From positions 112,945,057 through 113,009,056 of the forward strand of contig JALGPY010000001.1 of NCBI GenBank assembly GCA_023055425.1: a stretch of 64,000 nt of DNA, read 5' to 3'. Positions 1-64,000 of this stretch are shown here, piece by piece. The number at the start of each line of letters is the position of its first letter. Within the stretch, counting starts at the first letter, position 1. The notes beneath the pieces were generated by a model. It was not told where the DNA came from. It saw only the letters and a program-made list of their open reading frames with translations, and searched no databases. The stretch comes from Linanthus parryae. Its lineage: Eukaryota; Streptophyta; Magnoliopsida; Ericales; Polemoniaceae. The position numbers were made by a program, and so were the translations under genes.

Positions 1-537
1 AGAGTAAGGCAGTAGCAATGTCTGAGAGAGAGACAGGGGTTTGGCAGAGCTTCCGCGTATGGCTGGTGTGTCCTCTTCTTTGTATGGAAAGGTTAACGTC
101 CTATATATAACGGAGAATGTGACCGTTGCAGTGTGGTTAATACGCCCATCAATGGCGGCTTAATTAGCTTAACCACAACGGCACGTTCGTCCTTATCTAT
201 AGGGACCGTTACAGCACGTTATGCGTGAATACCGGAACCGTTATGGGGTTGACCGGGTTTGACCGGATTGACCGGGTTTATGGAGCTCGTGCCATAAATC
301 TCTCAAAAGCAGTTACTAAAGGTCGCGCGCGGGCTTGGATCGCACGCGACAGGACTTACTCTAGCCTCCAAACCACTAAGTCCCTACAAATCCCGTGCAG
401 TGGTATGCGAGGGCCCTGTCTCGCAGCCCCCACATGGATCAGCGCGGCTGGTGATCCAGTGTGTGTGGAGCACAATATGGTGTGCTCGATGATTGCCACA
501 TGGCCAAGATCTGTCTGTTCAGAAAGCACTATCTACA
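1..537 (-). mobile_element. Partial LTR of a Tat-type Ty3/gypsy element, cut by the window edge
   Basis: This stretch is nearly identical to both LTRs of the Tat element further right; base 1 corresponds to 46897 and base 537 to 47431. It ends in CA, and the sequence after it is copia RT-RNase H rather than Tat internal sequence. It is therefore either the outer end of an element (the 5' LTR of a minus-strand copy) or a solo LTR. The first ~93 bp of the LTR and any rest of the element lie outside the window. It differs from the other copies by a 2-bp indel and scattered substitutions. Confidence 0.85.
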
Positions 538-1420
538 ACAGGTATCTCTGTGTCATACCATATGACACGTCTGGCCTAGTACATGACATGGCGTATCTCA
601 TGAATCTCATTCATACGCTCCTTTCTCAATCTAATTGGAAATATAATTAGTTTTTCCAAAGACTAATTCCATGTGACATGGGTAAGAATTCATATTCTTA
701 CATGTTGAACCATTTCAACACCTTGTCGATATATGTACCATGACTCAGGCTGAACAACTACTTTGATCTATATCCATATATTTTATAGATTGTCTTGCCT
801 AAGTCTATCATTGGAAATCAATTCTCTAGCCAATCTTTAACAGATTGCAGAGTAGAGACATTATTCCCAATGATTAGTATGTCTCTACAAACAAGACCAA
901 AAATGTAAATGTGCTCCCACTAACCTTCTTGTAAAAATAAGCTTCATCTTCAATTTTGATGGAACAAAACTCCTTTGATTGCATCATCAATTCGAAGATT
1001 CCAACGCAGAGAAGCTTGACTCAATATATAGATAGATTGCTACAAGCACGATGCTAATGGATTTAAGCATCACAATTGGGGAAAAGATTTCGTCATAGTC
1101 TATATTATGAAATCACATGAAACCCCTTTCCAACCGATTTTGCCTTAAAAGTAATCATATTACCATCCATGTTGGTTTCATCACAGCCCCCTTGCACCGT
1201 ATGGGTCCTACCCTTTCAGGTGGTTTCACCAAAGTCCATACTTTGTTGGAATACATGGATTCCATATCGCATCTCATGGCTCCATGCCGTTTTTGAGAGT
1301 ATTGCCCACTCGTGGCCTTTTCATGGGTTGTAGGCTCATCTCTATGAGTAATATATATTCGAGTTATGAGAAATTCATATTTCTTTAGCTCCTTGACATA
1401 TCCTACTTTACTCACGAAGT
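538..1420 (-). pseudogene. Decayed copia reverse transcriptase/RNase H
   Basis: On the minus strand, fragments in several frames recall Ty1/copia pol. Near 1155-1330 there is an RT start with the EAMRCEMESMY...KVWTLV type of motif, here partly mutated. Near 840-960 there is a degenerate palm motif (..DILIIGN). Near 541-600 there is the CTRPDVSY motif of the RT-RNase H junction. Stops and frameshifts are frequent, so this is a dead copy. It is interrupted at 537/538 by the Tat LTR. The gag and integrase expected to the right are missing, because LTR-like sequence follows almost directly. Confidence 0.75.
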
Positions 1421-1429
1421 CCTTATGTT

Positions 1430-2136
1430 ACTTAATTAGGTTGTTTCACAACACCTTGTGATCCTACTCATGTTCCATCAAAAGGATCAATGTTCTGTTT
1501 GTGGTTCTTGTACTCTTTCAAGTTATACTGTCCTCCCTATGTTTCTTTTAGAGACAATATCTATCTAGAAACACAGCGATTCGAGCAACAAACAATTTGT
1601 TCTCGATTGGAGCGTAGAGATAATATCCTTTATTTTCTCAGGATATTCCACATAGTACATTTATCCGACTTGGGTTCAAGTTTATCTGTAAACTATTTAC
1701 ATAAACTCCATAACCCAAATTCTTTATGAATGAAATAATAGGACATTGTTTCTTTTAGAGACAATATTTCACAACTAGAGTATCTAGTGACTTCAAGTCT
1801 AAGGATCACAATTATATTAGCACTACGAGAAGCGATTGCGACTTTGACATAATCTAATGTATCCTTCTCGTTGTGGGTCCATCCAGTATGCCATTACTCC
1901 TAATGCATACCCATGTGTTGGATCGTGATATCTCCATATCAATCCAACCCCATACTAATCTATAGTTGATTGTCCAGTTAATCAATATAATTGACTAGGG
2001 ATATTTAAGAATATAACATTTATATTCTAAGGACTTCATTCATGTTAATATATCTCCATATCGATAACGTAATGAATAGTAAGTCCGTATATATTTGTCA
2101 CGATAAAGTGATTGCCTTTAGGGCACAATTCCAACA
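1430..2136 (-). mobile_element. Truncated copia LTR
   Basis: Read on the minus strand, this begins at 2136 with TGTTGGAATTGTGCC, a typical copia LTR start. The segment 1780-2100 resembles 21245-21560 of the complete copia LTR at 20216-21615, so the two elements are related. The left limit is uncertain because the LTR runs directly into RT sequence, which implies a large internal deletion. A short motif around TTCTTTTAGAGACAATAT occurs twice, near 1540 and 1750. Confidence 0.6.
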
Positions 2137-2550
2137 TCATTTACCGCATCCCTTATAGACAGAGAAAGAGAGGGGAAAGAGATGGACGGAGGAGGGAGGA
2201 GATGGACGGACAGAGGATGGTGGTGGTGAGGACGCTGATCACTGGCGGCGGTGAACCCATGTGAGTCCAGATCTACATCTTCTCTCTCGAGAATTGTTAT
2301 ACTTCTTCTCTTATTCTTATTCTTTGCAGAGAGATGCAGAGGCAGTGGTGGACGGACGGAGGATGTTGCAGCTACATTGGTGTAGATAACGACCATTCCA
2401 GCTCCGATCTAGCAGAGGAAGACGAGGACGAGGACGCACTAGCGGTGGTGGCTCCGATCTGCGGTAGCGGCGAGCGGCGAGTGGTTCTGCTCCGTTCTTC
2501 TCCTCCTCCTCCTCCTCTTCTGTTTTATTCTTCCTTTCTCCTCCTCCTCA
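2137..2550. other. Non-coding stretch, purine/pyrimidine-biased
   Basis: Between the copia LTR and the microsatellite the sequence is rich in GGA/GAG on the plus strand and then CTC/CTT. Overlapping short reading frames exist on both strands, but they are low-complexity and have no recognisable domain. I see no supportable gene. Confidence 0.5.
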
Positions 2551-2850
2551 TCCTTCTTCTTCTTCTTCTTCTTCTTCTTCTTCTTCTGCTTCTTCTTCTT
2601 CTTCTTCTTCTTCTTCTGCTTCTTCTTCTTCTGCTTCTTCTTCTTCTGCTGCTGCTTCTTCTTCTGCTGCTTCTTCTTCTTCTTCTTCTTCTTCTTCTTC
2701 TTCTTCTTCTTCTTCTTCTTCTTCTTCTTCTTCTTCTTCTTCTTCTTCTTCTTCTTCTTCTTCTTCTTCTTCTTCTTCTTCTTCTTCTTCTTCTTCTTCT
2801 TCTTCTTCTTCTTCTTCTTCTTCTTCTTCTTCTTCTTCTTCTTCTTCTTC
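2551..2850. repeat. (TTC)n microsatellite, last 180 bp pure
   Basis: A pyrimidine tract of TTC/CTT with scattered CTG interruptions up to 2670 is followed by an uninterrupted (TTC)60 run from 2671 to 2850. The purity of the last 180 bp suggests recent expansion. The same tract produces the poly-leucine and poly-lysine reading frames seen on the two strands, which are not genes. Confidence 0.97.
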
Positions 2851-3166
2851 AATTTAGATATGATGTATGGATATCTAGAAGAAATTGAATATTTTGTAAA
2901 AAAAATGATTTTAGATCTGATTTGTTTTTGATGTGTTGGTGGTGTTGATGTTTTTTGTGTGGCCGTTGATGGTGTTGACTGCTAGGAGAGGTGGTGGGTG
3001 GTGGTTGGGAGAGAGTGATTGCTAGCTGTGTAATTGTTCAATTGCGTTCGGGGCATTGTGGTCCAAAATAAAATTTTCTTATTCGCTGTGCTCTCCCGCG
3101 ATGGGAACAAAGAGGAGAGACAGAATGGCATGTACGAATTATCATTTTTGTCCAAACATGTAATTC
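2851..3166. other. Non-coding stretch with no recognised feature
   Basis: GT/TG-rich sequence lies around 2930-3010 and AT-rich sequence around it. No reading frame or repeat boundary that I can support is present. Confidence 0.5.
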
Positions 3167-3168
3167 TA

Positions 3169-3421
3169 CCGCCGTTTCTTCTGGTTCGTCCTACTTTGAC
3201 TTTTCAACCCGTAATTGAGTCACTTTGACTCGGTGATTTAGATAGCGAAACGATATAATTTTTTAGAATTTTTTTATAGTGTTGTAGAATAAAGTTTACT
3301 CTACAAGACCATGCAAAGATTACCAAATTCTTGTATCGTTTTGCTAATCAAATCACCGGGTCAAAATGACTCAGCGAATAGTGATAAAAAGTGAAGTAAG
3401 CTGAAAAAGAAGAAACAGAGG
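3169..3421. mobile_element. Stowaway-like MITE, copy 1
   Basis: A ~253-bp non-coding element is flanked by TA on both sides (3167-3168 and 3422-3423). It has long inverted-repeat character: GAGTCACTTTGAC..CGGTGATTT on the left and AAATCACCGGGTCAAA on the right. Its terminal repeats (around CCGCCGTTTCTTC) are diverged. Related copies lie at 25104-25361 and 42913-43169. The TA target and TIR type fit Tc1/mariner-derived Stowaway MITEs. Confidence 0.75.
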
Positions 3422-3759
3422 TAGTATTTCGTATTAGTTTTTTTTGCTGACCATAATGTTTTCTTCAATCAATCTAACCATGTTTTGCCCCATTCTTCTA
3501 GAAAGTGAATGTGAGTTGCGAGATAGTGCGCTACTTGTTCGCTTCCCCATACACGTGTGGCTTTGTTGATAACACCACCGCTGTCCTTTATTACCATTAA
3601 GACTTCGTTACCCATGCGTCTTTATCCTTTCTCTCTCTCCTTGTAGTTCTTGTTTAGGTAAAAACGATAGGGTTAATTTCACTTTATCCCTCGTGGTTGG
3701 GGGTTTGTGCAAAAGACCTCCCTAGGGTCTCAAATGTTGCAAAACACCTCCCGTGATTT

Positions 3760-3761
<2 letters not shown>

Positions 3762-3802
<41 letters not shown>
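3762..3802. repeat. Poly(T) run of 41 bases
   Basis: An uninterrupted T homopolymer just inside the left terminal inverted repeat of the host transposon. Its length may vary between individuals or reflect assembly uncertainty. Confidence 0.95.
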
Positions 3803-3804
<2 letters not shown>

Positions 3805-4193
3805 GGTAAGGGAATAATTTTCCTTTAATGAGATCCAAAAGATTAAAATACTCTTACATATCTAAAATAATGCACTCATTTTCTCATCTCACTTTCCCTC
3901 TCTAACTCTGCTTTCTCTTGTCTCTCTACACCTTCTCCTTCCTTTATCTTCCTCATTTTTTCTTCTTTCCAATTTTCATTTCTGATTCAAGGATACAAGT
4001 CGTACTAAAATCTGAACAACGAATTCAAGAAAAACACACAAATGAAGGAGGATTTCAGTTCTATACCCCCACCAAAAATCAGACAAAATACACAATTTCT
4101 TTTGGGGGAGGGGGGGGGGGGGGCTGCGGTGGTGTTGGGTGATTCTAGGTTTCATGAATTGAGGCAAAAATTATATGTTTTCAGATCTGTGGC

Positions 4194-4198
4194 AAAAC
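4194..4198. repeat. Target site duplication AAAAC, left copy
   Basis: AAAAC precedes the LTR that starts at 4199, and the same five bases follow the other LTR at 21616-21620. This proves that everything between came in as, or later inside, one copia insertion. Confidence 0.9.
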
Positions 4199-4812
4199 TG
4201 TAGGGCTTTGATCATGGATACGCAGCGGAAAATATAACTTATCCATTCAATACCCTCCAAGGATCAGAGGAAGAGAAGCATAACGATGGTAAAGGAAGAA
4301 TCATGTTACACACCTTAGGGTTTCTCCTGTGATGACTTGTAACGTGAATTGTGTCACGTCTCTACGGTTGATCCATGCCTAGAGTTGAGATCTAGATATT
4401 CCTTATCCTTTGTGCTAGCTTGGAATGGAGGAAGAAGAAGAAGAAATCACGCAACACGAGGCAACAAGGAGGTGGCGGCCTCCTTTGTTGGCCGACGGGG
4501 ACGGGGCGGCGGCAAGGGGGTCGGTCGGCCCTCTTGCTTGCTTGCTCTCTCTCCTTTGTTCTCTCCCACTCAAGTTATGAATAATAAGTACATAAGTTTT
4601 GGAAGGAAGGAAGGAGAATCCTTTATATAGTCCAACAAATCCTTGTTAACTACCTAAAGGACTTTTTCTAGTCCTACTTGAATTCGGTTTAGTCCCTTCC
4701 TTGCAAATTAGTCCTACTAAGTTTGCAAGGTGTTGCATAGCGATCCTTCTTATTAATTAATCATATGAATTAATTCCCAAATCTAGTTCAAATCTATATA
4801 GCGTGTGACCCC
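4199..4812 (-). mobile_element. Copia element, truncated 3' LTR (left)
   Basis: Starts with TGTAGGG and matches 20216-20805 of the intact LTR of the same element almost base for base. The match stops inside GTGTGACCCC, where Athila LTR sequence begins. About 790 bp of this LTR and all of the copia pol region are missing. On the minus strand this is the downstream LTR. Confidence 0.9.
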
Positions 4813-5800
4813 AGAAACGCTTCCAGCACTATAAAAACTCGTCCAGTGCTCATCACACAAAAAAGAACTTACTGAAGGAGATCTCAGAGCACTCTCGGTG
4901 AGCACGGAAGCAGGAATTCAGAATCTACAGCACGCGTTTGATTTCACTATCTCTCTTATTCAGAAACGTTGTTATTTAATTATGTCACTTAGTAGATAAA
5001 CCTTTTACCTAGGTTCTCGGTGAACCTAGGTTTTCGTATCCAGATTTTATTATAGACGTTTGATTATGGATTCATGATTGTTATCTTAAATTCAGCAGCT
5101 ATATCTGTTATTCTGTCTTTGACTGTTATCATATATGCATGATCGGAGTCGCGAACCAGAATTGCTATAGACCCGAGCCTGTAGGTGAAAATGTCAGGTT
5201 AGGGCTAGGAAGAAAAGACAGGATTTAGTACCTTACCCTGATGGATCGGCCAGAGAAAGGGAGATAGGGCTAGCATAGAAAAACGTGAGACCGACTTTTG
5301 GAGAATCTGACCCGGGCCATTAGGACAGGTTAGAAACCCTAACAGGCTTAGAACGAGACTGCAGACTTAGGCAGCTTAACAGGAATCCGAACGTCTATAG
5401 GATCGGGATTACGTGTGGAATCTGAAAGGTCACTGCACAACCGGTACGTTGCACAGATAACGAGACTGCTGAGTGTTTTCATATCAAACCGAAAAACGTA
5501 AAATCTGTAGAAACCCGAGGGGATCCTGGAGCCTAGTTACCATCAACCCTAGAGTACAAAAAGCAAGTTTATTCCAGAAAACGTCACAAAAAATATATTT
5601 ACGTTTTTGCGTTTTTAGTTTTACGTAGTTCCGTAACAACAAACACAACCCCTTTTCCTCGTTTTTTTACACTTTGTCAACAAAAACTGATTACTCGAGA
5701 AAACCCGAGACAGTCCCTGTGGGATCGATAACCCGAGTTGAAATACACCCGGTACTACTTGATTTCGTATACTTGCGAATAGCCCGTAATTTGCGCATCA
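4813..5800 (+). mobile_element. Athila element, 5' LTR lacking its first ~555 bp
   Basis: Aligns to 17128-18118 of the intact 3' LTR with roughly 20 differences over about 990 bp (counted by eye). It ends in ..GCGCATCA, directly before the primer binding site. The U3 part present at 16572-17127 is absent here. The junction with the copia LTR carries the four bases CCCA shared by both parents (4810-4813), as expected for a microhomology-mediated deletion. Confidence 0.9.
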
Positions 5801-5806
5801 AGTTTT

Positions 5807-5824
5807 TGGCGCCGTTGCTGGGGA
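5807..5824 (+). other. Primer binding site, tRNA-Asp type
   Basis: TGGCGCCGTTGCTGGGGA lies six bases after the LTR end. This matches the tRNA-Asp-complementary primer site known for Athila/Calypso Ty3/gypsy elements, with one apparent difference from the usual GCCGGGGA form. Confidence 0.85.
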
Positions 5825-5939
5825 CTATTTTTACGGTTTATTTAGTAGCCAGAATTAGTTTTCAGAGTTTTTATTTTTTCTTTTTCGTTTTTCTCTTATC
5901 TAACTGCTCGTAATCTCGTTTTTCAGGAACCTTGAGTGA

Positions 5940-7858
5940 ATGCCCAGATTGCCTCGCGATTTGGTCACACCGCTCGACAACCCAGAAGAGCTGTTTACAG
6001 AGCAGAACCGCAGACACCAAGAAAGCAGAATGGCTCACACGGGCAATCCTGCTACCCTGAAAGTCACTGGCCAAGAGGTTGAACCTGAGACACGTACCCC
6101 AGCCGAGATGGCTCGGTACATTGAAGAGCTAGTCGCAGCAGGCTTCAAGTCGATGCTCCATCAGAGGACGTACAACCGATCTAGAAAAGCTTTGCTGGAA
6201 AATTTCGAGGTCCCGTCCGGAGGACACGAAACTTTGACCTAAAATCCTCCACCATCCAGACGGCACAGACGCACTGTCCGTTCCATGGTAAAGCCGATGA
6301 AGATCCGAACGAGTTCATCGGGAAGTTCGATGATTACTGCAACAAAGTCATGTACCGAGGGGTCGAGGCCGATACACTTAAACTGATCCTGTTTCCGTAC
6401 TGCCTGTACGGGGCCGCCAAGGACTGGCTCGAAAGCCGACCGCCCAAATCCATCACAACCTGGGAAGGGTGCGTTTCGGATTTTCTGGCCAAGTTCTTCC
6501 TCGCCTCCCGAGTGATTAAACTGCAGAGCGAGATCTTGTCGTTCGGTCAAAAGATGGGAGAAACGGTAGTGGAGGCATGGGAGAGATTGATGAGACTGGT
6601 GAAGAAGTGCCTGAATCACGGTTTCGGGGACGCAAAAATTCTGCAGGTTTTCTACCATGCCCTCGACAGGGACAACGCTGACAGAATTGACAGAGAAGCC
6701 GGTGGCAACTTTCTGTACCATGTGGACAAGGACGAAGCCTATGAATTGATGAAGCAATTAGCCAAACAGGATACCCGCCTGTTTGACGAGCGCAGACTCA
6801 CCGCCATGGCCGAGCCGGTTGCAGATGATCGTATCGACAACCTGACCAAGGTTGTCACGGACTTAGTGCAGAAAGTATATTCTGAGAAGAAGACGGTTGC
6901 AGTGGTAGACGGTCAAGAGCTAGACGCGGCTATCGAAGATCTAAGGAAGGAGGATGTTAACTATGCCCAGCAGCAGCAGTGGGACCCGAGCCGGTACCGA
7001 CCGGGCACGAGAGATCATCCCGGTTTCCGGTACGGAAATCCTAATTCTGGAATGTACATACCAGGGTTCCAGCACAAGCCACCGGTGCAGCTGGCCAATC
7101 AGACAACAGCCCCGGTTCAGCCGGCCCAGCCAGTATTGACAGCACAGCAATTCTAGGAGCAGATGAGTAAACTGGACGCCACGTTGCAGGCCATGAACGC
7201 CAGGTTTGCGCAGTCCGATGCAAAAATTTACACAGCGGTCAACACTTTGACTGCCGACCTGCACCAGACCAAAACCGCACTACGTACACTGGAGGTCCAA
7301 GTCGGACAGCTTGCACAACAGCAAGCCGAGAGAGCACCAGGAAACTTACCCTCTACCACCGTCAACAATCCACGTGTTCAGATCAATGCCATCACCACCC
7401 GAAGTGGAATAGCACTCCAGGATCCACCGTACCCCAGCCATGCACGTGCAGAAAAGTCAAAGGAAATCGAACACGAAGTATTTGTCCGGGAAAGCAACTC
7501 AGCCGACCGCCCCCAGCCAAAGGGCTCGGTTGAGAAGGATGCAGTGCAGACGGATAAGGAAGCAGAAACGGTACCCGTCTCGAAAGAGGTGCCGTATCCT
7601 TTGAAGACATGGAAGAGGGATGATAGCAAAGACTACCTCAAATTTCTCGAGATGTTCAAACAGCTCCAAATCAACATACCCTTTGCAGTGGCGTTGGCAA
7701 AGATGCCCACGTATGCCAAGTTTCTCCAAGATATCCTGTACGGGAGGAGGCGTATGAGCGATTTCGAGACGATAAATCTGACGGCAGAAGTGAGCAATTG
7801 TGTGAAGAATGGGTTACCAAAGAAGAGGAAGGATCCTGGCGACTTCGTCATCCGGTAA
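5940..7858 (+). pseudogene. Athila gag (capsid/nucleocapsid), broken
   Basis: The polyprotein begins at about 5940 (MPRLPRDL). It includes a Retrotrans_gag capsid region near 6350-6800, with the DWLESRP and ..VEAWERLMRLVKKCLNHG motifs that condense element RNA into particles. A proline/glutamine-rich stretch lies near 6960-7150 and a basic C-terminal part runs to 7858. The reading frame changes between 6242 and 6350. An in-frame TAG stands at 7154-7156. A further frame change near 7854 separates gag from the protease. Athila elements normally have one continuous gag-pol frame, so this copy cannot make a full product. Confidence 0.88.
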
Positions 7859-8499
7859 CCCTGGGAAACGCATATACAGGAAAGGCCCTGTGTGACCTAG
7901 GGGCCAGCATCAATCTGATGCCGTTGACAATTTTCAGAAGCTTGAAGGTCGGTGAACCGAGACCCACCAGGATCATGTTGCAGATGGCGGACAGGTCCGT
8001 CAAACAGGCATATGGGGTCATAGAAGACATTCTGGTGAAAGTTGGGGAACTGATTTTTCCGGCAGATTTCGTGATCCTGGACATGGTGGCAGGAGAGGTA
8101 CCGCTCATTCTGGGCAGACCGTTCCTGGCCACCGGAGAGGCTATGATTAACTGCAAGAGCGGGGAATTGACGATGCAGATTAATGAAGACAAGGTAACAT
8201 TAAATGTTTTCAAAAATCTTCAATTGCCTAACTACTATGATCACGAGGACATCTATGCCGTTGAGGTAGTGGACGAAGGTCTGGATGAGGACGAGATGGA
8301 CAAGATGTGGGAAGAAATCGACAAAATGTACTCGTCAGACAAAGAGAAGACCCGGTGTGAGCAGGCCATGAAGACGGAACATTGGACCACTTTGCACTTG
8401 GACGGAGACGGTGGGCAGAAACTGGCCCTGATCCCGTCACTCAAGGAGCCGCCTACACAGGAGCTTAAACAGCTCCCGAGTCATCTCAGGTATGCGTAA
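7858..8499 (+). pseudogene. Athila aspartic protease region
   Basis: Retropepsin-like domain with the catalytic motif as CDLGASINLMP near 7893-7923 and the downstream ..VPLILGRPFLAT motif near 8098-8132. It cleaves Gag-Pol in the particle. It lies in a different frame from gag and ends at an in-frame TAA (8497-8499) just before the RT linker, which continues in the same frame. The domain itself looks undamaged. Confidence 0.88.
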
Positions 8500-9521
8500 A
8501 TTGGGGATAACGATACACTTCCCGTAATTGTTTCGTCTCATCTATCTCAGGAACAGGAGCAGAAACTGCTGGAGGTACTGCGAGAGCACAAAGAAGCAAT
8601 CGCCTGGAAGATTGCAGATATCAGGGGGATCAGCCCCTCCTATTGCATGCACAAGATCAGAATTGAAGAAGGTAAAAAACCGGTGATTCAGCCCCAGCGG
8701 AGACTGAATCCGAATATGAGCGATGTGGTGCGAAAGGAGGTCATGAAGTGGCTGGAAGCAGGAATTATTTACCCCATCTCGGACAGCACGTGGATCAGCC
8801 CGGTCCATTGCGTGCCCAAGAAAGGGGGTATCATGGTAGTGCAGAACGAGGCTTAGGAGCAGATTGCACAACGCACCGTCACGGGGTGGCGGATTTGCAT
8901 GGATTAGCGGAGGTTGAATGAGGCAACGTTAAAGGATCACTTCCCTTTACCGTTCATGGATCAGATGCTGGACAGGTTGGCGCACCACGCCTATTACTGT
9001 TTTCTGGACGGTTATTCGGGGTACAATCAGATTTACATCGCCCCGGACGATCAAGAGAAAACTACGTTTACCTGCCCGTACGGTACTTTTGCGTTCCGTC
9101 GTATGCCGTTCGGGTTGTGTAACGCACCCGCCACGTTCCAGCGATGCATGATGGCCATATTCTCCGACATGATCGAGAAAAATCTGGAGGTCTTCATGGA
9201 CGATTTTTCACTGTTCGGGGACAGTTTTGAAGACTGCCTCGGTCACTTATCCCAGGTTCTGATCCGATGCAAGAAGGCGAACCTAGTTCTGAACTGGGAA
9301 AAGTGTCACTTTATGGTCACCGAGGGTATCGTGCTGGGTCACAAAATTTCCAATAAGGGACTCGAGGTGGACCGGGCCAAGATCGAGGTGATCAAGCAGC
9401 TTCCGTACCCGACAACCGTGAAGGCGATCAAGAGTTTTCTGGGCATGCGGGATTTTACCGACGGTTCATCAAGGATATCTCCAAGATCACGAAGCCGCTC
9501 TGCGTCCTACTCGGGAAAGAC
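8500..9521 (+). pseudogene. Athila reverse transcriptase
   Basis: RVT_1 domain of a Ty3/gypsy element. In order it shows ..IYPISDSTWISPVHCVPKKGG, FLDGYSGYNQIYIAPDDQEKT, the ..RRMPFGLCNAPATFQRCM motif and the catalytic FMDD motif near 9195-9209. Stops interrupt the frame at 8854-8856 (TAG) and near 8903-8905. A frame change near 9445 separates it from RNase H. The palm core is intact, so the lesions look relatively recent. Confidence 0.93.
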
Positions 9522-10241
9522 GTGACTTTTGATTTTGACGGAGCATGTCAGCATGCCTTTGACCATCTGAAGGAGAAGCTGACCACAGCCCCGGTAATCA
9601 CGACACCGGACTGGTCACTGCCGTTTGAGCTGATGTGTGACGCCAGCGACTACGCAGTCGGTGCAGTTTTGGGGCAGCGGAAAGACAAAGTCTGCCATGT
9701 CATATACTATGCCAGCAGGGTGTTGAACGACGCCCAGATGAATTACGGTACGACTGAGAAGGAACTGCTGGCTGTAGTCTATGCCCTGGAAAAATTCCGG
9801 CCATACTTGGTCGGGTCCAAAGTGATCGTTTTTACTGATCACAGCGCCCTGAAGTATCTGCTGGACAAGAAGGACGCGAAACCAAGACTGTTGCGGTGGG
9901 TATTACTGATGCAGGAATTTGACTTGGAGATTCGGGACAAGAAGGGAGTCGAGAACGTAGTTGCTGACCACTTTTCTATACTGGAAAACACCAAGCCGGA
10001 ACGAGTCCCAATTCAGGAAAATTTCCCGGACGAGCATATTATGGCAGTTAAGCTCGGGAGACCGTGGTATTACGCCATAGCCAATTACTTGGTAACTGGA
10101 ACGCTTCCAGAGGATCTTACCCCGTCTCAGCGGAAACGGTTTATTTCCGAGTGCCGACAGTATTTCTGGGATGACCCGTATCTGTTCAAGCAGGGGGCCG
10201 ACAACATTCTGAGAAGGTGTATTCTGACCCACGAAGCCTAG
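9522..10241 (+). pseudogene. Athila RNase H and integrase N-terminal zone
   Basis: Ty3-type RNase H with acidic residues in [41 protein letters not shown] and the terminal VADHFS. It degrades the RNA strand during cDNA synthesis. The region after about 9990 is the connection towards the integrase zinc-binding segment. The frame ends in TAG at 10239-10241 and differs from that of the preceding RT and of the following integrase. Confidence 0.9.
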
Positions 10242-11350
10242 AACGTGATCAAACACTGCCACTCAGCACAGTGTGGGGGTCATTTTGGGGGAACTCGCAC
10301 GGGCATAAAATACTGCAGTCCGGTTTTTTCTGGCCGACAATCTTCAAAGACTATCACGATTATGTGCAGGGATGTGATAGGTGCCAGAGGACAGGAAACA
10401 CGTTACACCGGGACGAGATGGCGATGACCGTGTGGCAGGAGGTAGAGACGTTTGATGTATGGGGGATTGACTTCATGGGTCCGTTCCCGTCTTCGATGGG
10501 AAATCTTTACATTCTGCTGGCAGTGGATTATGTGACGAAGTGGATCGAGGCGATTGCGTGTCAGAAAAACGATGCAGCTACGGTTGAGCGTTTTCTGAAA
10601 CGCAACATTTTTACTCGGTTCGGGACGCCCAGGGCGATGATCAGTGACGAGGGATCGCACTTCATTAATCGAGTTTTTGCCAAAGTTCTGAAACAGTACG
10701 GTGTGTCGGTTCACAAGGTGTCACTGCCTTACCATCCTCAAACGAACGGGCAGGCCGAGGTTTCGAACAGAGTGATCAAGAGCATACTCGAGAAGACGGT
10801 GAATCTCGGCCGGAAGGATTGGTCCCTAAGACTGGACGATGCACTCTGGGCCTACAGGACAGCTTTCAAGACACCGCTGGGAATGTCACCATACCAGCTC
10901 GTGTTTGGAAAAGCGTGCCACTTGCCGGTTGAGTTGGAGCACAAAGCATACTGGGCCATCAAACTGCTCAACATGGACCAGAATCTAGCGGGAGATAAGA
11001 GAAAAATGGCGCTGCTGGAATTAGAGGAATTCCGCAGAACGGCATTCGAGAGCGCTAAAATCTACAAAGAGAAGACGAAAAAGTGGCATGATCAGCGGAT
11101 CACGCCGAAGCAGTTCAACGAAGGCGACAAAGTGCTTCTCTACAACACGAGGATGCTGTTCTTTCCGGGCAAGTTGAGGTCTCGATGGTCGGGACCGTTC
11201 ATCATCAAGAAGATACTTGCATGGGGAGCATTTGAGCTGGAGAATCCAAAAGACGAGTCCAGTTTCTGGGTGAACGGGAACCGGATCAAGCCATATCTCG
11301 AGACAGTTGAAGTCGCCAAAGTGGACCCCGTCTACTTTGACGACCCGTGA
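10242..11350 (+). pseudogene. Athila integrase
   Basis: Contains the HHCC zinc region (..[12 protein letters not shown].. to [10 protein letters not shown], with a frame change near 10308), the rve catalytic core with [16 protein letters not shown] and the glutamate in [10 protein letters not shown], and a C-terminal WSGPFIIKK motif (GPY/F module). It joins element cDNA to the host chromosome. From about 10310 to the TGA at 11348-11350 the frame is open and well preserved. Confidence 0.92.
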
Positions 11351-12765
11351 GAGGTAACCGGGTCAGGCCGTCGACCGTAAATCACAAGCGCTTGGTGGGA
11401 GGCATCCCATCGGATTAAGTTAATTATTTATTTAATACAGTTTTTATTTTACGTTCTGAATTTTGAGAGAGGCGAGATGAGTGTGTGTTAATGGGTAGAC
11501 AAGTTTGTGCAGGAAATTTTAAGCAGAAAAACGCAAGCAGAAAAATGTGCGGGTCAAAACCGAGAGGTCCGACACGCATTCAAAGAAGTGCAGAAAAACT
11601 GGCCCGGAAGGCCAGTTACGCAGGTCAAACCTGCAGGTACGCAGCCTGCAGGTCTAATTACGCAAGCCAGATGAAAAAAAAATAGTTACGCTGGCCCAAA
11701 AGGCCAGTTACGCAGGCCCAGGAGGTTAAATACGCAGAAAAAAAATAGTTACGCTGGCCCAAAAGGCCAGATACGCTTGCCCAAAAGTTAAATACGCGGC
11801 CCACGAGGCCTATTACGCAGGCAGAGAAAAAAAAAAAAGATGAAGTGGACCAGCCACGCAGCCGGACCAAATACGCGGTCCAGCCACGGAGCCGGCCCAA
11901 ATACGCGGCCCAACCAGCAAGCCACGCAGCAGGGGAAGCAAGTGGAGCTTACAAAGCCTTAGGGGGTCTAAGTGCCATTTTACCGAACTTTGGGGGAGTT
12001 TTTTGCCATTTTTAAAAAAGAGCCACTTATTGCCCCAATTTCAGTGTACGGGTTCACCAGCCACTTCCTCCATTGTTTTCACCTTCAAGCTCTCTTTTTC
12101 CTCATTTTCTCTCCACCTTCAAAAGTCCAAATTTCACCAAATCAAAAACCGAGCACGTTTTTGGGATCCTCGTGAGAACGGGATCATTTTGGTGTGGTTG
12201 AAGCTGCAAAACAGTGTCCGAATTGGTGTGGGGGTCAAGTCAAAATTTGTTAAAAATTTGGAGAAAAACTCCAGATTCGTCGGTTTCGGGTCGAAATTTG
12301 AGAAAACACAAAGAAGAAACGTCGAAGAGGAGGGCGAGGCCTACATGGTGCCCAAGTCAGAAATTTTTTCCGGCGAGAAAAATTTTCCGGCGACTTTTCC
12401 GGCGACAGTTTTTGCACTCGTTGACTCGCTCCGAGTGCTCAGGTTCAAAAATTTCTTCTTTCGCTATTTTTTTCAGTTTTCGGTACCAACCCGTACCCGG
12501 GTTTAGCATGTTGCGTACTTAGCTGTTTTTGACTGTATACTGCGTTTTTAGCTGCTTTTCTGCATTTTTAACTGTTACTTGCGTATTTAACAAAATTTTT
12601 ACGTAATTGACCGTTAACTGCAAATTAGCACAGGGTAGCGTAATTGACTGTTTAAGCTGTGTATTTAGCTGTTTTGACTGCGTATCTGCATTTTGACAGC
12701 GTTTTTCTGCGTTTTTTTAAAAAAAAAATATTTAATTTCTGAATTTTCTGCTTTCGTTAGCTGTT
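11351..12765 (+). other. Athila spacer between pol and the env-position ORF
   Basis: Non-coding. 11560-11930 is full of recurring ACGC..GGCC units (for example GGCCAGTTACGCAGG). 12500-12720 is T-rich with repeated TAGCTGTTTT and GACTG phrases. Such a spacer, with signals for a subgenomic or spliced RNA, is usual upstream of the third ORF of Athila elements. I could not identify a splice acceptor with confidence. Confidence 0.6.
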
Positions 12766-14757
12766 ATGGACCGGCTTGAGAGACCCGCGACGTCTAATTT
12801 TCGTTTGCCTTTTGCCATTGACATCCCGTACGAGCAGATTACCGAGACCTACTTTGACAGTTTCCGGTTTGTGAGTTACCAGGCCCATCTACACTATCTA
12901 GAGACTTTAGAAAGGGGGTTGACAGCGGACTATAGGTTCGAGGTAGATGACGAGAGGATGCCGTTAGCTATGAGAAATTATGCTAGACGGCACGATCTCG
13001 TTGGCTGTGCCTTAGAGAACTTCCCCGAGAGGGCTAGTTCCGCGCTCACTCGGGAATTTTTCTGTAACCTCATCTATCAGGAGTTCGGGGAGACAGAGTT
13101 GTACCCGAACTGGGTAGACTGTCGTAGGGGGTTTATTTGGCTGACGCCTCTCGCAATCCGCTGGGCGTAAGGTATACCTGGCGAATTCGAGGGTCGGTGT
13201 GCGTACGATATGCTCGTTCAGGACTCTCCTCCGCAAGAGGAGCTCTTGAGGACTCTGTTTGAAGGGGCAGATGAGGCCCGCTGGGAGACCAACGGGAGGT
13301 TACATGGCACGTTTTTGAGTCCGCCAGCCCGGTGGTGGTTTGAGTTTGGAGTGAACCGGGTAGTAGGGATTCAACATATCACTAAGCTGCCCTACGAAGT
13401 GGTACTTCTGGTATACTTCTTCATGGCCCGACGCCGGGTCGACATAGCGGCCCGGATCTGGTCGAACATTAGAGAGAGAGCCAACACGCATAGCCGGCGA
13501 GGTTTTGAGTTTTGCAGCCTGATTACCAGATTGGCTGCCCAGAACGTGATTGTCATCGAGGGTCAGAGAGATTTAGACCCCTCCTCTTTCCGGCCATTCT
13601 GGCGAGTAGGTACACGGGCCATAGGAAACCATAGGGCACCCGAGCCGGCCGATGCGTTTGTGGACCTAGATGAGGATGAGCCAGGTGATGACCCGATGGA
13701 CGAGGATGGGCAGGCCCCTTACTCGGACCCTGACCTTGGACCGCCCACCGCCCCCGCGCCCAGAAGGCGCGCTGCTCGACAGAGGGGGGGCCCTGTCCAT
13801 GACCCCACCCCGCTCTCTAGTTACCAGCCGACCCAGGAGTACATGGCACCAGATCCTACCCCTATCCCGGCGAGGCGTTCCACACAGGAGCGTCCTGTCA
13901 TGAGAGAGTTTCCGACCCGACTACATCGATCTCGGTCGACTTATGAGCACGGTCAGTCTAGTGGGCCCGTCGAGCCTGAGCCTAGCCGGCCCACTCGCCC
14001 GACCAGGATCCCTGTTCCCGAGCCTGAGCCTAGCCGGCCTACTCGGCCATCCCAGACCGCGGTTCCCGAGCCTCCCAGACCATCGAGGGCAGCTGCCACT
14101 GAGCGTAGCAGGCCATTTCGTGCCGATGCCCCCAAGCCTTCTAGACCGTCCCGGGCTGCTGCCCCTGACCGTAGTCGGTCGACCCGAGCTTCTGAAACTA
14201 CCATTCCTCCGTGGACTGCCTTTGAGCAGAAACTTACCCAGATTGATGAGAGGGCCGAGTCTGGCAGAGCGTCCATTAAGGACATGTGCAAGAAGAAGTT
14301 GGGTAAGATGTGGAGACTGCTAAAGCACAACCAGAGGACCAACGACAAGAGGGGAAAGGATCAGGCTGCTGCGATGACCTCGCTTCGAGAGGAGCAGAGA
14401 GAGGCAGCCCGGAGCGCGGGCCGACAGGTCCCGCTACCGTTATTCTTTCCATCGACTTACTCCAGTGAGTTCGATACCAGTTGGTCTGGTAAAGCGGAGT
14501 CGAGTAACCATGACGATGCCCCGGCTCCGGTCCCGGCACATTCTGACAGTTGGTCCGACTCCGGGCCATACTGCCCACCCCAGGACACTCAGTCATACCA
14601 GACGCCGTTAGCGCCAGCGCGCCGAGGGGCCCGTTGCACGAGACCCACTGAGCCTAGCAGTCCTAGGTTTTGGTCTACCAGCAGTTCTGTCAGTAGCATG
14701 TCCGGTACTTCCGAGTCCGGGTCAGACCCGCCCTATGTTCCAGACGAGTCCGAGTGA
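12766..14757 (+). pseudogene. Athila env-position ORF (third ORF), one internal stop
   Basis: A 664-codon frame starts at ATG 12766 and is interrupted only by TAA at 13168-13170; the downstream part re-opens in the same frame. The N-terminal ~330 residues are globular-looking. Residues ~330-480 are rich in proline, arginine and serine, with PSRPTRP-type repeats. The C-terminus is acidic and serine-rich. Its position between integrase and 3' LTR is that of the so-called env-like gene of Athila elements. I see no signal peptide, fusion peptide or membrane segment, so envelope function is not supported by sequence. It is better preserved than gag or pol here. Confidence 0.7.
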
Positions 14758-16571
14758 GTGCCATGAGGGCATGCCACCTCTTTAGTGTGGGGGTGGTGGT
14801 CGTGTCTGCATTAACCAGGTCTGCACGTTTTTTCATGTTCATTTGCAGTTTAGAGTTTATTTATTGAGTCATCACGTTTTTATTTTTGAGTCTACCCACC
14901 ACAAATTTCTGGCCTTGCATTGTATATAGTTAAGAAAAAAAACAGAAAAAATTAAAAATATTAAAAAATTTAAAAATAGAAAATCAGAATAATTTTGAGA
15001 AAGGGCAATTAAATTAGCAAAAGAGGGGAAATAACCAATGATAGTCTTTTCACTGGAAAGAAAATCACACCGAGGTGTAGTAGATTGAGTGAGAGCTTGT
15101 GCACCTAGGAATCCGCGAGTAGTTATCACTTGGGCGAAAAATCCGACTAGTTGCTACACCACCGTCACTTAGGTAGTCGACAACCCGCCTTTGGGCGCCA
15201 TCACGGTCATCGCATTTTTCGGTGGAGTGATTGGCTCATAACGGGCCCACTGCCCTGTTTCTTAGCCCTAGGTCCACTTAGTAAACCCCGTGAAGCCGTT
15301 TACCCCTTTTATTCATATCACCCCGTTAGCCTAGGAAGCCTTCTTCATGACCTACATCATTGTTTAGTCGGCTGTTTCTGCGCGTTACGACGCAGGGAGT
15401 GAGTTAGGGAGAGCTTCATGACAGATTTTGTGGACAGTTTGACATTTGGCACGTTTTTCGAGGGTGAGATAGGGTGAGTTAGAGGCGACTGCATTGATTT
15501 GCGTAGGTGATTCACTGCACTACATAGTGATCACAGGAGGAGAAGTCGCGTGCGAGACATCTTTCCGCACAAAACGGGTACCGGGGGTTGTGGGATTTTA
15601 TTGGTGGTCGTGCCGGGTTTCTACGTCTTTGGTGATGAGGAGGTTCGGTGGGAGTGCACGTTTTCTTATACGACTACAGGATCGACGCTTCATGACTAGT
15701 GCGGGGGTGATTTCAGTCGAGGACATTTTACGTCCCCCGCCACATTGATATTTTGTACTACTCAGCTTTAGTTCGTATTTTATTGTGTATGTTACGTTGT
15801 GTATATAAATTGTTGAAAAAAAAGAAAGAAAAAAAAACGAGAAAAAAAAATTATATTTTACAGTTGTACAGTTTGTTTCGTAGTTTGAAAAGCTGAGTAG
15901 GTACTTTGTTCTAAAATTGACACCGCTTCACATTCGTGGCCGCGAGAACGGCGAAGACACATCAGGGGACTAGGAATTGAGTTGCAGAAACTTAGGTGTT
16001 TCGGTCAGTTTCGGGAACTTGGTGAGGGGTGTGAGTTGGGAACAGTGAGAATGTCGTAACAAGTGGGAACATGCCGTACCCTGATATACACTTACACATC
16101 CTGCCTGTTAGACTTAGGATCCCAGATTCAGAAATAGCTCGGATGGTAGGTATACTAGGGATTTGCCCATGTTGAGTACGAAAGTAACAGTAATAGGTGC
16201 CAGTGCTGGATATCCACTCGTATAATCTGTTATCTCACCGATCCTGTGTGGGTAGGTATTTCCTGGTGAAAAGTTGAGGTTTGGTTGATGTACCGTTTTG
16301 CGTTAATGAGATTGCCCGATCTCGCCCAGAAAAATATTTGTTTTGTAAATAATTGAGTCGGTATTTGAGTCTGTATATATTCTTTCTGAGTCAGTTTCTG
16401 ATCGAGTCGTCTGGTTTATATGGACGGGTAGAAAGAGTATGCAAACTGATGGAAGGGAAAAGGTCTTGGTTCAAACTTGCAGGGGGTATTTGCAAGACAG
16501 ATATGTATGCATTTCAGGGTAGTATTCAGGATGTTTGCTCGGGACAAGCAAAGGTTAGTGCGGGGGTAGTT
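14758..16571 (+). other. Athila 3' non-coding region with polypurine-tract-like motifs
   Basis: No supportable ORF. A motif of the form AGTG(C/T)GGGGGT occurs near 14787, 15705 and 16557. The last lies just before the 3' LTR start and is the best polypurine tract candidate for plus-strand priming; the others may be older or auxiliary copies. Purine-rich low-complexity patches lie near 14930-15010 and 15815-15850. Confidence 0.6.
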
Positions 16572-18118
16572 TGATAGCTCCTCACTAGGAGTTATCGGTT
16601 AACCCAATTTGAGGGGTATTTTCGTCCTACATGAGCGTTTTAGTCGATTTCTGCCCCGTTTGACTCGGGAATTTACGGTTTGCTGTTTTTATCTCCTAGA
16701 CGCATAAACTGCTTTATTTCACGCATATCGAGATATGATCACGTGTTTTGTTTCGTGTCGTTGATGCAGGGACAGGACTTGTTCAGGAGCCGGAAATGAA
16801 GCAGGCATGCGGGTGAAGGGTCCAAGAAGGCTGAGAAGCCGAGCATGCAAGTCAAGAAGATTGGCACGTTTCCCGAGGAGATGGGCACGCATCCCGAGGA
16901 GCCTGACACGCATCCCGAGGCATCCCGAGCAGTTTGGCACGCATCCCGAGACAGACGAAACACACTCCGAGAAGCTCAGCAGTCATCCCGAGACATCCCG
17001 AGGAGTTTGGCGCGCAAACCGAGGAGGCAGTTACCTACGCAGGTAGCTACGCAGCTATCTTGCGCAGTTGGCCCGTTTCCCGAGGCGGTTTCGGCCCAGT
17101 GGCAGTTTCGTAATTTCAGCAGTTCCCAGAAACGCCTCCAGCACTATATAAAGACTCGTCCAGTGCTCATCACACAAAAAAGAACTTACTGAAGGAGATC
17201 GCAGAGCACTCTCGGTGAGCACGGAAGCAGGAATTCAGAATCTACAGCACGCGTTTGATTTCACTATCTCTCTTATTCAGAAACGTTGTTATTTAATTAT
17301 GTCACTTAGTAGCTAAACCTTTTACCTAGGTTCTCGGTGAACCTAGGGTTTCGTATCCAGATTTTATTATAGACGTTTGATTATGGATTCATGATTGTTA
17401 TCTTAAATTCAGCAGCTGTATCTGTTATTCTGTCTTTGATTGTTATCATATATGCATGATCGGAGTCGCGAACCAGAATTACTATAGACCCGAGCCTGTA
17501 GGTGAAAACGTCAGGTTAGGGCTAGGAAGAAAAGACAGGATTTAGTACCTTACGCTGATGGACCGACCAGAGAAAGGGAGATAGGGCTAGCATAGAAAAA
17601 CGTGAGACCGACTGTTGGAGAATCTGACCCGGGCCATTAGGACAGGTTAGAAACCCTAACAGGCTTAGAACGAGACTGCAGACTTAGGCAGCTTAACAGG
17701 AATCCGAACGTCTGTAGGATCGGGATTACGTGTGGAATCTGAAAGGTCACTGCACAACCGGTACGTTGCACAGATAACGAGACTGCTGAGTGTTTCCATA
17801 TCAAACCGAAAAACATAAAATCTGTAGAAACCCGAGGGGATCCTGGAGCCTAGTTCCCATCAACCCTAGATTACAAAAAGCAAGTTTATTCCAGAAAACG
17901 TCACAAAAAATATATTTACGTTTTTGCGTTTTTAGTTTTACGTAGTTCCGTAACAACAAACACAACCCCTTTTCCTCGTTTTTTTTACACTTTGTCAACC
18001 AAAACTGATTACTCGAGAAAACCCGAGACAGTCCCTGTGGGATCGATAACCCGAGTTGAAATACACCCGGTACTACTTGATTTCGTATACTTGCGAATAG
18101 CCCGTAATTTGCGCATCA
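16572..18118 (+). mobile_element. Athila element, complete 3' LTR
   Basis: 1,547 bp from TGATAGCTCC to ..GCGCATCA, with matching inverted ends (TGAT..ATCA). The last 990 bp are duplicated as the truncated 5' LTR. The U3 part contains a local array of ATCCCGAG units at 16865-17000. A TATATAAAG box at 17141-17152 is a likely promoter. Copia gag sequence resumes at 18119. Confidence 0.88.
16860..17010. repeat. Short CATCCCGAG repeat cluster in Athila U3
   Basis: The unit (C)ATCCCGAG(G/A) with variable spacers (GCACGC, TGACACGC, GTTTGGCACGC) recurs about eight times. The cluster sits upstream of the LTR TATA box and could bind regulators repeatedly. The 5' LTR has lost this segment. Confidence 0.75.
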
Positions 18119-18560
18119 GCGAGATTCTCCAAGTATCCGATCATACAGAGTACATGAGGTCCCACACGGTTTCCTTCAGCCAGATGACACTTGAACAGTG
18201 CCTTAGAGACCTCATACCTCTCAACCCTTGCCTGCTCTTGGAAGAGCTGCTTCAGATGCTCGATCATATCGACAACATTCATGTTTTCGTGTTGCTTCTG
18301 AAGCTCATAAGTCATGGTGCATAGCATAAGGCAGGCCGCATCATTAGCGTCATCAACACGCTTTTGATACGCCTTTAGGCTGCAGGGGTATTGTTCTCTA
18401 GACCTGCTGGAACTTGCTCCTCTGTTGCGTACAGTTTCTTCTCTTGCTTGAGAAAGATTCTCAAGTTTCTGTACCAATCAAGGAAGTTGGTTCCAGATAG
18501 CTTGTCCTTCTCAAGGACAGATCGTAGGGAATGTTGTGAACTCGATGAGTTGTTTGCCAT
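18119..18560 (-). pseudogene. Copia gag fragment
   Basis: On the minus strand an ATG at 18560 opens MANNSSSSQ..KLSGTNFLDWYRNLRIFLKQEKK. After a frame change near 18390 it continues with AYQKRVDDANDAACLML..LQKQHENMNVVDMIEHLKQLFQEQARVERYEVSKALF..VGPHVLCMIGYLENLA. This is the UBN2-type capsid region of plant Ty1/copia elements. It is cut at 18118/18119 by the Athila LTR. The nucleocapsid zinc knuckle and all of pol are absent. Confidence 0.85.
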
Positions 18561-20201
18561 TTGGAATTCTACAAAAGGAAAATACGCAAGTTTTAGTATT
18601 TGTGAATTTTTGAATATATTCAATAATGGCTTGTTTATCAAATATAGCTCCCACTATTTTTCTACGAATTAATAACCCTCAAGATATTAATGCGAAAAAT
18701 ATCCTTATATTTTCTAGTGGGCCAAGATCCATGTTTCATCTCCTTATGAGCTTGCTTTGGCAAGTCACCCATAATTTGACTACTTTAGGTAGGAACAATT
18801 CCAATTGCATCCTATGAAACTCTTGGTTCAATTGGGAAAATAACTCCTTATTTATCCATCCTTATGGATAATCCCAATTGATTGCCTCTAGGTTTTAATC
18901 ATATTAAGTTGTGTCCAACCTCTTATTTAAACAATTACACATTACTTGTTTGTGCCATCACATTCCATCATTATGAACCAAGTCACCTTGCTTTGGCATG
19001 CACGAACTTGATAAATCATGATGATAACGAGTGTTTAAATAACGAGAAGGAAAAAACACAATATTTGAATTTTGAGGGATTTTGAAATTCAATTTTAATT
19101 GTTTTGTTGATCCATATCAACTGATCCATCTATTTGAGTTTGGGTATGACTCCAAATAATAGATCCGGGTTGTATAATTATCTTATTATCCTAATTGCAT
19201 ACATCATCCATAAGACAATAAGATAAACAACCACAAAATAAAATAAAACGTGATGTGGATATGGCCTTTTCTAGACTAAGATAATTCCAAGACAATGAAA
19301 TTATCTATGAACCCTAAAAGCAAAACACATCTCCATGCATCTTCATCTTTTGGTCCATCCTCCATAGTTATGTGGAATGCTCCATGCTCTATGCTCCATC
19401 TTTTGTGGCTGCTTTGGCTTTGGGCTTCTTTTCTTCAATCTTGGCTAACAATCTATTCTCTAGCACTAGCTAACAACTATACTAAAAAAATAAATCTCAC
19501 AAGTTGAGAAAAAATGGCTCGCAAGCCATAAAACCCTTATTAATTATTACAACATATTGATCAGCTCGCAGGCCGTAAACCAAAACACAAAATTTAAACA
19601 ATCACACGAAACCACATCCTAATGGCATATCCAACCACCATGCGAATTGCACATAAAGAGTTAAAATCCAATTTTAACGCGCTTGGTCAATCTTTATTGA
19701 TTTTAGGATTTATCTAGACTCAAAACGGTCCAAGGGGCCCAACCAACTTCTTGGCCGAACCCCAAAGAGGATCGCCTAGGCCTTGGGCCGGCCTGCCCTT
19801 AGCCCACACGGCTAGGCCGTGCGCTAGGGCAGGCCCCGACCCCTAAGCCGCGCCTTAATTGGGCGGCAAGCAAGGAGAGGCGGTCCCCTAGGGGGACCGA
19901 ACCACTTTGGGAGTTGTTTCCAAAACAACTCATTTGCTTGTTGCCCAAGTTTGGCAGTTTCCTTTTTAAAAAGAACTCCTTCTCTCAATAGGATGCCCAT
20001 GAGATCTAGATCTAAGATTCTAAAATTTCTCAAACTCACTAATTCATGCATCCAATGCAAAAACTAGGTCTTGTTTTGTTTGATTATTGACAAATTACAT
20101 CAAATGTTTGATTTGTCGTGTTTTACGCGATAAACAATAATTTTAAAGTTTAAAAATATCAAAACGTAACACATAAACCGCGTCTTTGTTCTACGAAATG
20201 T
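18561..20201 (-). other. Copia untranslated leader
   Basis: About 1.6 kb without a coding frame lies between the primer binding site and the gag start. It includes a GC-rich block at about 19725-19860 dominated by GGCC and GGGGC motifs. Unusually long for a copia leader, it might hold another old insertion, but I see no boundary. Confidence 0.5.
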
Positions 20202-20215
20202 GGCTCTGATACCAC
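20202..20215 (-). other. Copia primer binding site, initiator tRNA-Met type
   Basis: The minus strand reads GTGGTATCAGAGCC directly after the LTR end (CTACA). TGGTATCAGAGC is the standard complement of the plant initiator-Met tRNA 3' end used by Ty1/copia elements. It fixes the orientation as minus. Confidence 0.92.
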
Positions 20216-21615
20216 TGTAGGGTTTTGATCATGGATATGCAGCGGACAATATAATTTATCCATTCAATACCCTCCTAGGATCACAGGAAGAGAAGCATAA
20301 CGATGGTAAAGGAAGAATCATGTTGCACACCTTAGGGTTTCTCCTGTGATGACTTGTAACGTGAATTGTGTCACGTATCTACGGTTGATCCACGCCTAGA
20401 GTTGAGATATAGATCTTCCTTCTCCTTTTTGCTAGCTTGGAATGGAGGAAGAGGAAGAAGAAATCACGCAACACGAGGAAACAAGGAGGGGGCGGCCTCC
20501 TTTGTTGGCTGACGGGGCAGCGGCAAGGGGTTCGGTCGGCCCTCTTGCTTGCTTGCTCTCTCTCCTTTGTTCTCTCCCACTCAAGTTATGAATAATAAGT
20601 TCATAAGTGTGGGAAGGAAGTAAGGAGCATCCTTTATATAGTCCAACAAATCCTTGTTAACTACCTAAATGACCTATTCTAGTCCTAAATTCGGTTTAGT
20701 CCCTTCCTTACGAATTAGTCCTACTAAGTTTGCAAGGTGTTGCAAAGTGATCCTTCTAATTAATTAATTCCCGAATCTAGTTCAACTCTATATAGTGTGT
20801 GACCCCATAGGTTCTATCTAGTTGGTAGCAACAATTTGCTAATATGGAGCGGTCTCTAGCAAAACATCCATTCTAGCCAACTAACAGAATAGTCATCCTA
20901 CAAACCTTGTGCAAGTAATTGTCACATTCCTTTGTCTCTATATCCGGATTGGACACGAGACATACAAGTCACACTCGTATATCCAATCCATAGTTTCTCG
21001 ATCCTGGGAATAGCCTCATTCGTGTAAATAACATCAATATCCTATATTGATTTATTTGAGTCTTGCCAGACATTCTATAAGCACTATCCCTCGAGTGGCC
21101 TCGGATATTTGCTCCCGTTATGTGGGAGGGACAAATTCTATCTACGTCTACTACGATTTCTAAGCTTGCTTCTTATTGTATCCGGTATAGCCTTTATAGC
21201 TACCCAGTTACGGTGTAGCGTTTGACGCTACCAAAATCACAATAATCCATAACTAGACAATCTAGTGACTTCAAGTCTAAGGATGACAATAGCATTGTCA
21301 CCACGAGAATCGCTTGTGACTCAACATATCATGTATGTAGCCTTCTCGGAGATGACTCAATCCAGTGCGCCATTACCCTTAATGCACACCCATGTGTTGG
21401 ATCATGATATCTCCATATCAATCCAACCACATAGTAGTCTTATAGATGATTGTCCTATTAATCATTATACTGGACTAGGGATATTTAAGATAAGCAACAC
21501 AATTGTAAATCTAAGTTCTTCATTTTATTAAATATCCAATAAATAATACAATGAATGTTCTAGCCAAGATAAATTCATACTAAACTAGATTTCCTCTAGG
21601 GAATCTATTCCAACA
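20216..21615 (-). mobile_element. Copia element, complete 5' LTR (right)
   Basis: 1,400 bp running from TGTTGGAATAG (21615, minus strand) to ..CCCTACA (20216). It is followed on the right by the target duplication AAAAC. Its inner ~590 bp are repeated at 4199-4812. TTTATATAG on the plus strand near 20633-20641 is AT-rich, but a promoter cannot be assigned with confidence. Confidence 0.92.
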
Positions 21616-21620
21616 AAAAC
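21616..21620. repeat. Target site duplication AAAAC, right copy
   Basis: Matches 4194-4198 exactly and closes the copia insertion. Confidence 0.9.
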
Positions 21621-22179
21621 ATCAAGAGGTTCCAGAATTTGCCAAAGGGAGGGAGAGAAGAGAAGTGTCAGAGAAGTGAGAGAGAAGGAAAGGAGAAGAA
21701 GAAATGGAGGTCATGGTGGGAGTTTGTGCGGCGCCTTCGTCGTCCTGTACGCCCTCCGTCGTCGTCCTCCACCCACTTCGCCGACCCCGTTCTCTTCCTT
21801 CCACGGTGGTACTGGCGTGCTTCTCCAGCTCCATCTCCACCCCTCCTATACCTTCTCCTTCCTCCTCCAGATCCGTTTCCTCTCTATATCCTCTTCCCCC
21901 TTCCCGTCCTCATCCTCTTCTCCCTTACCCCATCCACTCATTCACCAGATCTGTTTCTCATACCGTTCGTTTTCTTATTGTGAAAATGGAGGGTATAATA
22001 GGTATAAAAGGGAGAAGTTGACGGATTCCGTTAAAACTAACAGAACCGCACAAAAACCAATCCACGGTGGGATGTATTGTTACATTTAAGACTTAAGGGG
22101 GTGTTTCGCACAAACCCCTAACCACAGGGGGGTAAAATGCAATTGACGTTTTCTATAGTGAGTTTAATAGTAAAAGCTA

Positions 22180-22463
22180 CTCCTTCCGTCTAATTCTATT
22201 CAGTGAACATTTTCTATAGTGAGTGTCCAATTAATGAGTGAACTTTCGATAAAAGTCAATACACTTACAACGTCAGTTTCTCAGAAAAAAAAGAAAAAAT
22301 AACTTCTCTCCATATCTTCTTTTAAATTATTACATTTTACTTGCCAATAACACTACTGCATGAGATAAAGAGCAACATAGTAAGTGTAACAAGTTTTGAA
22401 CAGTTTTTTAATCCAGGTGCAAAATCAATGTGGCCTAATGTTTTGGGACGGAAGGAGAGGGAG
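22180..22463. mobile_element. Stowaway-type MITE
   Basis: CTCCTTCCGTC at the left and GACGGAAGGAGAGGGAG at the right form the terminal inverted repeats, with TA on both sides (22178-22179, 22464-22465). CTCCNTCCGTC is the hallmark Stowaway end. It is 284 bp long and non-coding. Confidence 0.85.
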
Positions 22464-22564
22464 TAAAATTGTCCTCAAATGCACTTAAAATTTTCAGGAT
22501 ATTGAGGTTTGTAACAGACACCTAACATAGTTGATGGAATATTTGTTATTGTTTGATATGAAAA

Positions 22565-22602
22565 CTAGGCGTTACCCCGCGCGCACGCGCGGGTACTAAA
22601 AG
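22565..22602 (-). mobile_element. Helitron 3' terminus
   Basis: On the minus strand a GC hairpin (stem CCCGCGC/GCGCGGG) lies a few bases before CTAG, which is followed by T. This is the standard Helitron 3' end: a short hairpin 8-12 nt before CTRR, inserted next to T. The element would extend to the right; its 5' TC end was not located. Confidence 0.65.
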
Positions 22603-23522
22603 TATCGTACGTAAATACACATTAACATATTAGAGTTTTTGTCAGTACATACTATAGGTTCAAAAACATAATACATAAATTTTATAAAATATTTCAATAT
22701 ACTTAAGAGATATTTGTGTAAATTGCAGAGTGGATTTCATCCCCGGGAAGATTATTAATATATATTGTCAATAGCATGTGGCTTTTCTAAAGAAGATGTC
22801 GGTTCAAGCTCAAATATTTACGTAAGTTATATATTCACAAAGTCATGAAAACACAGTGTAGAACATTTGTGCATGACATATTACTTCAAAGTTCACTCAT
22901 CTAGAAAATTGACAAATATTGATATTTTCAGGAGTGGTATCTCTAAGAGAGTAACACGATCGGCAATGTTATGCGCTTAATTCAACGTTTTTCCTTAGCA
23001 CTCGAGAAATGTTTTCTTATCGTGACTTTTTAAGAAATTTGCTCCTCAACAGTATGGAGATTAATTATGTTTGAGTTTTCATCTTCTTTCTCTTGCTTTT
23101 ATAACCTAAATGAATGTAAGAGTGAAAATAAAAATGTAAAGGAAGTTCATGAGTGTGTTTGACGAACAATCATTAGAATACAAAGAGTGTGTCCCCACCA
23201 TGATAGGAATGTATTTTCTCTAAGCAGAAGTCTTTGTTCACATTTCAAGCGGTAACTAAGAGGATCATATTTGTTTACAACATTGAGAAAATAAAACTAG
23301 TTATATAGTAAAAGTTTATCCTTAAAAACTACTTTAATGTTGCAGAATTAAAATATACAACTCATTCATAATTTTACATTATTGAGTACCAATATTATAT
23401 ATTTTTCACTTATTCAATTAAATCTTTATAATTTGAGGTTCAATTTTTCCTTTGTAGGGCTCTAAACTTGATAGATATGTGCATTAGTCAAAGAGTGTTT
23501 TAATTTTCTTACATAATTCCTT

Positions 23523-23578
23523 ATTCATTCATTCATTCATTCATTCATTCATTCATTCATTCATTCATTCATTCATTC
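23523..23578. repeat. (ATTC)14 microsatellite
   Basis: Fourteen perfect tetranucleotide units. Confidence 0.97.
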
Positions 23579-24446
23579 TCATTTTATTTGGACTAAAATT
23601 ATACTTTATTACTTTCAGTTATCGTGGGTTTATTTAATTTCACTCTTGGTCATTATTTGTATCAAAGGCATTAAAATACCATTATTCCAAACTCATATCG
23701 TACATAAGTTATAATATTATTTCTACTGATTTACATACTTATGTAATTATTTGGTAACACTTTTTTCATTTTTAAATTCCATTACACAGCTATATTAGAA
23801 AATAAACTTAACAATTTTATGCCGAAGAAATATATACACCGACTTCACTCTACTCTTTTTTTCTTTTTGGTAGCCTACACGAATGTGGGCGGTATCAACT
23901 CCGAATATTATTAAATATCGGGCTCCTAACCCGTAAAAAATGTGAAGGGACATAAAAAATTTGCCAACTACAAAAACAACCAAGAAAAGTACTAACGGGG
24001 GTTGTAAGTACTTACCATATCTACTATCATCACCTAACATATGGAGTTCACTCTACTCATTTTCTCAAACTCGGTAAAGTATTGTAAGTTTTTTTAAAAA
24101 AAACAAAATCAAATAAAGATAGATTAACTTCAGGTATTTAATTACATGCAATAAAATGATACATTGACCTCTCAGATAGTATTAATAAAGAGAAAAATGT
24201 TTCTAATACCGTTGAATAAAGTAATCGAATGAGCTAAAAGAGAGGTTTAAAAGATTTTGCAATAATATGATTCTTTTGCATGAGATTAGATGTAAAATTA
24301 TAAGAACTTATAAAATTTGTAATATTTAAAAACATTGGATTCTCAACTTGATGCGATAAAATGGTGCACACTCTTTTACTATCATGTCAGAGCAGGTATT
24401 GTGAAGTCCATACACATATAAAATTATTGGGATCTATAAGAAAATA

Positions 24447-24470
24447 GTGTGTGTGTGTGTGTGTGTGTGT
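24447..24470. repeat. (GT)12 microsatellite
   Basis: Perfect dinucleotide run. Confidence 0.95.
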
Positions 24471-25103
24471 AAGATATTGCTGTAAACAAAATGTACGGAG
24501 TCCATATTCATTTTGTCTGTAATTTAGAATTTGTTATTCAGAAATTTATGTAAAAGACTTTATCAAATGTGCATAATGTTTCATGGGCAACATTGCATGA
24601 ATTTCAAGAATAATTCTAACAAAAATTGTACACATTATAATTAGTAATGATTATCAAAAGTATTACATAGATTACAAAACATTTGGAAAAGTAAATGATG
24701 GAGAAACTAATCTAAAAGTTGAAAATTTATAAGTGCTAGTAGAATGGAGAAGTAGAGGGGGAAAGAAATTGAAATGAAATGTTTGACGGCTCGAGAAGGA
24801 AAACAACATATATATATATATATATGAAATAAAAATTGAAATAATTCATATGGTTTTATATTGTCAATTATGTTTGAAAGATATGATAGCCTTTCTTTTT
24901 TTTATTTACTACAAAAAAATATTGCTTAAAGAGGAGTGAGACAAAACGGTCTAACATTTACATAAGATTACAATGGTGGTTATTAAATGTATTAATTAGA
25001 TTGGAATATGTTATAATTTAGTGGTTGTAACATGACTTGGCAATTACATGGCGAATTTTAATTGGTTGTAGTCCAAATAAGCACAACACATATAAATGTA
25101 ATA

Positions 25104-25361
25104 CCCCTCCGTCCCAGCTCTTTCTTCCCATCTGACTTTTTTGACTCGTATTTGAGTCACTTTGACCGGGTGATTTGGATAGCAAAATGATACGATTTTT
25201 TGATAATTTTTTCACCATATTATAGAGCACCTTTTACTCTACAACACCATGAAAAAATTACCAAAAAATTACATCGGTTTGCTATTCAAATCACCGGGTC
25301 AAAGTGACTCAGTGAATAGTGACAAAAGTCAAATTGGGAAGAAAGAGCTGGGACAGAGTGG
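25104..25361. mobile_element. Stowaway-like MITE, copy 2
   Basis: TA-flanked (25102-25103, 25362-25363) element with ends CCCCTCCGTCCCAGCTC and GAGCTGGGACAGAGTGG. Inside are GAGTCACTTTGACCGGGTGATTT and its inverted counterpart, as in the copies at 3169 and 42913. This is the best-preserved copy of the three. It lies about 760 bp upstream of the P450 pseudogene start. Confidence 0.85.
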
Positions 25362-25413
25362 TAGTGAATATGAGAGGACACATGTCGTATTCTTGTGCAA
25401 TCTGAGCACTTCT

Positions 25414-25416
<3 letters not shown>

Positions 25417-25461
<45 letters not shown>
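25417..25461. repeat. (TA)n microsatellite
   Basis: 45 bases of alternating TA upstream of the first P450 copy. Confidence 0.97.
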
Positions 25462-25463
<2 letters not shown>

Positions 25464-25584
25464 GATAGATGTTGCCTTTAAAAAAGATATCACTTTTCTC
25501 TTAAAAATAAAACAAGCAATGAAGGCAACGCCAATCTTTAACGCTACCCTTGTTCTAAAAAGCGATATTAATGAACAAATATTG

Positions 25585-25655
25585 TGCAAATGGATGCTAG
25601 CTAGTGGTAGAGCGTTTGAAGTCCTTACAGGCCCCAGATTCAAACCCCGCTATAT
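25585..25655 (+). mobile_element. tRNA-derived SINE fragment
   Basis: TAGCTAGTGGTAGAGCG resembles an RNA polymerase III A box, and AGATTCAAACCCCGC resembles a B box about 35 bp later. This spacing and the GTGGTAGAGCG phrase are typical of plant Au-like SINEs. It is not a functional tRNA, because no cloverleaf can be drawn. Confidence 0.6.
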
Positions 25656-25796
25656 GATATAATTCCCAAAAATAAAATAAAATTAACGAATATTGTGATT
25701 GTTTGGCTACTGACAGTGTTGGTAAATGATATAATTCCCAAAAATAAAATAAAATAAACGAATGTTGTGACTGTTGGCCACTGACAGTGTTGGTAA
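25654..25796. repeat. 72-bp direct tandem duplication
   Basis: 25654-25725 and 25726-25796 are two near-identical copies beginning ATGATATAATTCCC and ending GACAGTGTTGGTAA. It lies in the upstream region of the first P450 copy. Confidence 0.85.
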
Positions 25797-26121
25797 ACAA
25801 CTCAAACAATTACATAAATATCAAAATAACTCATTTTTTTTTTGGTTTCCCAACCGGTTCTGTCCGGTCCGACCCGCGTCGCATGCCTGGATATGGCAGG
25901 TGTGTCTATCAGTGAGAATTTGTGTATACACAAGAACGCAAACCCGATACCTGCTTAAGCGGAACCAAGTTACTTACCACTTGGAACAACTCCCATTGAT
26001 ATTCACTTGCTTTTTTTTTTTAATACTTTAACAAAAGTGTCCTAGATTTCAGATGCAATATAACTAGCTAGAGTGCATCTTGCCAATGAGAGAACAGCAA
26101 CAGCGCCCACACCACACAAAC

Positions 26122-28048
26122 ATGGAGTGCAATTGGTCTCTCTTGATCAGCATTCTTTTATCAGCTCTTGCTCTACTAGCCCTTGGCTGGTGGACGAAAG
26201 CAAAGAAAGATGGTGGTTCTATCCGAAAGCGGCCTCCAGGGCCAGCAGGATGGCCAGTGGTTGGAAACATGTTTGATCTCGGAACTATGCCACACCAAAG
26301 CATGTACAAACTCAGGTTCGTGTATGGACCGGTGCTTTGGCTTCGGCTCGGATCAGTTAACACCATGGTCATTCAATCAGCCAAGGCGGCATCAGAACTT
26401 TTCCAGAACCACGACCTCAACTTTTCTGACCGCAAAGTACCTGATGCGCTAACAGTCTTGGGGTACAGCGAAGGATCAATGGCTGTAGGACGCTATGGCA
26501 AATACTGGCGTGTAATAAGGAAAGTATGTTCTGTGGAGCTCTTGAATCCAAAAAGAATGGAGCAATCAGCAATCCTGCGCAGAAAATGCGTAGACAACAT
26601 GGTACGGTGGATTGAAGAGGATGCAACAGCGTCACGTTCAAAGGGAGGGTTAGGTGACGTGGAGATTTGCAATTTCCTCTTCCTTCAGACTTTCAACGTT
26701 TTAGGCAATCTGATGTTTTCAAAAGACTTGTTGGAACCGCAATCAGTGAATCTAACAGCTTCTACAATTCCGTGGACGGGGTTATGAAATGGGCTGGGAA
26801 GCCAAATTTTGGAGACTTCTTTCCTATTTTGAAACTCTTTGACCTACTTGGTCTACGAAGAAGTATGTTCCGAGACATGCGACAGTGCCTGGACATTGTG
26901 GATGGCTTTATCAAGGAGAGAATCCAAGAAAAGCAGTCACGGAAACAAGCGGCGGCACAAAGAGACTTTTTAGATACTCTGTTGGAGTACGAAGGCGATG
27001 GAAAAGAATGGTCAGGCAAGCTTCCAGAAAGTAAAATCAAAATCATCGTAATGGTACGCGCGTACATGTCTGTTCAATCTAGATTTTGTTTGATTAAAAT
27101 TAGTTTGTGTTGCTAGAACAAGGTTTCAAAAAGCAACATCAAAATAGATTCCTCCTTTGAACTTCAAACTTTTTAAGCGGACATGCAATGATTGCACCAC
27201 AACTCAATTTTTAAGTTGTTCTATAAAAAAAATCAATTTTCAAGTCTTATTTATTGCTTTGTACATACATTTTCACTTTGTTATACTTGTTATTATGTTT
27301 AGGGAAAAATAGAGAATTTAGTGACTAGATAGAAAACTCCACCATTCTTTTTCTACATCCTGCATAAGAAAGATGGAGTATAATTTGTGGATAGAGCGAG
27401 TATGATAATATTTGCATATTAATGGTGTAACAGGAAATGTTTTTTGCCGGGACAGAAACAACAAGCAGCACCATTGAATGGTCCCTGACAGAACTACTCC
27501 GGAGCCCTGCATCGATGATCAAGTTAAAAGAAGAGCTTGATCGAGTGATCGGGCCCAATGTGAAGGTTGAAGAGACTGACATAGATAGGCTCCCATATCT
27601 TCAAGCTGTCATGAAGGAAACCCTCCGATTACATCCTCCTATTCCTTTTCTCCTCCCCCGGAACTCAATGGAAGAGTCCAACTACATGGGATACCATATC
27701 CCGAAAGACACACAAGTCTTTGTGAATGCGTGGGCAATTGGGAGGGACCCGGAGTCTTGGAGTGACCCCTTGTCATTTGCACCGGAAAGGTTTTTGGACA
27801 AGAACATTGAATATAAAGGGCAAAATTTTGAGTTGATTCCGTTTGGAGCTGGGAGACGGATATGCGTTGGGTATTCATTGGGTCACCGAGTTGCCCACCA
27901 TGTTGTGGCTACACTGTTGCAGTCATTTGACTGGGAGCTTAGCGACCAAGTTACTCCAAAGACTATGGACATGAATGAAAGGTTCGGAATAACTCTGCGC
28001 AAGCTAGTACCCCTAAAGGCCATACCAACGAAACGCAAGATTGCTTAA
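26122..28048 (+). pseudogene. CYP76-type cytochrome P450, copy 1, frameshifted
   Basis: Two exons: 26122-27053 and 27434-28048, with a GT-AG intron of 380 bp at the same place as in the intact copy. The N-terminal anchor, PPGP hinge, AGTETT helix-I motif, KETLR, PERF and the heme-binding FGAGRRICVG are all present. Against copy 2 the coding sequence is one base short around 26749-26752, after ..LLEPQS; this moves the frame and leads to an early stop at 26785-26787. All other motifs are unbroken, so inactivation is recent, or this is a sequencing error. The ATG is chosen because it matches the start of copy 2. An AATAAA lies at 28154-28159. Confidence 0.88.
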
Positions 28049-29558
28049 GAATTAATAAGCTGGGTTATGTGAGTGCAAGTAGTACTTTCCGAGTTGTTGG
28101 TTGTGAAGTGTTTGTAGTTTCCTATGTATCTCTTTGTAACTGTTCGAAACTCAAATAAAAGACTAAGTTGTGCTTTGTTAAGAAACCCCGGGTTCCACTT
28201 CAGGATCAATTGACGGCAAAGGGAGTCTAGGAACTTACTTGGCACATATATAAGAGACAGAATCAGGATGTGGAACATGATTAGCTTGTGCAAAAAATTT
28301 ACTGTTAAATTATCTGGTATCTTAAAACTCCCTAGAATGTATCGGAATATATCGGAACAGTATTGAAATGAAGATGGCTAAAAGATGACAATGGTTTTTT
28401 TCAGGTATTATACAATAATGTCTTCATGTTCAACTTGAAATTACGACATAATATATTTATATATGGTTGCCCTGGTAGGGAGTTTGTTGATGCTATCCTC
28501 GGGCAATATAGCGTCCACAAAAGATTTTTCTATTCTGTACAAAATATTGTAATCAACAATTTCCGGGATGCAATAGTTGGAAATGTAATAACTGTATAAC
28601 TTCACTATCAATTCAAAGTCCAGGGATACAATTGTGCAGTTACAACACTTCACAGTTTGTTCTTATAAAAAAAAAAACACTTCACAGTTGAGACAGAAGT
28701 AGGCAGCATATGCATACCTGAATGAGAAATCAAATCTTCAGACTTCATGATTGTCACAGACAAGTGATAATGGGTTCCAACATACTAATGTCATTATCTC
28801 AATGATTTATCCAACAACTAGCAAAAAATATTGTAATTCAATGTGAAAAATTCAGAAATGATTTGAGATCAGATCGGAGAAGTTAAAATAAGTATTAGAT
28901 ATATTCACATATAGCACAACAATCTAACTTTTATATATAAAAAAAAAGCACTACAATCTAACCTATTATTAATAGAATTAAGATTAGTCGACAGAAACAT
29001 GATAGGTGATTAAAGATAAGTGATTAATTATTTAATGATGCTTATGTGGAGAAATAAAATTTAATATTTTTTAACAGTGTGGCACGCCAATAATATATTT
29101 AGTATTCATATAAGAAGGGAGTTAGATTCTTACACCTGTCATTATTGATGGGTACACCGGATTTTAGTGAACTTGACTGTTTTACCCCCGCCTACTAGTT
29201 ATTAACGTTTTCTGTAATTATGTTGTGAATATTTTTCTCACAATTTTTCATTAACTTTGATGTTTAACTTTCAAATCTAGGATGTTTTTTTTCAAGATTC
29301 CAAGTATCTTGAAAGAATTTTGACAACCCCTCTGTGAACACGGTTGAAACAATATACATATGTAGTATATGACGTTTTAGGTACCAGAGTAATTTTAGAA
29401 CTCCATTTACAAGAGGAATTGAAACCCTCTAAAATACAAATTTAAGTTCTCTGAAATATTTGTAATCCCAATTTTAACATGCGGGATAAGTAAATCCCCA
29501 AATGATTTTTTCCCTTCACTGTTTGAGTATTGTGCTTAAACAATAAGCTATGGTCCTT
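28049..29558. other. 3' flank of P450 copy 1, non-coding
   Basis: 28290-28400 resembles 39960-40075, downstream of P450 copy 2, and 43945-44040, so it belongs to the duplicated block. The rest is AT-rich, with no gene or element end that I recognise. Confidence 0.5.
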
Positions 29559-29567
29559 GCTAGTTTT

Positions 29568-29760
29568 GAGTCCGGATCCTCTGTATCCTTTGTGTGTATC
29601 CCTCCATGTATCCTTACTATGTTTGGTATATTTCATATTTTTTTCATTCACCTTAATTGTTTCAAAATTCTATCAAATTGAATTAAAAAATATGAAATAT
29701 ACCAAACATAGTAAGGATACATGGAAGGATACACACGAAGGATACAGAGGATCTCGACTC
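29568..29760. mobile_element. Mutator-type MITE with 9-bp target duplication
   Basis: A 193-bp foldback element whose two arms are nearly perfect inverted repeats (GAGTCCGGATCCTCTGTATCC at left, matching ..GGATACAGAGGATCTCGACTC at right). GCTAGTTTT is repeated on both sides (29559-29567, 29761-29769). A 9-bp duplication with long TIRs indicates a MULE-derived MITE. Confidence 0.85.
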
Positions 29761-29769
29761 GCTAGTTTT

Positions 29770-30157
29770 TGGCCAGTTTGATTTTCTTTTAAGGCTCAAT
29801 ATTAGCTTAAAGGAAACATTCTAAAAATAACAAATTATGATCAATCATAAAGTGACAATATTCAGAATTTCTTTTAAAAATCATCAATGGAAATGATTGT
29901 CAAATGTAATGAGAAAACTGTCAGGAAGCATTAAAAGTATAAATCGCCTAAATTAAATAATTGACACTAATTAAATAGAGAAAATTGTTTTGATTAATAA
30001 ATCAGGGTAAAAAAGTCGCGAATACTAAAACTCGGTAGATCCATCAATAATGACCGGTGTAAGAATCAATTCCCTAAATTTAAAATTAAAGATATTGAGA
30101 TTTTAGGAGATACATAACATACTATTAATAAGAGACTCTATGTATTCCTTGGATGGA
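29770..30157. other. AT-rich non-coding stretch
   Basis: Nothing recognisable on either strand. Confidence 0.4.
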
Positions 30158-30165
30158 ATATCAGT

Positions 30166-30892
30166 TAGGGGTGCAACTTGGACGGGCTGAACCCGACCAA
30201 CCCGAACCCAGCCCGGACTAATGTCGGGCTTGGGCACATGTTTTTAATAATTTGGACGAGCTTGGGCGAAACATTTCAACCCGAATTGCAATTAGGGCCG
30301 GCCTTGGGTATGAATATTAAACGACGGGCTAGCCCGAATTGTCCGATTTGTATACTCGTTACCTATAAATGTTATACTTGGTGAGTATTATATAGCATAT
30401 TTATCAATAATCTATTAGTTTTTTATTATTTATTAGTGATATTTTTAGTTATGTTTATGTGCATAACTAATAGATTTTTCTCACAAAATATTTAGTACTA
30501 TCTTTGTATAAATGAATAATTGTTTAATTCATTCTAACAATATATAGTCATTGTTGGTTAGCCTTAAATAAAAGAAAATTGAAGTATCTACATTTGGTGT
30601 CTATTTTTATATGTAAGTTATTAACTTATCATTTTCAAAAATAAAGTTATTAACTTAACTTTGAGGGGACAATTCTAATTGAGTTGAATATGATAATTAT
30701 GTTAGTTTATTTAGTTTAATGGGCTAGCCCGAAATCAACCCGAACTTGAATTGGTTTGTTTGAATTTGGGCTTGGACGGGCTGTGAATGCTCCTACCCCG
30801 TGCTGGGCTGGGCTTGGGCAACCCGACAGAACTCGAGCTTGGGCTTGGGACAAGGGTGTTAATCCGCCCAACCCGCCCGAATTGCAGTCCTA
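30166..30892. mobile_element. hAT-type non-autonomous element, 727 bp
   Basis: Terminal repeats TAGGGGTGCAA(C) and, on the other end, TAGGACTGCAAT. ATATCAGT is duplicated exactly at 30158-30165 and 30893-30900. The 8-bp duplication and TIR type fit hAT. The ends are rich in CCCGA/GGGC motifs (AACCCGACCAACCCGA..). It has no transposase and is related to the element at 31174-37957. Confidence 0.88.
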
Positions 30893-30904
30893 ATATCAGT
30901 TAGT

Positions 30905-31165
30905 GTACTTCTATTCTTCAAGATTAACGATGAATGATTGATGTTGTCTTTAATAAAAAAATCGCACTCTCTTCTGTTAAAACAAATAATGGAGACAACG
31001 TGAATTATTTAAGTCTGCAAAAAGTAAGATGAATTAACAAATAACGTGACCGTTCGTTAACACCAAATACCATATTTTTGTGATTTTTTTATTCGTGGGA
31101 TATTTTTGTGATATTTCAACAAACAACAGTGTCTTAGATTACAGATACTACAATATAACTAGAGT
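30905..31165 (+). promoter_or_regulatory. Displaced upstream region of P450 copy 2
   Basis: Similar to the upstream region of copy 1. ACAGTGTCTTAGATTACAGAT and CAATATAACTAGAGTG at 31125-31165 correspond to 26033-26073, immediately upstream of the copy 1 start. The homology then resumes just before the ATG at 37999. This segment is therefore the ancestral promoter/leader of copy 2, now separated from its coding region by 6.8 kb of inserted transposons. Motif-level promoter elements could not be assigned. Confidence 0.75.
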
Positions 31166-31192
31166 GTCGTACCTAGGGGTGCAACTTGGGCG

Positions 31193-31402
31193 CAGTGGCG
31201 GAGCCAAAGATCTGTAAGAGGGGAGGCACAAATCTGTAAGAGGAGGGGCACAACTGCAGAATGTAAATATTTTGGGGTGCACTACTACTATTTAATAAGG
31301 GCCCAAATGAAATTATTAAAGCATTATGGGGGTATAGTAGTAGTTTTTTAAAAGTCCAGGGGTGCACTTGCACCCCCGTGCCTCTATGTGGCTCCGCCAC
31401 TG
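31193..31402. mobile_element. hAT-type MITE nested in the hAT element
   Basis: Perfect terminal repeats CAGTGGCGGAGCCA / TGGCTCCGCCACTG. CTTGGGCG is duplicated exactly at 31185-31192 and 31403-31410. It is 210 bp and non-coding. Confidence 0.92.
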
Positions 31403-31729
31403 CTTGGGCGGGTTGAACCCGACCAACCCGAGCCCAGCCCGAACTTAAATAGGGCCCGGACACATAGTTTTGGTAATTTGGACGGGCTTGGACAGGAATT
31501 CTCAGCCCGAATTGCAATTAGGGTCGGGCTTGGGCACAAATATCGAACGACGGGCTAACCCGAATTGCCCGATTTGCATGACCACTACGTATAAATATTA
31601 TATTTTGAAAGAATTATGTAGCATATATAACCTGAAAATGCTACTTTTCTTTCAAGTATTAGCGATGTTTTTAATCATTGTTTTGTTCTTCAACTAGTTG
31701 AATTGTTTTTTCGCCAACAATTAATTATT

Positions 31730-31915
31730 TGTTATGGAATATTATAATGAATATTTCTAGTAGATTATGATTGACTCTTAGTAGATTATGATTGACTCTT
31801 AGAGGATTATGATTGGCTCCCACACTCTATATAAAGAGTGCTTTGGTAGAGAATAAAAGAGCTTTTGATATTCCTCCATATACTGTCTCTCTTCTCTACT
31901 TTTGAGTTTATAACA
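31730..31915 (+). repeat. Left LTR, 186 bp
   Basis: TGTTATGG..TTTATAACA. It contains a 21-bp unit (TAGTAGATTATGATTGACTCT) repeated twice, with a third diverged copy, and a TATATAAAG promoter box at about 31829. Confidence 0.93.
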
Positions 31916-34900
31916 CGTTATCAGCACGCTCTACCGAAAGAGAAGATTTGTCAAAAAGAAAGGTACGGTTATTTATTTATGAATGTTGTAGAGAACAAGA
32001 TGATCGAACGAAAAATATAATTTTCGATCTTGATTGTCTTTTTTTTTTGATTCAAAGTTGATTCAAATCAACTGCACATTATATATATAATTTTTCTTTA
32101 CGATTCTTATTTATATCGAAAGAAAAAAAAGAAATTGTCTATGCTATGGGTTCATCGAAAAAAAAAAATTCTCAAACCCTAGACCTCGATCTACCATTAG
32201 ATCTAGAGGGGGACCAAAAACGATAATTTCGGGCATGATTCGGATTGAAAAAAAAAAAAAAAAAAAAGATGCCGAACAGCCAGTTCCAACCCTGGCAACA
32301 AGGATGCCATAGCGCCCTTCAGCAGAAGCAAGCGACCACTGCTCCTCTGCTTTGGTGTTTTCACATCCTCTTTATTTTATTTTATGCTCTAGTTTCTGTA
32401 GAAAAAATAAAAAATAAAAGAGGACAAAAACAAGTCAGTGGAGATTTGAACTCCTGACCATGGGTACAGCAGCAGAAAACTACTTGTGGCAAGCATGTTA
32501 ATATTTTCGATTATTTTTTTTAATTTATTATACTTGTTGAAAAAAAAAATGCTGCTGCAAATATTCATTAAAAAAAAACACATTGCACCGTTATGGAACT
32601 CGATCCCAGCCCACCGAGCGCACCAATAAAGCAATGGACAGGCTGAGCAATCGCCTGATCCATGAAAATTTGTTTATTATTGCTCACGTTTATTATACGA
32701 ACTATTTTTCTTTGGATTGAATTCCCTATATATAAGCTATGGTTCGACTGAAAGAAAAAGCCATGATACCCACTGAGATAAAACTTGGCTGGAAATAAAC
32801 CCATAGATCTATTGCAATACCGGCTCGTCTCTAGTTTGATGATTACATATTTCGTTCATATTAAAAAAAAAATGCTATGGTTTTTACCAAGCAACACAGC
32901 AGCAAACAATAATCGAGAAGCATAACGCTCGATCTTGATGCTGAGAAGATATATGGTTGCGATTTTTATTGCGAACAAAAAAAAAAAAAAAGGTCACTCG
33001 AGTTTCCTTTTAAATCAGAATAAACTCGTGACTTCGGGCAACGCCCGGCTGTTGTCGCTAGACTGCCTGATCTATGGCGATGTATGTGCAAAAGTAGTTG
33101 GGTCATAAAAAAAAAAAGGGTCACTTGAGATTGAACTCGTGACCAATGGTGCACAATCGTCTGAGTTATATTAGTGCTGATCTAGCACGAAGCTACTGCT
33201 CCCGGGGTTTGTATTGAACGACGCCATCCCCGTAGAAGAAAACAAAATGGCTGGTATCTATTGCGGTATTTAAAAAAGAAAAAAAACGAAATTGCTGGTT
33301 GCATAACTCGGAAACAAATTCACGATTTCGTTGTGCCACTTGATCCCGCTTGACCTGCAGTCAGTTTGTTGGATCCTTACTGGATTACCGCCAAAACTAA
33401 AAATAATAAAAAAAAAATAAAAAAAAATCTGGGGTTTGAACACAAATACCAGCAACGAACAAAATAGTTGAGCATATAACTTGACCCAAGAGGCAAAAAG
33501 GCAGTGCAATTTTTATTGTTTGTTACTGCTCAAGAAATAAAAATTGAAAAAAGACGGTATGGGCATTGAATCGAGCCAAAAGTTCTTGAGAGTTTGAGAA
33601 CTTCAAACCTATGAGTTCGATCTCAACCATCTTGTACTAGTCTGTTGGAGAATTTTAGCTATTAAACTTTCAGCTCGTATTCAAACTAGATTACATCCTG
33701 TCTCTCACTGCTTGCATGATTGCCCAGAATTTGCCATTACACCAATTTTTTTTCACTACAGCACACCATGTGAAGTAGTGTTCTGTTTGTTCTAAGTCGT
33801 GTTTTGCTTCATTACAATTCTGCGAAGACAAAAAAAAAAAAAACAGGGACATCATTCTTTGCTAATGGTGACCTCAAGAAACCTCCGCATCTAACATGGG
33901 CTTTCATTGTTTGAAAATTTCATTGTTTCAATGGTTTTCATAAAAGCAGTTGGATTTTCAATTGATGAATTAGCACAAAACATGCTTTGTTCTCACAGGA
34001 TGAAAGAAATTAATAAGTGATTCTTTTTCTTGGCAAACTGGCAAGACTTTTGAATCATGATTAAGAAAAGTTCCAACACATTACTTTAAAATTTCTTGTG
34101 TGGTGATCACATGTTTGTTGTTTTTAATTGCTCAGTTCCATTTAGAACACTACTCTTTATGTTTCGGTCTGACAAAAAGATGAAATAGAACAATAGTTGC
34201 TTCAAGGACCCTAAGCCATTGAAACAAGTTATTCTATGTTGATATATACTTATTCCAATTGCTCTCTTACTTAAATGTTGAGCACATGTGTTCTAAATTC
34301 TATTTTGTTTATTACTCAACAAGAGTTCATGTTATCTCCTAAAGAGGTTAACCCGATAGAGCAATTTGAGTTTTGTTACATTTTTCTTTCAACCATGTTC
34401 TTCTACCTGAAACTATGGTATACATGATTACTATATCCTGAGCATATTAATAAATTCGATGTCGTAATTTTTTATGAAATAGCTCGTGAACGAAAAAGTA
34501 TGATAAACTCATGCTTTTTTTTTTTGAAATCTCTTGAAGAGGTTATGTTATGAGTTATTATTTATGAGGAAAGATATTCCTGCCCACGACCAAAGTACAA
34601 GAAAAGAAAGAAAAAAAAAGGAATTCCATGGGAGGTTTGATCCCATATTGGTCCTAAGTTGTTGACATGCTTAGTTGAACCATGTATCATTACTTGCAAT
34701 CAGGAGTGGATGATTGATTTTATGCTCGACTCAATTCCTTAAGGGAACAGCGAGCCATCCCCTAAAGTGAATCATGTAAATTACATGGTTAAAACAATTG
34801 CACAGTCACAGACTTAGTTACCATTGTTGTATGGTCTTGGTACCATGAGGGTCCTATATTGATCCCCTGTAATACCCTATGTAGTAAAAGACTACATAAA

Positions 34901-37041
34901 AAATAGGGGAAGAAAAAAAGTTACAAACAAGCCACCCCTTAAGTGGTCATGATCGCGTACTTGTCATACGCCGATACGCTTTCGCACATATCTATGCCAT
35001 TTTTTTGGTTGAAGTGATTCAAGATCCTCCCAATATCTATGCAATTTTTTGCGTTGAGTGATTCAATATCCTCCCAACTCCTTGGCAATTACAAGCCTCA
35101 CATTGAACTTGTCACGCCATTTTTTTTTAGCAGCACAATTTAGACTAGAAATTATTAATTTCCTATATCAGGATTCTTAAAGGAGTTCTTTGAGAGAAAT
35201 CCCACATAATATGTGGTTCATTATTATCAAGGTTAGTTTCTTCTATTTGCTTCGTCTCTACATCTTGATTTGTTATTCTTGATTGTAATGAAGCCTCAAT
35301 TTCTTCGTGGCTCACAAAAGAAAAGAAAAATAGAAGAAATGCATAAGCCCCCCTGTGTGCTTATTGACATCTTATTTCATACTCAAAGTTATGAAATATT
35401 TGAGTTTATGAAAAGGTACTCTAAAAGAGGTAACCTACATTTATATGTTTTGAAAATTGAAAAAAAAAAAAAAAGAAGAAGACTCTATTCAAGGATGTAC
35501 ATGAGACCTTTTAAGGCTCCTAATTGTAGCTTTGAAGCACATTTGTGTTCGTTTTGACACGAGAATTTTCCTTGAATATTGAGATTCAATATTACAAAAT
35601 TAGACGTTCCGTTGAGAATTTTGGCTTGATTCATCACATCGCCTATCCAACGTAGATAATTTTGTACTAAAAAATGGCTTGATGCATGGCCTCGCCCGAC
35701 CAACGCCTAGTTTGTTGCGTTGTGAATCAATATCAAATTTCAAGAAACCATCCAAATGTTTGAATCATCCCCCGAAGTGGGTTGATGTCGTCAATCTCAC
35801 ATTTGAAAAATATGTATATCAAGCACCTAGAAGACATTTCGTCTCTAGAAGAGATCAACGATTTTTGACATGAACTCGTGAAGAAATTTCAAGATTGAGT
35901 TTGTAATTGTTGACATCACTACATGTGATTGATTGATTGAATAATATATATTAGATTCAAATAATCTTCATGATTATTATATATGCACTTCTTTATGAAT
36001 TGTGAAAAATAATTAATTTGGATGAAAAAATTTGAATATGATTATTACTTTTACATGCTCTATGTTCCTTCTCGAGAAATTACCCAGCTCATTTTAATCC
36101 ATTTTTTATGGAGAGTATGTGATTAATGTATTCTCATATGTGAAACTCCTATCCCAAAGAGGATAGTATTTAGAGTTCATGAGGATTACTTTCAAGTATG
36201 AAAATTTCCATCTCATAAAGAGCATACATTCTCGCCTACATTGTTCTGGCTCGAGTATATGTAAAAATATGCCAAAAGCATATAACTATGACATTGATCC
36301 TATGATTCATGTCATGAGGGGGAGGAAATACCTTATGACACGACATGAACTTTCATATCAATTATCTCATTTCATACTTGAATATGTGTAAGAACTTCAA
36401 TCCAATCAATATCTTACAAATTATGAGTTTTGATACATATGAAGCATGTAAAGGTTGCATATGCAATCATATAGATCCTCTATAAGGATCATGACCTTGT
36501 TAGTTCCAATTCCATAGAGATTGAGAACACAGGAGAATTATAAATAAATGATCAAATCAATGCCGTTGAAGAGACAAAAACTCATGTAGATGAAGAAATG
36601 CCTACATTTGAGTTTATGTATATTATCATTGATGATATTCACTTTGAAAAGCGCTTGAAATCATCTGATATCCTTACACCACTATTAGTGGAAATTTGTT
36701 GACTATATTGGCCAATATCAAAGTCAACACTCGTGTGTGAAAATATACACGAGCTCTGCAGTTAATGCATCGAGCCTATATGTGAAGTACTTTGAATTAC
36801 TTGAGATGCCTCAAGCATCCATGTTCGTATAGAACAACATATTCAAATGTCCGCACCCTAATGGTTGAATGCGTAAGACTATTGAAAGAGAACATGCTAC
36901 ATGTCCATATGTTTCCCGTGGTTATAATCATAACCCACAAATCCTCTATTCATAAGAGTGATTATGATATTTCGTTTAGTCTTAAGACTACGAATATGAA
37001 AGTAACTAGTTACACAAAATGATCGTACAAATCACTATATG

Positions 37042-37095
37042 TGAAATCCATGGAGGCTATTGCCCATGTGAAATCCATGGAGGCTATTGCCCATG
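37042..37095. repeat. 27-bp direct duplication inside the LTR element
   Basis: The phrase GTGAAATCCATGGAGGCTAT.. is repeated head to tail without change. Confidence 0.85.
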
Positions 37096-37561
37096 AGATA
37101 TACTTCATTGCTAAAAGCAAATCGAAGATACACACTCGCGAGTAGTTTTAGGTGCATATGCATATTATTTAGTATGGCAAATGTCATGAATATATAACAT
37201 GTCATACATGATAGTTTTTATTACTATTTCGAATGATCAAGAAGTATCATATTATGTTACACATTATGTATTTCCCATAATTTCACTTTTCAGGTATGAA
37301 GTGTGACATCAAGATGATGCAAAGAGGGGGAGACAAAAATTACAAGGCGCTGTACTCTTTTTCCTTAGCCGAGGTTTTTTTCCCACAAGGTTTTTCCAAG
37401 CAAGGTTTTAACGAGACAGGCAGCCACGGATGAGTTCAAGATTGAACCAAGCTCCCGCTCATAAGATGTACTCTTTTTCCTTCGTCAGAGTTTTTGTCCC
37501 AACGGGTTTTACTCGACAAGGTTTTAACGAGGCAGACTAGTAGTGAATATTCAAGGGGGAG

Positions 37562-37747
37562 TGTTATGGAATATTATAATGAATATTTCTAGTAGATTAT
37601 GATTGACTCTTAGTAGATTATGATTGACTCTTAGAGGATTATGATTGGCTCCCACACTCTATATAAAGAGTGCTTTGGTAGAGAATAAAAGAGCTTTTGA
37701 TATTCCTCCATATACTGTCTCTCTTCTCTACTTTTGAGTTTATAACA
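37562..37747 (+). promoter_or_regulatory. Right LTR, 186 bp, candidate promoter for P450 copy 2
   Basis: Identical to the left LTR. Its TATA box (TATAAA at 37662-37667) points towards the P450 copy 2 ATG at 37999, about 330 bp downstream. Since the ancestral promoter is 6.8 kb away, this LTR is the nearest recognisable promoter. Actual use is inference. Confidence 0.6.
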
Positions 37748-37998
37748 TTATTCTCATGTGTTTTTAAGAAGATATTAAGTTTAATGTACTAGCCCGAATT
37801 CAACCCGAACCCGAATTGATTTATACGAATTTGGGCTCGGACGGGTTGACAATGCTCTTAACTCGGGACGGGTTGGGCTTGGGCAGCCACGATAGAACTC
37901 GGGCTCGGGCTTGGACAGGAGTGCCAACCCGCCCAGCCCGCCCGAGTTGCAGTCCTAGTCGTACCAAGGAGAGAATCAATAAGAGCGCACACACAAAT

Positions 37999-39677
37999 AT
38001 GGAGTGCAATTGGTCTTTCTTGATCAACATTCTCTTATCAGCTCTTGCTCTACTAGCTCTTGGCTGGTGCTGGACCAAGGGAAAGAAAGATGGTGGTGCT
38101 ACAAAAAAGCGACCTCCTGGACCAGCAGGATGGCCCGTGGTTGGGAACATGTTTGATCTTGGAACTCTGCCACACCAAACCATGTACAAACTCGGGTTCA
38201 TACACGGACCAGTGCTTTGGCTCCGGCTCGGATCAGTTAACACCATGGTGGTTCAGTCAGCGAAGGCGGCAACGGATTTTTTCCAGAACCACGACCTCAA
38301 CTTTTCTGATCGAAAAGTGCCTGATGTGCTAACAGTCCTGGGGTACAGCGAAGGATCAATGGCCATAGGACGCTACGGAAAATACTGGCGTGAAATAAGG
38401 AAAGTCTGTTCCATGGAGTTTTTGAGTTCGAAAAGAATGGACCAATCAGCTATCCTGAGACGGAAATGCGTAGACAACATGACACGGTGGATTGAAGAAG
38501 ATACAACGGCGTCGCGTTCAAAAGGAGGGTTAGGTGATGTGGAGATTTGCAATTTCCTCTTCCTGGTGACTTTTAATGTTTTAGGCAATTTGATGCTGTC
38601 GAAAGACTTGTTAGAACCGCAATCTGAGAAAGCTAACAACTTCTATGATTCCATGGACAAGTACATGAAGTTGGTTGGGAAGGCAAATATCGCCGACTTC
38701 TTTCCTATTCTGAAACGCTTTGATCTGCTTGGGCTTAAAAGGGATATGTTCCGAGACATGGGACAGTGCTTAAACATTGTTGATGGCTTTATCCAGGAGA
38801 GAATTCAAGCAAAGCAGTCAGGAAAACACGCGGCGCAAAAAGATTTTTTGGACACTCTGTTGGAGTATGAAGGCGATGGAAAAGAATCGTCAAGCAAGCT
38901 TCCAGAAAGCAAAATCAAAATCATCGTACTGGTACACGCCTACACACATAATCATCAATCTCGATTCTTTTTGTTTGATATTGTTAATATTACAAGTAGT
39001 TTGTTTCCGAGGATCATAATGGAACATAAAAGATCTCACTAATCATCATACTGGTGTAACAGGAAATGTTTTTTGCGGGGGCGGAAACCACAAGCAGCAC
39101 CATGGAATGGTGCCTGGCAGAACTACTCCGAAATCCTGAAACAATGGTGAAGGTAAAAAAAGAGCTCGATCGAGTGATTGGACCCAACACCAAGGTTGAA
39201 GAGAGCGACATAGACAAGCTTCCATATCTTCAAGCGGTCGTGAAGGAAACTCTCCGGTTACATCCTCTTGTTCCTTTACTCCTCCCACGAAACTCAATGG
39301 AAGATGCCAACTACATGGGATACCATATCCCCAAAGACACACAAGTGTATGTGAACGCGTGGGCGATTGGAAGGGACCCGGAGGCTTGGAGTGATCCATT
39401 GTCATTCGTACCCGAAAGATTTTTGGATAAAAATATTGAATATAAAGGGCAAAACTTTGAGTTGATACCGTTTGGAGCTGGGAGAAGGATCTGCGTTGGG
39501 TATCCATTGGGGCACAGAGTTGCCCACTATGTTCTGGCTACACTGTTGCAGTCATTTGACTGGGAGCTTAGCGACCAAGTTACTCCGGAGACTATGGACA
39601 TGAATGAAAGGTTTGGAATAACTCTGCGCAAGCTAGTGCCCCTAAAAGTGATACCAACCAAACGTAAGATTGCTTGA
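37999..39677 (+). CDS. CYP76-type cytochrome P450, copy 2 (intact)
   Basis: Heme-thiolate monooxygenase of the plant A-type CYP71 clan, closest in remembered motifs to CYP76A. The family oxidises monoterpenoids and related small molecules at the ER surface using NADPH-P450 reductase (for example iridoid oxidase CYP76A26); the substrate here cannot be inferred. Exon 1 is 37999-38931, exon 2 is 39063-39677, with a 131-bp GT-AG phase-0 intron; the product is 515 residues, normal length. Seen: hydrophobic anchor at ~7-25, PPGP hinge 39-42, AGAETT ~315-320, KETLR ~372-376, PERF ~428-431, FGAGRRICVG ~448-457 with Cys455 as heme ligand. The frame is open a further 61 codons upstream into hAT sequence; the start matches copy 1. 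Its leader is split by transposons. Confidence 0.93.
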
Positions 39678-40195
39678 GAATAAAGGGACCGTGTGGTTCG
39701 TGTGCAAGTACCAATGCATCTTCGATTCAGTACCAAGTGTTTGTAATATGTTCATGTCTCAAATTATGAACAATGTAATTTATGTGAAAGTACCTATGTA
39801 TTTCTCATTCAGTGATTATGAAATGGAATTTAGAATAATTTCTTGAAGAATTGTTAGGGTCCATACTCAAAACTAATTTGTGGTGAAGGTAATAGTCATA
39901 TACAAAAGACTGTAGCCCCGGTGATGTAGTGAAAAGCATTGATTCTCAACTAGATGTAATTATAGAGAAGATGTTTATTGTTAAATTAGTCGTTCGCTCC
40001 TAAAAGACTTACTACTAGAATATATAGGTATAGTAATAAAGTGAAGATGTATAAAAGTTAGTTGACATGACTTTCTTAGGTTTAATTCGCGGACAACGGA
40101 TTTCAACAAGCTAAAGTAATTTCCAAATGATTTATCTCACAACAAACACCAAAAGATAATAGTAAAACCTTGAGTTGTATTCCATTACTCAGTGG
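39678..40195 (+). other. 3' region of P450 copy 2
   Basis: Non-coding. It is similar to 43488-44190 (for example GTGAAAGTACCTATGTATTTCT and TTCTCAACTAGATGTA) and partly to the 3' flank of copy 1. The similarity ends near 40190, where the Helitron-like insertion begins. Confidence 0.7.
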
Positions 40196-40277
40196 GGAGC
40201 TTCAACTATCGGTGATGTCACATTTTTATTGACGTTTTGTACAATCTTATTTTTCAAAATATCGTAAAAGAAGATGT

Positions 40278-41171
40278 GAATTTTTTAATTAACTATCGTA
40301 AATATTTTGAAAAAATAAATAAATACATTATGAATTAATGTGATTCCGTGTATCATTTTCAAATGACGAAATCATAGAGATGCCATTTCCGAAATTAGCA
40401 TCTCATTTCAAATGGCGAAATCATAGTACCCAATACATTGAACTACATCATTGACAAATCCCACTGATTGTTAAAAATTGAAAAGTGTTTCCCTACTACA
40501 TCATTGACTGTTCATTTAGATTGTTACAAATTCAAAGGAATCAATTTACTATTTGAGAATGGGTTTTCCAACTTTGCCTGAGGAAATGCCACGTGGAATT
40601 TTTTAATTAACTATCGCAAATATTTTGTAAAAATAAATAAATACATTATGAATTAATGTGATTCCGTGTATCATTTTCAAATGACGAAATCATAGAGATG
40701 CCATTTCCGAAATTAGCATCTCATTTCAAATGGCGAAATCATAGTACCCAATACATTGAACTACATCATTGACAAATCCCACTGATTGTTAAAAATTGAA
40801 AAGTGTTTCCCTACTACATCATTGACTGTTCATTTAGATTGTTACAAATTCAAAGGAATCAATTTACTATTTGAGAATGGGTTTTCCAACTTTGCCTGAG
40901 GAAATGCCACGTGGAATTTTTTAATTAACTATCGCAAATATTTTGTAAAAATAAATAAATACATTATGAATTAATGTGATTCCGTGTATCATTTTCAAAT
41001 GACGAAATCATAGAGATGCCATTTCCGAAATTAGCATCTCATTTCAAATGGCGAAATCATAGTACCCAATACATTGAACTACATCATTGACAAATCCCAC
41101 TGATTGTAAAAATTGAAAAGTGTTTCCTTACTACATCATTGACTGTTCATTTAGATTGTTACAAATTCAAA
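40278..41171. repeat. 318-bp tandem repeat, 2.8 copies
   Basis: Units start at 40278, 40596 and 40914 (GAATTTTTTAATTAACTATCG) with exactly 318-bp spacing. Copies 2 and 3 are almost identical apart from a one-base gap and the truncated end near 41171. Within each unit a short phrase around CAAATG(A/G)CGAAATCATAG occurs twice. Confidence 0.93.
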
Positions 41172-41512
41172 TGACTCAATTATTTCAAAAAATAATCATA
41201 CCTTAACCTCGCTGATTTTTTTGGAAAATATCTATCAATTAAAAAATTCTCCTCTAACGATGCTAAAATCAATGAAATTCTCCTATATAAACCTCCCTAC
41301 ACGAACTTATAAACCTTATTTCTCTCTTGATCTATGTTCTTGCTTGCTCTGTCAGTATATCTTCGTCTTTTATTATGTTTGTATTAGAAAATTTACAATT
41401 AGATCACAAGTTATCACAAATGGAGGTTATATTCCCCTAAAAATGGAGGTTATGTAATGCTTTGCATACATATATACTATTGTAGTTTTTTAGTTTTGTA
41501 ATTGATAGCACA

Positions 41513-41978
41513 ATGTTTCTTTGCAAGGATTTTCTTCAAATGATCGATAATGGAATGCTCATGTCATCTCGAGCCTTCATAGTCGGCCGATTCGATTGTA
41601 TTGGGTTCAGCTCTTCAGTCCATATTGTAGAGATGGTCGGAATAGTTAAAGGCCTACAGATGGTTCGCGACGCCAAGTGCAGAAGGGTCTATGTTGAATC
41701 GGACTTGAAGCTTACTGTTGAGTTGATTCAGAAATGGAGATCAAGAAATCTACAGTGAGTTGGCTTCGGTAACTGTTGAGAGCATTCGGTTGTGCAATTT
41801 GTTTGATGAAGTCAATTTCAGACACGTTCCCCGAAGCATTAATGGTGCAGCTGGTCTATTTGCAAATAGGTCCATGTTGTCTCTCAATTTAGCATGTATA
41901 TCCGTGCCCCCAAATTGGTCTTTTGATGTATTAGAGAAGGGTATTTTCTGGATTTCTATGGAAGTTAATTTTCCCTAA
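41513..41978 (+). pseudogene. RNase H-like (RVT_3) domain fragment
   Basis: Two frames, 41513-41758 and 41760-41978, together give ..EMVGIVKGLQMVRDAKCRRVYVESDLKLTVELIQ.. and ..NLFDEVNFRHVPRSINGAAGLFANRSM. This matches the pattern of plant RNase H-like proteins derived from non-LTR retroelements (E..A...GL, ESD motif, ..F.HV.R..N..A..LA). The conserved first acidic strand is not evident, and a frame change at about 41758 splits it. It lies inside the Helitron-like insertion and is best read as a captured fragment. Confidence 0.7.
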
Positions 41979-42399
41979 AAAAATAATAGAATGTTCATGT
42001 ATGAGTTAGCTTCTTTTATATCACTATTCAAAACATCATACGGGTTAGTTAAATGTCCGATTAATTTTTTTAAGAAAATATTTGAGTATAGAGATGGAAC
42101 AGGAAATCCATAATTTCATTATTCTATTAGATTAGATAAGGTTATTGTTAAAAATGTAACTGTTCGAGATTAAATGACAATATTTTTATTTGCTTAATTG
42201 CTTATGTATACGATTTCCATAAGTAACTATTCAACAAATATGACAAATAATGGACATAATATCCCGTACTATACATCTATATCTTCACCTGAAGATGCAA
42301 CTATAATTTTTTTTTGGCAATTTGTAAAAGACAAAATATAGTGTTTTGGAAATCATAAGACATTGATTATTATTTATTTCAAAAAATACATCATATTGC

Positions 42400-42457
42400 G
42401 TAGTTTGAATCCGAGACCTCATGCAGGAGCTTTTAACGTCCTACCACTAAGCTAGCA
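42400..42457 (-). mobile_element. tRNA-derived SINE fragment
   Basis: On the minus strand TAGCTTAGTGGTAGGACG (A box-like) is followed by CTCGGATTCAAAC (B box-like). It is related to the fragment at 25585. It sits just before the Helitron 3' end, so it was probably carried within it. Confidence 0.6.
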
Positions 42458-42695
42458 TCAATTTACGTCATTTATTATTTCAGTGACATCAAATTTTGTT
42501 TTTTATTTGAAATTTTACCGTGCATCGCACGGGTTCAAAGCTAGTGGTAACCTACTTGATAGGCTCCAAATGAAATTGCCATGACAACATCATTCACGTG
42601 CGGTTCAAGATATGATTGAATATTTGTGAATAATTGATGCTTGAGCAAATGTGGAGTAAGAAATTAAATACAATGTTATCTTGAGGACGTGTGGG

Positions 42696-42697
<2 letters not shown>

Positions 42698-42729
<32 letters not shown>

Positions 42730-42750
42730 GTTGTTGTTGTTGTTGTTGTT
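42698..42750. repeat. (ATT)n-(GTT)n compound microsatellite
   Basis: About eleven ATT units followed by about seven GTT units. Confidence 0.93.
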
Positions 42751-42912
42751 TGTGTGAAAGCAATTGTTTTGGTAATCATACCAACTAATGATGGAGTAGT
42801 TAATAGTATGACTTTGATTGAACTTAACAATAGTGATTGTGATTAAACTAACAATATTTCATACACCTAACCTTCAATTATTCAAATTTGGTCTCCCTAG
42901 TTATATACAGTA

Positions 42913-43169
42913 CCACACCGTTCCATCACTTTCTCCTCTTATTGACCTTTTCACTCGTAGTTGGGTCACTTTGACCCGGCAATTTGAATGACAAAATGTT
43001 GTAATTATTAGATGATTTGTTCATGGTATTGTAGAGTAGCTCTTATGCTACAACACTATGAAAGAATTGTGAAAAAGTTGTTTTGTATCGCTATCCAAAT
43101 TAACAGGTCAAAGTGAGTCAGCGAATAGTGGTAAAAGTAAAAAAGGAGAGAAAGAGTAAAAATGGAGTG
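42913..43169. mobile_element. Stowaway-like MITE, copy 3
   Basis: TA-flanked (42911-42912, 43170-43171) element with CACACCGTTCCATCACTTTCTCC at the left and ..GGAGAGAAAGAGT..GGAGTGG at the right. Internal GGGTCACTTTGACCCGG matches the copies at 3169 and 25104. Confidence 0.78.
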
Positions 43170-43201
43170 GTATCTCAATTCTAGGACACTGTTGTTGATT
43201 T

Positions 43202-43203
43202 TA

Positions 43204-43240
<37 letters not shown>
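43202..43240. repeat. (TA)n microsatellite
   Basis: About 39 bases of alternating TA with one GTA interruption. Confidence 0.9.
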
Positions 43241-43246
<6 letters not shown>

Positions 43247-43272
43247 CTTTTTGGTGTTAATGGCCTGTCGGT

Positions 43273-43423
43273 GGAGCAATTTTTCATTCCTCCAAAAGAG
43301 CACCACGTGGTACTCTACAACCAATTAAAGTGCAACACTTAAATAAACTGTGAGTGATTGGCAGACACTAATTGGCTGTAGAGCACCACGTGGTGCTCTT
43401 TTGGAGCACTAAAAAAATTCTCC
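43273..43423. mobile_element. Short foldback MITE
   Basis: The arms are inverted repeats: GGAGCAATTTTT..CCAAAAGAGCACCACGTGGT at left and ACCACGTGGTGCTCTTTTGG..AAAATTCTCC at right. GTCGGT lies on both sides (43267-43272; 43425-43430, one base removed from the end). The CACGTG core in both arms is a G-box sequence. The superfamily is unclear. Confidence 0.7.
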
Positions 43424-43487
43424 AGTCGGTGGCAGAATGGTACATTAATTGTTAATTAATTTCAATGTTTAGCACAACTGCACAAAA

Positions 43488-44318
43488 ATGCAAGCGCCCG
43501 TGCATTTCCGATTCAGTGCCAGGTATTTGTAACTTTTTCAGAACTCAAACTACGAAAAAAGTGATTTATGTGAAAGTACCTATGTATTTCTGATTTAGTG
43601 CTTATGAAATTATGAAATGAAATTCGAATTCTCGTAAAAGACGAAGTTGAGATTCTTCAAAAAGGAATTAGGGTTACAACTCAAAACCAAACTTCCGTTG
43701 AAGGTAATAATGGAGGAACTTTAGTAGGCACAAGTATTTTCTTTTTTGATCGTCCAGAATAGAAACAAAGCAAACAACAACAGAAAAAAAACGAAACAGA
43801 AAGAACAGAGAAAACAACAACAAAACACTTAGTATTCACTGCCACTAAGGACCATTTCCTTGATCACCAACTGCCTGAGCTCCAGAGGCGCATCCTGGAG
43901 AATCACCAGCTGTGATAAGCAATGATTCTCAACTAGATGTAGTAATAGAGAAGATGTTTATTTCTAAATTAGTTGTTCTCTCCAAAAAGACCTACTTCAA
44001 TATATATGTATAGTAGTAAACTGAAGATAATTAAAAGTTAGTGGACTAGCTATAACTTTCTTATACTTATTTCACGGACAACGGCTATCAACATGCTAAT
44101 GTAATTTTCCAATGCTTTTTTCAACAACAACCCCAATAGATTTTAGTAAAACCTTGATTTGTATTCTAATATGGAGATTTAAGTCACAATTTTCTAAACC
44201 AAACACATTTTATAAATATTTTTCCAACATTTAGCCACAAAGTTAAAAATGACACAATCATACATATGCGGTTTGAGATATCAGTGGATAATTGGTGCTT
44301 GAGCTGATGTGGAGAAAG
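43488..44318 (+). pseudogene. Orphan 3' flank of a third P450 copy
   Basis: Sequence resembling the 3' untranslated and downstream region of P450 copy 2 (39700-40190 plus 42550-42660), without any P450 coding sequence in front of it. It is interrupted at about 43710-43920 by an unrelated A-rich segment and ends where the copia LTR begins at 44319. It indicates that the tandem array once had at least three units. Confidence 0.65.
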
Positions 44319-45602
44319 TGTTGGAAAATATGATTTTGACGACTTTAGATCCGAGTTCATGAGAGCTCACTTTAGAGTTCACTAAGAGATTTGTTCAAAA
44401 TTTCATGACCCGTCAAAATCATCCATTGATGAATGAAAAATGAGACATTGAAAGTCCGTGTTTCTCTATTAATGAAAAAGTAAAAAAGTCATTCGTGTGT
44501 AGCAATTTTGTTGAGGGAGGAACTAGCCATGGTTCGAACTAGCACGCACATGCCACTATAATCCAACAAGATTGGACTTGCGTCGTGGTGTTGGGTTTGG
44601 GTTTTTGAGTCTTATTCTAATAATTTTGGGCCCCAATCCAACTAGGATCATTAATTAGTTTTTAGAAATCGTAACATTTCAAGTTAAAAAAGACGAGTTG
44701 CAACTATTCCAAACATGCACCTCATCTCTATATATAGCAGCCTCTCGTCTCATTCTCATTGTCCAATAATCATCTTCTTGTTCTCTCAATATCTTCGAAA
44801 ACATAGCTCTATTGCGTCGTGTATTGTGCATTGTGCTTTCACCCACAATATAGAGAAACTTTTATCTTGAGAAGCGTTTTGCCCGTCGTATGAGAAACAA
44901 ATAAGCACCAATAGTGGGCGCATAACCAGCTTTAAGGATATCGTCCATGCCCCAGAAAATGTGTTTCAACTCATATCTTCACTCATCGGAATTTCAGCTG
45001 TAAGTGTCGTATTTTATTTTATTACATATTTTATTTTTGAATTACTTTTCGATTTCGAGTTAAAAAAATGGAACACACGTTCTAACAGAAAGAACATTCA
45101 ATGTTATCTTGATGGTGTGTGTGCAATGACATTTTTTTTAGTGATTGTTTCTTTTGGGAAATGCCTTGATGTAGAAGATACTCAAAGGAGTGCGAAGAAG
45201 TGAAGTTCAGTGGGTCTTCGTACGAAGACAAAGTGTCTTCACACGAAGACATCCTGGAATAGACCTCTGTCTCAAAGTAGGAAGGTCTTCGTACGAAGGA
45301 AAGAGTCATCACAGGAAGGGTCTTCGTATGAAGACAACCTGTCTTCGCACGAACACAATCCGGGAGGCGGCAAATAAGGGTTGGGTTGTTTCCTAATTGT
45401 ATCGGGGCGGTTTTGGTGGATATAAAAGGACCCTTTGGGGGTCCTATGAACGTATGTAAACATTTTGAATCGTTCATACTCAGTGAAATAAAGGTCTTTC
45501 TTCCCCGTGGACGTAGTCGATTTGGGCTGGCGAACCACGTTAAAACTTGTGTTTTGCATCTTTCGTTATCGTTCGCGAGGTGAGTGATAAAGTGAATTGC
45601 CA
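44319..45602 (+). mobile_element. Copia element B, 5' LTR
   Basis: Begins TGTTGGAAAAT and ends ..AATTGCCA just before the primer site. A TATAAAAGG box lies at 45421-45429. The U3/R region holds a palindrome cluster at 45214-45356. The element's 3' LTR lies beyond the window, so no target duplication can be checked. Confidence 0.8.
45214..45356. repeat. Cluster of GTCTTCGTACGAAGAC palindromes
   Basis: A perfect 16-bp palindrome at 45214-45229, with close variants at 45235-45250, 45285-45299, 45320-45335 and 45341-45356. It lies about 70-200 bp upstream of the TATA box of the copia LTR. Confidence 0.85.
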
Positions 45603-45609
45603 TAAAAAA

Positions 45610-45623
45610 TTGGTATCAGATCT
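45610..45623 (+). other. Copia B primer binding site, Met-tRNA type
   Basis: TTGGTATCAGATCT a few bases after the LTR end. TGGTATCAGA matches the initiator-Met primer site, with later bases diverged. Confidence 0.75.
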
Positions 45624-45650
45624 TATATCGAGATTACTCCACCAAGAACG

Positions 45651-46803
45651 ATGTTCGAATCGATATTCGAGATCAAGAGTTTTACAGGAGGGAAGAACTT
45701 CAGTCTCTGGAAGTTAAAGATGGAGGCCTTGCTTAAATCGCATGGTTTTTTTGGCACCTTTGACCGAGGACAAAGAAGGCATAGAGCTAGTCTACCGTAG
45801 TTCAAGGTATTGGAGGAGAAGGTACACACAACCATTATGTTGTGCTTATCGGATGACGTGATCATCAAGATCCTAGATCAGAAGGAAGCAGCGAAGCTTT
45901 GGCTCAAGTTGGAGAGTCTCCGCATGACGAAGAGTCTCACTAGCAAGTTGATGATGAAGCAAATGCTCTTCACCCTGTGGATTCTCAAAGGTACGAATCT
46001 CAAGGACCATCTTGATCAATTGAATACAATTCTTTTAGATTAACATAATATTGGCGAGAAGGCGGATGATGAGGATGCCGCACTTTTGTTATTGATCTCG
46101 TTACCTTCATCATACAAGAAGTTTGTTCAGTCATTAATTATGAACAAGGATGACTTGTCCCTAGAGGAGGTCAAATCGGCTCTCCATGATAGGGAAGTGT
46201 GTCATAAGGGTGCATGCACAAGTACGGAGGACCATACTTCCGGTTTGATGGCAACCGGTGGAAGCAAGAAGGGTAAGAGAAACAAGAAGAAGGAGTTCTC
46301 GTGTCCTAAGTTACCGAAGGATGTACGTGCTTTGTGCAAGGAAAAGGGGGAATTGAAGAGGAACTTCCCAAAGCGAGGTCAACATGGAAAAAATGGCTCT
46401 GCAGCCGTGGTAGAGAAGGAGAATCCATCTAAAGATGATTTCGCTCTACTGACGGATGATGTCACGCATTCACCCGATGCATGGTTTCTTGAATCAAGGG
46501 CTTCTTATCATATATATTCTAACATGAAGCTATTTTCAAGCTACAACCGTGCAGAAGGAGGATCCGTTAATATGGAAAACGGAGCTGTTTGCAAGGTCAT
46601 AGGAAAAGGTTCCGTTAGATTCAAGACTGTGGATGTGAAGACATGCAAATTAAGGGAGGTGATACATGTACCACTTGTCACAAAAAAATCTGATTCCTTT
46701 GAGTCTACTTGACAGCAACAGTTTCAGTTTCAACGGTGAAGGCGGAGGATTATGCGTGTACAAGGAATTGGATGTGCTACTCAAGGATGGGACTTTGTAT
46801 GTG
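45651..46803 (+). pseudogene. Copia B gag and protease, interrupted
   Basis: ATG at 45651 opens a capsid-type region (..FTGGKNFSLWKLKMEALLKSHG.., ..AKLWLKLESLRMTKSLTSKLMMKQMLF.., ..LPSSYKKFVQSLI). Stops lie at 45798-45800 (TAG) and 46041-46043 (TAA), and a frame change sits in an A-run near 46682. The zinc knuckle near 46320-46370 has lost cysteines. The protease motif reads WFLESRASYH near 46483, so the catalytic aspartate is gone. It ends where the Tat element inserts; the reading frame resumes at 62448. Confidence 0.87.
46799..46803. repeat. Target duplication of the Tat insertion, left (diverged)
   Basis: ATGTG here versus ATGGC at 62448-62452, three of five bases equal. The copia reading frame continues across if one copy is ignored, which supports the insertion point despite the mismatch. 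Confidence 0.5.
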
Positions 46804-47431
46804 TGTGCACAAGAGATTCCGGCGGGGAGACCTCCGTGTACACCGTATGTAGAGGATCAGAGATAGCACATGAAGAGTTGGGTTGTGTGTAGGGAGAGAG
46901 TAAGGCAGTAGTAATGTCTGAGAGAGAGACAGAGGTTTGGCAGAGCTTCCGCGTATGGCTAGTGTGTTCTTCTTTGTATGGAAAGGTTAACGTCCTATAT
47001 ATAACGGAGAATGTGACCGTTGCAGTGTGGTTAATGCGCCCATCAATGGCGGCTTAATTAGCTTAACCACAACGGCACGTTCGTCCGCGTATATAGGGAC
47101 CGTTACAACACGTTATGCGCGAATACCGGAACCGTTATGGGGTTGACCGGGTTTGACCGGATTGACCGGGTTTATGGAGCTCGTGCCATAAATCTCTCAA
47201 AAGCAGTTACTAAAGGTCGCGCGCGGGCTTGGCTTGCACGCGACAGGACTTACTCTAGCCTCCAAACCACTAAGTCCCAACAAGTCCCGTGCAGTGGTAT
47301 GCGAGGGCTCTGTCTCGCAGCCCCCACATGGATCAGCGCGGCTGGTGATCCAGTGTGTGTGGAGCACAATATGGTGTGCTGGATGGTTGCCACGTGGCCA
47401 AGATCTGTCAGCTCAGAAAGCACTATCTACA
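46804..47431 (-). repeat. Tat 3' LTR
   Basis: TGTGCACAAG..ATCTACA on the plus strand. The other full copy is 61820-62447 and a partial third is 1-537. A TTGACCGG-type phrase is repeated near 47140-47170. Confidence 0.95.
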
Positions 47432-47447
47432 TTAGCCCCCTTTCTGC
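47432..47447 (-). other. Tat polypurine tract
   Basis: The minus strand reads CAGAAAGGGGGCTAA directly before the 3' LTR, as needed for plus-strand priming. Confidence 0.8.
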
Positions 47448-48173
47448 GCGTGAAGACTCATAGCTGGATAGACTTCCATGCGCGGAAATCAACATACGCG
47501 TCGCCGCCACGCACCAATTCAAATACGAGCAAATTCAGCCCCCGTGCGTGCCATTATGACCTAAAACCCCTAGAGTCGTGCCGTCTGGCCTTTAGGGTTT
47601 TAGGCGTGGCGTCAGCTTGTCCTGTGATTGCGCGATTCGACGGTGACGGTTGCGATTCGACTACTGAAAGGACGCAACCTTTCATTGTTTTGGATAAATA
47701 CTTTGTACTCTCCATTGTTGCAAAGCATCACTTCTTTCTCTTAAAGTGAATGATACCCGGAAGCCTTCGAGAGCAGATTCAGATAATCAATCACCAGTTC
47801 AGAAATGCAAATCGTCTTCTTCAACTGTCTGTATCCAAGCAGGCTTCACAGAAACAAGGTTGGCCTTGTTCAATTTCGATTTAAAATGCTAGTATATGCT
47901 TTGAACTGCGTTGGATCTGCAAACCCATTATCTGCTGAAAAACTTGTGAAGGGACTCACAATCTTGAACCCGATTTCGATTTAATCCCCCAATGATAAAG
48001 ACCTTGAATGTAGGGTTTTTGAAATCTTCTGATAATGCAAACAATTCCAACCCCTAATTTTCTGAAATTGATACCAGAAACTGTTCATCTTTCTTCCCAT
48101 AGATCTTGAATCTCGAAATTCAAACTGAAGTGTGGCATATTTCTCCCCCCTTTTTTCTTGATTTTCCGCAGGA
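47448..48173 (+). promoter_or_regulatory. Leader/promoter region of the antisense gene
   Basis: Non-coding. GATAAATA at about 47692 is a possible TATA element. TTTTTTCTTGATTTTCCGCAG ends three bases before the ATG at 48174 and looks like a 3' splice site, so a 5'-leader intron is likely (possible donor near 47860). Both are inference. Confidence 0.4.
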
Positions 48174-51100
48174 ATGGCAAAGACAAAAGGAACTAGACCC
48201 ACCAAGGAGGACAAAGAAATACCTGATCTTCCGCAAGCTCTATGGCGAAAAGCCCCCTATCAGGGTGGCAAAGACTTCTACCACGCGAGGGTTAAGGCAA
48301 AGAAACTGCCTGCTTCTGTCCCCAATGAGGGATTGCTAACATTAACTCCTCCAGTTAACTCAGCCTTGCTTGATTTGATTGGCTCCGAGGACGTGGTTCG
48401 ATTGGGAATCGAAAATGGATACTTCCCGTATGCTGCGATTTCCACCCAAGCTTTTGTCCAGAAATTGGACTACATGGATGAGTGGATTGACCACGTGTTG
48501 ACCAATCATGCTGCGACTCTTAATGAGGCCGGCGTATACTTCGCCGTTCGTGCTATGAAGGGTGCTGCCGTGAAGCTGGACCAGTCCATGCTTCTAAACC
48601 TTCTTTCCCGCTACTCACCTGCGACTCACACTTTTCACTTTGCTGAGTTCGAGGCTGCCCCCACACTCGAGGACGTGGACATGCTGTACGATCTGTCTCC
48701 CATGGGTGAGGTGGACCCTTTGAGTCCCTTGAGGACGGATGCGGAGATCGCTTTGTACACGCAGATGGAGGAGTGCCTATCAGAGGTAAAGAAAATCTCC
48801 ACCCGGTGGACCACTACCAAAGCCCTTCCTGACTGGCAACTGGTTGACACGTCTGCGAAGAATACTTGGAACAAATGGGTGCAGTACTTCTTCCGTGATT
48901 ACGCGAACACCAGCATCACCAAGAAACTTCTGAGTCATGACCCAGAGGCTAAGAACTACGTGGAGGGTAAAGGCTATCACTTGACCCTTTGTGATTTCCT
49001 TTGTGCTTGGCTGTCGAGGTACTTAATCGATGGTCACCCACACGATGGGGTCTTTTACCACGTTCTGCCGCTCGCTTTGAAACTGGCCCTTGGCCAAAAA
49101 GTCGCACTCGGACCCTTGGTCTTGGGCACGCTGTACTATAGGCTGGATCAGCTGGTTGTGGCCATGAAAGAATCGCGTGGCCGTCTCGACATACTGACTT
49201 TTGTTAATATTTCCTTCCTGACGATGTGGGTCTTCGAGCGATGGCCTTCCTATGCCCCAACTGCTTCTAAGCCCAACAAGTGGTGTCCCCCAGGCGCGAT
49301 GGAGGAGCGCAACAGCGGCAGAGCTGCAAGATGGTTTGGAACAAACAGTACCAAGTACGTCTGGAGTTTGATATGCGATAATCGGCGAGAGTTCATAGCC
49401 AGGCCCTATGCCATGCGTATTGAAAACGTGCGATGGTTTCCAAAGCTGTACCCTTCTAAGGGTGTTATCTTCTCGGAAGAGCTCCTCTTCGAAGATGGAG
49501 AGCATTTCCATGAGCGCTATCGCGAATTCTTTTGCTGGTGCCTGCGAGGTTCCCTTCCTGCTCTCGCAGAGCATATTCGTGAGCTCGCGCCGAGGTATGA
49601 GAGGATTACCGTGGATGTTGACCCCACTCGCGTTTCTCCCCAGTTCGGCTTTGATGCAGTGGCACCATCAATCTGGCCACAGTCTATTATCAGAGGCTGC
49701 TATAAACGCTTGTTGACAAAGGAGTGCAAGACAGTCTTCATGAGCAATCTTCCCTTTGAGCAACCTGCAGGCAACCGTGAAGGCGGTTGTTCCAAGAACT
49801 GGCTCACATACTGGAACGCTCAGCAGACGAGATTTGAGACGTAGTCGGCCCCCCAGCCAAGCAGAGCTCCTGTGATTAGAAGAAACTCTTTTCCGTTTCG
49901 CCCCAATTGCAGTCTGGACGAGTCTGAGTATGGTTGCTACTCATTACTGGATCATGAGAACCATTTGTGCCCTTCCATCATTCTAGATGAAAAGATCGCC
50001 GCAGTTAGGAAAGGCGACTCGCATGTCATCAGATACAGTGAGACTTTTGCTAAGGTAAGCAGCTTCTTTCGCATGCGCTAAGTTTTTTTTTCACTTTCGC
50101 ATATTGACAACCTCATTCTACACTGCTTGCTGTAGTGCCATGTGCGGAGGTTTGCATCTGGCGACCGTTCCAAGTCGTTGGTTAACACCATTGTTACCAC
50201 AAGAAGACAAGGACAGACGTTCCTGCTAGCTTCGAGGATGGACCCTGAGGTCGAAACCAGGATTCGCGAGGTCATGAATGCTTTTGCTGACTCGCTGATA
50301 GACAATGCTCCGGCCTTGTCTCCCCCTAGAGGCGATCCGTCTCCTCCAGCGGCTGCCGCGCCAAGAGCGAAAAGACCCAGACAAAGAGGAATTACAATTT
50401 CTTCCCCTAGAAGTGCTCCGTCTTCCCCTCCTGCGCGGTCCCTTTCTGCCAAGGACAAAGGCAAAGGTCGCATGCCCAGTAAAGCGCGGAAGGAGCTCGC
50501 AGTAGAGACCTTCGTTCCATTCGGCCATGAGGAAGAAGAGGAGAGGCAGGAGCCAAGAGAAGGAGATGAAGACGAAGAAAGAGCAAATGTGATACATGAG
50601 GAAGAATCAGGAGGTATCTCCATCGCGTTTCCCTTCTCATTATCGTAACTCTTTTGAAACTCGATCTTGAACCAATCGTTTCTTCACAGATGATGATGAT
50701 GATGAAACCATCAGTGGCCTTTTGGCCAAGAGGCAGAAGAGGGATGCTCATTCTGGCATTTCTGACGAACCCATAAGCGAGGACGTTCTCGCCGAGTCCA
50801 GGAAGACAGCCGCGGAAGCTGCTGAAAGGAGAAGGCAGCGAGAAGAGGAGGAGCTCGAGCGTGTGATGCAGCGGAGCCTCGAAGAGCAACATGTTGACGA
50901 CTTAGTGCGTCCAGCTGATGAGGAAGATGCGCTCCCCGAAGAGGTGGCTCCTCAAGCAGAAGAGGAGGATGCAGCTCCCGAAGAGGATGTGGCAGCCTCA
51001 GAGCAAGCCCAAGCGGACTTTGAAGAAATCGCAGGCGGCAATGAAGGTGAGATCTTTAATCTCGCAGTAACTTATCGAGACGTTATTGTTGGTGCATTAA

Positions 51101-52473
51101 AGCATGGTGTGTCAAAAGCTGACATTCGCCGTTGGCTAGTAGGCAAGTGCGGTGAACCCTCAGGTAATCACTTGAACGATATGCATAAACTAGGCTTTAG
51201 CAATTCAAAATAGAATCATGACTAGTTTCTTCGCGCCCCAGGTCACGCTCATCTTAAAGGCATGCTTAATGAGGACACATTAGTAGGGCAAGGCTCCACG
51301 TCCTTAGTGTATGACGAGGATACTGCAATCCCACCTTCGCGTGGAGGTGCTTGCTCTTAGCTTAGCAAAGATAATAAAATATCAGAGGATACAAGTTACC
51401 TCATACTATCGCATCTTGTATCGCAGGCAATGCTGATGAACCCATGTTGGAGCAAAGGAGCCAACCTTCTGCATCCTATGTCCCGGTTCCGAGTTCTCAT
51501 ACCGAGAAGCCCGTCGCAACTGCTGAATATGCAGAAGAGCCTTTTGAGGACATCATCGAACTTTCTGATGATGTCGAGGCTGACACTGTGCTAATGGAGG
51601 AAGATGCCCATGCTGGTACTGAGGAAATAAGAACAAGTACTGTTGATGCTACCGCATCTGAAAGTGTCCCTCGCCAAGCAACTTCGGCTGCCACTACGTC
51701 TCCAGCGACGACTGAGTCGGCGGCACCTCTTCCTGCGTGGAGCTTTTGGGGCTCGCAGGTCGGGTCTGCAATCGCACCTGGTGCGGCTTATACTCTTCCT
51801 CCTAATTATGAGGAGTTAGAGCTCGCAGCTGACAGGAGGGCTATAGAACGAGGGCAATCTTCAACCACCCCAGCAATGCGCATTCCTTCTCTTCATGAGA
51901 TCCTTGAAGGAACTGGTATGTCATGGTTTGCTATTTGCATTTCGCATTGTTCATTTGCGAGTTTGATAGTGTAACTTGGCTTTAACATTTCCTCAGGTTT
52001 GAAGCAAGCCGATGTGGACTGGCTAGTTCGGATGCGTCTCACCTATCCCCAGTCATTCGCGAGATCTCTGGAGATAGGGCCCTTTGACAGGAGGTTGTTT
52101 CTTTCCGAAGCCATATGCATTTTGGAACAGCTGTCCGCGGCCACACCTGCGACCATTTCTCCTCAGAGTGCCGAATTGCTTTTTGGCATGTGCCAAAATC
52201 TTCTCGCCAAAGTTCAAGGCAGGCTGGGCTTCAAGCTTCTCGTGAAGAGAGTTACTCTGATTCGCGCGGCCGTAACTCTGGAACGCGACCACCAAAACCT
52301 CGCAGCTGAAAAGAAAAAGGTGGAGCAGCAAAAGAAAAAAATTTGAAGAGGCTATGAAGCTCTATCGTGAGATGAATGCTAGGTGCGAGCAGTTGAAGCA
52401 GGAAGTGGAGCAGGTGGAGAATCTGAGCCGTCAGTTCACCCCTCATGACTCCTTGATCAAGGGTTTACTTTGA
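48174..52473 (+). CDS. Antisense gene of the Tat element: plant-mobile-domain-like protein, six exons
   Basis: My exon model: 48174-50054, 50136-50613, 50690-51046, 51242-51346, 51427-51915, 51997-52473. All introns are GT-AG (76-195 bp), phases 0,1,1,1,1; the total is about 1,261 residues. Exon 1 resembles the plant mobile domain of transposon-derived proteins (..FLCAWLSRYLID..VFYHVLPLALKLALGQKVALGPLVLGTLYYRLDQL.. near 49000-49160). Exons 2-5 encode acidic, low-complexity, proline- and glutamate-rich sequence with a basic KRPRQR patch. Exon 6 ends in a probable coiled coil (..LAAEKKKVEQQKKK..). Two lesions: an in-frame TAG at 49842-49844, and a frame change in an A-run at about 52332-52340. 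It lies opposite to the element's own genes. Function unknown; the domain is also found in host regulators such as MAIL1/MAIN. Confidence 0.72.
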
Positions 52474-53700
52474 TTTTTTGAATTTGAAAAGTAGCAAATA
52501 GCAGAAACATTAATGTAATGTTGCTAGGGTTTCTCCCCCTTTTTTTCTTCAAAAGAATCGAAGTGCCCGTTTTGCCCTTTCCGGGATTTGCTAGAATATT
52601 TATGTGCATATCAATTCATGACATCAGCAATTGATATTCTGCCTTGATTTTCGCGCTAATTTCTCATTAGATAAGCACGCTTTCCTTGGGCAGTCCATCC
52701 GAATCATGACCATCCGTCATTAATTAGGATACGCAACTGAATCGTCGTAGCCTTTAGTAGGGTAATTGATTGTTACCGATTTTCAAGGCGTAAGTGATTG
52801 ATGCTTACCCTCTTTTCAAATTCTGCTGACTCATCTTGACAACTGAAGAGTCTCCACAAGGTCTATATAAACCCTGCCTTATGCCATTTGGGTTCCTCAT
52901 AAAAAAAAATGTGCTTTGCCGTGAGTTCTTACGACTGCTGGCTTCAACGCTTGTTTTTCGTTGATTCATGGCAATTCCAAGTTTTGAAACCTGAGTTTGC
53001 GCTTTGTGCTATAGAAATAGCTTCCAAGATCCGCTTCATAAGGCTTATTGATCTTTATAACCATCATAAAGCAGATGGAGATAATACCTTATGTTTGTTC
53101 GAAGAATTTTCTTCGTCTATTATGCTTGCAGGTCATGTTTCCGGCCGCCTCCCGGCGAGCTGCAGCGCCGTAGTGACCTTGCTACCGACTCGTAATGAAC
53201 GGCGGGATTCTCCTCCAGCATGCCCGGAGGAGAATTTCTTGCCTCCTCGTTCTTGGACTCAGGATGGCGAGCCAATGCCCTTGTCTATCTGGACAAGGAG
53301 CCCAGTACCCGAGGAATGACTGCTCCCCTGTTTTGCACGACTGTATACGCCGGAACAGGTGGTTCCTCTGGTACATATCTTGATCAGACAGAGGCCTTGT
53401 CAGATCCTGGGTTCTTGGGCGGAGCGCCACCCAGATCTTGCTGCTTAGGGAGGTAGCGAATGGCGAGTTGATCTCTTCGCAGAAGCATCCTACTTGCTAC
53501 AGATCTTTGGCCGCAGATCTGCGTATCGCACAGCCGGTGTTAGGACCGTTAGGTTCATCCCTTTTCGGTTAGGATTCCCTCGATGTGTAACTTCTTGCTT
53601 GTAAGTTACCTTTTTCATTGTAAGCCATGTTGGCTGCGTAATTAGATTCGAGCTTTTTTGCTTGTAAGCTGTTATCTAGAAAGATAAATTGTAAGTCCTT
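52474..53700 (+). other. Tat region with a possible second antisense ORF
   Basis: CTATATAAACC at 52862-52872 resembles a TATA box and is followed by a 136-codon frame at 52909-53319. Another frame, 53220-53456 (..FLDSGWRANALVYLDKEPSTRGMTAPLFCTTVYAGTGG..), has a coding-like composition. A CTTGCAG at 53127-53133 could be a splice acceptor. I do not recognise the product and cannot show that these frames are expressed. Confidence 0.3.
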
Positions 53701-53879
53701 TTGACTCATAATGATAAATTGCTTTGTATGATTTGCTGTTTTGTTACAACAAATTACAATTTCGCACGCGTGTTGGCGGATTTTGCCTTATGTAGTGCTA
53801 TATGCACACTTTGTATTCGCTATCTGTCGCATAGATTCGCAGATATGTTCTTAGATCGTTCGAGATCGTGTTCGCGCAG

Positions 53880-54505
53880 CTTTGCTATCTTGGCAGATAG
53901 GCTTGTGATTTTGCCCCAGATTAAAATGCAAGTGCTATCGCATCAGATAGGCTTTTGTAGATCACCTAAGATCATTTTGCATGATGTCGCTATCACAATA
54001 GACAGACTTAAGAACGAATTTTAAATCGCATTTGTATAACGCTGCTATCACGGCAGATAGGCTTGAAAGATCATTTAAGATCACGTTCGCATATGTTGCT
54101 ATCGTGGTAGATAGGCTTTAGAAGATCAATTAAGATCATTTTTCGCATGAGCTGCTATCGTGACAGATAGGCTTTAGAAGATCGATTAAGATCGCATTTG
54201 CATAGATTGCTATCATGACATATAGGCTTTAGAAGATCAATTAAGATCGTACTCGCATAGGCTGCTATCATGGAAGATAGGCTTAGAAGATCAACTAAGA
54301 TCGCATTTTCATAGGCTGCTATCGTGACAGATAGGCTTTAGAAGATCAATTAAGATCGTACTCGCATAGGCTACTATCGTGGCAGATAGGCTTAGAAGAT
54401 CACTTAAGATCGCATTCGCATAGATTGCTATAGTGGCAGATAGGCTTAGAAGATCATTTGAGATCACATTTGAATAAGTTGCTATTGCGGCGGATAGGCT
54501 ATTGC
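53880..54505. repeat. ~55-bp tandem repeats in the Tat 3' region
   Basis: Roughly eleven units of the form GCTGCTATCGTGGCAGATAGG, CTTTAGAAGATCA, TTAAGATCGCA, TTCGCATAG, diverged by 10-25%. The location between integrase and 3' LTR is where Tat/Ogre elements are known to carry variable tandem arrays that can seed satellite DNA. Confidence 0.88.
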
Positions 54506-54559
54506 TAACAGTAATAACAAACTAAATGAAGCAATATATACAGCTAGAAGTATGAAGTT

Positions 54560-54637
54560 CTTCTCATTTGGGAGAAGCCTTTTATTATAGTGCTCTCATA
54601 TGGGAGAGATGAGCTTACAACTCTCTCATATGGGAGA
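54560..54637. repeat. Three short hairpins CTCTCATATGGGAGAG
   Basis: Near-perfect 16-bp inverted repeats at 54560-54575, 54593-54608 and 54622-54637. On the minus strand they lie 70-150 nt after the integrase stop, in the 3' untranslated part of the pol transcript. Confidence 0.75.
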
Positions 54638-54708
54638 GAAGATTGTGCGAATCATAGCTATACAGGGAATAAGGCAACGTTGTAATAAAACGCATAAAAT
54701 GAGAGAAG

Positions 54709-55650
54709 TCAAGGATAGTACTTCTTAATCCAGCGCATGTTGACTGAGCTTGGGGTTGAGGTCGTTCCGTGCAACCTCCGTATGCTGCAGTAGCCACTGT
54801 CAAAGACTTCTGTGACTTCGAAAGGCCCCTCCCAATTGGCAGCGAACTTTGGGTGAGCCGCCTCTCGCATGCAATGGTCAGATGCGCGCAGGACCAAATC
54901 TCCAACTGCGAAATCTCTTCGCTGGACCGTTTTATTGTACGCACGAGCAATCCTTTCTTGATACCGCTTGTTGGTCCTTTTAGCTTGCTCTCGCTTTTCC
55001 TCTAGCAAGACTAAGTCATGATCGCGTTGATTGTCGTACAATGCGTGGAAGGCCAATCTCGCCGAATTAACTCTCACCTCCGCAGGTACCACGGCCTCAG
55101 CCCCGTAACATAGGAGGAAGGGTGAGACACCTGTGGGTGTCCTTGGAGAAGTCCGGTAAGCCCACAGGGCTATGCTTAGAGAATCAGCCCACTTCTTGTG
55201 ATCATCTGCGACCATCTTGCTCAAGATCCTCAACAGCGTTTTGTTGGTCGCTTCGGCTTGCCCGTTCCCTTTCGGATAGTAAGGGGTGGAACATATCTGT
55301 CTGATATTGTACTCTGCTAGCTTCGCAGCCACCTGGCGATTAAAAAAAGGAGTACCATTATCTGAAAGGATGGTGTTGGGAATTCCGAACCTGCATATGA
55401 TGTTTTCTTGGATGAAATTGACCACAGCTAGCGCATTTGCCGTCTTCATTGGTATCGCTTCCACCCATTTGGTGAACAGCTCAGTTGCGGTGAGAATAAA
55501 ATGATTCCCATGCGAAGTTGGTCGGATGGGACCAATGAAATCCAACGCCCATGTGTGAAATGGCCATGGCGTTCCCAATGCATGTAGATCTACAGCAGGT
55601 GCGTGCACTTTCCTTGTATCAGTGCTGCAGCTGTTGACATGTCTGGCCAA
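54709..55650 (-). pseudogene. Tat integrase
   Basis: Catalytic core with WALDFIGPI, LSDNGTPF and the glutamate of NGQAEATNK, then a C-terminal ..WEGPFEVTEVFDSGYCSIRRL module. It catalyses strand transfer of element cDNA. The frame is open for 313 residues but differs from the frame of RT/RNase H, with the change near 55605-55620. The N-terminal HHCC zinc finger is incomplete: the second Cys pair expected before HAPAVDLHALG is missing, which suggests a small deletion as well. Confidence 0.92.
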
Positions 55651-56440
55651 TGAATGCCATATCTCTGAGCCTTCCGATAGATTGACACCTCACTTTCTCC
55701 GCAAGCATGTTGGTGAATCTTCTCTAACAGCAGCTGTCCCTCTTGCTCGGAGACGCATCGCATGAGTATTCCGCCAGGGCCCTTGTAGTAAAGGGTGTTG
55801 TCATGTATGCAATACCCCTTTGTGAGTGCCCAGCTTTCGCTGCTTGTGCCTTCTGCGATGGCTCGTAAGATTGCTTTTCTCCAGTCTGCATCATCCATGT
55901 GTTCATCGTCGCACGCGTCTTCTGTCAACGCCGACGATGTTCGCACTTCGATCGAGATTTTTGCGGGGCATTTGTCTGTACTAACTTTGGATCCCAAAGT
56001 GGCCAAAGCATCTGCATGCCTGTTGTCTGCTCGGGGCTTGTTCTCGTACCTAACGTCACAGAATTGCTGTACCAGCTTTTGTACCAAAGTCCGGTAGGAC
56101 AGAAGATTCATCTCCTTCAAACCGTACTCGCCTGCGGCCTGCTTGACAATTAGCTTGGAATCCCCCATGACCGTCAGGTTGCTTACTTCCAAAGCCTTCG
56201 CTGCACGCAGCCCCGCTATGAGGGCTTCATATTCTGCCTCGTTGTTGGTGACTGCGAAGTCGAGCTTTGCGGACATCTGTATGACCTCCCCATCTGGCTT
56301 AGTCAAGACTATCCCAATGCCTCCACATTTCCTTGTTGACGAACCGTCGAAATGGAGTGTCCAATAGGGTACATCGACTGCGTATATTTCAGGTCCCTCG
56401 AATTCTTCTTCGATCACGGGCTCGTGGCTGTTATCGGGGA
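55651..56440 (-). pseudogene. Tat archaeal-type RNase H and linker
   Basis: A second RNase H domain: LHFDGSSTRKCGGIGIVL, NNEAEYEALIAGLRAA, VMGDSKLIVKQ and ADNRHADALATL supply the D-E-D-D residues. This extra domain, acquired besides the Ty3-type RNase H, defines the Tat clade. It is in frame with the RT upstream (frame 55590-57776) and followed by the degenerate zinc region of integrase. Confidence 0.9.
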
Positions 56441-57776
56441 ACTGTGCCAACAGGTCCGCCATCGCCTGCGACTTGATCGCTCGCGGTCGCACGCATGTGA
56501 TATCGTATTGAGAGATGGTCATATACCATTTCGCCAATCTTCCCCCAGGAGTGGTGTGAGTCAGCAGATATCGTATGGGATCACTTTTTGTGACCACCAC
56601 CACTTTGTGCGACGCAAAGTAGTGTCTCAACTTCTCTATCACGAAGAACAGGGCAAGGCAATGACGCTCGATGTCAGTGTACCTTGATTCGGCGGGCTGC
56701 ACGATGCGAGAGATGTAGTAGATGGGCCTTTCTTGGCCCTCGTACTCCTGAGCCAAGAGTGCTCCTATGGACTTCCTTGTTGACGTCAGATACAACAGAA
56801 GTGGTGATCCGAATTGAGGTGCGATCATTATCTTTGAAGACGTCAGCAGCTCCTTCAGCTTCCCGAACGCAGCTTCGTGCTCCGGATTCCAGCTGTATAT
56901 GGCATCTTTCTTGAGAAGGGCACTAAAACAGCAGGTGATTTCGGCAATCGCTGGGATGAATCTCCGCAGATATGATAGCTTTCCCAAAAATGTCTGCAAG
57001 GTACTTTGGTTATGTGGCGGCATCATGCCAGTGATGGCTGATACTTTCGCAGGATCAGGCTCGATTCCTTGGCGATGCACTACGCATCCCAAGAACTTCC
57101 CTGATGTTACCCCGAACACGCACTTCATGGGATTCATCTTCAGTTGAAAGCGTTTGCATCTATTGAATACTTTCCGTAAATCCGCCAGGTGATCTGCTTC
57201 CTGCTTGGATTTAACCACCAGGTCGTCCACATAAAATTCCACTTCCTTGTGCATCATGTCGTGGAACAGGGCCATCATGGCCCGCTGATAGGTTGCACCT
57301 GCGTTTTTGAGACCGAATGGCATCACTGTGTAGTTGAATACTCCCACTGGAGTGATAAATGCAGTTTTCCGCGCATCTTCAGGGTCCATCTTGATCTGGT
57401 TGTACCCGCTGAAGCCGTCCATGAAACTGAACATGCGATGACCCGCTGTCGAATCAATAAGCAGATCAATGTTGGGGAGCGGAAAATCATCTTTTGGGCA
57501 GAAACGATTGAGATCCCGGAAATCCACGCAGATGCGAAGTTGTCCGTTCTTCTTTACCACTGGCACAATGTTGGCTAGCCATGTGGGATGATGATTCGGC
57601 TCAATGAACTTGGCATCCAGAAGTTTGACAATCTCCTGTTTGATCTTCACGTTAAGCTCCAGCCTGAAGCTTCTTGTGCTCTGCTTTACCGGCTTAGACC
57701 CCGGAATGATGTCTAAACGGTGCATAGTGATACTTGTGTCCAGAACGGGCATCTCATCATACTCCCTTGCGAACAC
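56441..57776 (-). pseudogene. Tat reverse transcriptase and Ty3-type RNase H
   Basis: RT motifs in order: ..VPVVKKNGQLRICVDFRDLNRFCPKDDFPLP, FMDGFSGYNQIKMDPEDARKTAF, MPFGLKNAGATYQRAM and the catalytic YVDDLVV at about 57216-57236. The downstream Ty3-type RNase H (..YLTSTRKSIGALLAQ.., ..DIERHCLALFFVIEKLRHY..) has lost its canonical acidic residues, as is common in Tat elements, where the second RNase H takes over. The frame is open throughout. Confidence 0.93.
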
Positions 57777-58826
57777 GTCCTTGTATTCATTCAGGAGTTG
57801 TAGCAGTCCTTTCTACTCTTCGCTTGTGAGGTCCGCACTTAGAAAAACTGGCCTTTTCTTTTCTTCATTCGGGCTTAGGAATACCTCCTTTAGCTCTTAC
57901 TTTTGTGGTCTGGGTTTGTCTTCCATGCATTCGGGTGCTTCTTTGAGCTTTTCGTCTGGAGTGCTCTGCATTGGTTTTTCCGTTACCGCAACCTGCTCGA
58001 TTTGGTTGATTTGCTCAGGGATATCCCCATGCCCGCGTGAGGACACCCCCGCGCACCTTCATATGCGATAGCACTTCTTCCAGTTGGCGCAGAAACTCTC
58101 TATCTCCTTGCCTTCAGGGTCATGCTTTGCTATTCTATTCAGAGTATACACGTTCTTTCGCTGGTAGGCGATCCGCGGCGCCTCTTCCCACGTGGGCGGC
58201 TTTCCCTTGGCATCCTCCCTGGTCACCATCACTCCCGCAGGTGACTGATCCTTGATATCTTCCCATAGGGGTAAAGGAGTAGGGTTGAATGGTCCCGGTG
58301 TTTGCTCATCCGCCATCTCGGTAAACCACACCGCCTCGCTGAGGTGTGCTTCATCCATGTTGAATGGATTCGTCGAAGCCGGTATCTCGACTATTCTGTC
58401 GTTCCAAATAGCTTTCATCACTTGGTGAGCTGTTGAAGGGACAGCATCAAAGCGATGAATCCATGCTCGACCTATGATCATGTGATACGTAGTATTCGCA
58501 TCTATGACATAGAACTTCGCTGAGCACTTGATTTTGCCGATCTGGACGCCAAGGAGGATCCATCCTATCGTCATTCTGGAGTCACTTCTGAATCCCATCA
58601 ACGGGGATGGAAGTTTGACAATCTTGTACTCGGGGATCCCTGCTAGCTTCAGGGTGTGGAGCGAAACGACGTTAACCGCTGCTCCTCCGTCGACGAACGC
58701 TCTTTTTAACTCGACGCCATTGATGATGGCCGTCACATACAGAGGCCTCTGGTGGATCGCATCTGTCTTTTTGTCGCTGGCGGAAAAGGTCATAATCTTT
58801 TCTGTAGAGCGAGACGCCCTAATGAA
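57724..58826 (-). repeat. Second (left) copy of the duplicated protease-linker segment
   Basis: About 1.1 kb homologous to 58831-59935, in direct orientation. A 340-bp sample differs at about 25 positions (~7%). It encodes a protease with the VDGGAAVN motif near 58676-58698, a TGA at 58059-58061, and then the linker to RT with two further in-frame stops. The two LTRs differ by only ~1.6%, so the duplication is older than this insertion. Confidence 0.88.
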
Positions 58827-58830
58827 TTTG

Positions 58831-61803
58831 CATAGTGATACTTGTGTCCAGACCAGGCATCTCATCATACTCCCATGCGAACACATCTTTGTATCTAGTG
58901 AGGAGCTGTAGCAGTCCTTTCTCCTCTTCGCTTGTGAGGTCCGCACTTAGAAAGACTGGCCTTCTCTTTTCTTCGTTTGGGCTTAGGAATACCTCCTTTA
59001 GCTCTTGCTTTTGCGGTCTGGGTTTGTCTTCCATGCATTCGGGTGCTTCCTTGAGCTTCTCGTTTGGAGTGCTCTGCATTGGTTTTTCTGTTACCATAAA
59101 CTGCTCGATTTGGTTGATTTGCTCAGGGATATCCCCATGCCCGTGTGAGGACATCCCCGCGCACCTTCATATGCGATAGCATTTCTTCCCGTTGGCGTAG
59201 AAACTCTCTATCTCCTTGCCTTCGGGGTCATGCTTTGCTATTCTCTTCAAAGTATACACGTTCTTTCGCTGGTAGGCGATCTGTGTCACCTCTTCCCGCG
59301 TGTGCAGCTTTTCTTTGGCATCTTCCCGTGTCACCATCACTCCCGCAGGTGACTGATCCTTGATATCTTCCCATAGGGGTAAAGGAGTAGGGTTGAATGG
59401 TCCCGGTGTTTGCTCGTCCGCCATCTCGGTGAACCACACCGCCTCGCTGAGATGTGCTTCATCCAGGTTGAATGGATTTGTTGAGGCCGGTATCTCGACT
59501 ATTCTGTCGTTCCAGATAGCTTTCATGACTTGGTGAGCTGTTGAAGGAACCGCGTCAAAGCGATGAATCCAGGCTCGACCTATGATCATGTGATACGTAG
59601 TATTCGCATCTATGACATAGAACTTCGCTGAGCACTTGATTTTGCCGATCTAGACGCCCAGGCGGATCCATCCTATCGTCATTTTGGAGTCGCTTCCAAA
59701 TCCCATCAGCGGAGATGGACGCCTGACAATCTTGTACTCGGGGATCCCTGCTAGCTTCAGTGTGTGGAGCGAAACGACGTTGACCGCTGCTCCCCCATCG
59801 ACGAATGCTCTTTTGAACTCGACACCATTGATGATGGTCGTCACATACAGAGGCCTCTGGTGGCTCGCATCTGTCCTTTTGTCGCTGGCGGAAAAGGTCA
59901 TAATCTTTTCTGTAGGGCGAGATGCCCGGATGACTTTCCCATTGGAGACTACAAGATCCTCCTCGTAGTCCTCTGCTATCCTCAAGATTGCTTTCGTCAT
60001 TTCTGTCCGGCATTTTTCTGAGAAGTTCATAGTGTCGAAGAATCTGCTAAAACCGTGCGACCCCTTCATCCGGTCGGCACGTTCGTCCTCCATGTCTATG
60101 CTGTAGTCCTCATCATCATGGACTTCGGCAATGATGGGTAGACCATCCTCTGCGACCTCTTCCAGATCCACAATCGAGATCATGGCGATCTCTTTACCTT
60201 TCGAGTCTTGCTCCACATGGGCAGGAAGTGGATTGTTGCGCACATCCTTCCTGTGATCGCTGACGATCAGCTCGCCGTTCTTCATCTTTTGGCTAAATAC
60301 GATCCTGAGCTTCTTACAGTCCGCTGTGGGATGCATGACCTTGCCGTGGTACTCGCACCACTTCGGGTCTCTCACCATCTCCTTGGAGGGTGTCTTCTCA
60401 AGCGGCGGTAGGACACCGTCCTTGCGCCACTGTCTGCAGAGGTCGCTTGCTTCTTCCACCGAACATGGCAGAGGTGGTGCGTCGAAGTTCACAATCTTCG
60501 CCTGCTTCTGGGGTGAAACTGTATTGAGCTCGGCTTCGCGTCCCCTCTTGTAGCTGAATCTCCCGATCTTGTAGGTAGTACCGCTCGAGGATCGCTCTGG
60601 AGCGTTTTTCTTTTTCTGCCTCTCCACTATAGGCTCGATGTTCTTCGTGCATTCAATTATCTTTGAAAACGTAGGCGTTTGCAGGTTGATGAGCATACCT
60701 TTGTATTCATCTCGCATGCACTGCAGGCATATCTCTACGAGCCGACTTTCGAGCATCGGATCTTTGCATTCCAAGGACTTCGCCCTGAACTTCTTGATGA
60801 AAGTTATCCCGTCCTCCTCGCGCTTCTGATACATCTGCGAGAGGTGGATCGTTGTAACCTTTTCTTCCATCTGGAAGAACTTGGTGTAGAACTTTTGGAC
60901 CATGTCGTCCCAAGTCTTCACGGATCCGGCCTCCAACGTTCAGTACCACTTGTACGCTACATTCCTCAAGGATTTTGGGAACTCTCGCATCAGCAGTTTG
61001 GGATCGGCTCCATACGACCCCATGACATCGATGAAACGCATGACATGTTCATGAGCGTTTCCGTTGACATCTTCGAACTTGTCCCATTTAGGAGCCTTGT
61101 ACCCCACCGGGTTAGGCATGAGATAGATCTCTCGCGGGATAGGTGGATCGTTGTCTAGCTTCGGGATGATGGTATCCGCGAATGATTGGTGAGCATAAAT
61201 AGTGTCCATGCGCTTCTGCAAAGACGTTATACATTCTAGAATGCTTCCCTCGGTAACAGGAGGAGGGGTTGCCGCAGGTGGAGGCGACACGTATGCCGCC
61301 GGAGGGTTGGGGACATACTGGCCGTTCACATTGCCCCAGATTGCCGTTGGAGGAGGCAAGGGATACTGCGAAGCCGGGTTAGGTACCAGAGCCGGAGGCT
61401 GAGGAGTATGAGCAGTGAGAGGCAACATTTGAGTTGTTGACCCTTGAATTGAAGGTAGCTGCGTAGTCGCCGGTGGAGTCTGCAGATTAGGGTTGGGAGG
61501 TGTGGTTGACACTCCCAGTCCTGGAGCGGTAGGGGTTCCTCCTCCCGGAGAGACAGTGGTGGCTGGTGAAGGGTTTGGCGCAAGAGTGCCCAGGACGGCC
61601 ATGATCCTTTCTAGCTGCGCAGATTGAGCTTTGAGAGCTTTTCCCTGACTTTGGATGGTAGCATCCAAGGTCTCTAGCGTCGGGGCGTCACCGGTGGCCA
61701 TAGGAGTGCGGCGGGCCTCCTCTCCTGAGGCGGCTTCGGTGGAAGGCGATCTGTTACTGACATCATCCTCCTGAGACATGGTTGCTTTTGCTGGTAGGTT
61801 CAC
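58831..61803 (-). pseudogene. Tat gag-protease with first protease-linker copy
   Basis: ATG near 61780-61803. An N-terminal proline-rich region is followed by the Retrotrans_gag capsid (..HEHVMRFIDVMGSYGADPKLLMREFPKSLRNVAYKWY.. to ..FYTKFFQMEEKVTTIHLSQMYQKREEDGITFIKKFRAKSLEC), a CEYHG..H..ADCKKL zinc-binding-like motif near 60320-60360, and a retropepsin with FVDGGAAVN near 59784-59810. In-frame stops: TGA at 60940-60942, TAG at 59650-59652 and TGA at 59167-59169 before the linker. The frame then changes at the duplication junction near 58830. The protein assembles particles and processes the polyprotein. Confidence 0.9.
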
Positions 61804-61819
61804 GTCGGGTTCACCAAAA
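61798..61819 (-). other. Tat primer binding site
   Basis: The minus strand reads TTTTGGTGAACCCGACGTG directly after the 5' LTR. The TGGTGAACCC start has the right position and form for a tRNA-primed site; I cannot name the tRNA with confidence. Confidence 0.7.
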
Positions 61820-62447
61820 TGTGCACAAGAGATTCCGGCGGGGAGACCTCCGTGTACACCGTATGTAGAGGATCAGAGATAGCACAGGAAGAGTTGGGTT
61901 GTGTGTAGGGAGAGAGTAAGGCAGTAGTAATGTCTGAGAGAGAGACAGAGGTTTGGCAGAGCTTCCGCGTATAGCTAGTGTGTTCTTCTTTGTATGGAAA
62001 GGTTAACGTCCTATATATAACGGAGAATGTGACCGTTGCAGTGTGGTTAATGCGCCCATCAATGGCGGCTTAATTATCTTAACCACAACCGCACATTCGT
62101 CCGCGTATATAGGGACCGTTACAGCACGTTATGCGCGAATACCGGAACCGTTATGGGGTTGACCAGGTTTGACCGGATCGACCGGGTTTATGGAGCTCGT
62201 TCCATAAATCTCTCAAAAGCAGTTACTAAAGGTCGCGCGCGGGCTTGGCTCGCACGCGACAGGACTTACTCTAGCCTCCAAACCACTAAGTCCCTACAAG
62301 TCCCGTGCAGTGGTATGCGAGGGCTCTGTCTCGCAGCCCCCACATGGATCAGCGCGGCTGGTGATCCAGTGTGTGTGGAGCACAATATGGTGTGCTGGAT
62401 GGTTGCCACGTGGCCAAGATCTGTCAGCTCAGAAAGCACTATCTACA
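61820..62447 (-). repeat. Tat 5' LTR
   Basis: 628 bp, the same length as 46804-47431 and differing at about ten positions, indicating a fairly recent insertion. It is followed by ATGGC, the right copy of the target site. Confidence 0.95.
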
Positions 62448-63070
62448 ATGGCTACAAGGTTCGGATATCACATGGTCTGTCAGAGTTGCCTCAGCCGAGA
62501 TAACGAAAGCTAATCTAACAAAGCTGTGGCATATGAGGCTCGATCATATGAGTGAACGTGGAATGCAGGAACTTCACAAGAAGGGGTATCTCACTGGACA
62601 TGGGCCCAAGAACCTAGGGTTTTGTGAGCACTGCGTGTATGGGAAGCTACAGCATAGCAAATTCCCTAAAGTAGCTCGTAGAATGAAAAGTACTCTTGAT
62701 TACATCCATTCGGATTGCCGGGATCCATCTGGATTCGAGGCGATTGGCGGGTACATGTCTTTTCTGTGCATCATAGACGACTACTCAAGGATGACAAGGA
62801 TATTTGTGATGAAACACAAGAATGAAGCATTTGCAAGATTCAAGGAGTGGAAGGTCCTAGTAGAGAATCAGGTGGGAAATAAGGTGAAGAGACTGCGCAC
62901 GGACAACGACTTAAGGTTTTGTTCATCAGAGTTTGATGGATTCCGCAAAGATCATGGTATTTCTAGCCATCACACCGTTTGGCACACACGACAGCATAAT
63001 GGTGTAGTCAGGAATGAAGCAGACACTTTTGGCGAAAGCAAGGTGTATGCTTTTGAATGCAGGTCTTTCT
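62448..63070 (+). pseudogene. Copia B pre-integrase and integrase, resumed
   Basis: The GAG-pre-integrase zinc region (LWHMRLDHMSERGMQEL..CEHCVYGKLQHSKF, HHCC residues visible) is followed by the core with HSDCRDPS, FLCIIDDYSRMT and RTDNDLRF. The domain continues the frame left at 46803, so the Tat element landed in the protease-integrase linker. The region after 63000 is disturbed and the frame closes at 63070-63072. Confidence 0.9.
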
Positions 63071-63072
63071 AG

Positions 63073-64000
63073 AGGTTTATGGGGAGAGGCAGTTTCCATG
63101 GAATTCTATCTCATAAATTGGAGCCCAGACACAGGTATAGGATGCAAGATTCATGTGGAAGTCTAGTCCGGTAGAGCGGTGAATTACTCGAATTTGAGTG
63201 TCTTTGGTTGTGTTGCCTATTATCACGTTGATGATGGCAAAGTATAACCAAGAGCTAAGAAGGGAGTATTAATGGGTTTCGGAATAGGTGTGCAGGGATA
63301 CAAGATGTGGGCAGACAACAAGATTATACTTAGCAGAAGATGAGAGTCATGTAGAGGTAGAGCTTGGAGATGCAGAGAAGAAGGTGGAGGGAGAGTCGCA
63401 TCCCATTGATCCTAAGATTGCTTTAATCTCTACACCGTCGTCGGAAGTCGAAGAGGAAGAGGCAGAAGAGCCTGATAGTGAGGATGCGTCTATACCCGAG
63501 GAACCAGTTCATCAAAGTATTACTGAAGGAAGACTACGGAGAGTCATAAAGCCTCCGACGAGATACAGGGATGATGGTATGGTGAGTTATGCATTACAGG
63601 TAGCGGAAGAGGTAGAGGATGAGCCATCCTCCTACAAGGCCGCTAATCTAGTTCTGAGTCAGCACAATGGATTGCAGCCATGGGAGAGGAGACGGAGTCT
63701 CTTATCAGGAACTCGACTTAGGAGCTTGTTAAATTGTCTACGGGAAGGAATATAGTCAGTTGCAAGTGGGTTTTCGGAAGAAATGAAGGAATTGCATCTG
63801 GAGAGAGCGTCAAGTATAAGGCAAGTCTATTTGCAAGAGGGTTTTTTTTATTAAGAAAGAGAGAGTTGACTAAAACGAGATCTTCTCACCGGTGGTAAGA
63901 CATACTTCTATCCAGGTGCAACTATCTTTAGTGGCACACCAATACTTAGAGCTTGAGAAATTGGATGTCAAGCCAACTTTTCCACATTAAGAGTTCGAAG
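63073..64000 (+). pseudogene. Copia B integrase C-terminus, linker and start of RT
   Basis: 63288-63755 encodes an acidic linker (..EVEEEEAEEPDSED..) followed by ..RRVIKPPTRY, typical just before copia RT. In other frames ..ELVKLSTGRNIVSCKWVF (63720-63775) and ..YKASLFARGF (63810-63840) mark the RT N-terminus. Several frame changes and stops are present. The remainder of RT, RNase H and the 3' LTR lie beyond the window. Confidence 0.82.

Follow-up and report, generated by a model that had tools for sequence, protein, structure and literature searches.

Host element and its classification

The analysed window, a stretch of 64,000 nucleotides from Linanthus parryae, contains a Tat-type Ty3/gypsy LTR retrotransposon on the minus strand (46804–62447), which was identified from paired LTRs together with RT, RNase H, a second RNase H and integrase. 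The 3' LTR (46804–47431, minus strand) and the 5' LTR (61820–62447, minus strand) are 628 bp each and 98.25% identical to one another, and a polypurine-like tract, identified by eye, adjoins the 3' LTR. The pol region (54709–57812, minus strand) was delimited by its ORFs and domains. In a profile search, RVT_3 was found at 488–605, downstream of RT/RNase H in the same ORF, and rve was found in the next ORF. A predicted spliced gene lies on the opposite strand (48174–52473, plus strand) in the order integrase–gene–3' LTR, as had been proposed in an earlier sequence-only reading of the window, and tandem repeats (53933–54500, no strand assigned) occupy the interval between the gene and pol. A further LTR, at window positions 1–537, is part of a copy with an internal deletion, and no second gene was obtained from it.

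The second RNase H sits between RNase H and integrase, which places the element in the Tat clade; this arrangement, with an archaeal-type second enzyme, is described for Ogre and Retand (PMC6317226). Retand elements have an antisense ORF region between pol and the 3' LTR, often with tandem repeats, and both features are present here. Transposase_28 (PF04195) occurs in the antisense ORF of 97% of Retand clusters (PMC11963269) and had been suggested for this protein, but it gave zero matches in the exon pieces scanned, exon 4 not being scanned alone, and this identity was rejected. The distance from pol to the 3' LTR is about 7.3 kb (54709 to 47431), compared with 2,933–6,566 bp in Retand (PMC11963269).

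Structure of the antisense gene

Six exons are separated by five GT–AG introns of 81, 76, 78, 80 and 81 bp, with phases 0, 1, 1, 1, 1, and the joined product has about 1,300 residues. The coordinates and the family copies bear out the segments, introns and phases of the sequence-only reading, with one boundary, the donor of intron 3, probably shifted. The comparison set consisted of the window copy and 19 others (n = 20), taken as the top exon-6 matches rather than as a random sample and 90–95% identical to the window copy; a larger set of 58 rows was used for the exon 4 region. Genome-wide, exon 6 had 149 other scored matches at 89–96% identity.

Exon 1 (48174–50054, plus strand, as for all features of the gene) encodes a plant mobile domain (PMD, PF10536) and gave p = 1.5e-41 in the frame test. 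Exon 2 (50136–50613; p = 3.1e-5) encodes basic, NLS-like stretches that are mostly kept across copies. Exon 3 (50690–51163; p = 1.7e-8), exon 5 (51427–51915; p = 1.4e-5) and exon 6 (51997–52473; p = 2e-9 for 51997–52330), which encodes a lysine-rich end, likewise carry the frame signal, and exon 4 (51242–51346) is a probable exon. Pairwise differences in introns 1 (50055–50135), 2 (50614–50689), 3 (51164–51241), 4 (51347–51426) and 5 (51916–51996) were 0.124, 0.097, 0.055, 0.084 and 0.133, respectively. The GT and AG were kept in 18/20 and 19/20 copies in intron 1, in 20/20 and 20/20 in introns 2 and 5, in 57/58 and 58/58 in intron 3, and in 58/58 and 56/58 in intron 4.

Two lesions reported earlier for the window copy are real: an in-frame stop at 49842–49844 (exon 1) and a frameshift near 52335 (exon 6). 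Neither the stop nor the sequence surrounding the frameshift recurs in any of the other 19 copies.

Upstream of the ATG, a block at 47640–47759 (plus strand) with a TATA-like motif at 47690–47702 is a candidate antisense promoter; its pi is low (0.020–0.036 over 20 copies), and GATAAATAC is found in 18/20 copies. A candidate leader intron, outside the earlier model, may occupy 47859–48171 (plus strand). Its boundaries are conserved (AAG/GT in 20/20 copies; AG in 20/20, as CAG in 19/20), its acceptor lies immediately 5' of the ATG, and indels are commoner within it than in the stretch upstream.

A splice-scored search over 49845–52700 was compared with 60 dinucleotide shuffles. The best open chain scored 1,120, against a shuffle maximum of 491. 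The search picked two introns, one of them with a different acceptor, and the opposite strand scored 605, likewise above the shuffles; the shuffle test alone therefore gives a coding excess and not exact junctions, and the exact junctions rest on the family copies.

Selection on the spliced frame

In each of the 20 copies the spliced frame is broken by one or more stops, so the evidence for selection was drawn from shared variants and not from intact copies. In exons 1, 2, 3, 5 and 6, shared variants were in excess at precisely those sites that the spliced reading makes third codon positions, while a frame-specific third-position excess was found in 0/5 introns (20 copies). Over the 20 copies, pi at codon positions 1, 2 and 3 was 0.042, 0.033 and 0.111, respectively; intron interiors (0.110) were similar to third positions, and the GT/AG splice dinucleotides were at 0.020. 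The nonsynonymous/synonymous ratio per site was 0.13 for shared variants compared with 0.45 for singletons, and nonsense changes made up 1/483 shared variants compared with 30/866 singletons. This constraint upholds the earlier suggestion of selection on the exons. Shared exon indels were multiples of three in 3/3 cases, whereas 8/10 shared intron indels were not. In raw counts relative to the window copy, 11 exon indels were multiples of three and 34 were not. Up to 19 of those 34 represent the frameshift of the window copy itself, counted once per copy.

The sequence-only reading had let its case turn on splice sites and open frames in the family, and on exon against intron divergence. Each of the ten splice dinucleotides was intact in 18–20 of the 20 copies (in a control, 12/28 internal GT/AG pairs were equally well kept), but no copy has escaped a stop. 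Pairwise differences were 0.054–0.073 in exons and 0.055–0.133 in introns; four introns exceed the exons, but intron 3 (0.055) is no more divergent than they are.

Codon selection in the joined frame (significant outside exon 4, where p = 0.11 and 0.20), freely varying introns and kept splice sites therefore indicate that the family kept a spliced antisense gene under purifying selection, and we consider it very probable, from these sequence comparisons, that this was a real protein-coding gene while the family spread.

That the selection predates capture of a host PMD gene, now a relic and dead weight in the element, is highly improbable. Such a history would agree with the lesion in every one of the 20 copies and with the PMDs in host-like ORFs of this genome, which align to exon 1 at 24–26% identity in 7/8 loci. 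However, the tested variants date from after the family existed, having arisen among copies of the element that are 90–95% identical to the window; moreover, the shared variants are constrained and the singletons much less so. It is also very unlikely that the antisense RNA, rather than the protein, is what matters, as a regulatory or double-stranded RNA directed against the element. Such a role is proposed as possible for antisense ORF transcripts in PMC7264820, but the constraint here tracks codon positions and the spliced phase, with which an additional RNA role would still be compatible.

Intron 3 and exon 4

Four introns keep their earlier boundaries, while intron 3 is probably 78 bp, with its donor at 51164, rather than 195 bp. 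Both 51047 and 51164 preserve phase 1, and the GT at 51047 is donor-like, scoring 4.1 compared with 5.4 for 51164. The donor at 51164 was preferred because 51047–51163 varies like coding sequence: shared variants occurred at 0, 0.077 and 0.179 of codon positions 1, 2 and 3, respectively, a small sample of 39 sites each. An intron at 51047–51241, which in the earlier reading followed an exon 3 ending at 51046 and which might be used in alternative splicing, is thus quite unlikely.

Exon 4 could instead be noncoding within the same gene, 51164–51426 then forming a single 263-bp intron. Its frame test was not significant with 20 copies or with 58 rows, its shared variants fell at 18/79 nonsynonymous and 7/26 synonymous sites, and exons 3 and 5 are in compatible phase when it is omitted. 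Against this, the dinucleotides of the intron 3 acceptor and intron 4 donor were kept in 58/58 rows, the length of exon 4 was constant in 56/57 other copies while the flanking introns differed by one base in many, and zero nonsense changes were found among 75 variant alleles. We regard the single intron as unlikely and retain exon 4 as a probable exon. In 15/58 copies, retention of intron 3 would leave the frame open to the end of exon 4.

Predicted protein

The plant mobile domain anticipated for the joined translation was recovered at residues 127–500 with 90.2 bits, against a Pfam gathering cut-off of 34.9. When the joined protein was compared with a protein database, 7,987 candidates were scored and none reached E <= 0.001. 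Exon 1 had one stretch fitting a pattern and zero relatives among viral contigs, and among PDB sequences it gave five sequences with a best E of 0.081. An AlphaFold single-sequence model (mean pLDDT 36.1) was set aside.

Host MAIN and MAIL1 share the plant mobile domain and are described as acting together with PP7L in the silencing of transposons and in gene expression (PMC7156037). The likeness is by domain and not by direct alignment, and the present protein differs in its long C-terminal extension and in being carried by a mobile element. We tentatively suggest that its most likely function is that of a nuclear PMD-family regulator serving the element. Such a regulator might counter PMD-dependent host silencing, or it might act on the element's own LTR.

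Relation to known elements

Published precedents exist for antisense ORFs, for PMDs in Tat elements and for spliced antisense genes of retroviruses. The aORF-3R of Tat/Retand elements (Grande gene23, RIRE2, Retand, PvRetro13) is likewise described as antisense, between pol and the 3' LTR and in most copies (PMC7264820, PMC11963269, PMC4093653), and for Grande an own promoter and a nuclear protein are reported (PMC7264820). The present gene differs from these systems in having five introns and a PMD instead of Transposase_28. In PMC11963269 ORFs were predicted with ORF Finder, in PMC4093653 gene finders were used, and the word intron is absent from both texts. The same domain is reported in extra ORFs of Tat-type gypsy elements, mainly Ogre, where it was found in 57% of elements (PMC6317226, PMC9289625); Ogre LTRs are given as 1.9–6.5 kb (PMC6431247), compared with 628 bp here, where the gene is also antisense and spliced.

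The deltaretroviral genes HBZ of HTLV-1 and APH-2 of HTLV-2 are described as giving a spliced antisense mRNA from an RNA-copied element and a nuclear regulator (PMC10186651). The nuclear role suggested for the PMD protein resembles theirs, with no homology claimed; HBZ and APH-2 are expressed from the 3' LTR according to that source, whereas the present gene has five introns or more, and the conserved block resembling a promoter is internal to the element. Spliceosomal introns also occur in the LTR elements Ogre and EVADE, where they are described as lying in sense RNA and serving subgenomic expression (PMC12786077); here they lie on the opposite strand. The literature searched, which did not cover the intron content of Grande gene23, described no LTR retrotransposon with a multi-intron gene on its antisense strand, and no antisense-intron case was found in papers on bdelloid elements (where ORF3 expression proceeds through spliced messages), giant transposons, Ectocarpus or maize.

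Proposed expression and persistence of the introns

The gene would have a promoter of its own, located between the 3' LTR and the ATG, and its transcript would be spliced, possibly with a sixth intron in the leader, and translated. The genomic RNA driven by the LTR would carry the splice signals only in complementary form and would be reverse-transcribed without losing the introns; the spliced antisense mRNA would not give rise to new copies. The introns probably pass through copying because the copied RNA is of the opposite strand. In a search covering one junction, the joined exon 1–exon 2 pattern was found at 0 places genome-wide (reversed control, 0), compared with 1,660 occurrences of the unjoined exon 1/intron 1 junction, and the family apparently spread without loss of intron 1. 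These counts support the earlier proposal that antisense introns escape removal, and we infer that the orientation probably shields them during the retroelement cycle.

RNA-copied elements are expected to be intron-poor, and a 2025 review describes plant LTR elements as generally intron-free, with Ogre and EVADE as exceptions (PMC12786077). A five-intron gene whose first junction occurs 1,660 times would illustrate how antisense orientation protects a spliced gene, and it would imply that the gene was acquired as DNA or that its introns were gained within the element. More speculatively, Tat-type elements may generally carry intron-bearing antisense genes, because the antisense position would let a spliced gene survive the RNA cycle; the antisense ORF groups surveyed would then often be exons, and the PMD protein would regulate transcription or counter silencing in the nucleus, either in opposition to host MAIN/MAIL proteins or in their place. 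The role of the antisense ORFs would become directly testable through strand-specific RNA data, and surveys with intron-blind ORF finders would catch just fragments of such proteins.

Structure of the antisense gene and its family copies

The antisense gene occupies 48174-52473 on the + strand. Six exons (E1-E6) are joined there through five introns (I1-I5), whose lengths are 81, 76, 78, 80 and 81 bp, respectively; the number of exons and the intron phases (0, 1, 1, 1 and 1) are those that the sequence-only reading had proposed. E1 encodes a plant mobile domain (PMD; 90.2 bits against a cut-off of 34.9). Separate scans of E2, E3, E5, E6 and the end of E1 gave no family above its cut-off.

A protein search with E6 gave 9,713 first-look candidates; of the 150 that were scored, one was the window copy itself and the remaining 149 were 89-96% identical. 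A pattern of 35 places at the E1/I1 donor (≤3 mismatches) had 1,660 matches in the genome, and its reversed control had none. Twenty copies were taken as ranks 2-21 by E6 similarity and are thus not a random sample. Over the gene, 19 of these align colinearly with the window (89.8-94.9% identity) and one was left out for an internal deletion, so that 20 copies including the window copy were compared. The ATG is present in 20/20. The two exon lesions already noticed in the window copy, an in-frame stop (49842-49844) and a frameshift near 52335, were recovered; among the 20 copies, neither the stop nor the sequence surrounding the frameshift is found outside this one.

Coding constraint in the spliced frame

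Variants were split into those shared by at least two copies and singletons. Shared variants at codon positions 1, 2 and 3 were 0.075, 0.046 and 0.297 in E1, 0.106, 0.101 and 0.252 in E2, 0.051, 0.070 and 0.247 in E3, 0.029, 0.114 and 0.171 in E4, 0.147, 0.104 and 0.288 in E5, and 0.054, 0 and 0.243 in E6, respectively. They were 0.308, 0.250, 0.130, 0.163 and 0.333 in I1-I5, 0.123 in the 5' flank and 0.221 in the 3' flank. The third-position excess was confined to the frame predicted by splicing, with p values for E1-E6 of 1.5e-41, 3.1e-5, 1.7e-8, 0.11, 1.4e-5 and 2e-9, sites being taken as independent. The same frame test on the introns gave 15 values, none below 0.10; in the 3' flank one frame out of three reached 0.017, which we take as chance.

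Nonsynonymous to synonymous variants per site stood at 0.13 for shared variants against 0.45 for singletons, and nonsense changes made up 1/483 shared variants against 30/866 singletons. By region, the shared ratio was 0.16 in the N-terminus, 0.07 in the PMD, 0.07 in the rest of E1, 0.27 in E2, 0.11 in E3, 0.30 in E4-E5 and 0.04 in E6. Shared indels were multiples of three in 3/3 cases in exons, and 8/10 in introns were not; among singleton exon indels, 15/19 were not. A cruder count against the window copy gave 34 exon indels that were not multiples of three and 11 that were, with the window copy's own frameshift accounting for up to 19 of those 34.

Mean pairwise differences were 0.054-0.073 in exons and 0.124, 0.097, 0.055, 0.084 and 0.133 in I1-I5, respectively. 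In the proposed comparison of exon with intron divergence, I1, I2, I4 and I5 (0.084-0.133) exceed the exons and I3 does not. Pi was 0.042, 0.033 and 0.111 at codon positions 1, 2 and 3, 0.110 in intron interiors and 0.020 at GT/AG.

Splice sites and exon 4

Family copies had been expected to keep both splice sites and open frames. The splice dinucleotides are kept in 18-20 of the 20 copies, but open frames in 0/20, the spliced frame being interrupted by one or more stops in each copy. GT and AG were kept in 18 and 19 copies for I1, 20 and 20 for I2, 20 and 20 for I3, 20 and 19 for I4, and 20 and 20 for I5; 12 of 28 comparison GT/AG pairs within introns were kept in at least 18 copies.

The middle part (I3-E4-I4) was extended with 40 short pieces, giving 57 usable copies out of 59 and 58 rows including the window. 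In these rows, GT and AG were kept in 57/58 and 58/58 for I3, and in 58/58 and 56/58 for I4. E4 length was unchanged in 56/57 copies; I3 was one base shorter in 36 and I4 one base longer in 17. The third-position excess of E4 was not significant over the 58 rows (p=0.20), and shared nonsynonymous variants (18/79 sites) were hardly rarer than synonymous ones (7/26). If I3 were retained, no stop would be met before the end of E4 in 15/58 copies. E4 is probably, though not provenly, a real exon of the gene.

Introns through the copying cycle

A joined E1-E2 pattern (≤3 mismatches) was found at 0 places in the genome, the search covering this one junction. After in silico splicing it would match 20/20 copies without mismatch, which overstates its sensitivity because the pattern was made from the same copies. 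On the basis of this junction, shielding of the introns by their antisense orientation, as first suggested, is the simplest account. The splice signals of the antisense gene would be absent from the genomic RNA, so reverse-transcribed RNA would retain the introns, and spliced antisense mRNA would seed no new copies.

Antisense ORFs, predicted with ORF Finder, occur in all Retand clusters surveyed in PMC11963269, and PMDs in extra ORFs of Tat-type elements are already published (PMC6317226, PMC9289625). Deltaretroviruses are known to carry spliced antisense genes (PMC10186651), and a review calls for a search for antisense and spliced transcripts (PMC7264820). No LTR retrotransposon with a multi-intron antisense gene came up in the literature searched, which excludes most subscription journals, and priority is not certain.

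Region upstream of the ATG

One of the best conserved stretches between the 3' LTR and the ATG is 47640-47759, where pi is 0.020-0.036 and a TATA-like motif, GATAAATAC, is present in 18/20 copies; pi is 0.025-0.032 at 48080-48159. These features suggest that the gene may have a promoter of its own. An antisense promoter has been reported upstream of gene23 in Grande (PMC7264820). In 20/20 copies an AG (CAG in 19) closes a pyrimidine-rich tract at 48171, two bases upstream of the ATG, and a possible donor, AAG|GT, lies at 47859 in 20/20. Gap columns number 59 between this donor and the AG, against 2 in 47640-47857. A leader intron at 47859-48171, possibly a sixth intron, would be consistent with this pattern.

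Possible function

MAIN and MAIL1, which are host PMD proteins, work alongside PP7L both in silencing transposons and in gene expression (PMC7156037). Host-like PMD ORFs of the genome shared 24-26% identity with E1 (about residues 97-521) in 7 of the 8 loci compared. Basic stretches resembling nuclear signals, recognised by eye, are mostly kept among copies. We tentatively favour a nuclear regulator working for the element as the gene product; that it counters host silencing is a guess within this reading. Outside the window numbering, dense clusters of PMD matches lie at G000:C57:126.33-127.71 Mb, C46:154.9-155.9 Mb and C2:29.19-29.88 Mb, with more than 40 matches on C57 alone and long open frames in many; 117 of the 11,793 candidates were scored in this search. 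The clusters resemble host-like PMD genes amplified in tandem.

The host element and its surroundings

The Ty3/gypsy element lies at 46804-62447 on the minus strand, in an assembly of 1.51 Gb whose gene content is that of a plant. Its LTRs, 628 bp each, are 98.25% identical, which gives about 0.7 million years if 1.3e-8 substitutions per site are assumed each year. A polypurine-like tract adjoins the 3' LTR (46804-47431), and no clean 5-bp target duplication was seen around the element (flanking bases agree at 3/5). Pol carries RT, RNase H, a second RNase H and integrase in the order that PMC6317226 describes for Ogre and Retand. LTR length points to Retand, whereas reports of a PMD come mainly from Ogre, and pol and the 3' LTR lie about 7.3 kb apart, which exceeds the published Retand range.

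The gag-RT interval contains a tandem duplication of about 1.1 kb (57721-59937; copies 92% identical). Ty1/copia-like coding pieces, recognised by eye, flank the element on both sides (45801-46712 and 62448-63755), and it seems to have inserted in an older copia element. Window positions 1-537, with 5993-7057 of a sequence outside the window numbering (L010), form a family copy with an internal deletion (two LTRs separated by about 340 bp of internal sequence), with a 424-bp stretch of 98.6% identity present on each side. Elsewhere in the window, two cytochrome P450-like genes, recognised by eye (26083-28055 and 37964-39684), share 85-88% DNA identity, and 40278-41181 holds nearly three repeats of a 318-bp unit.
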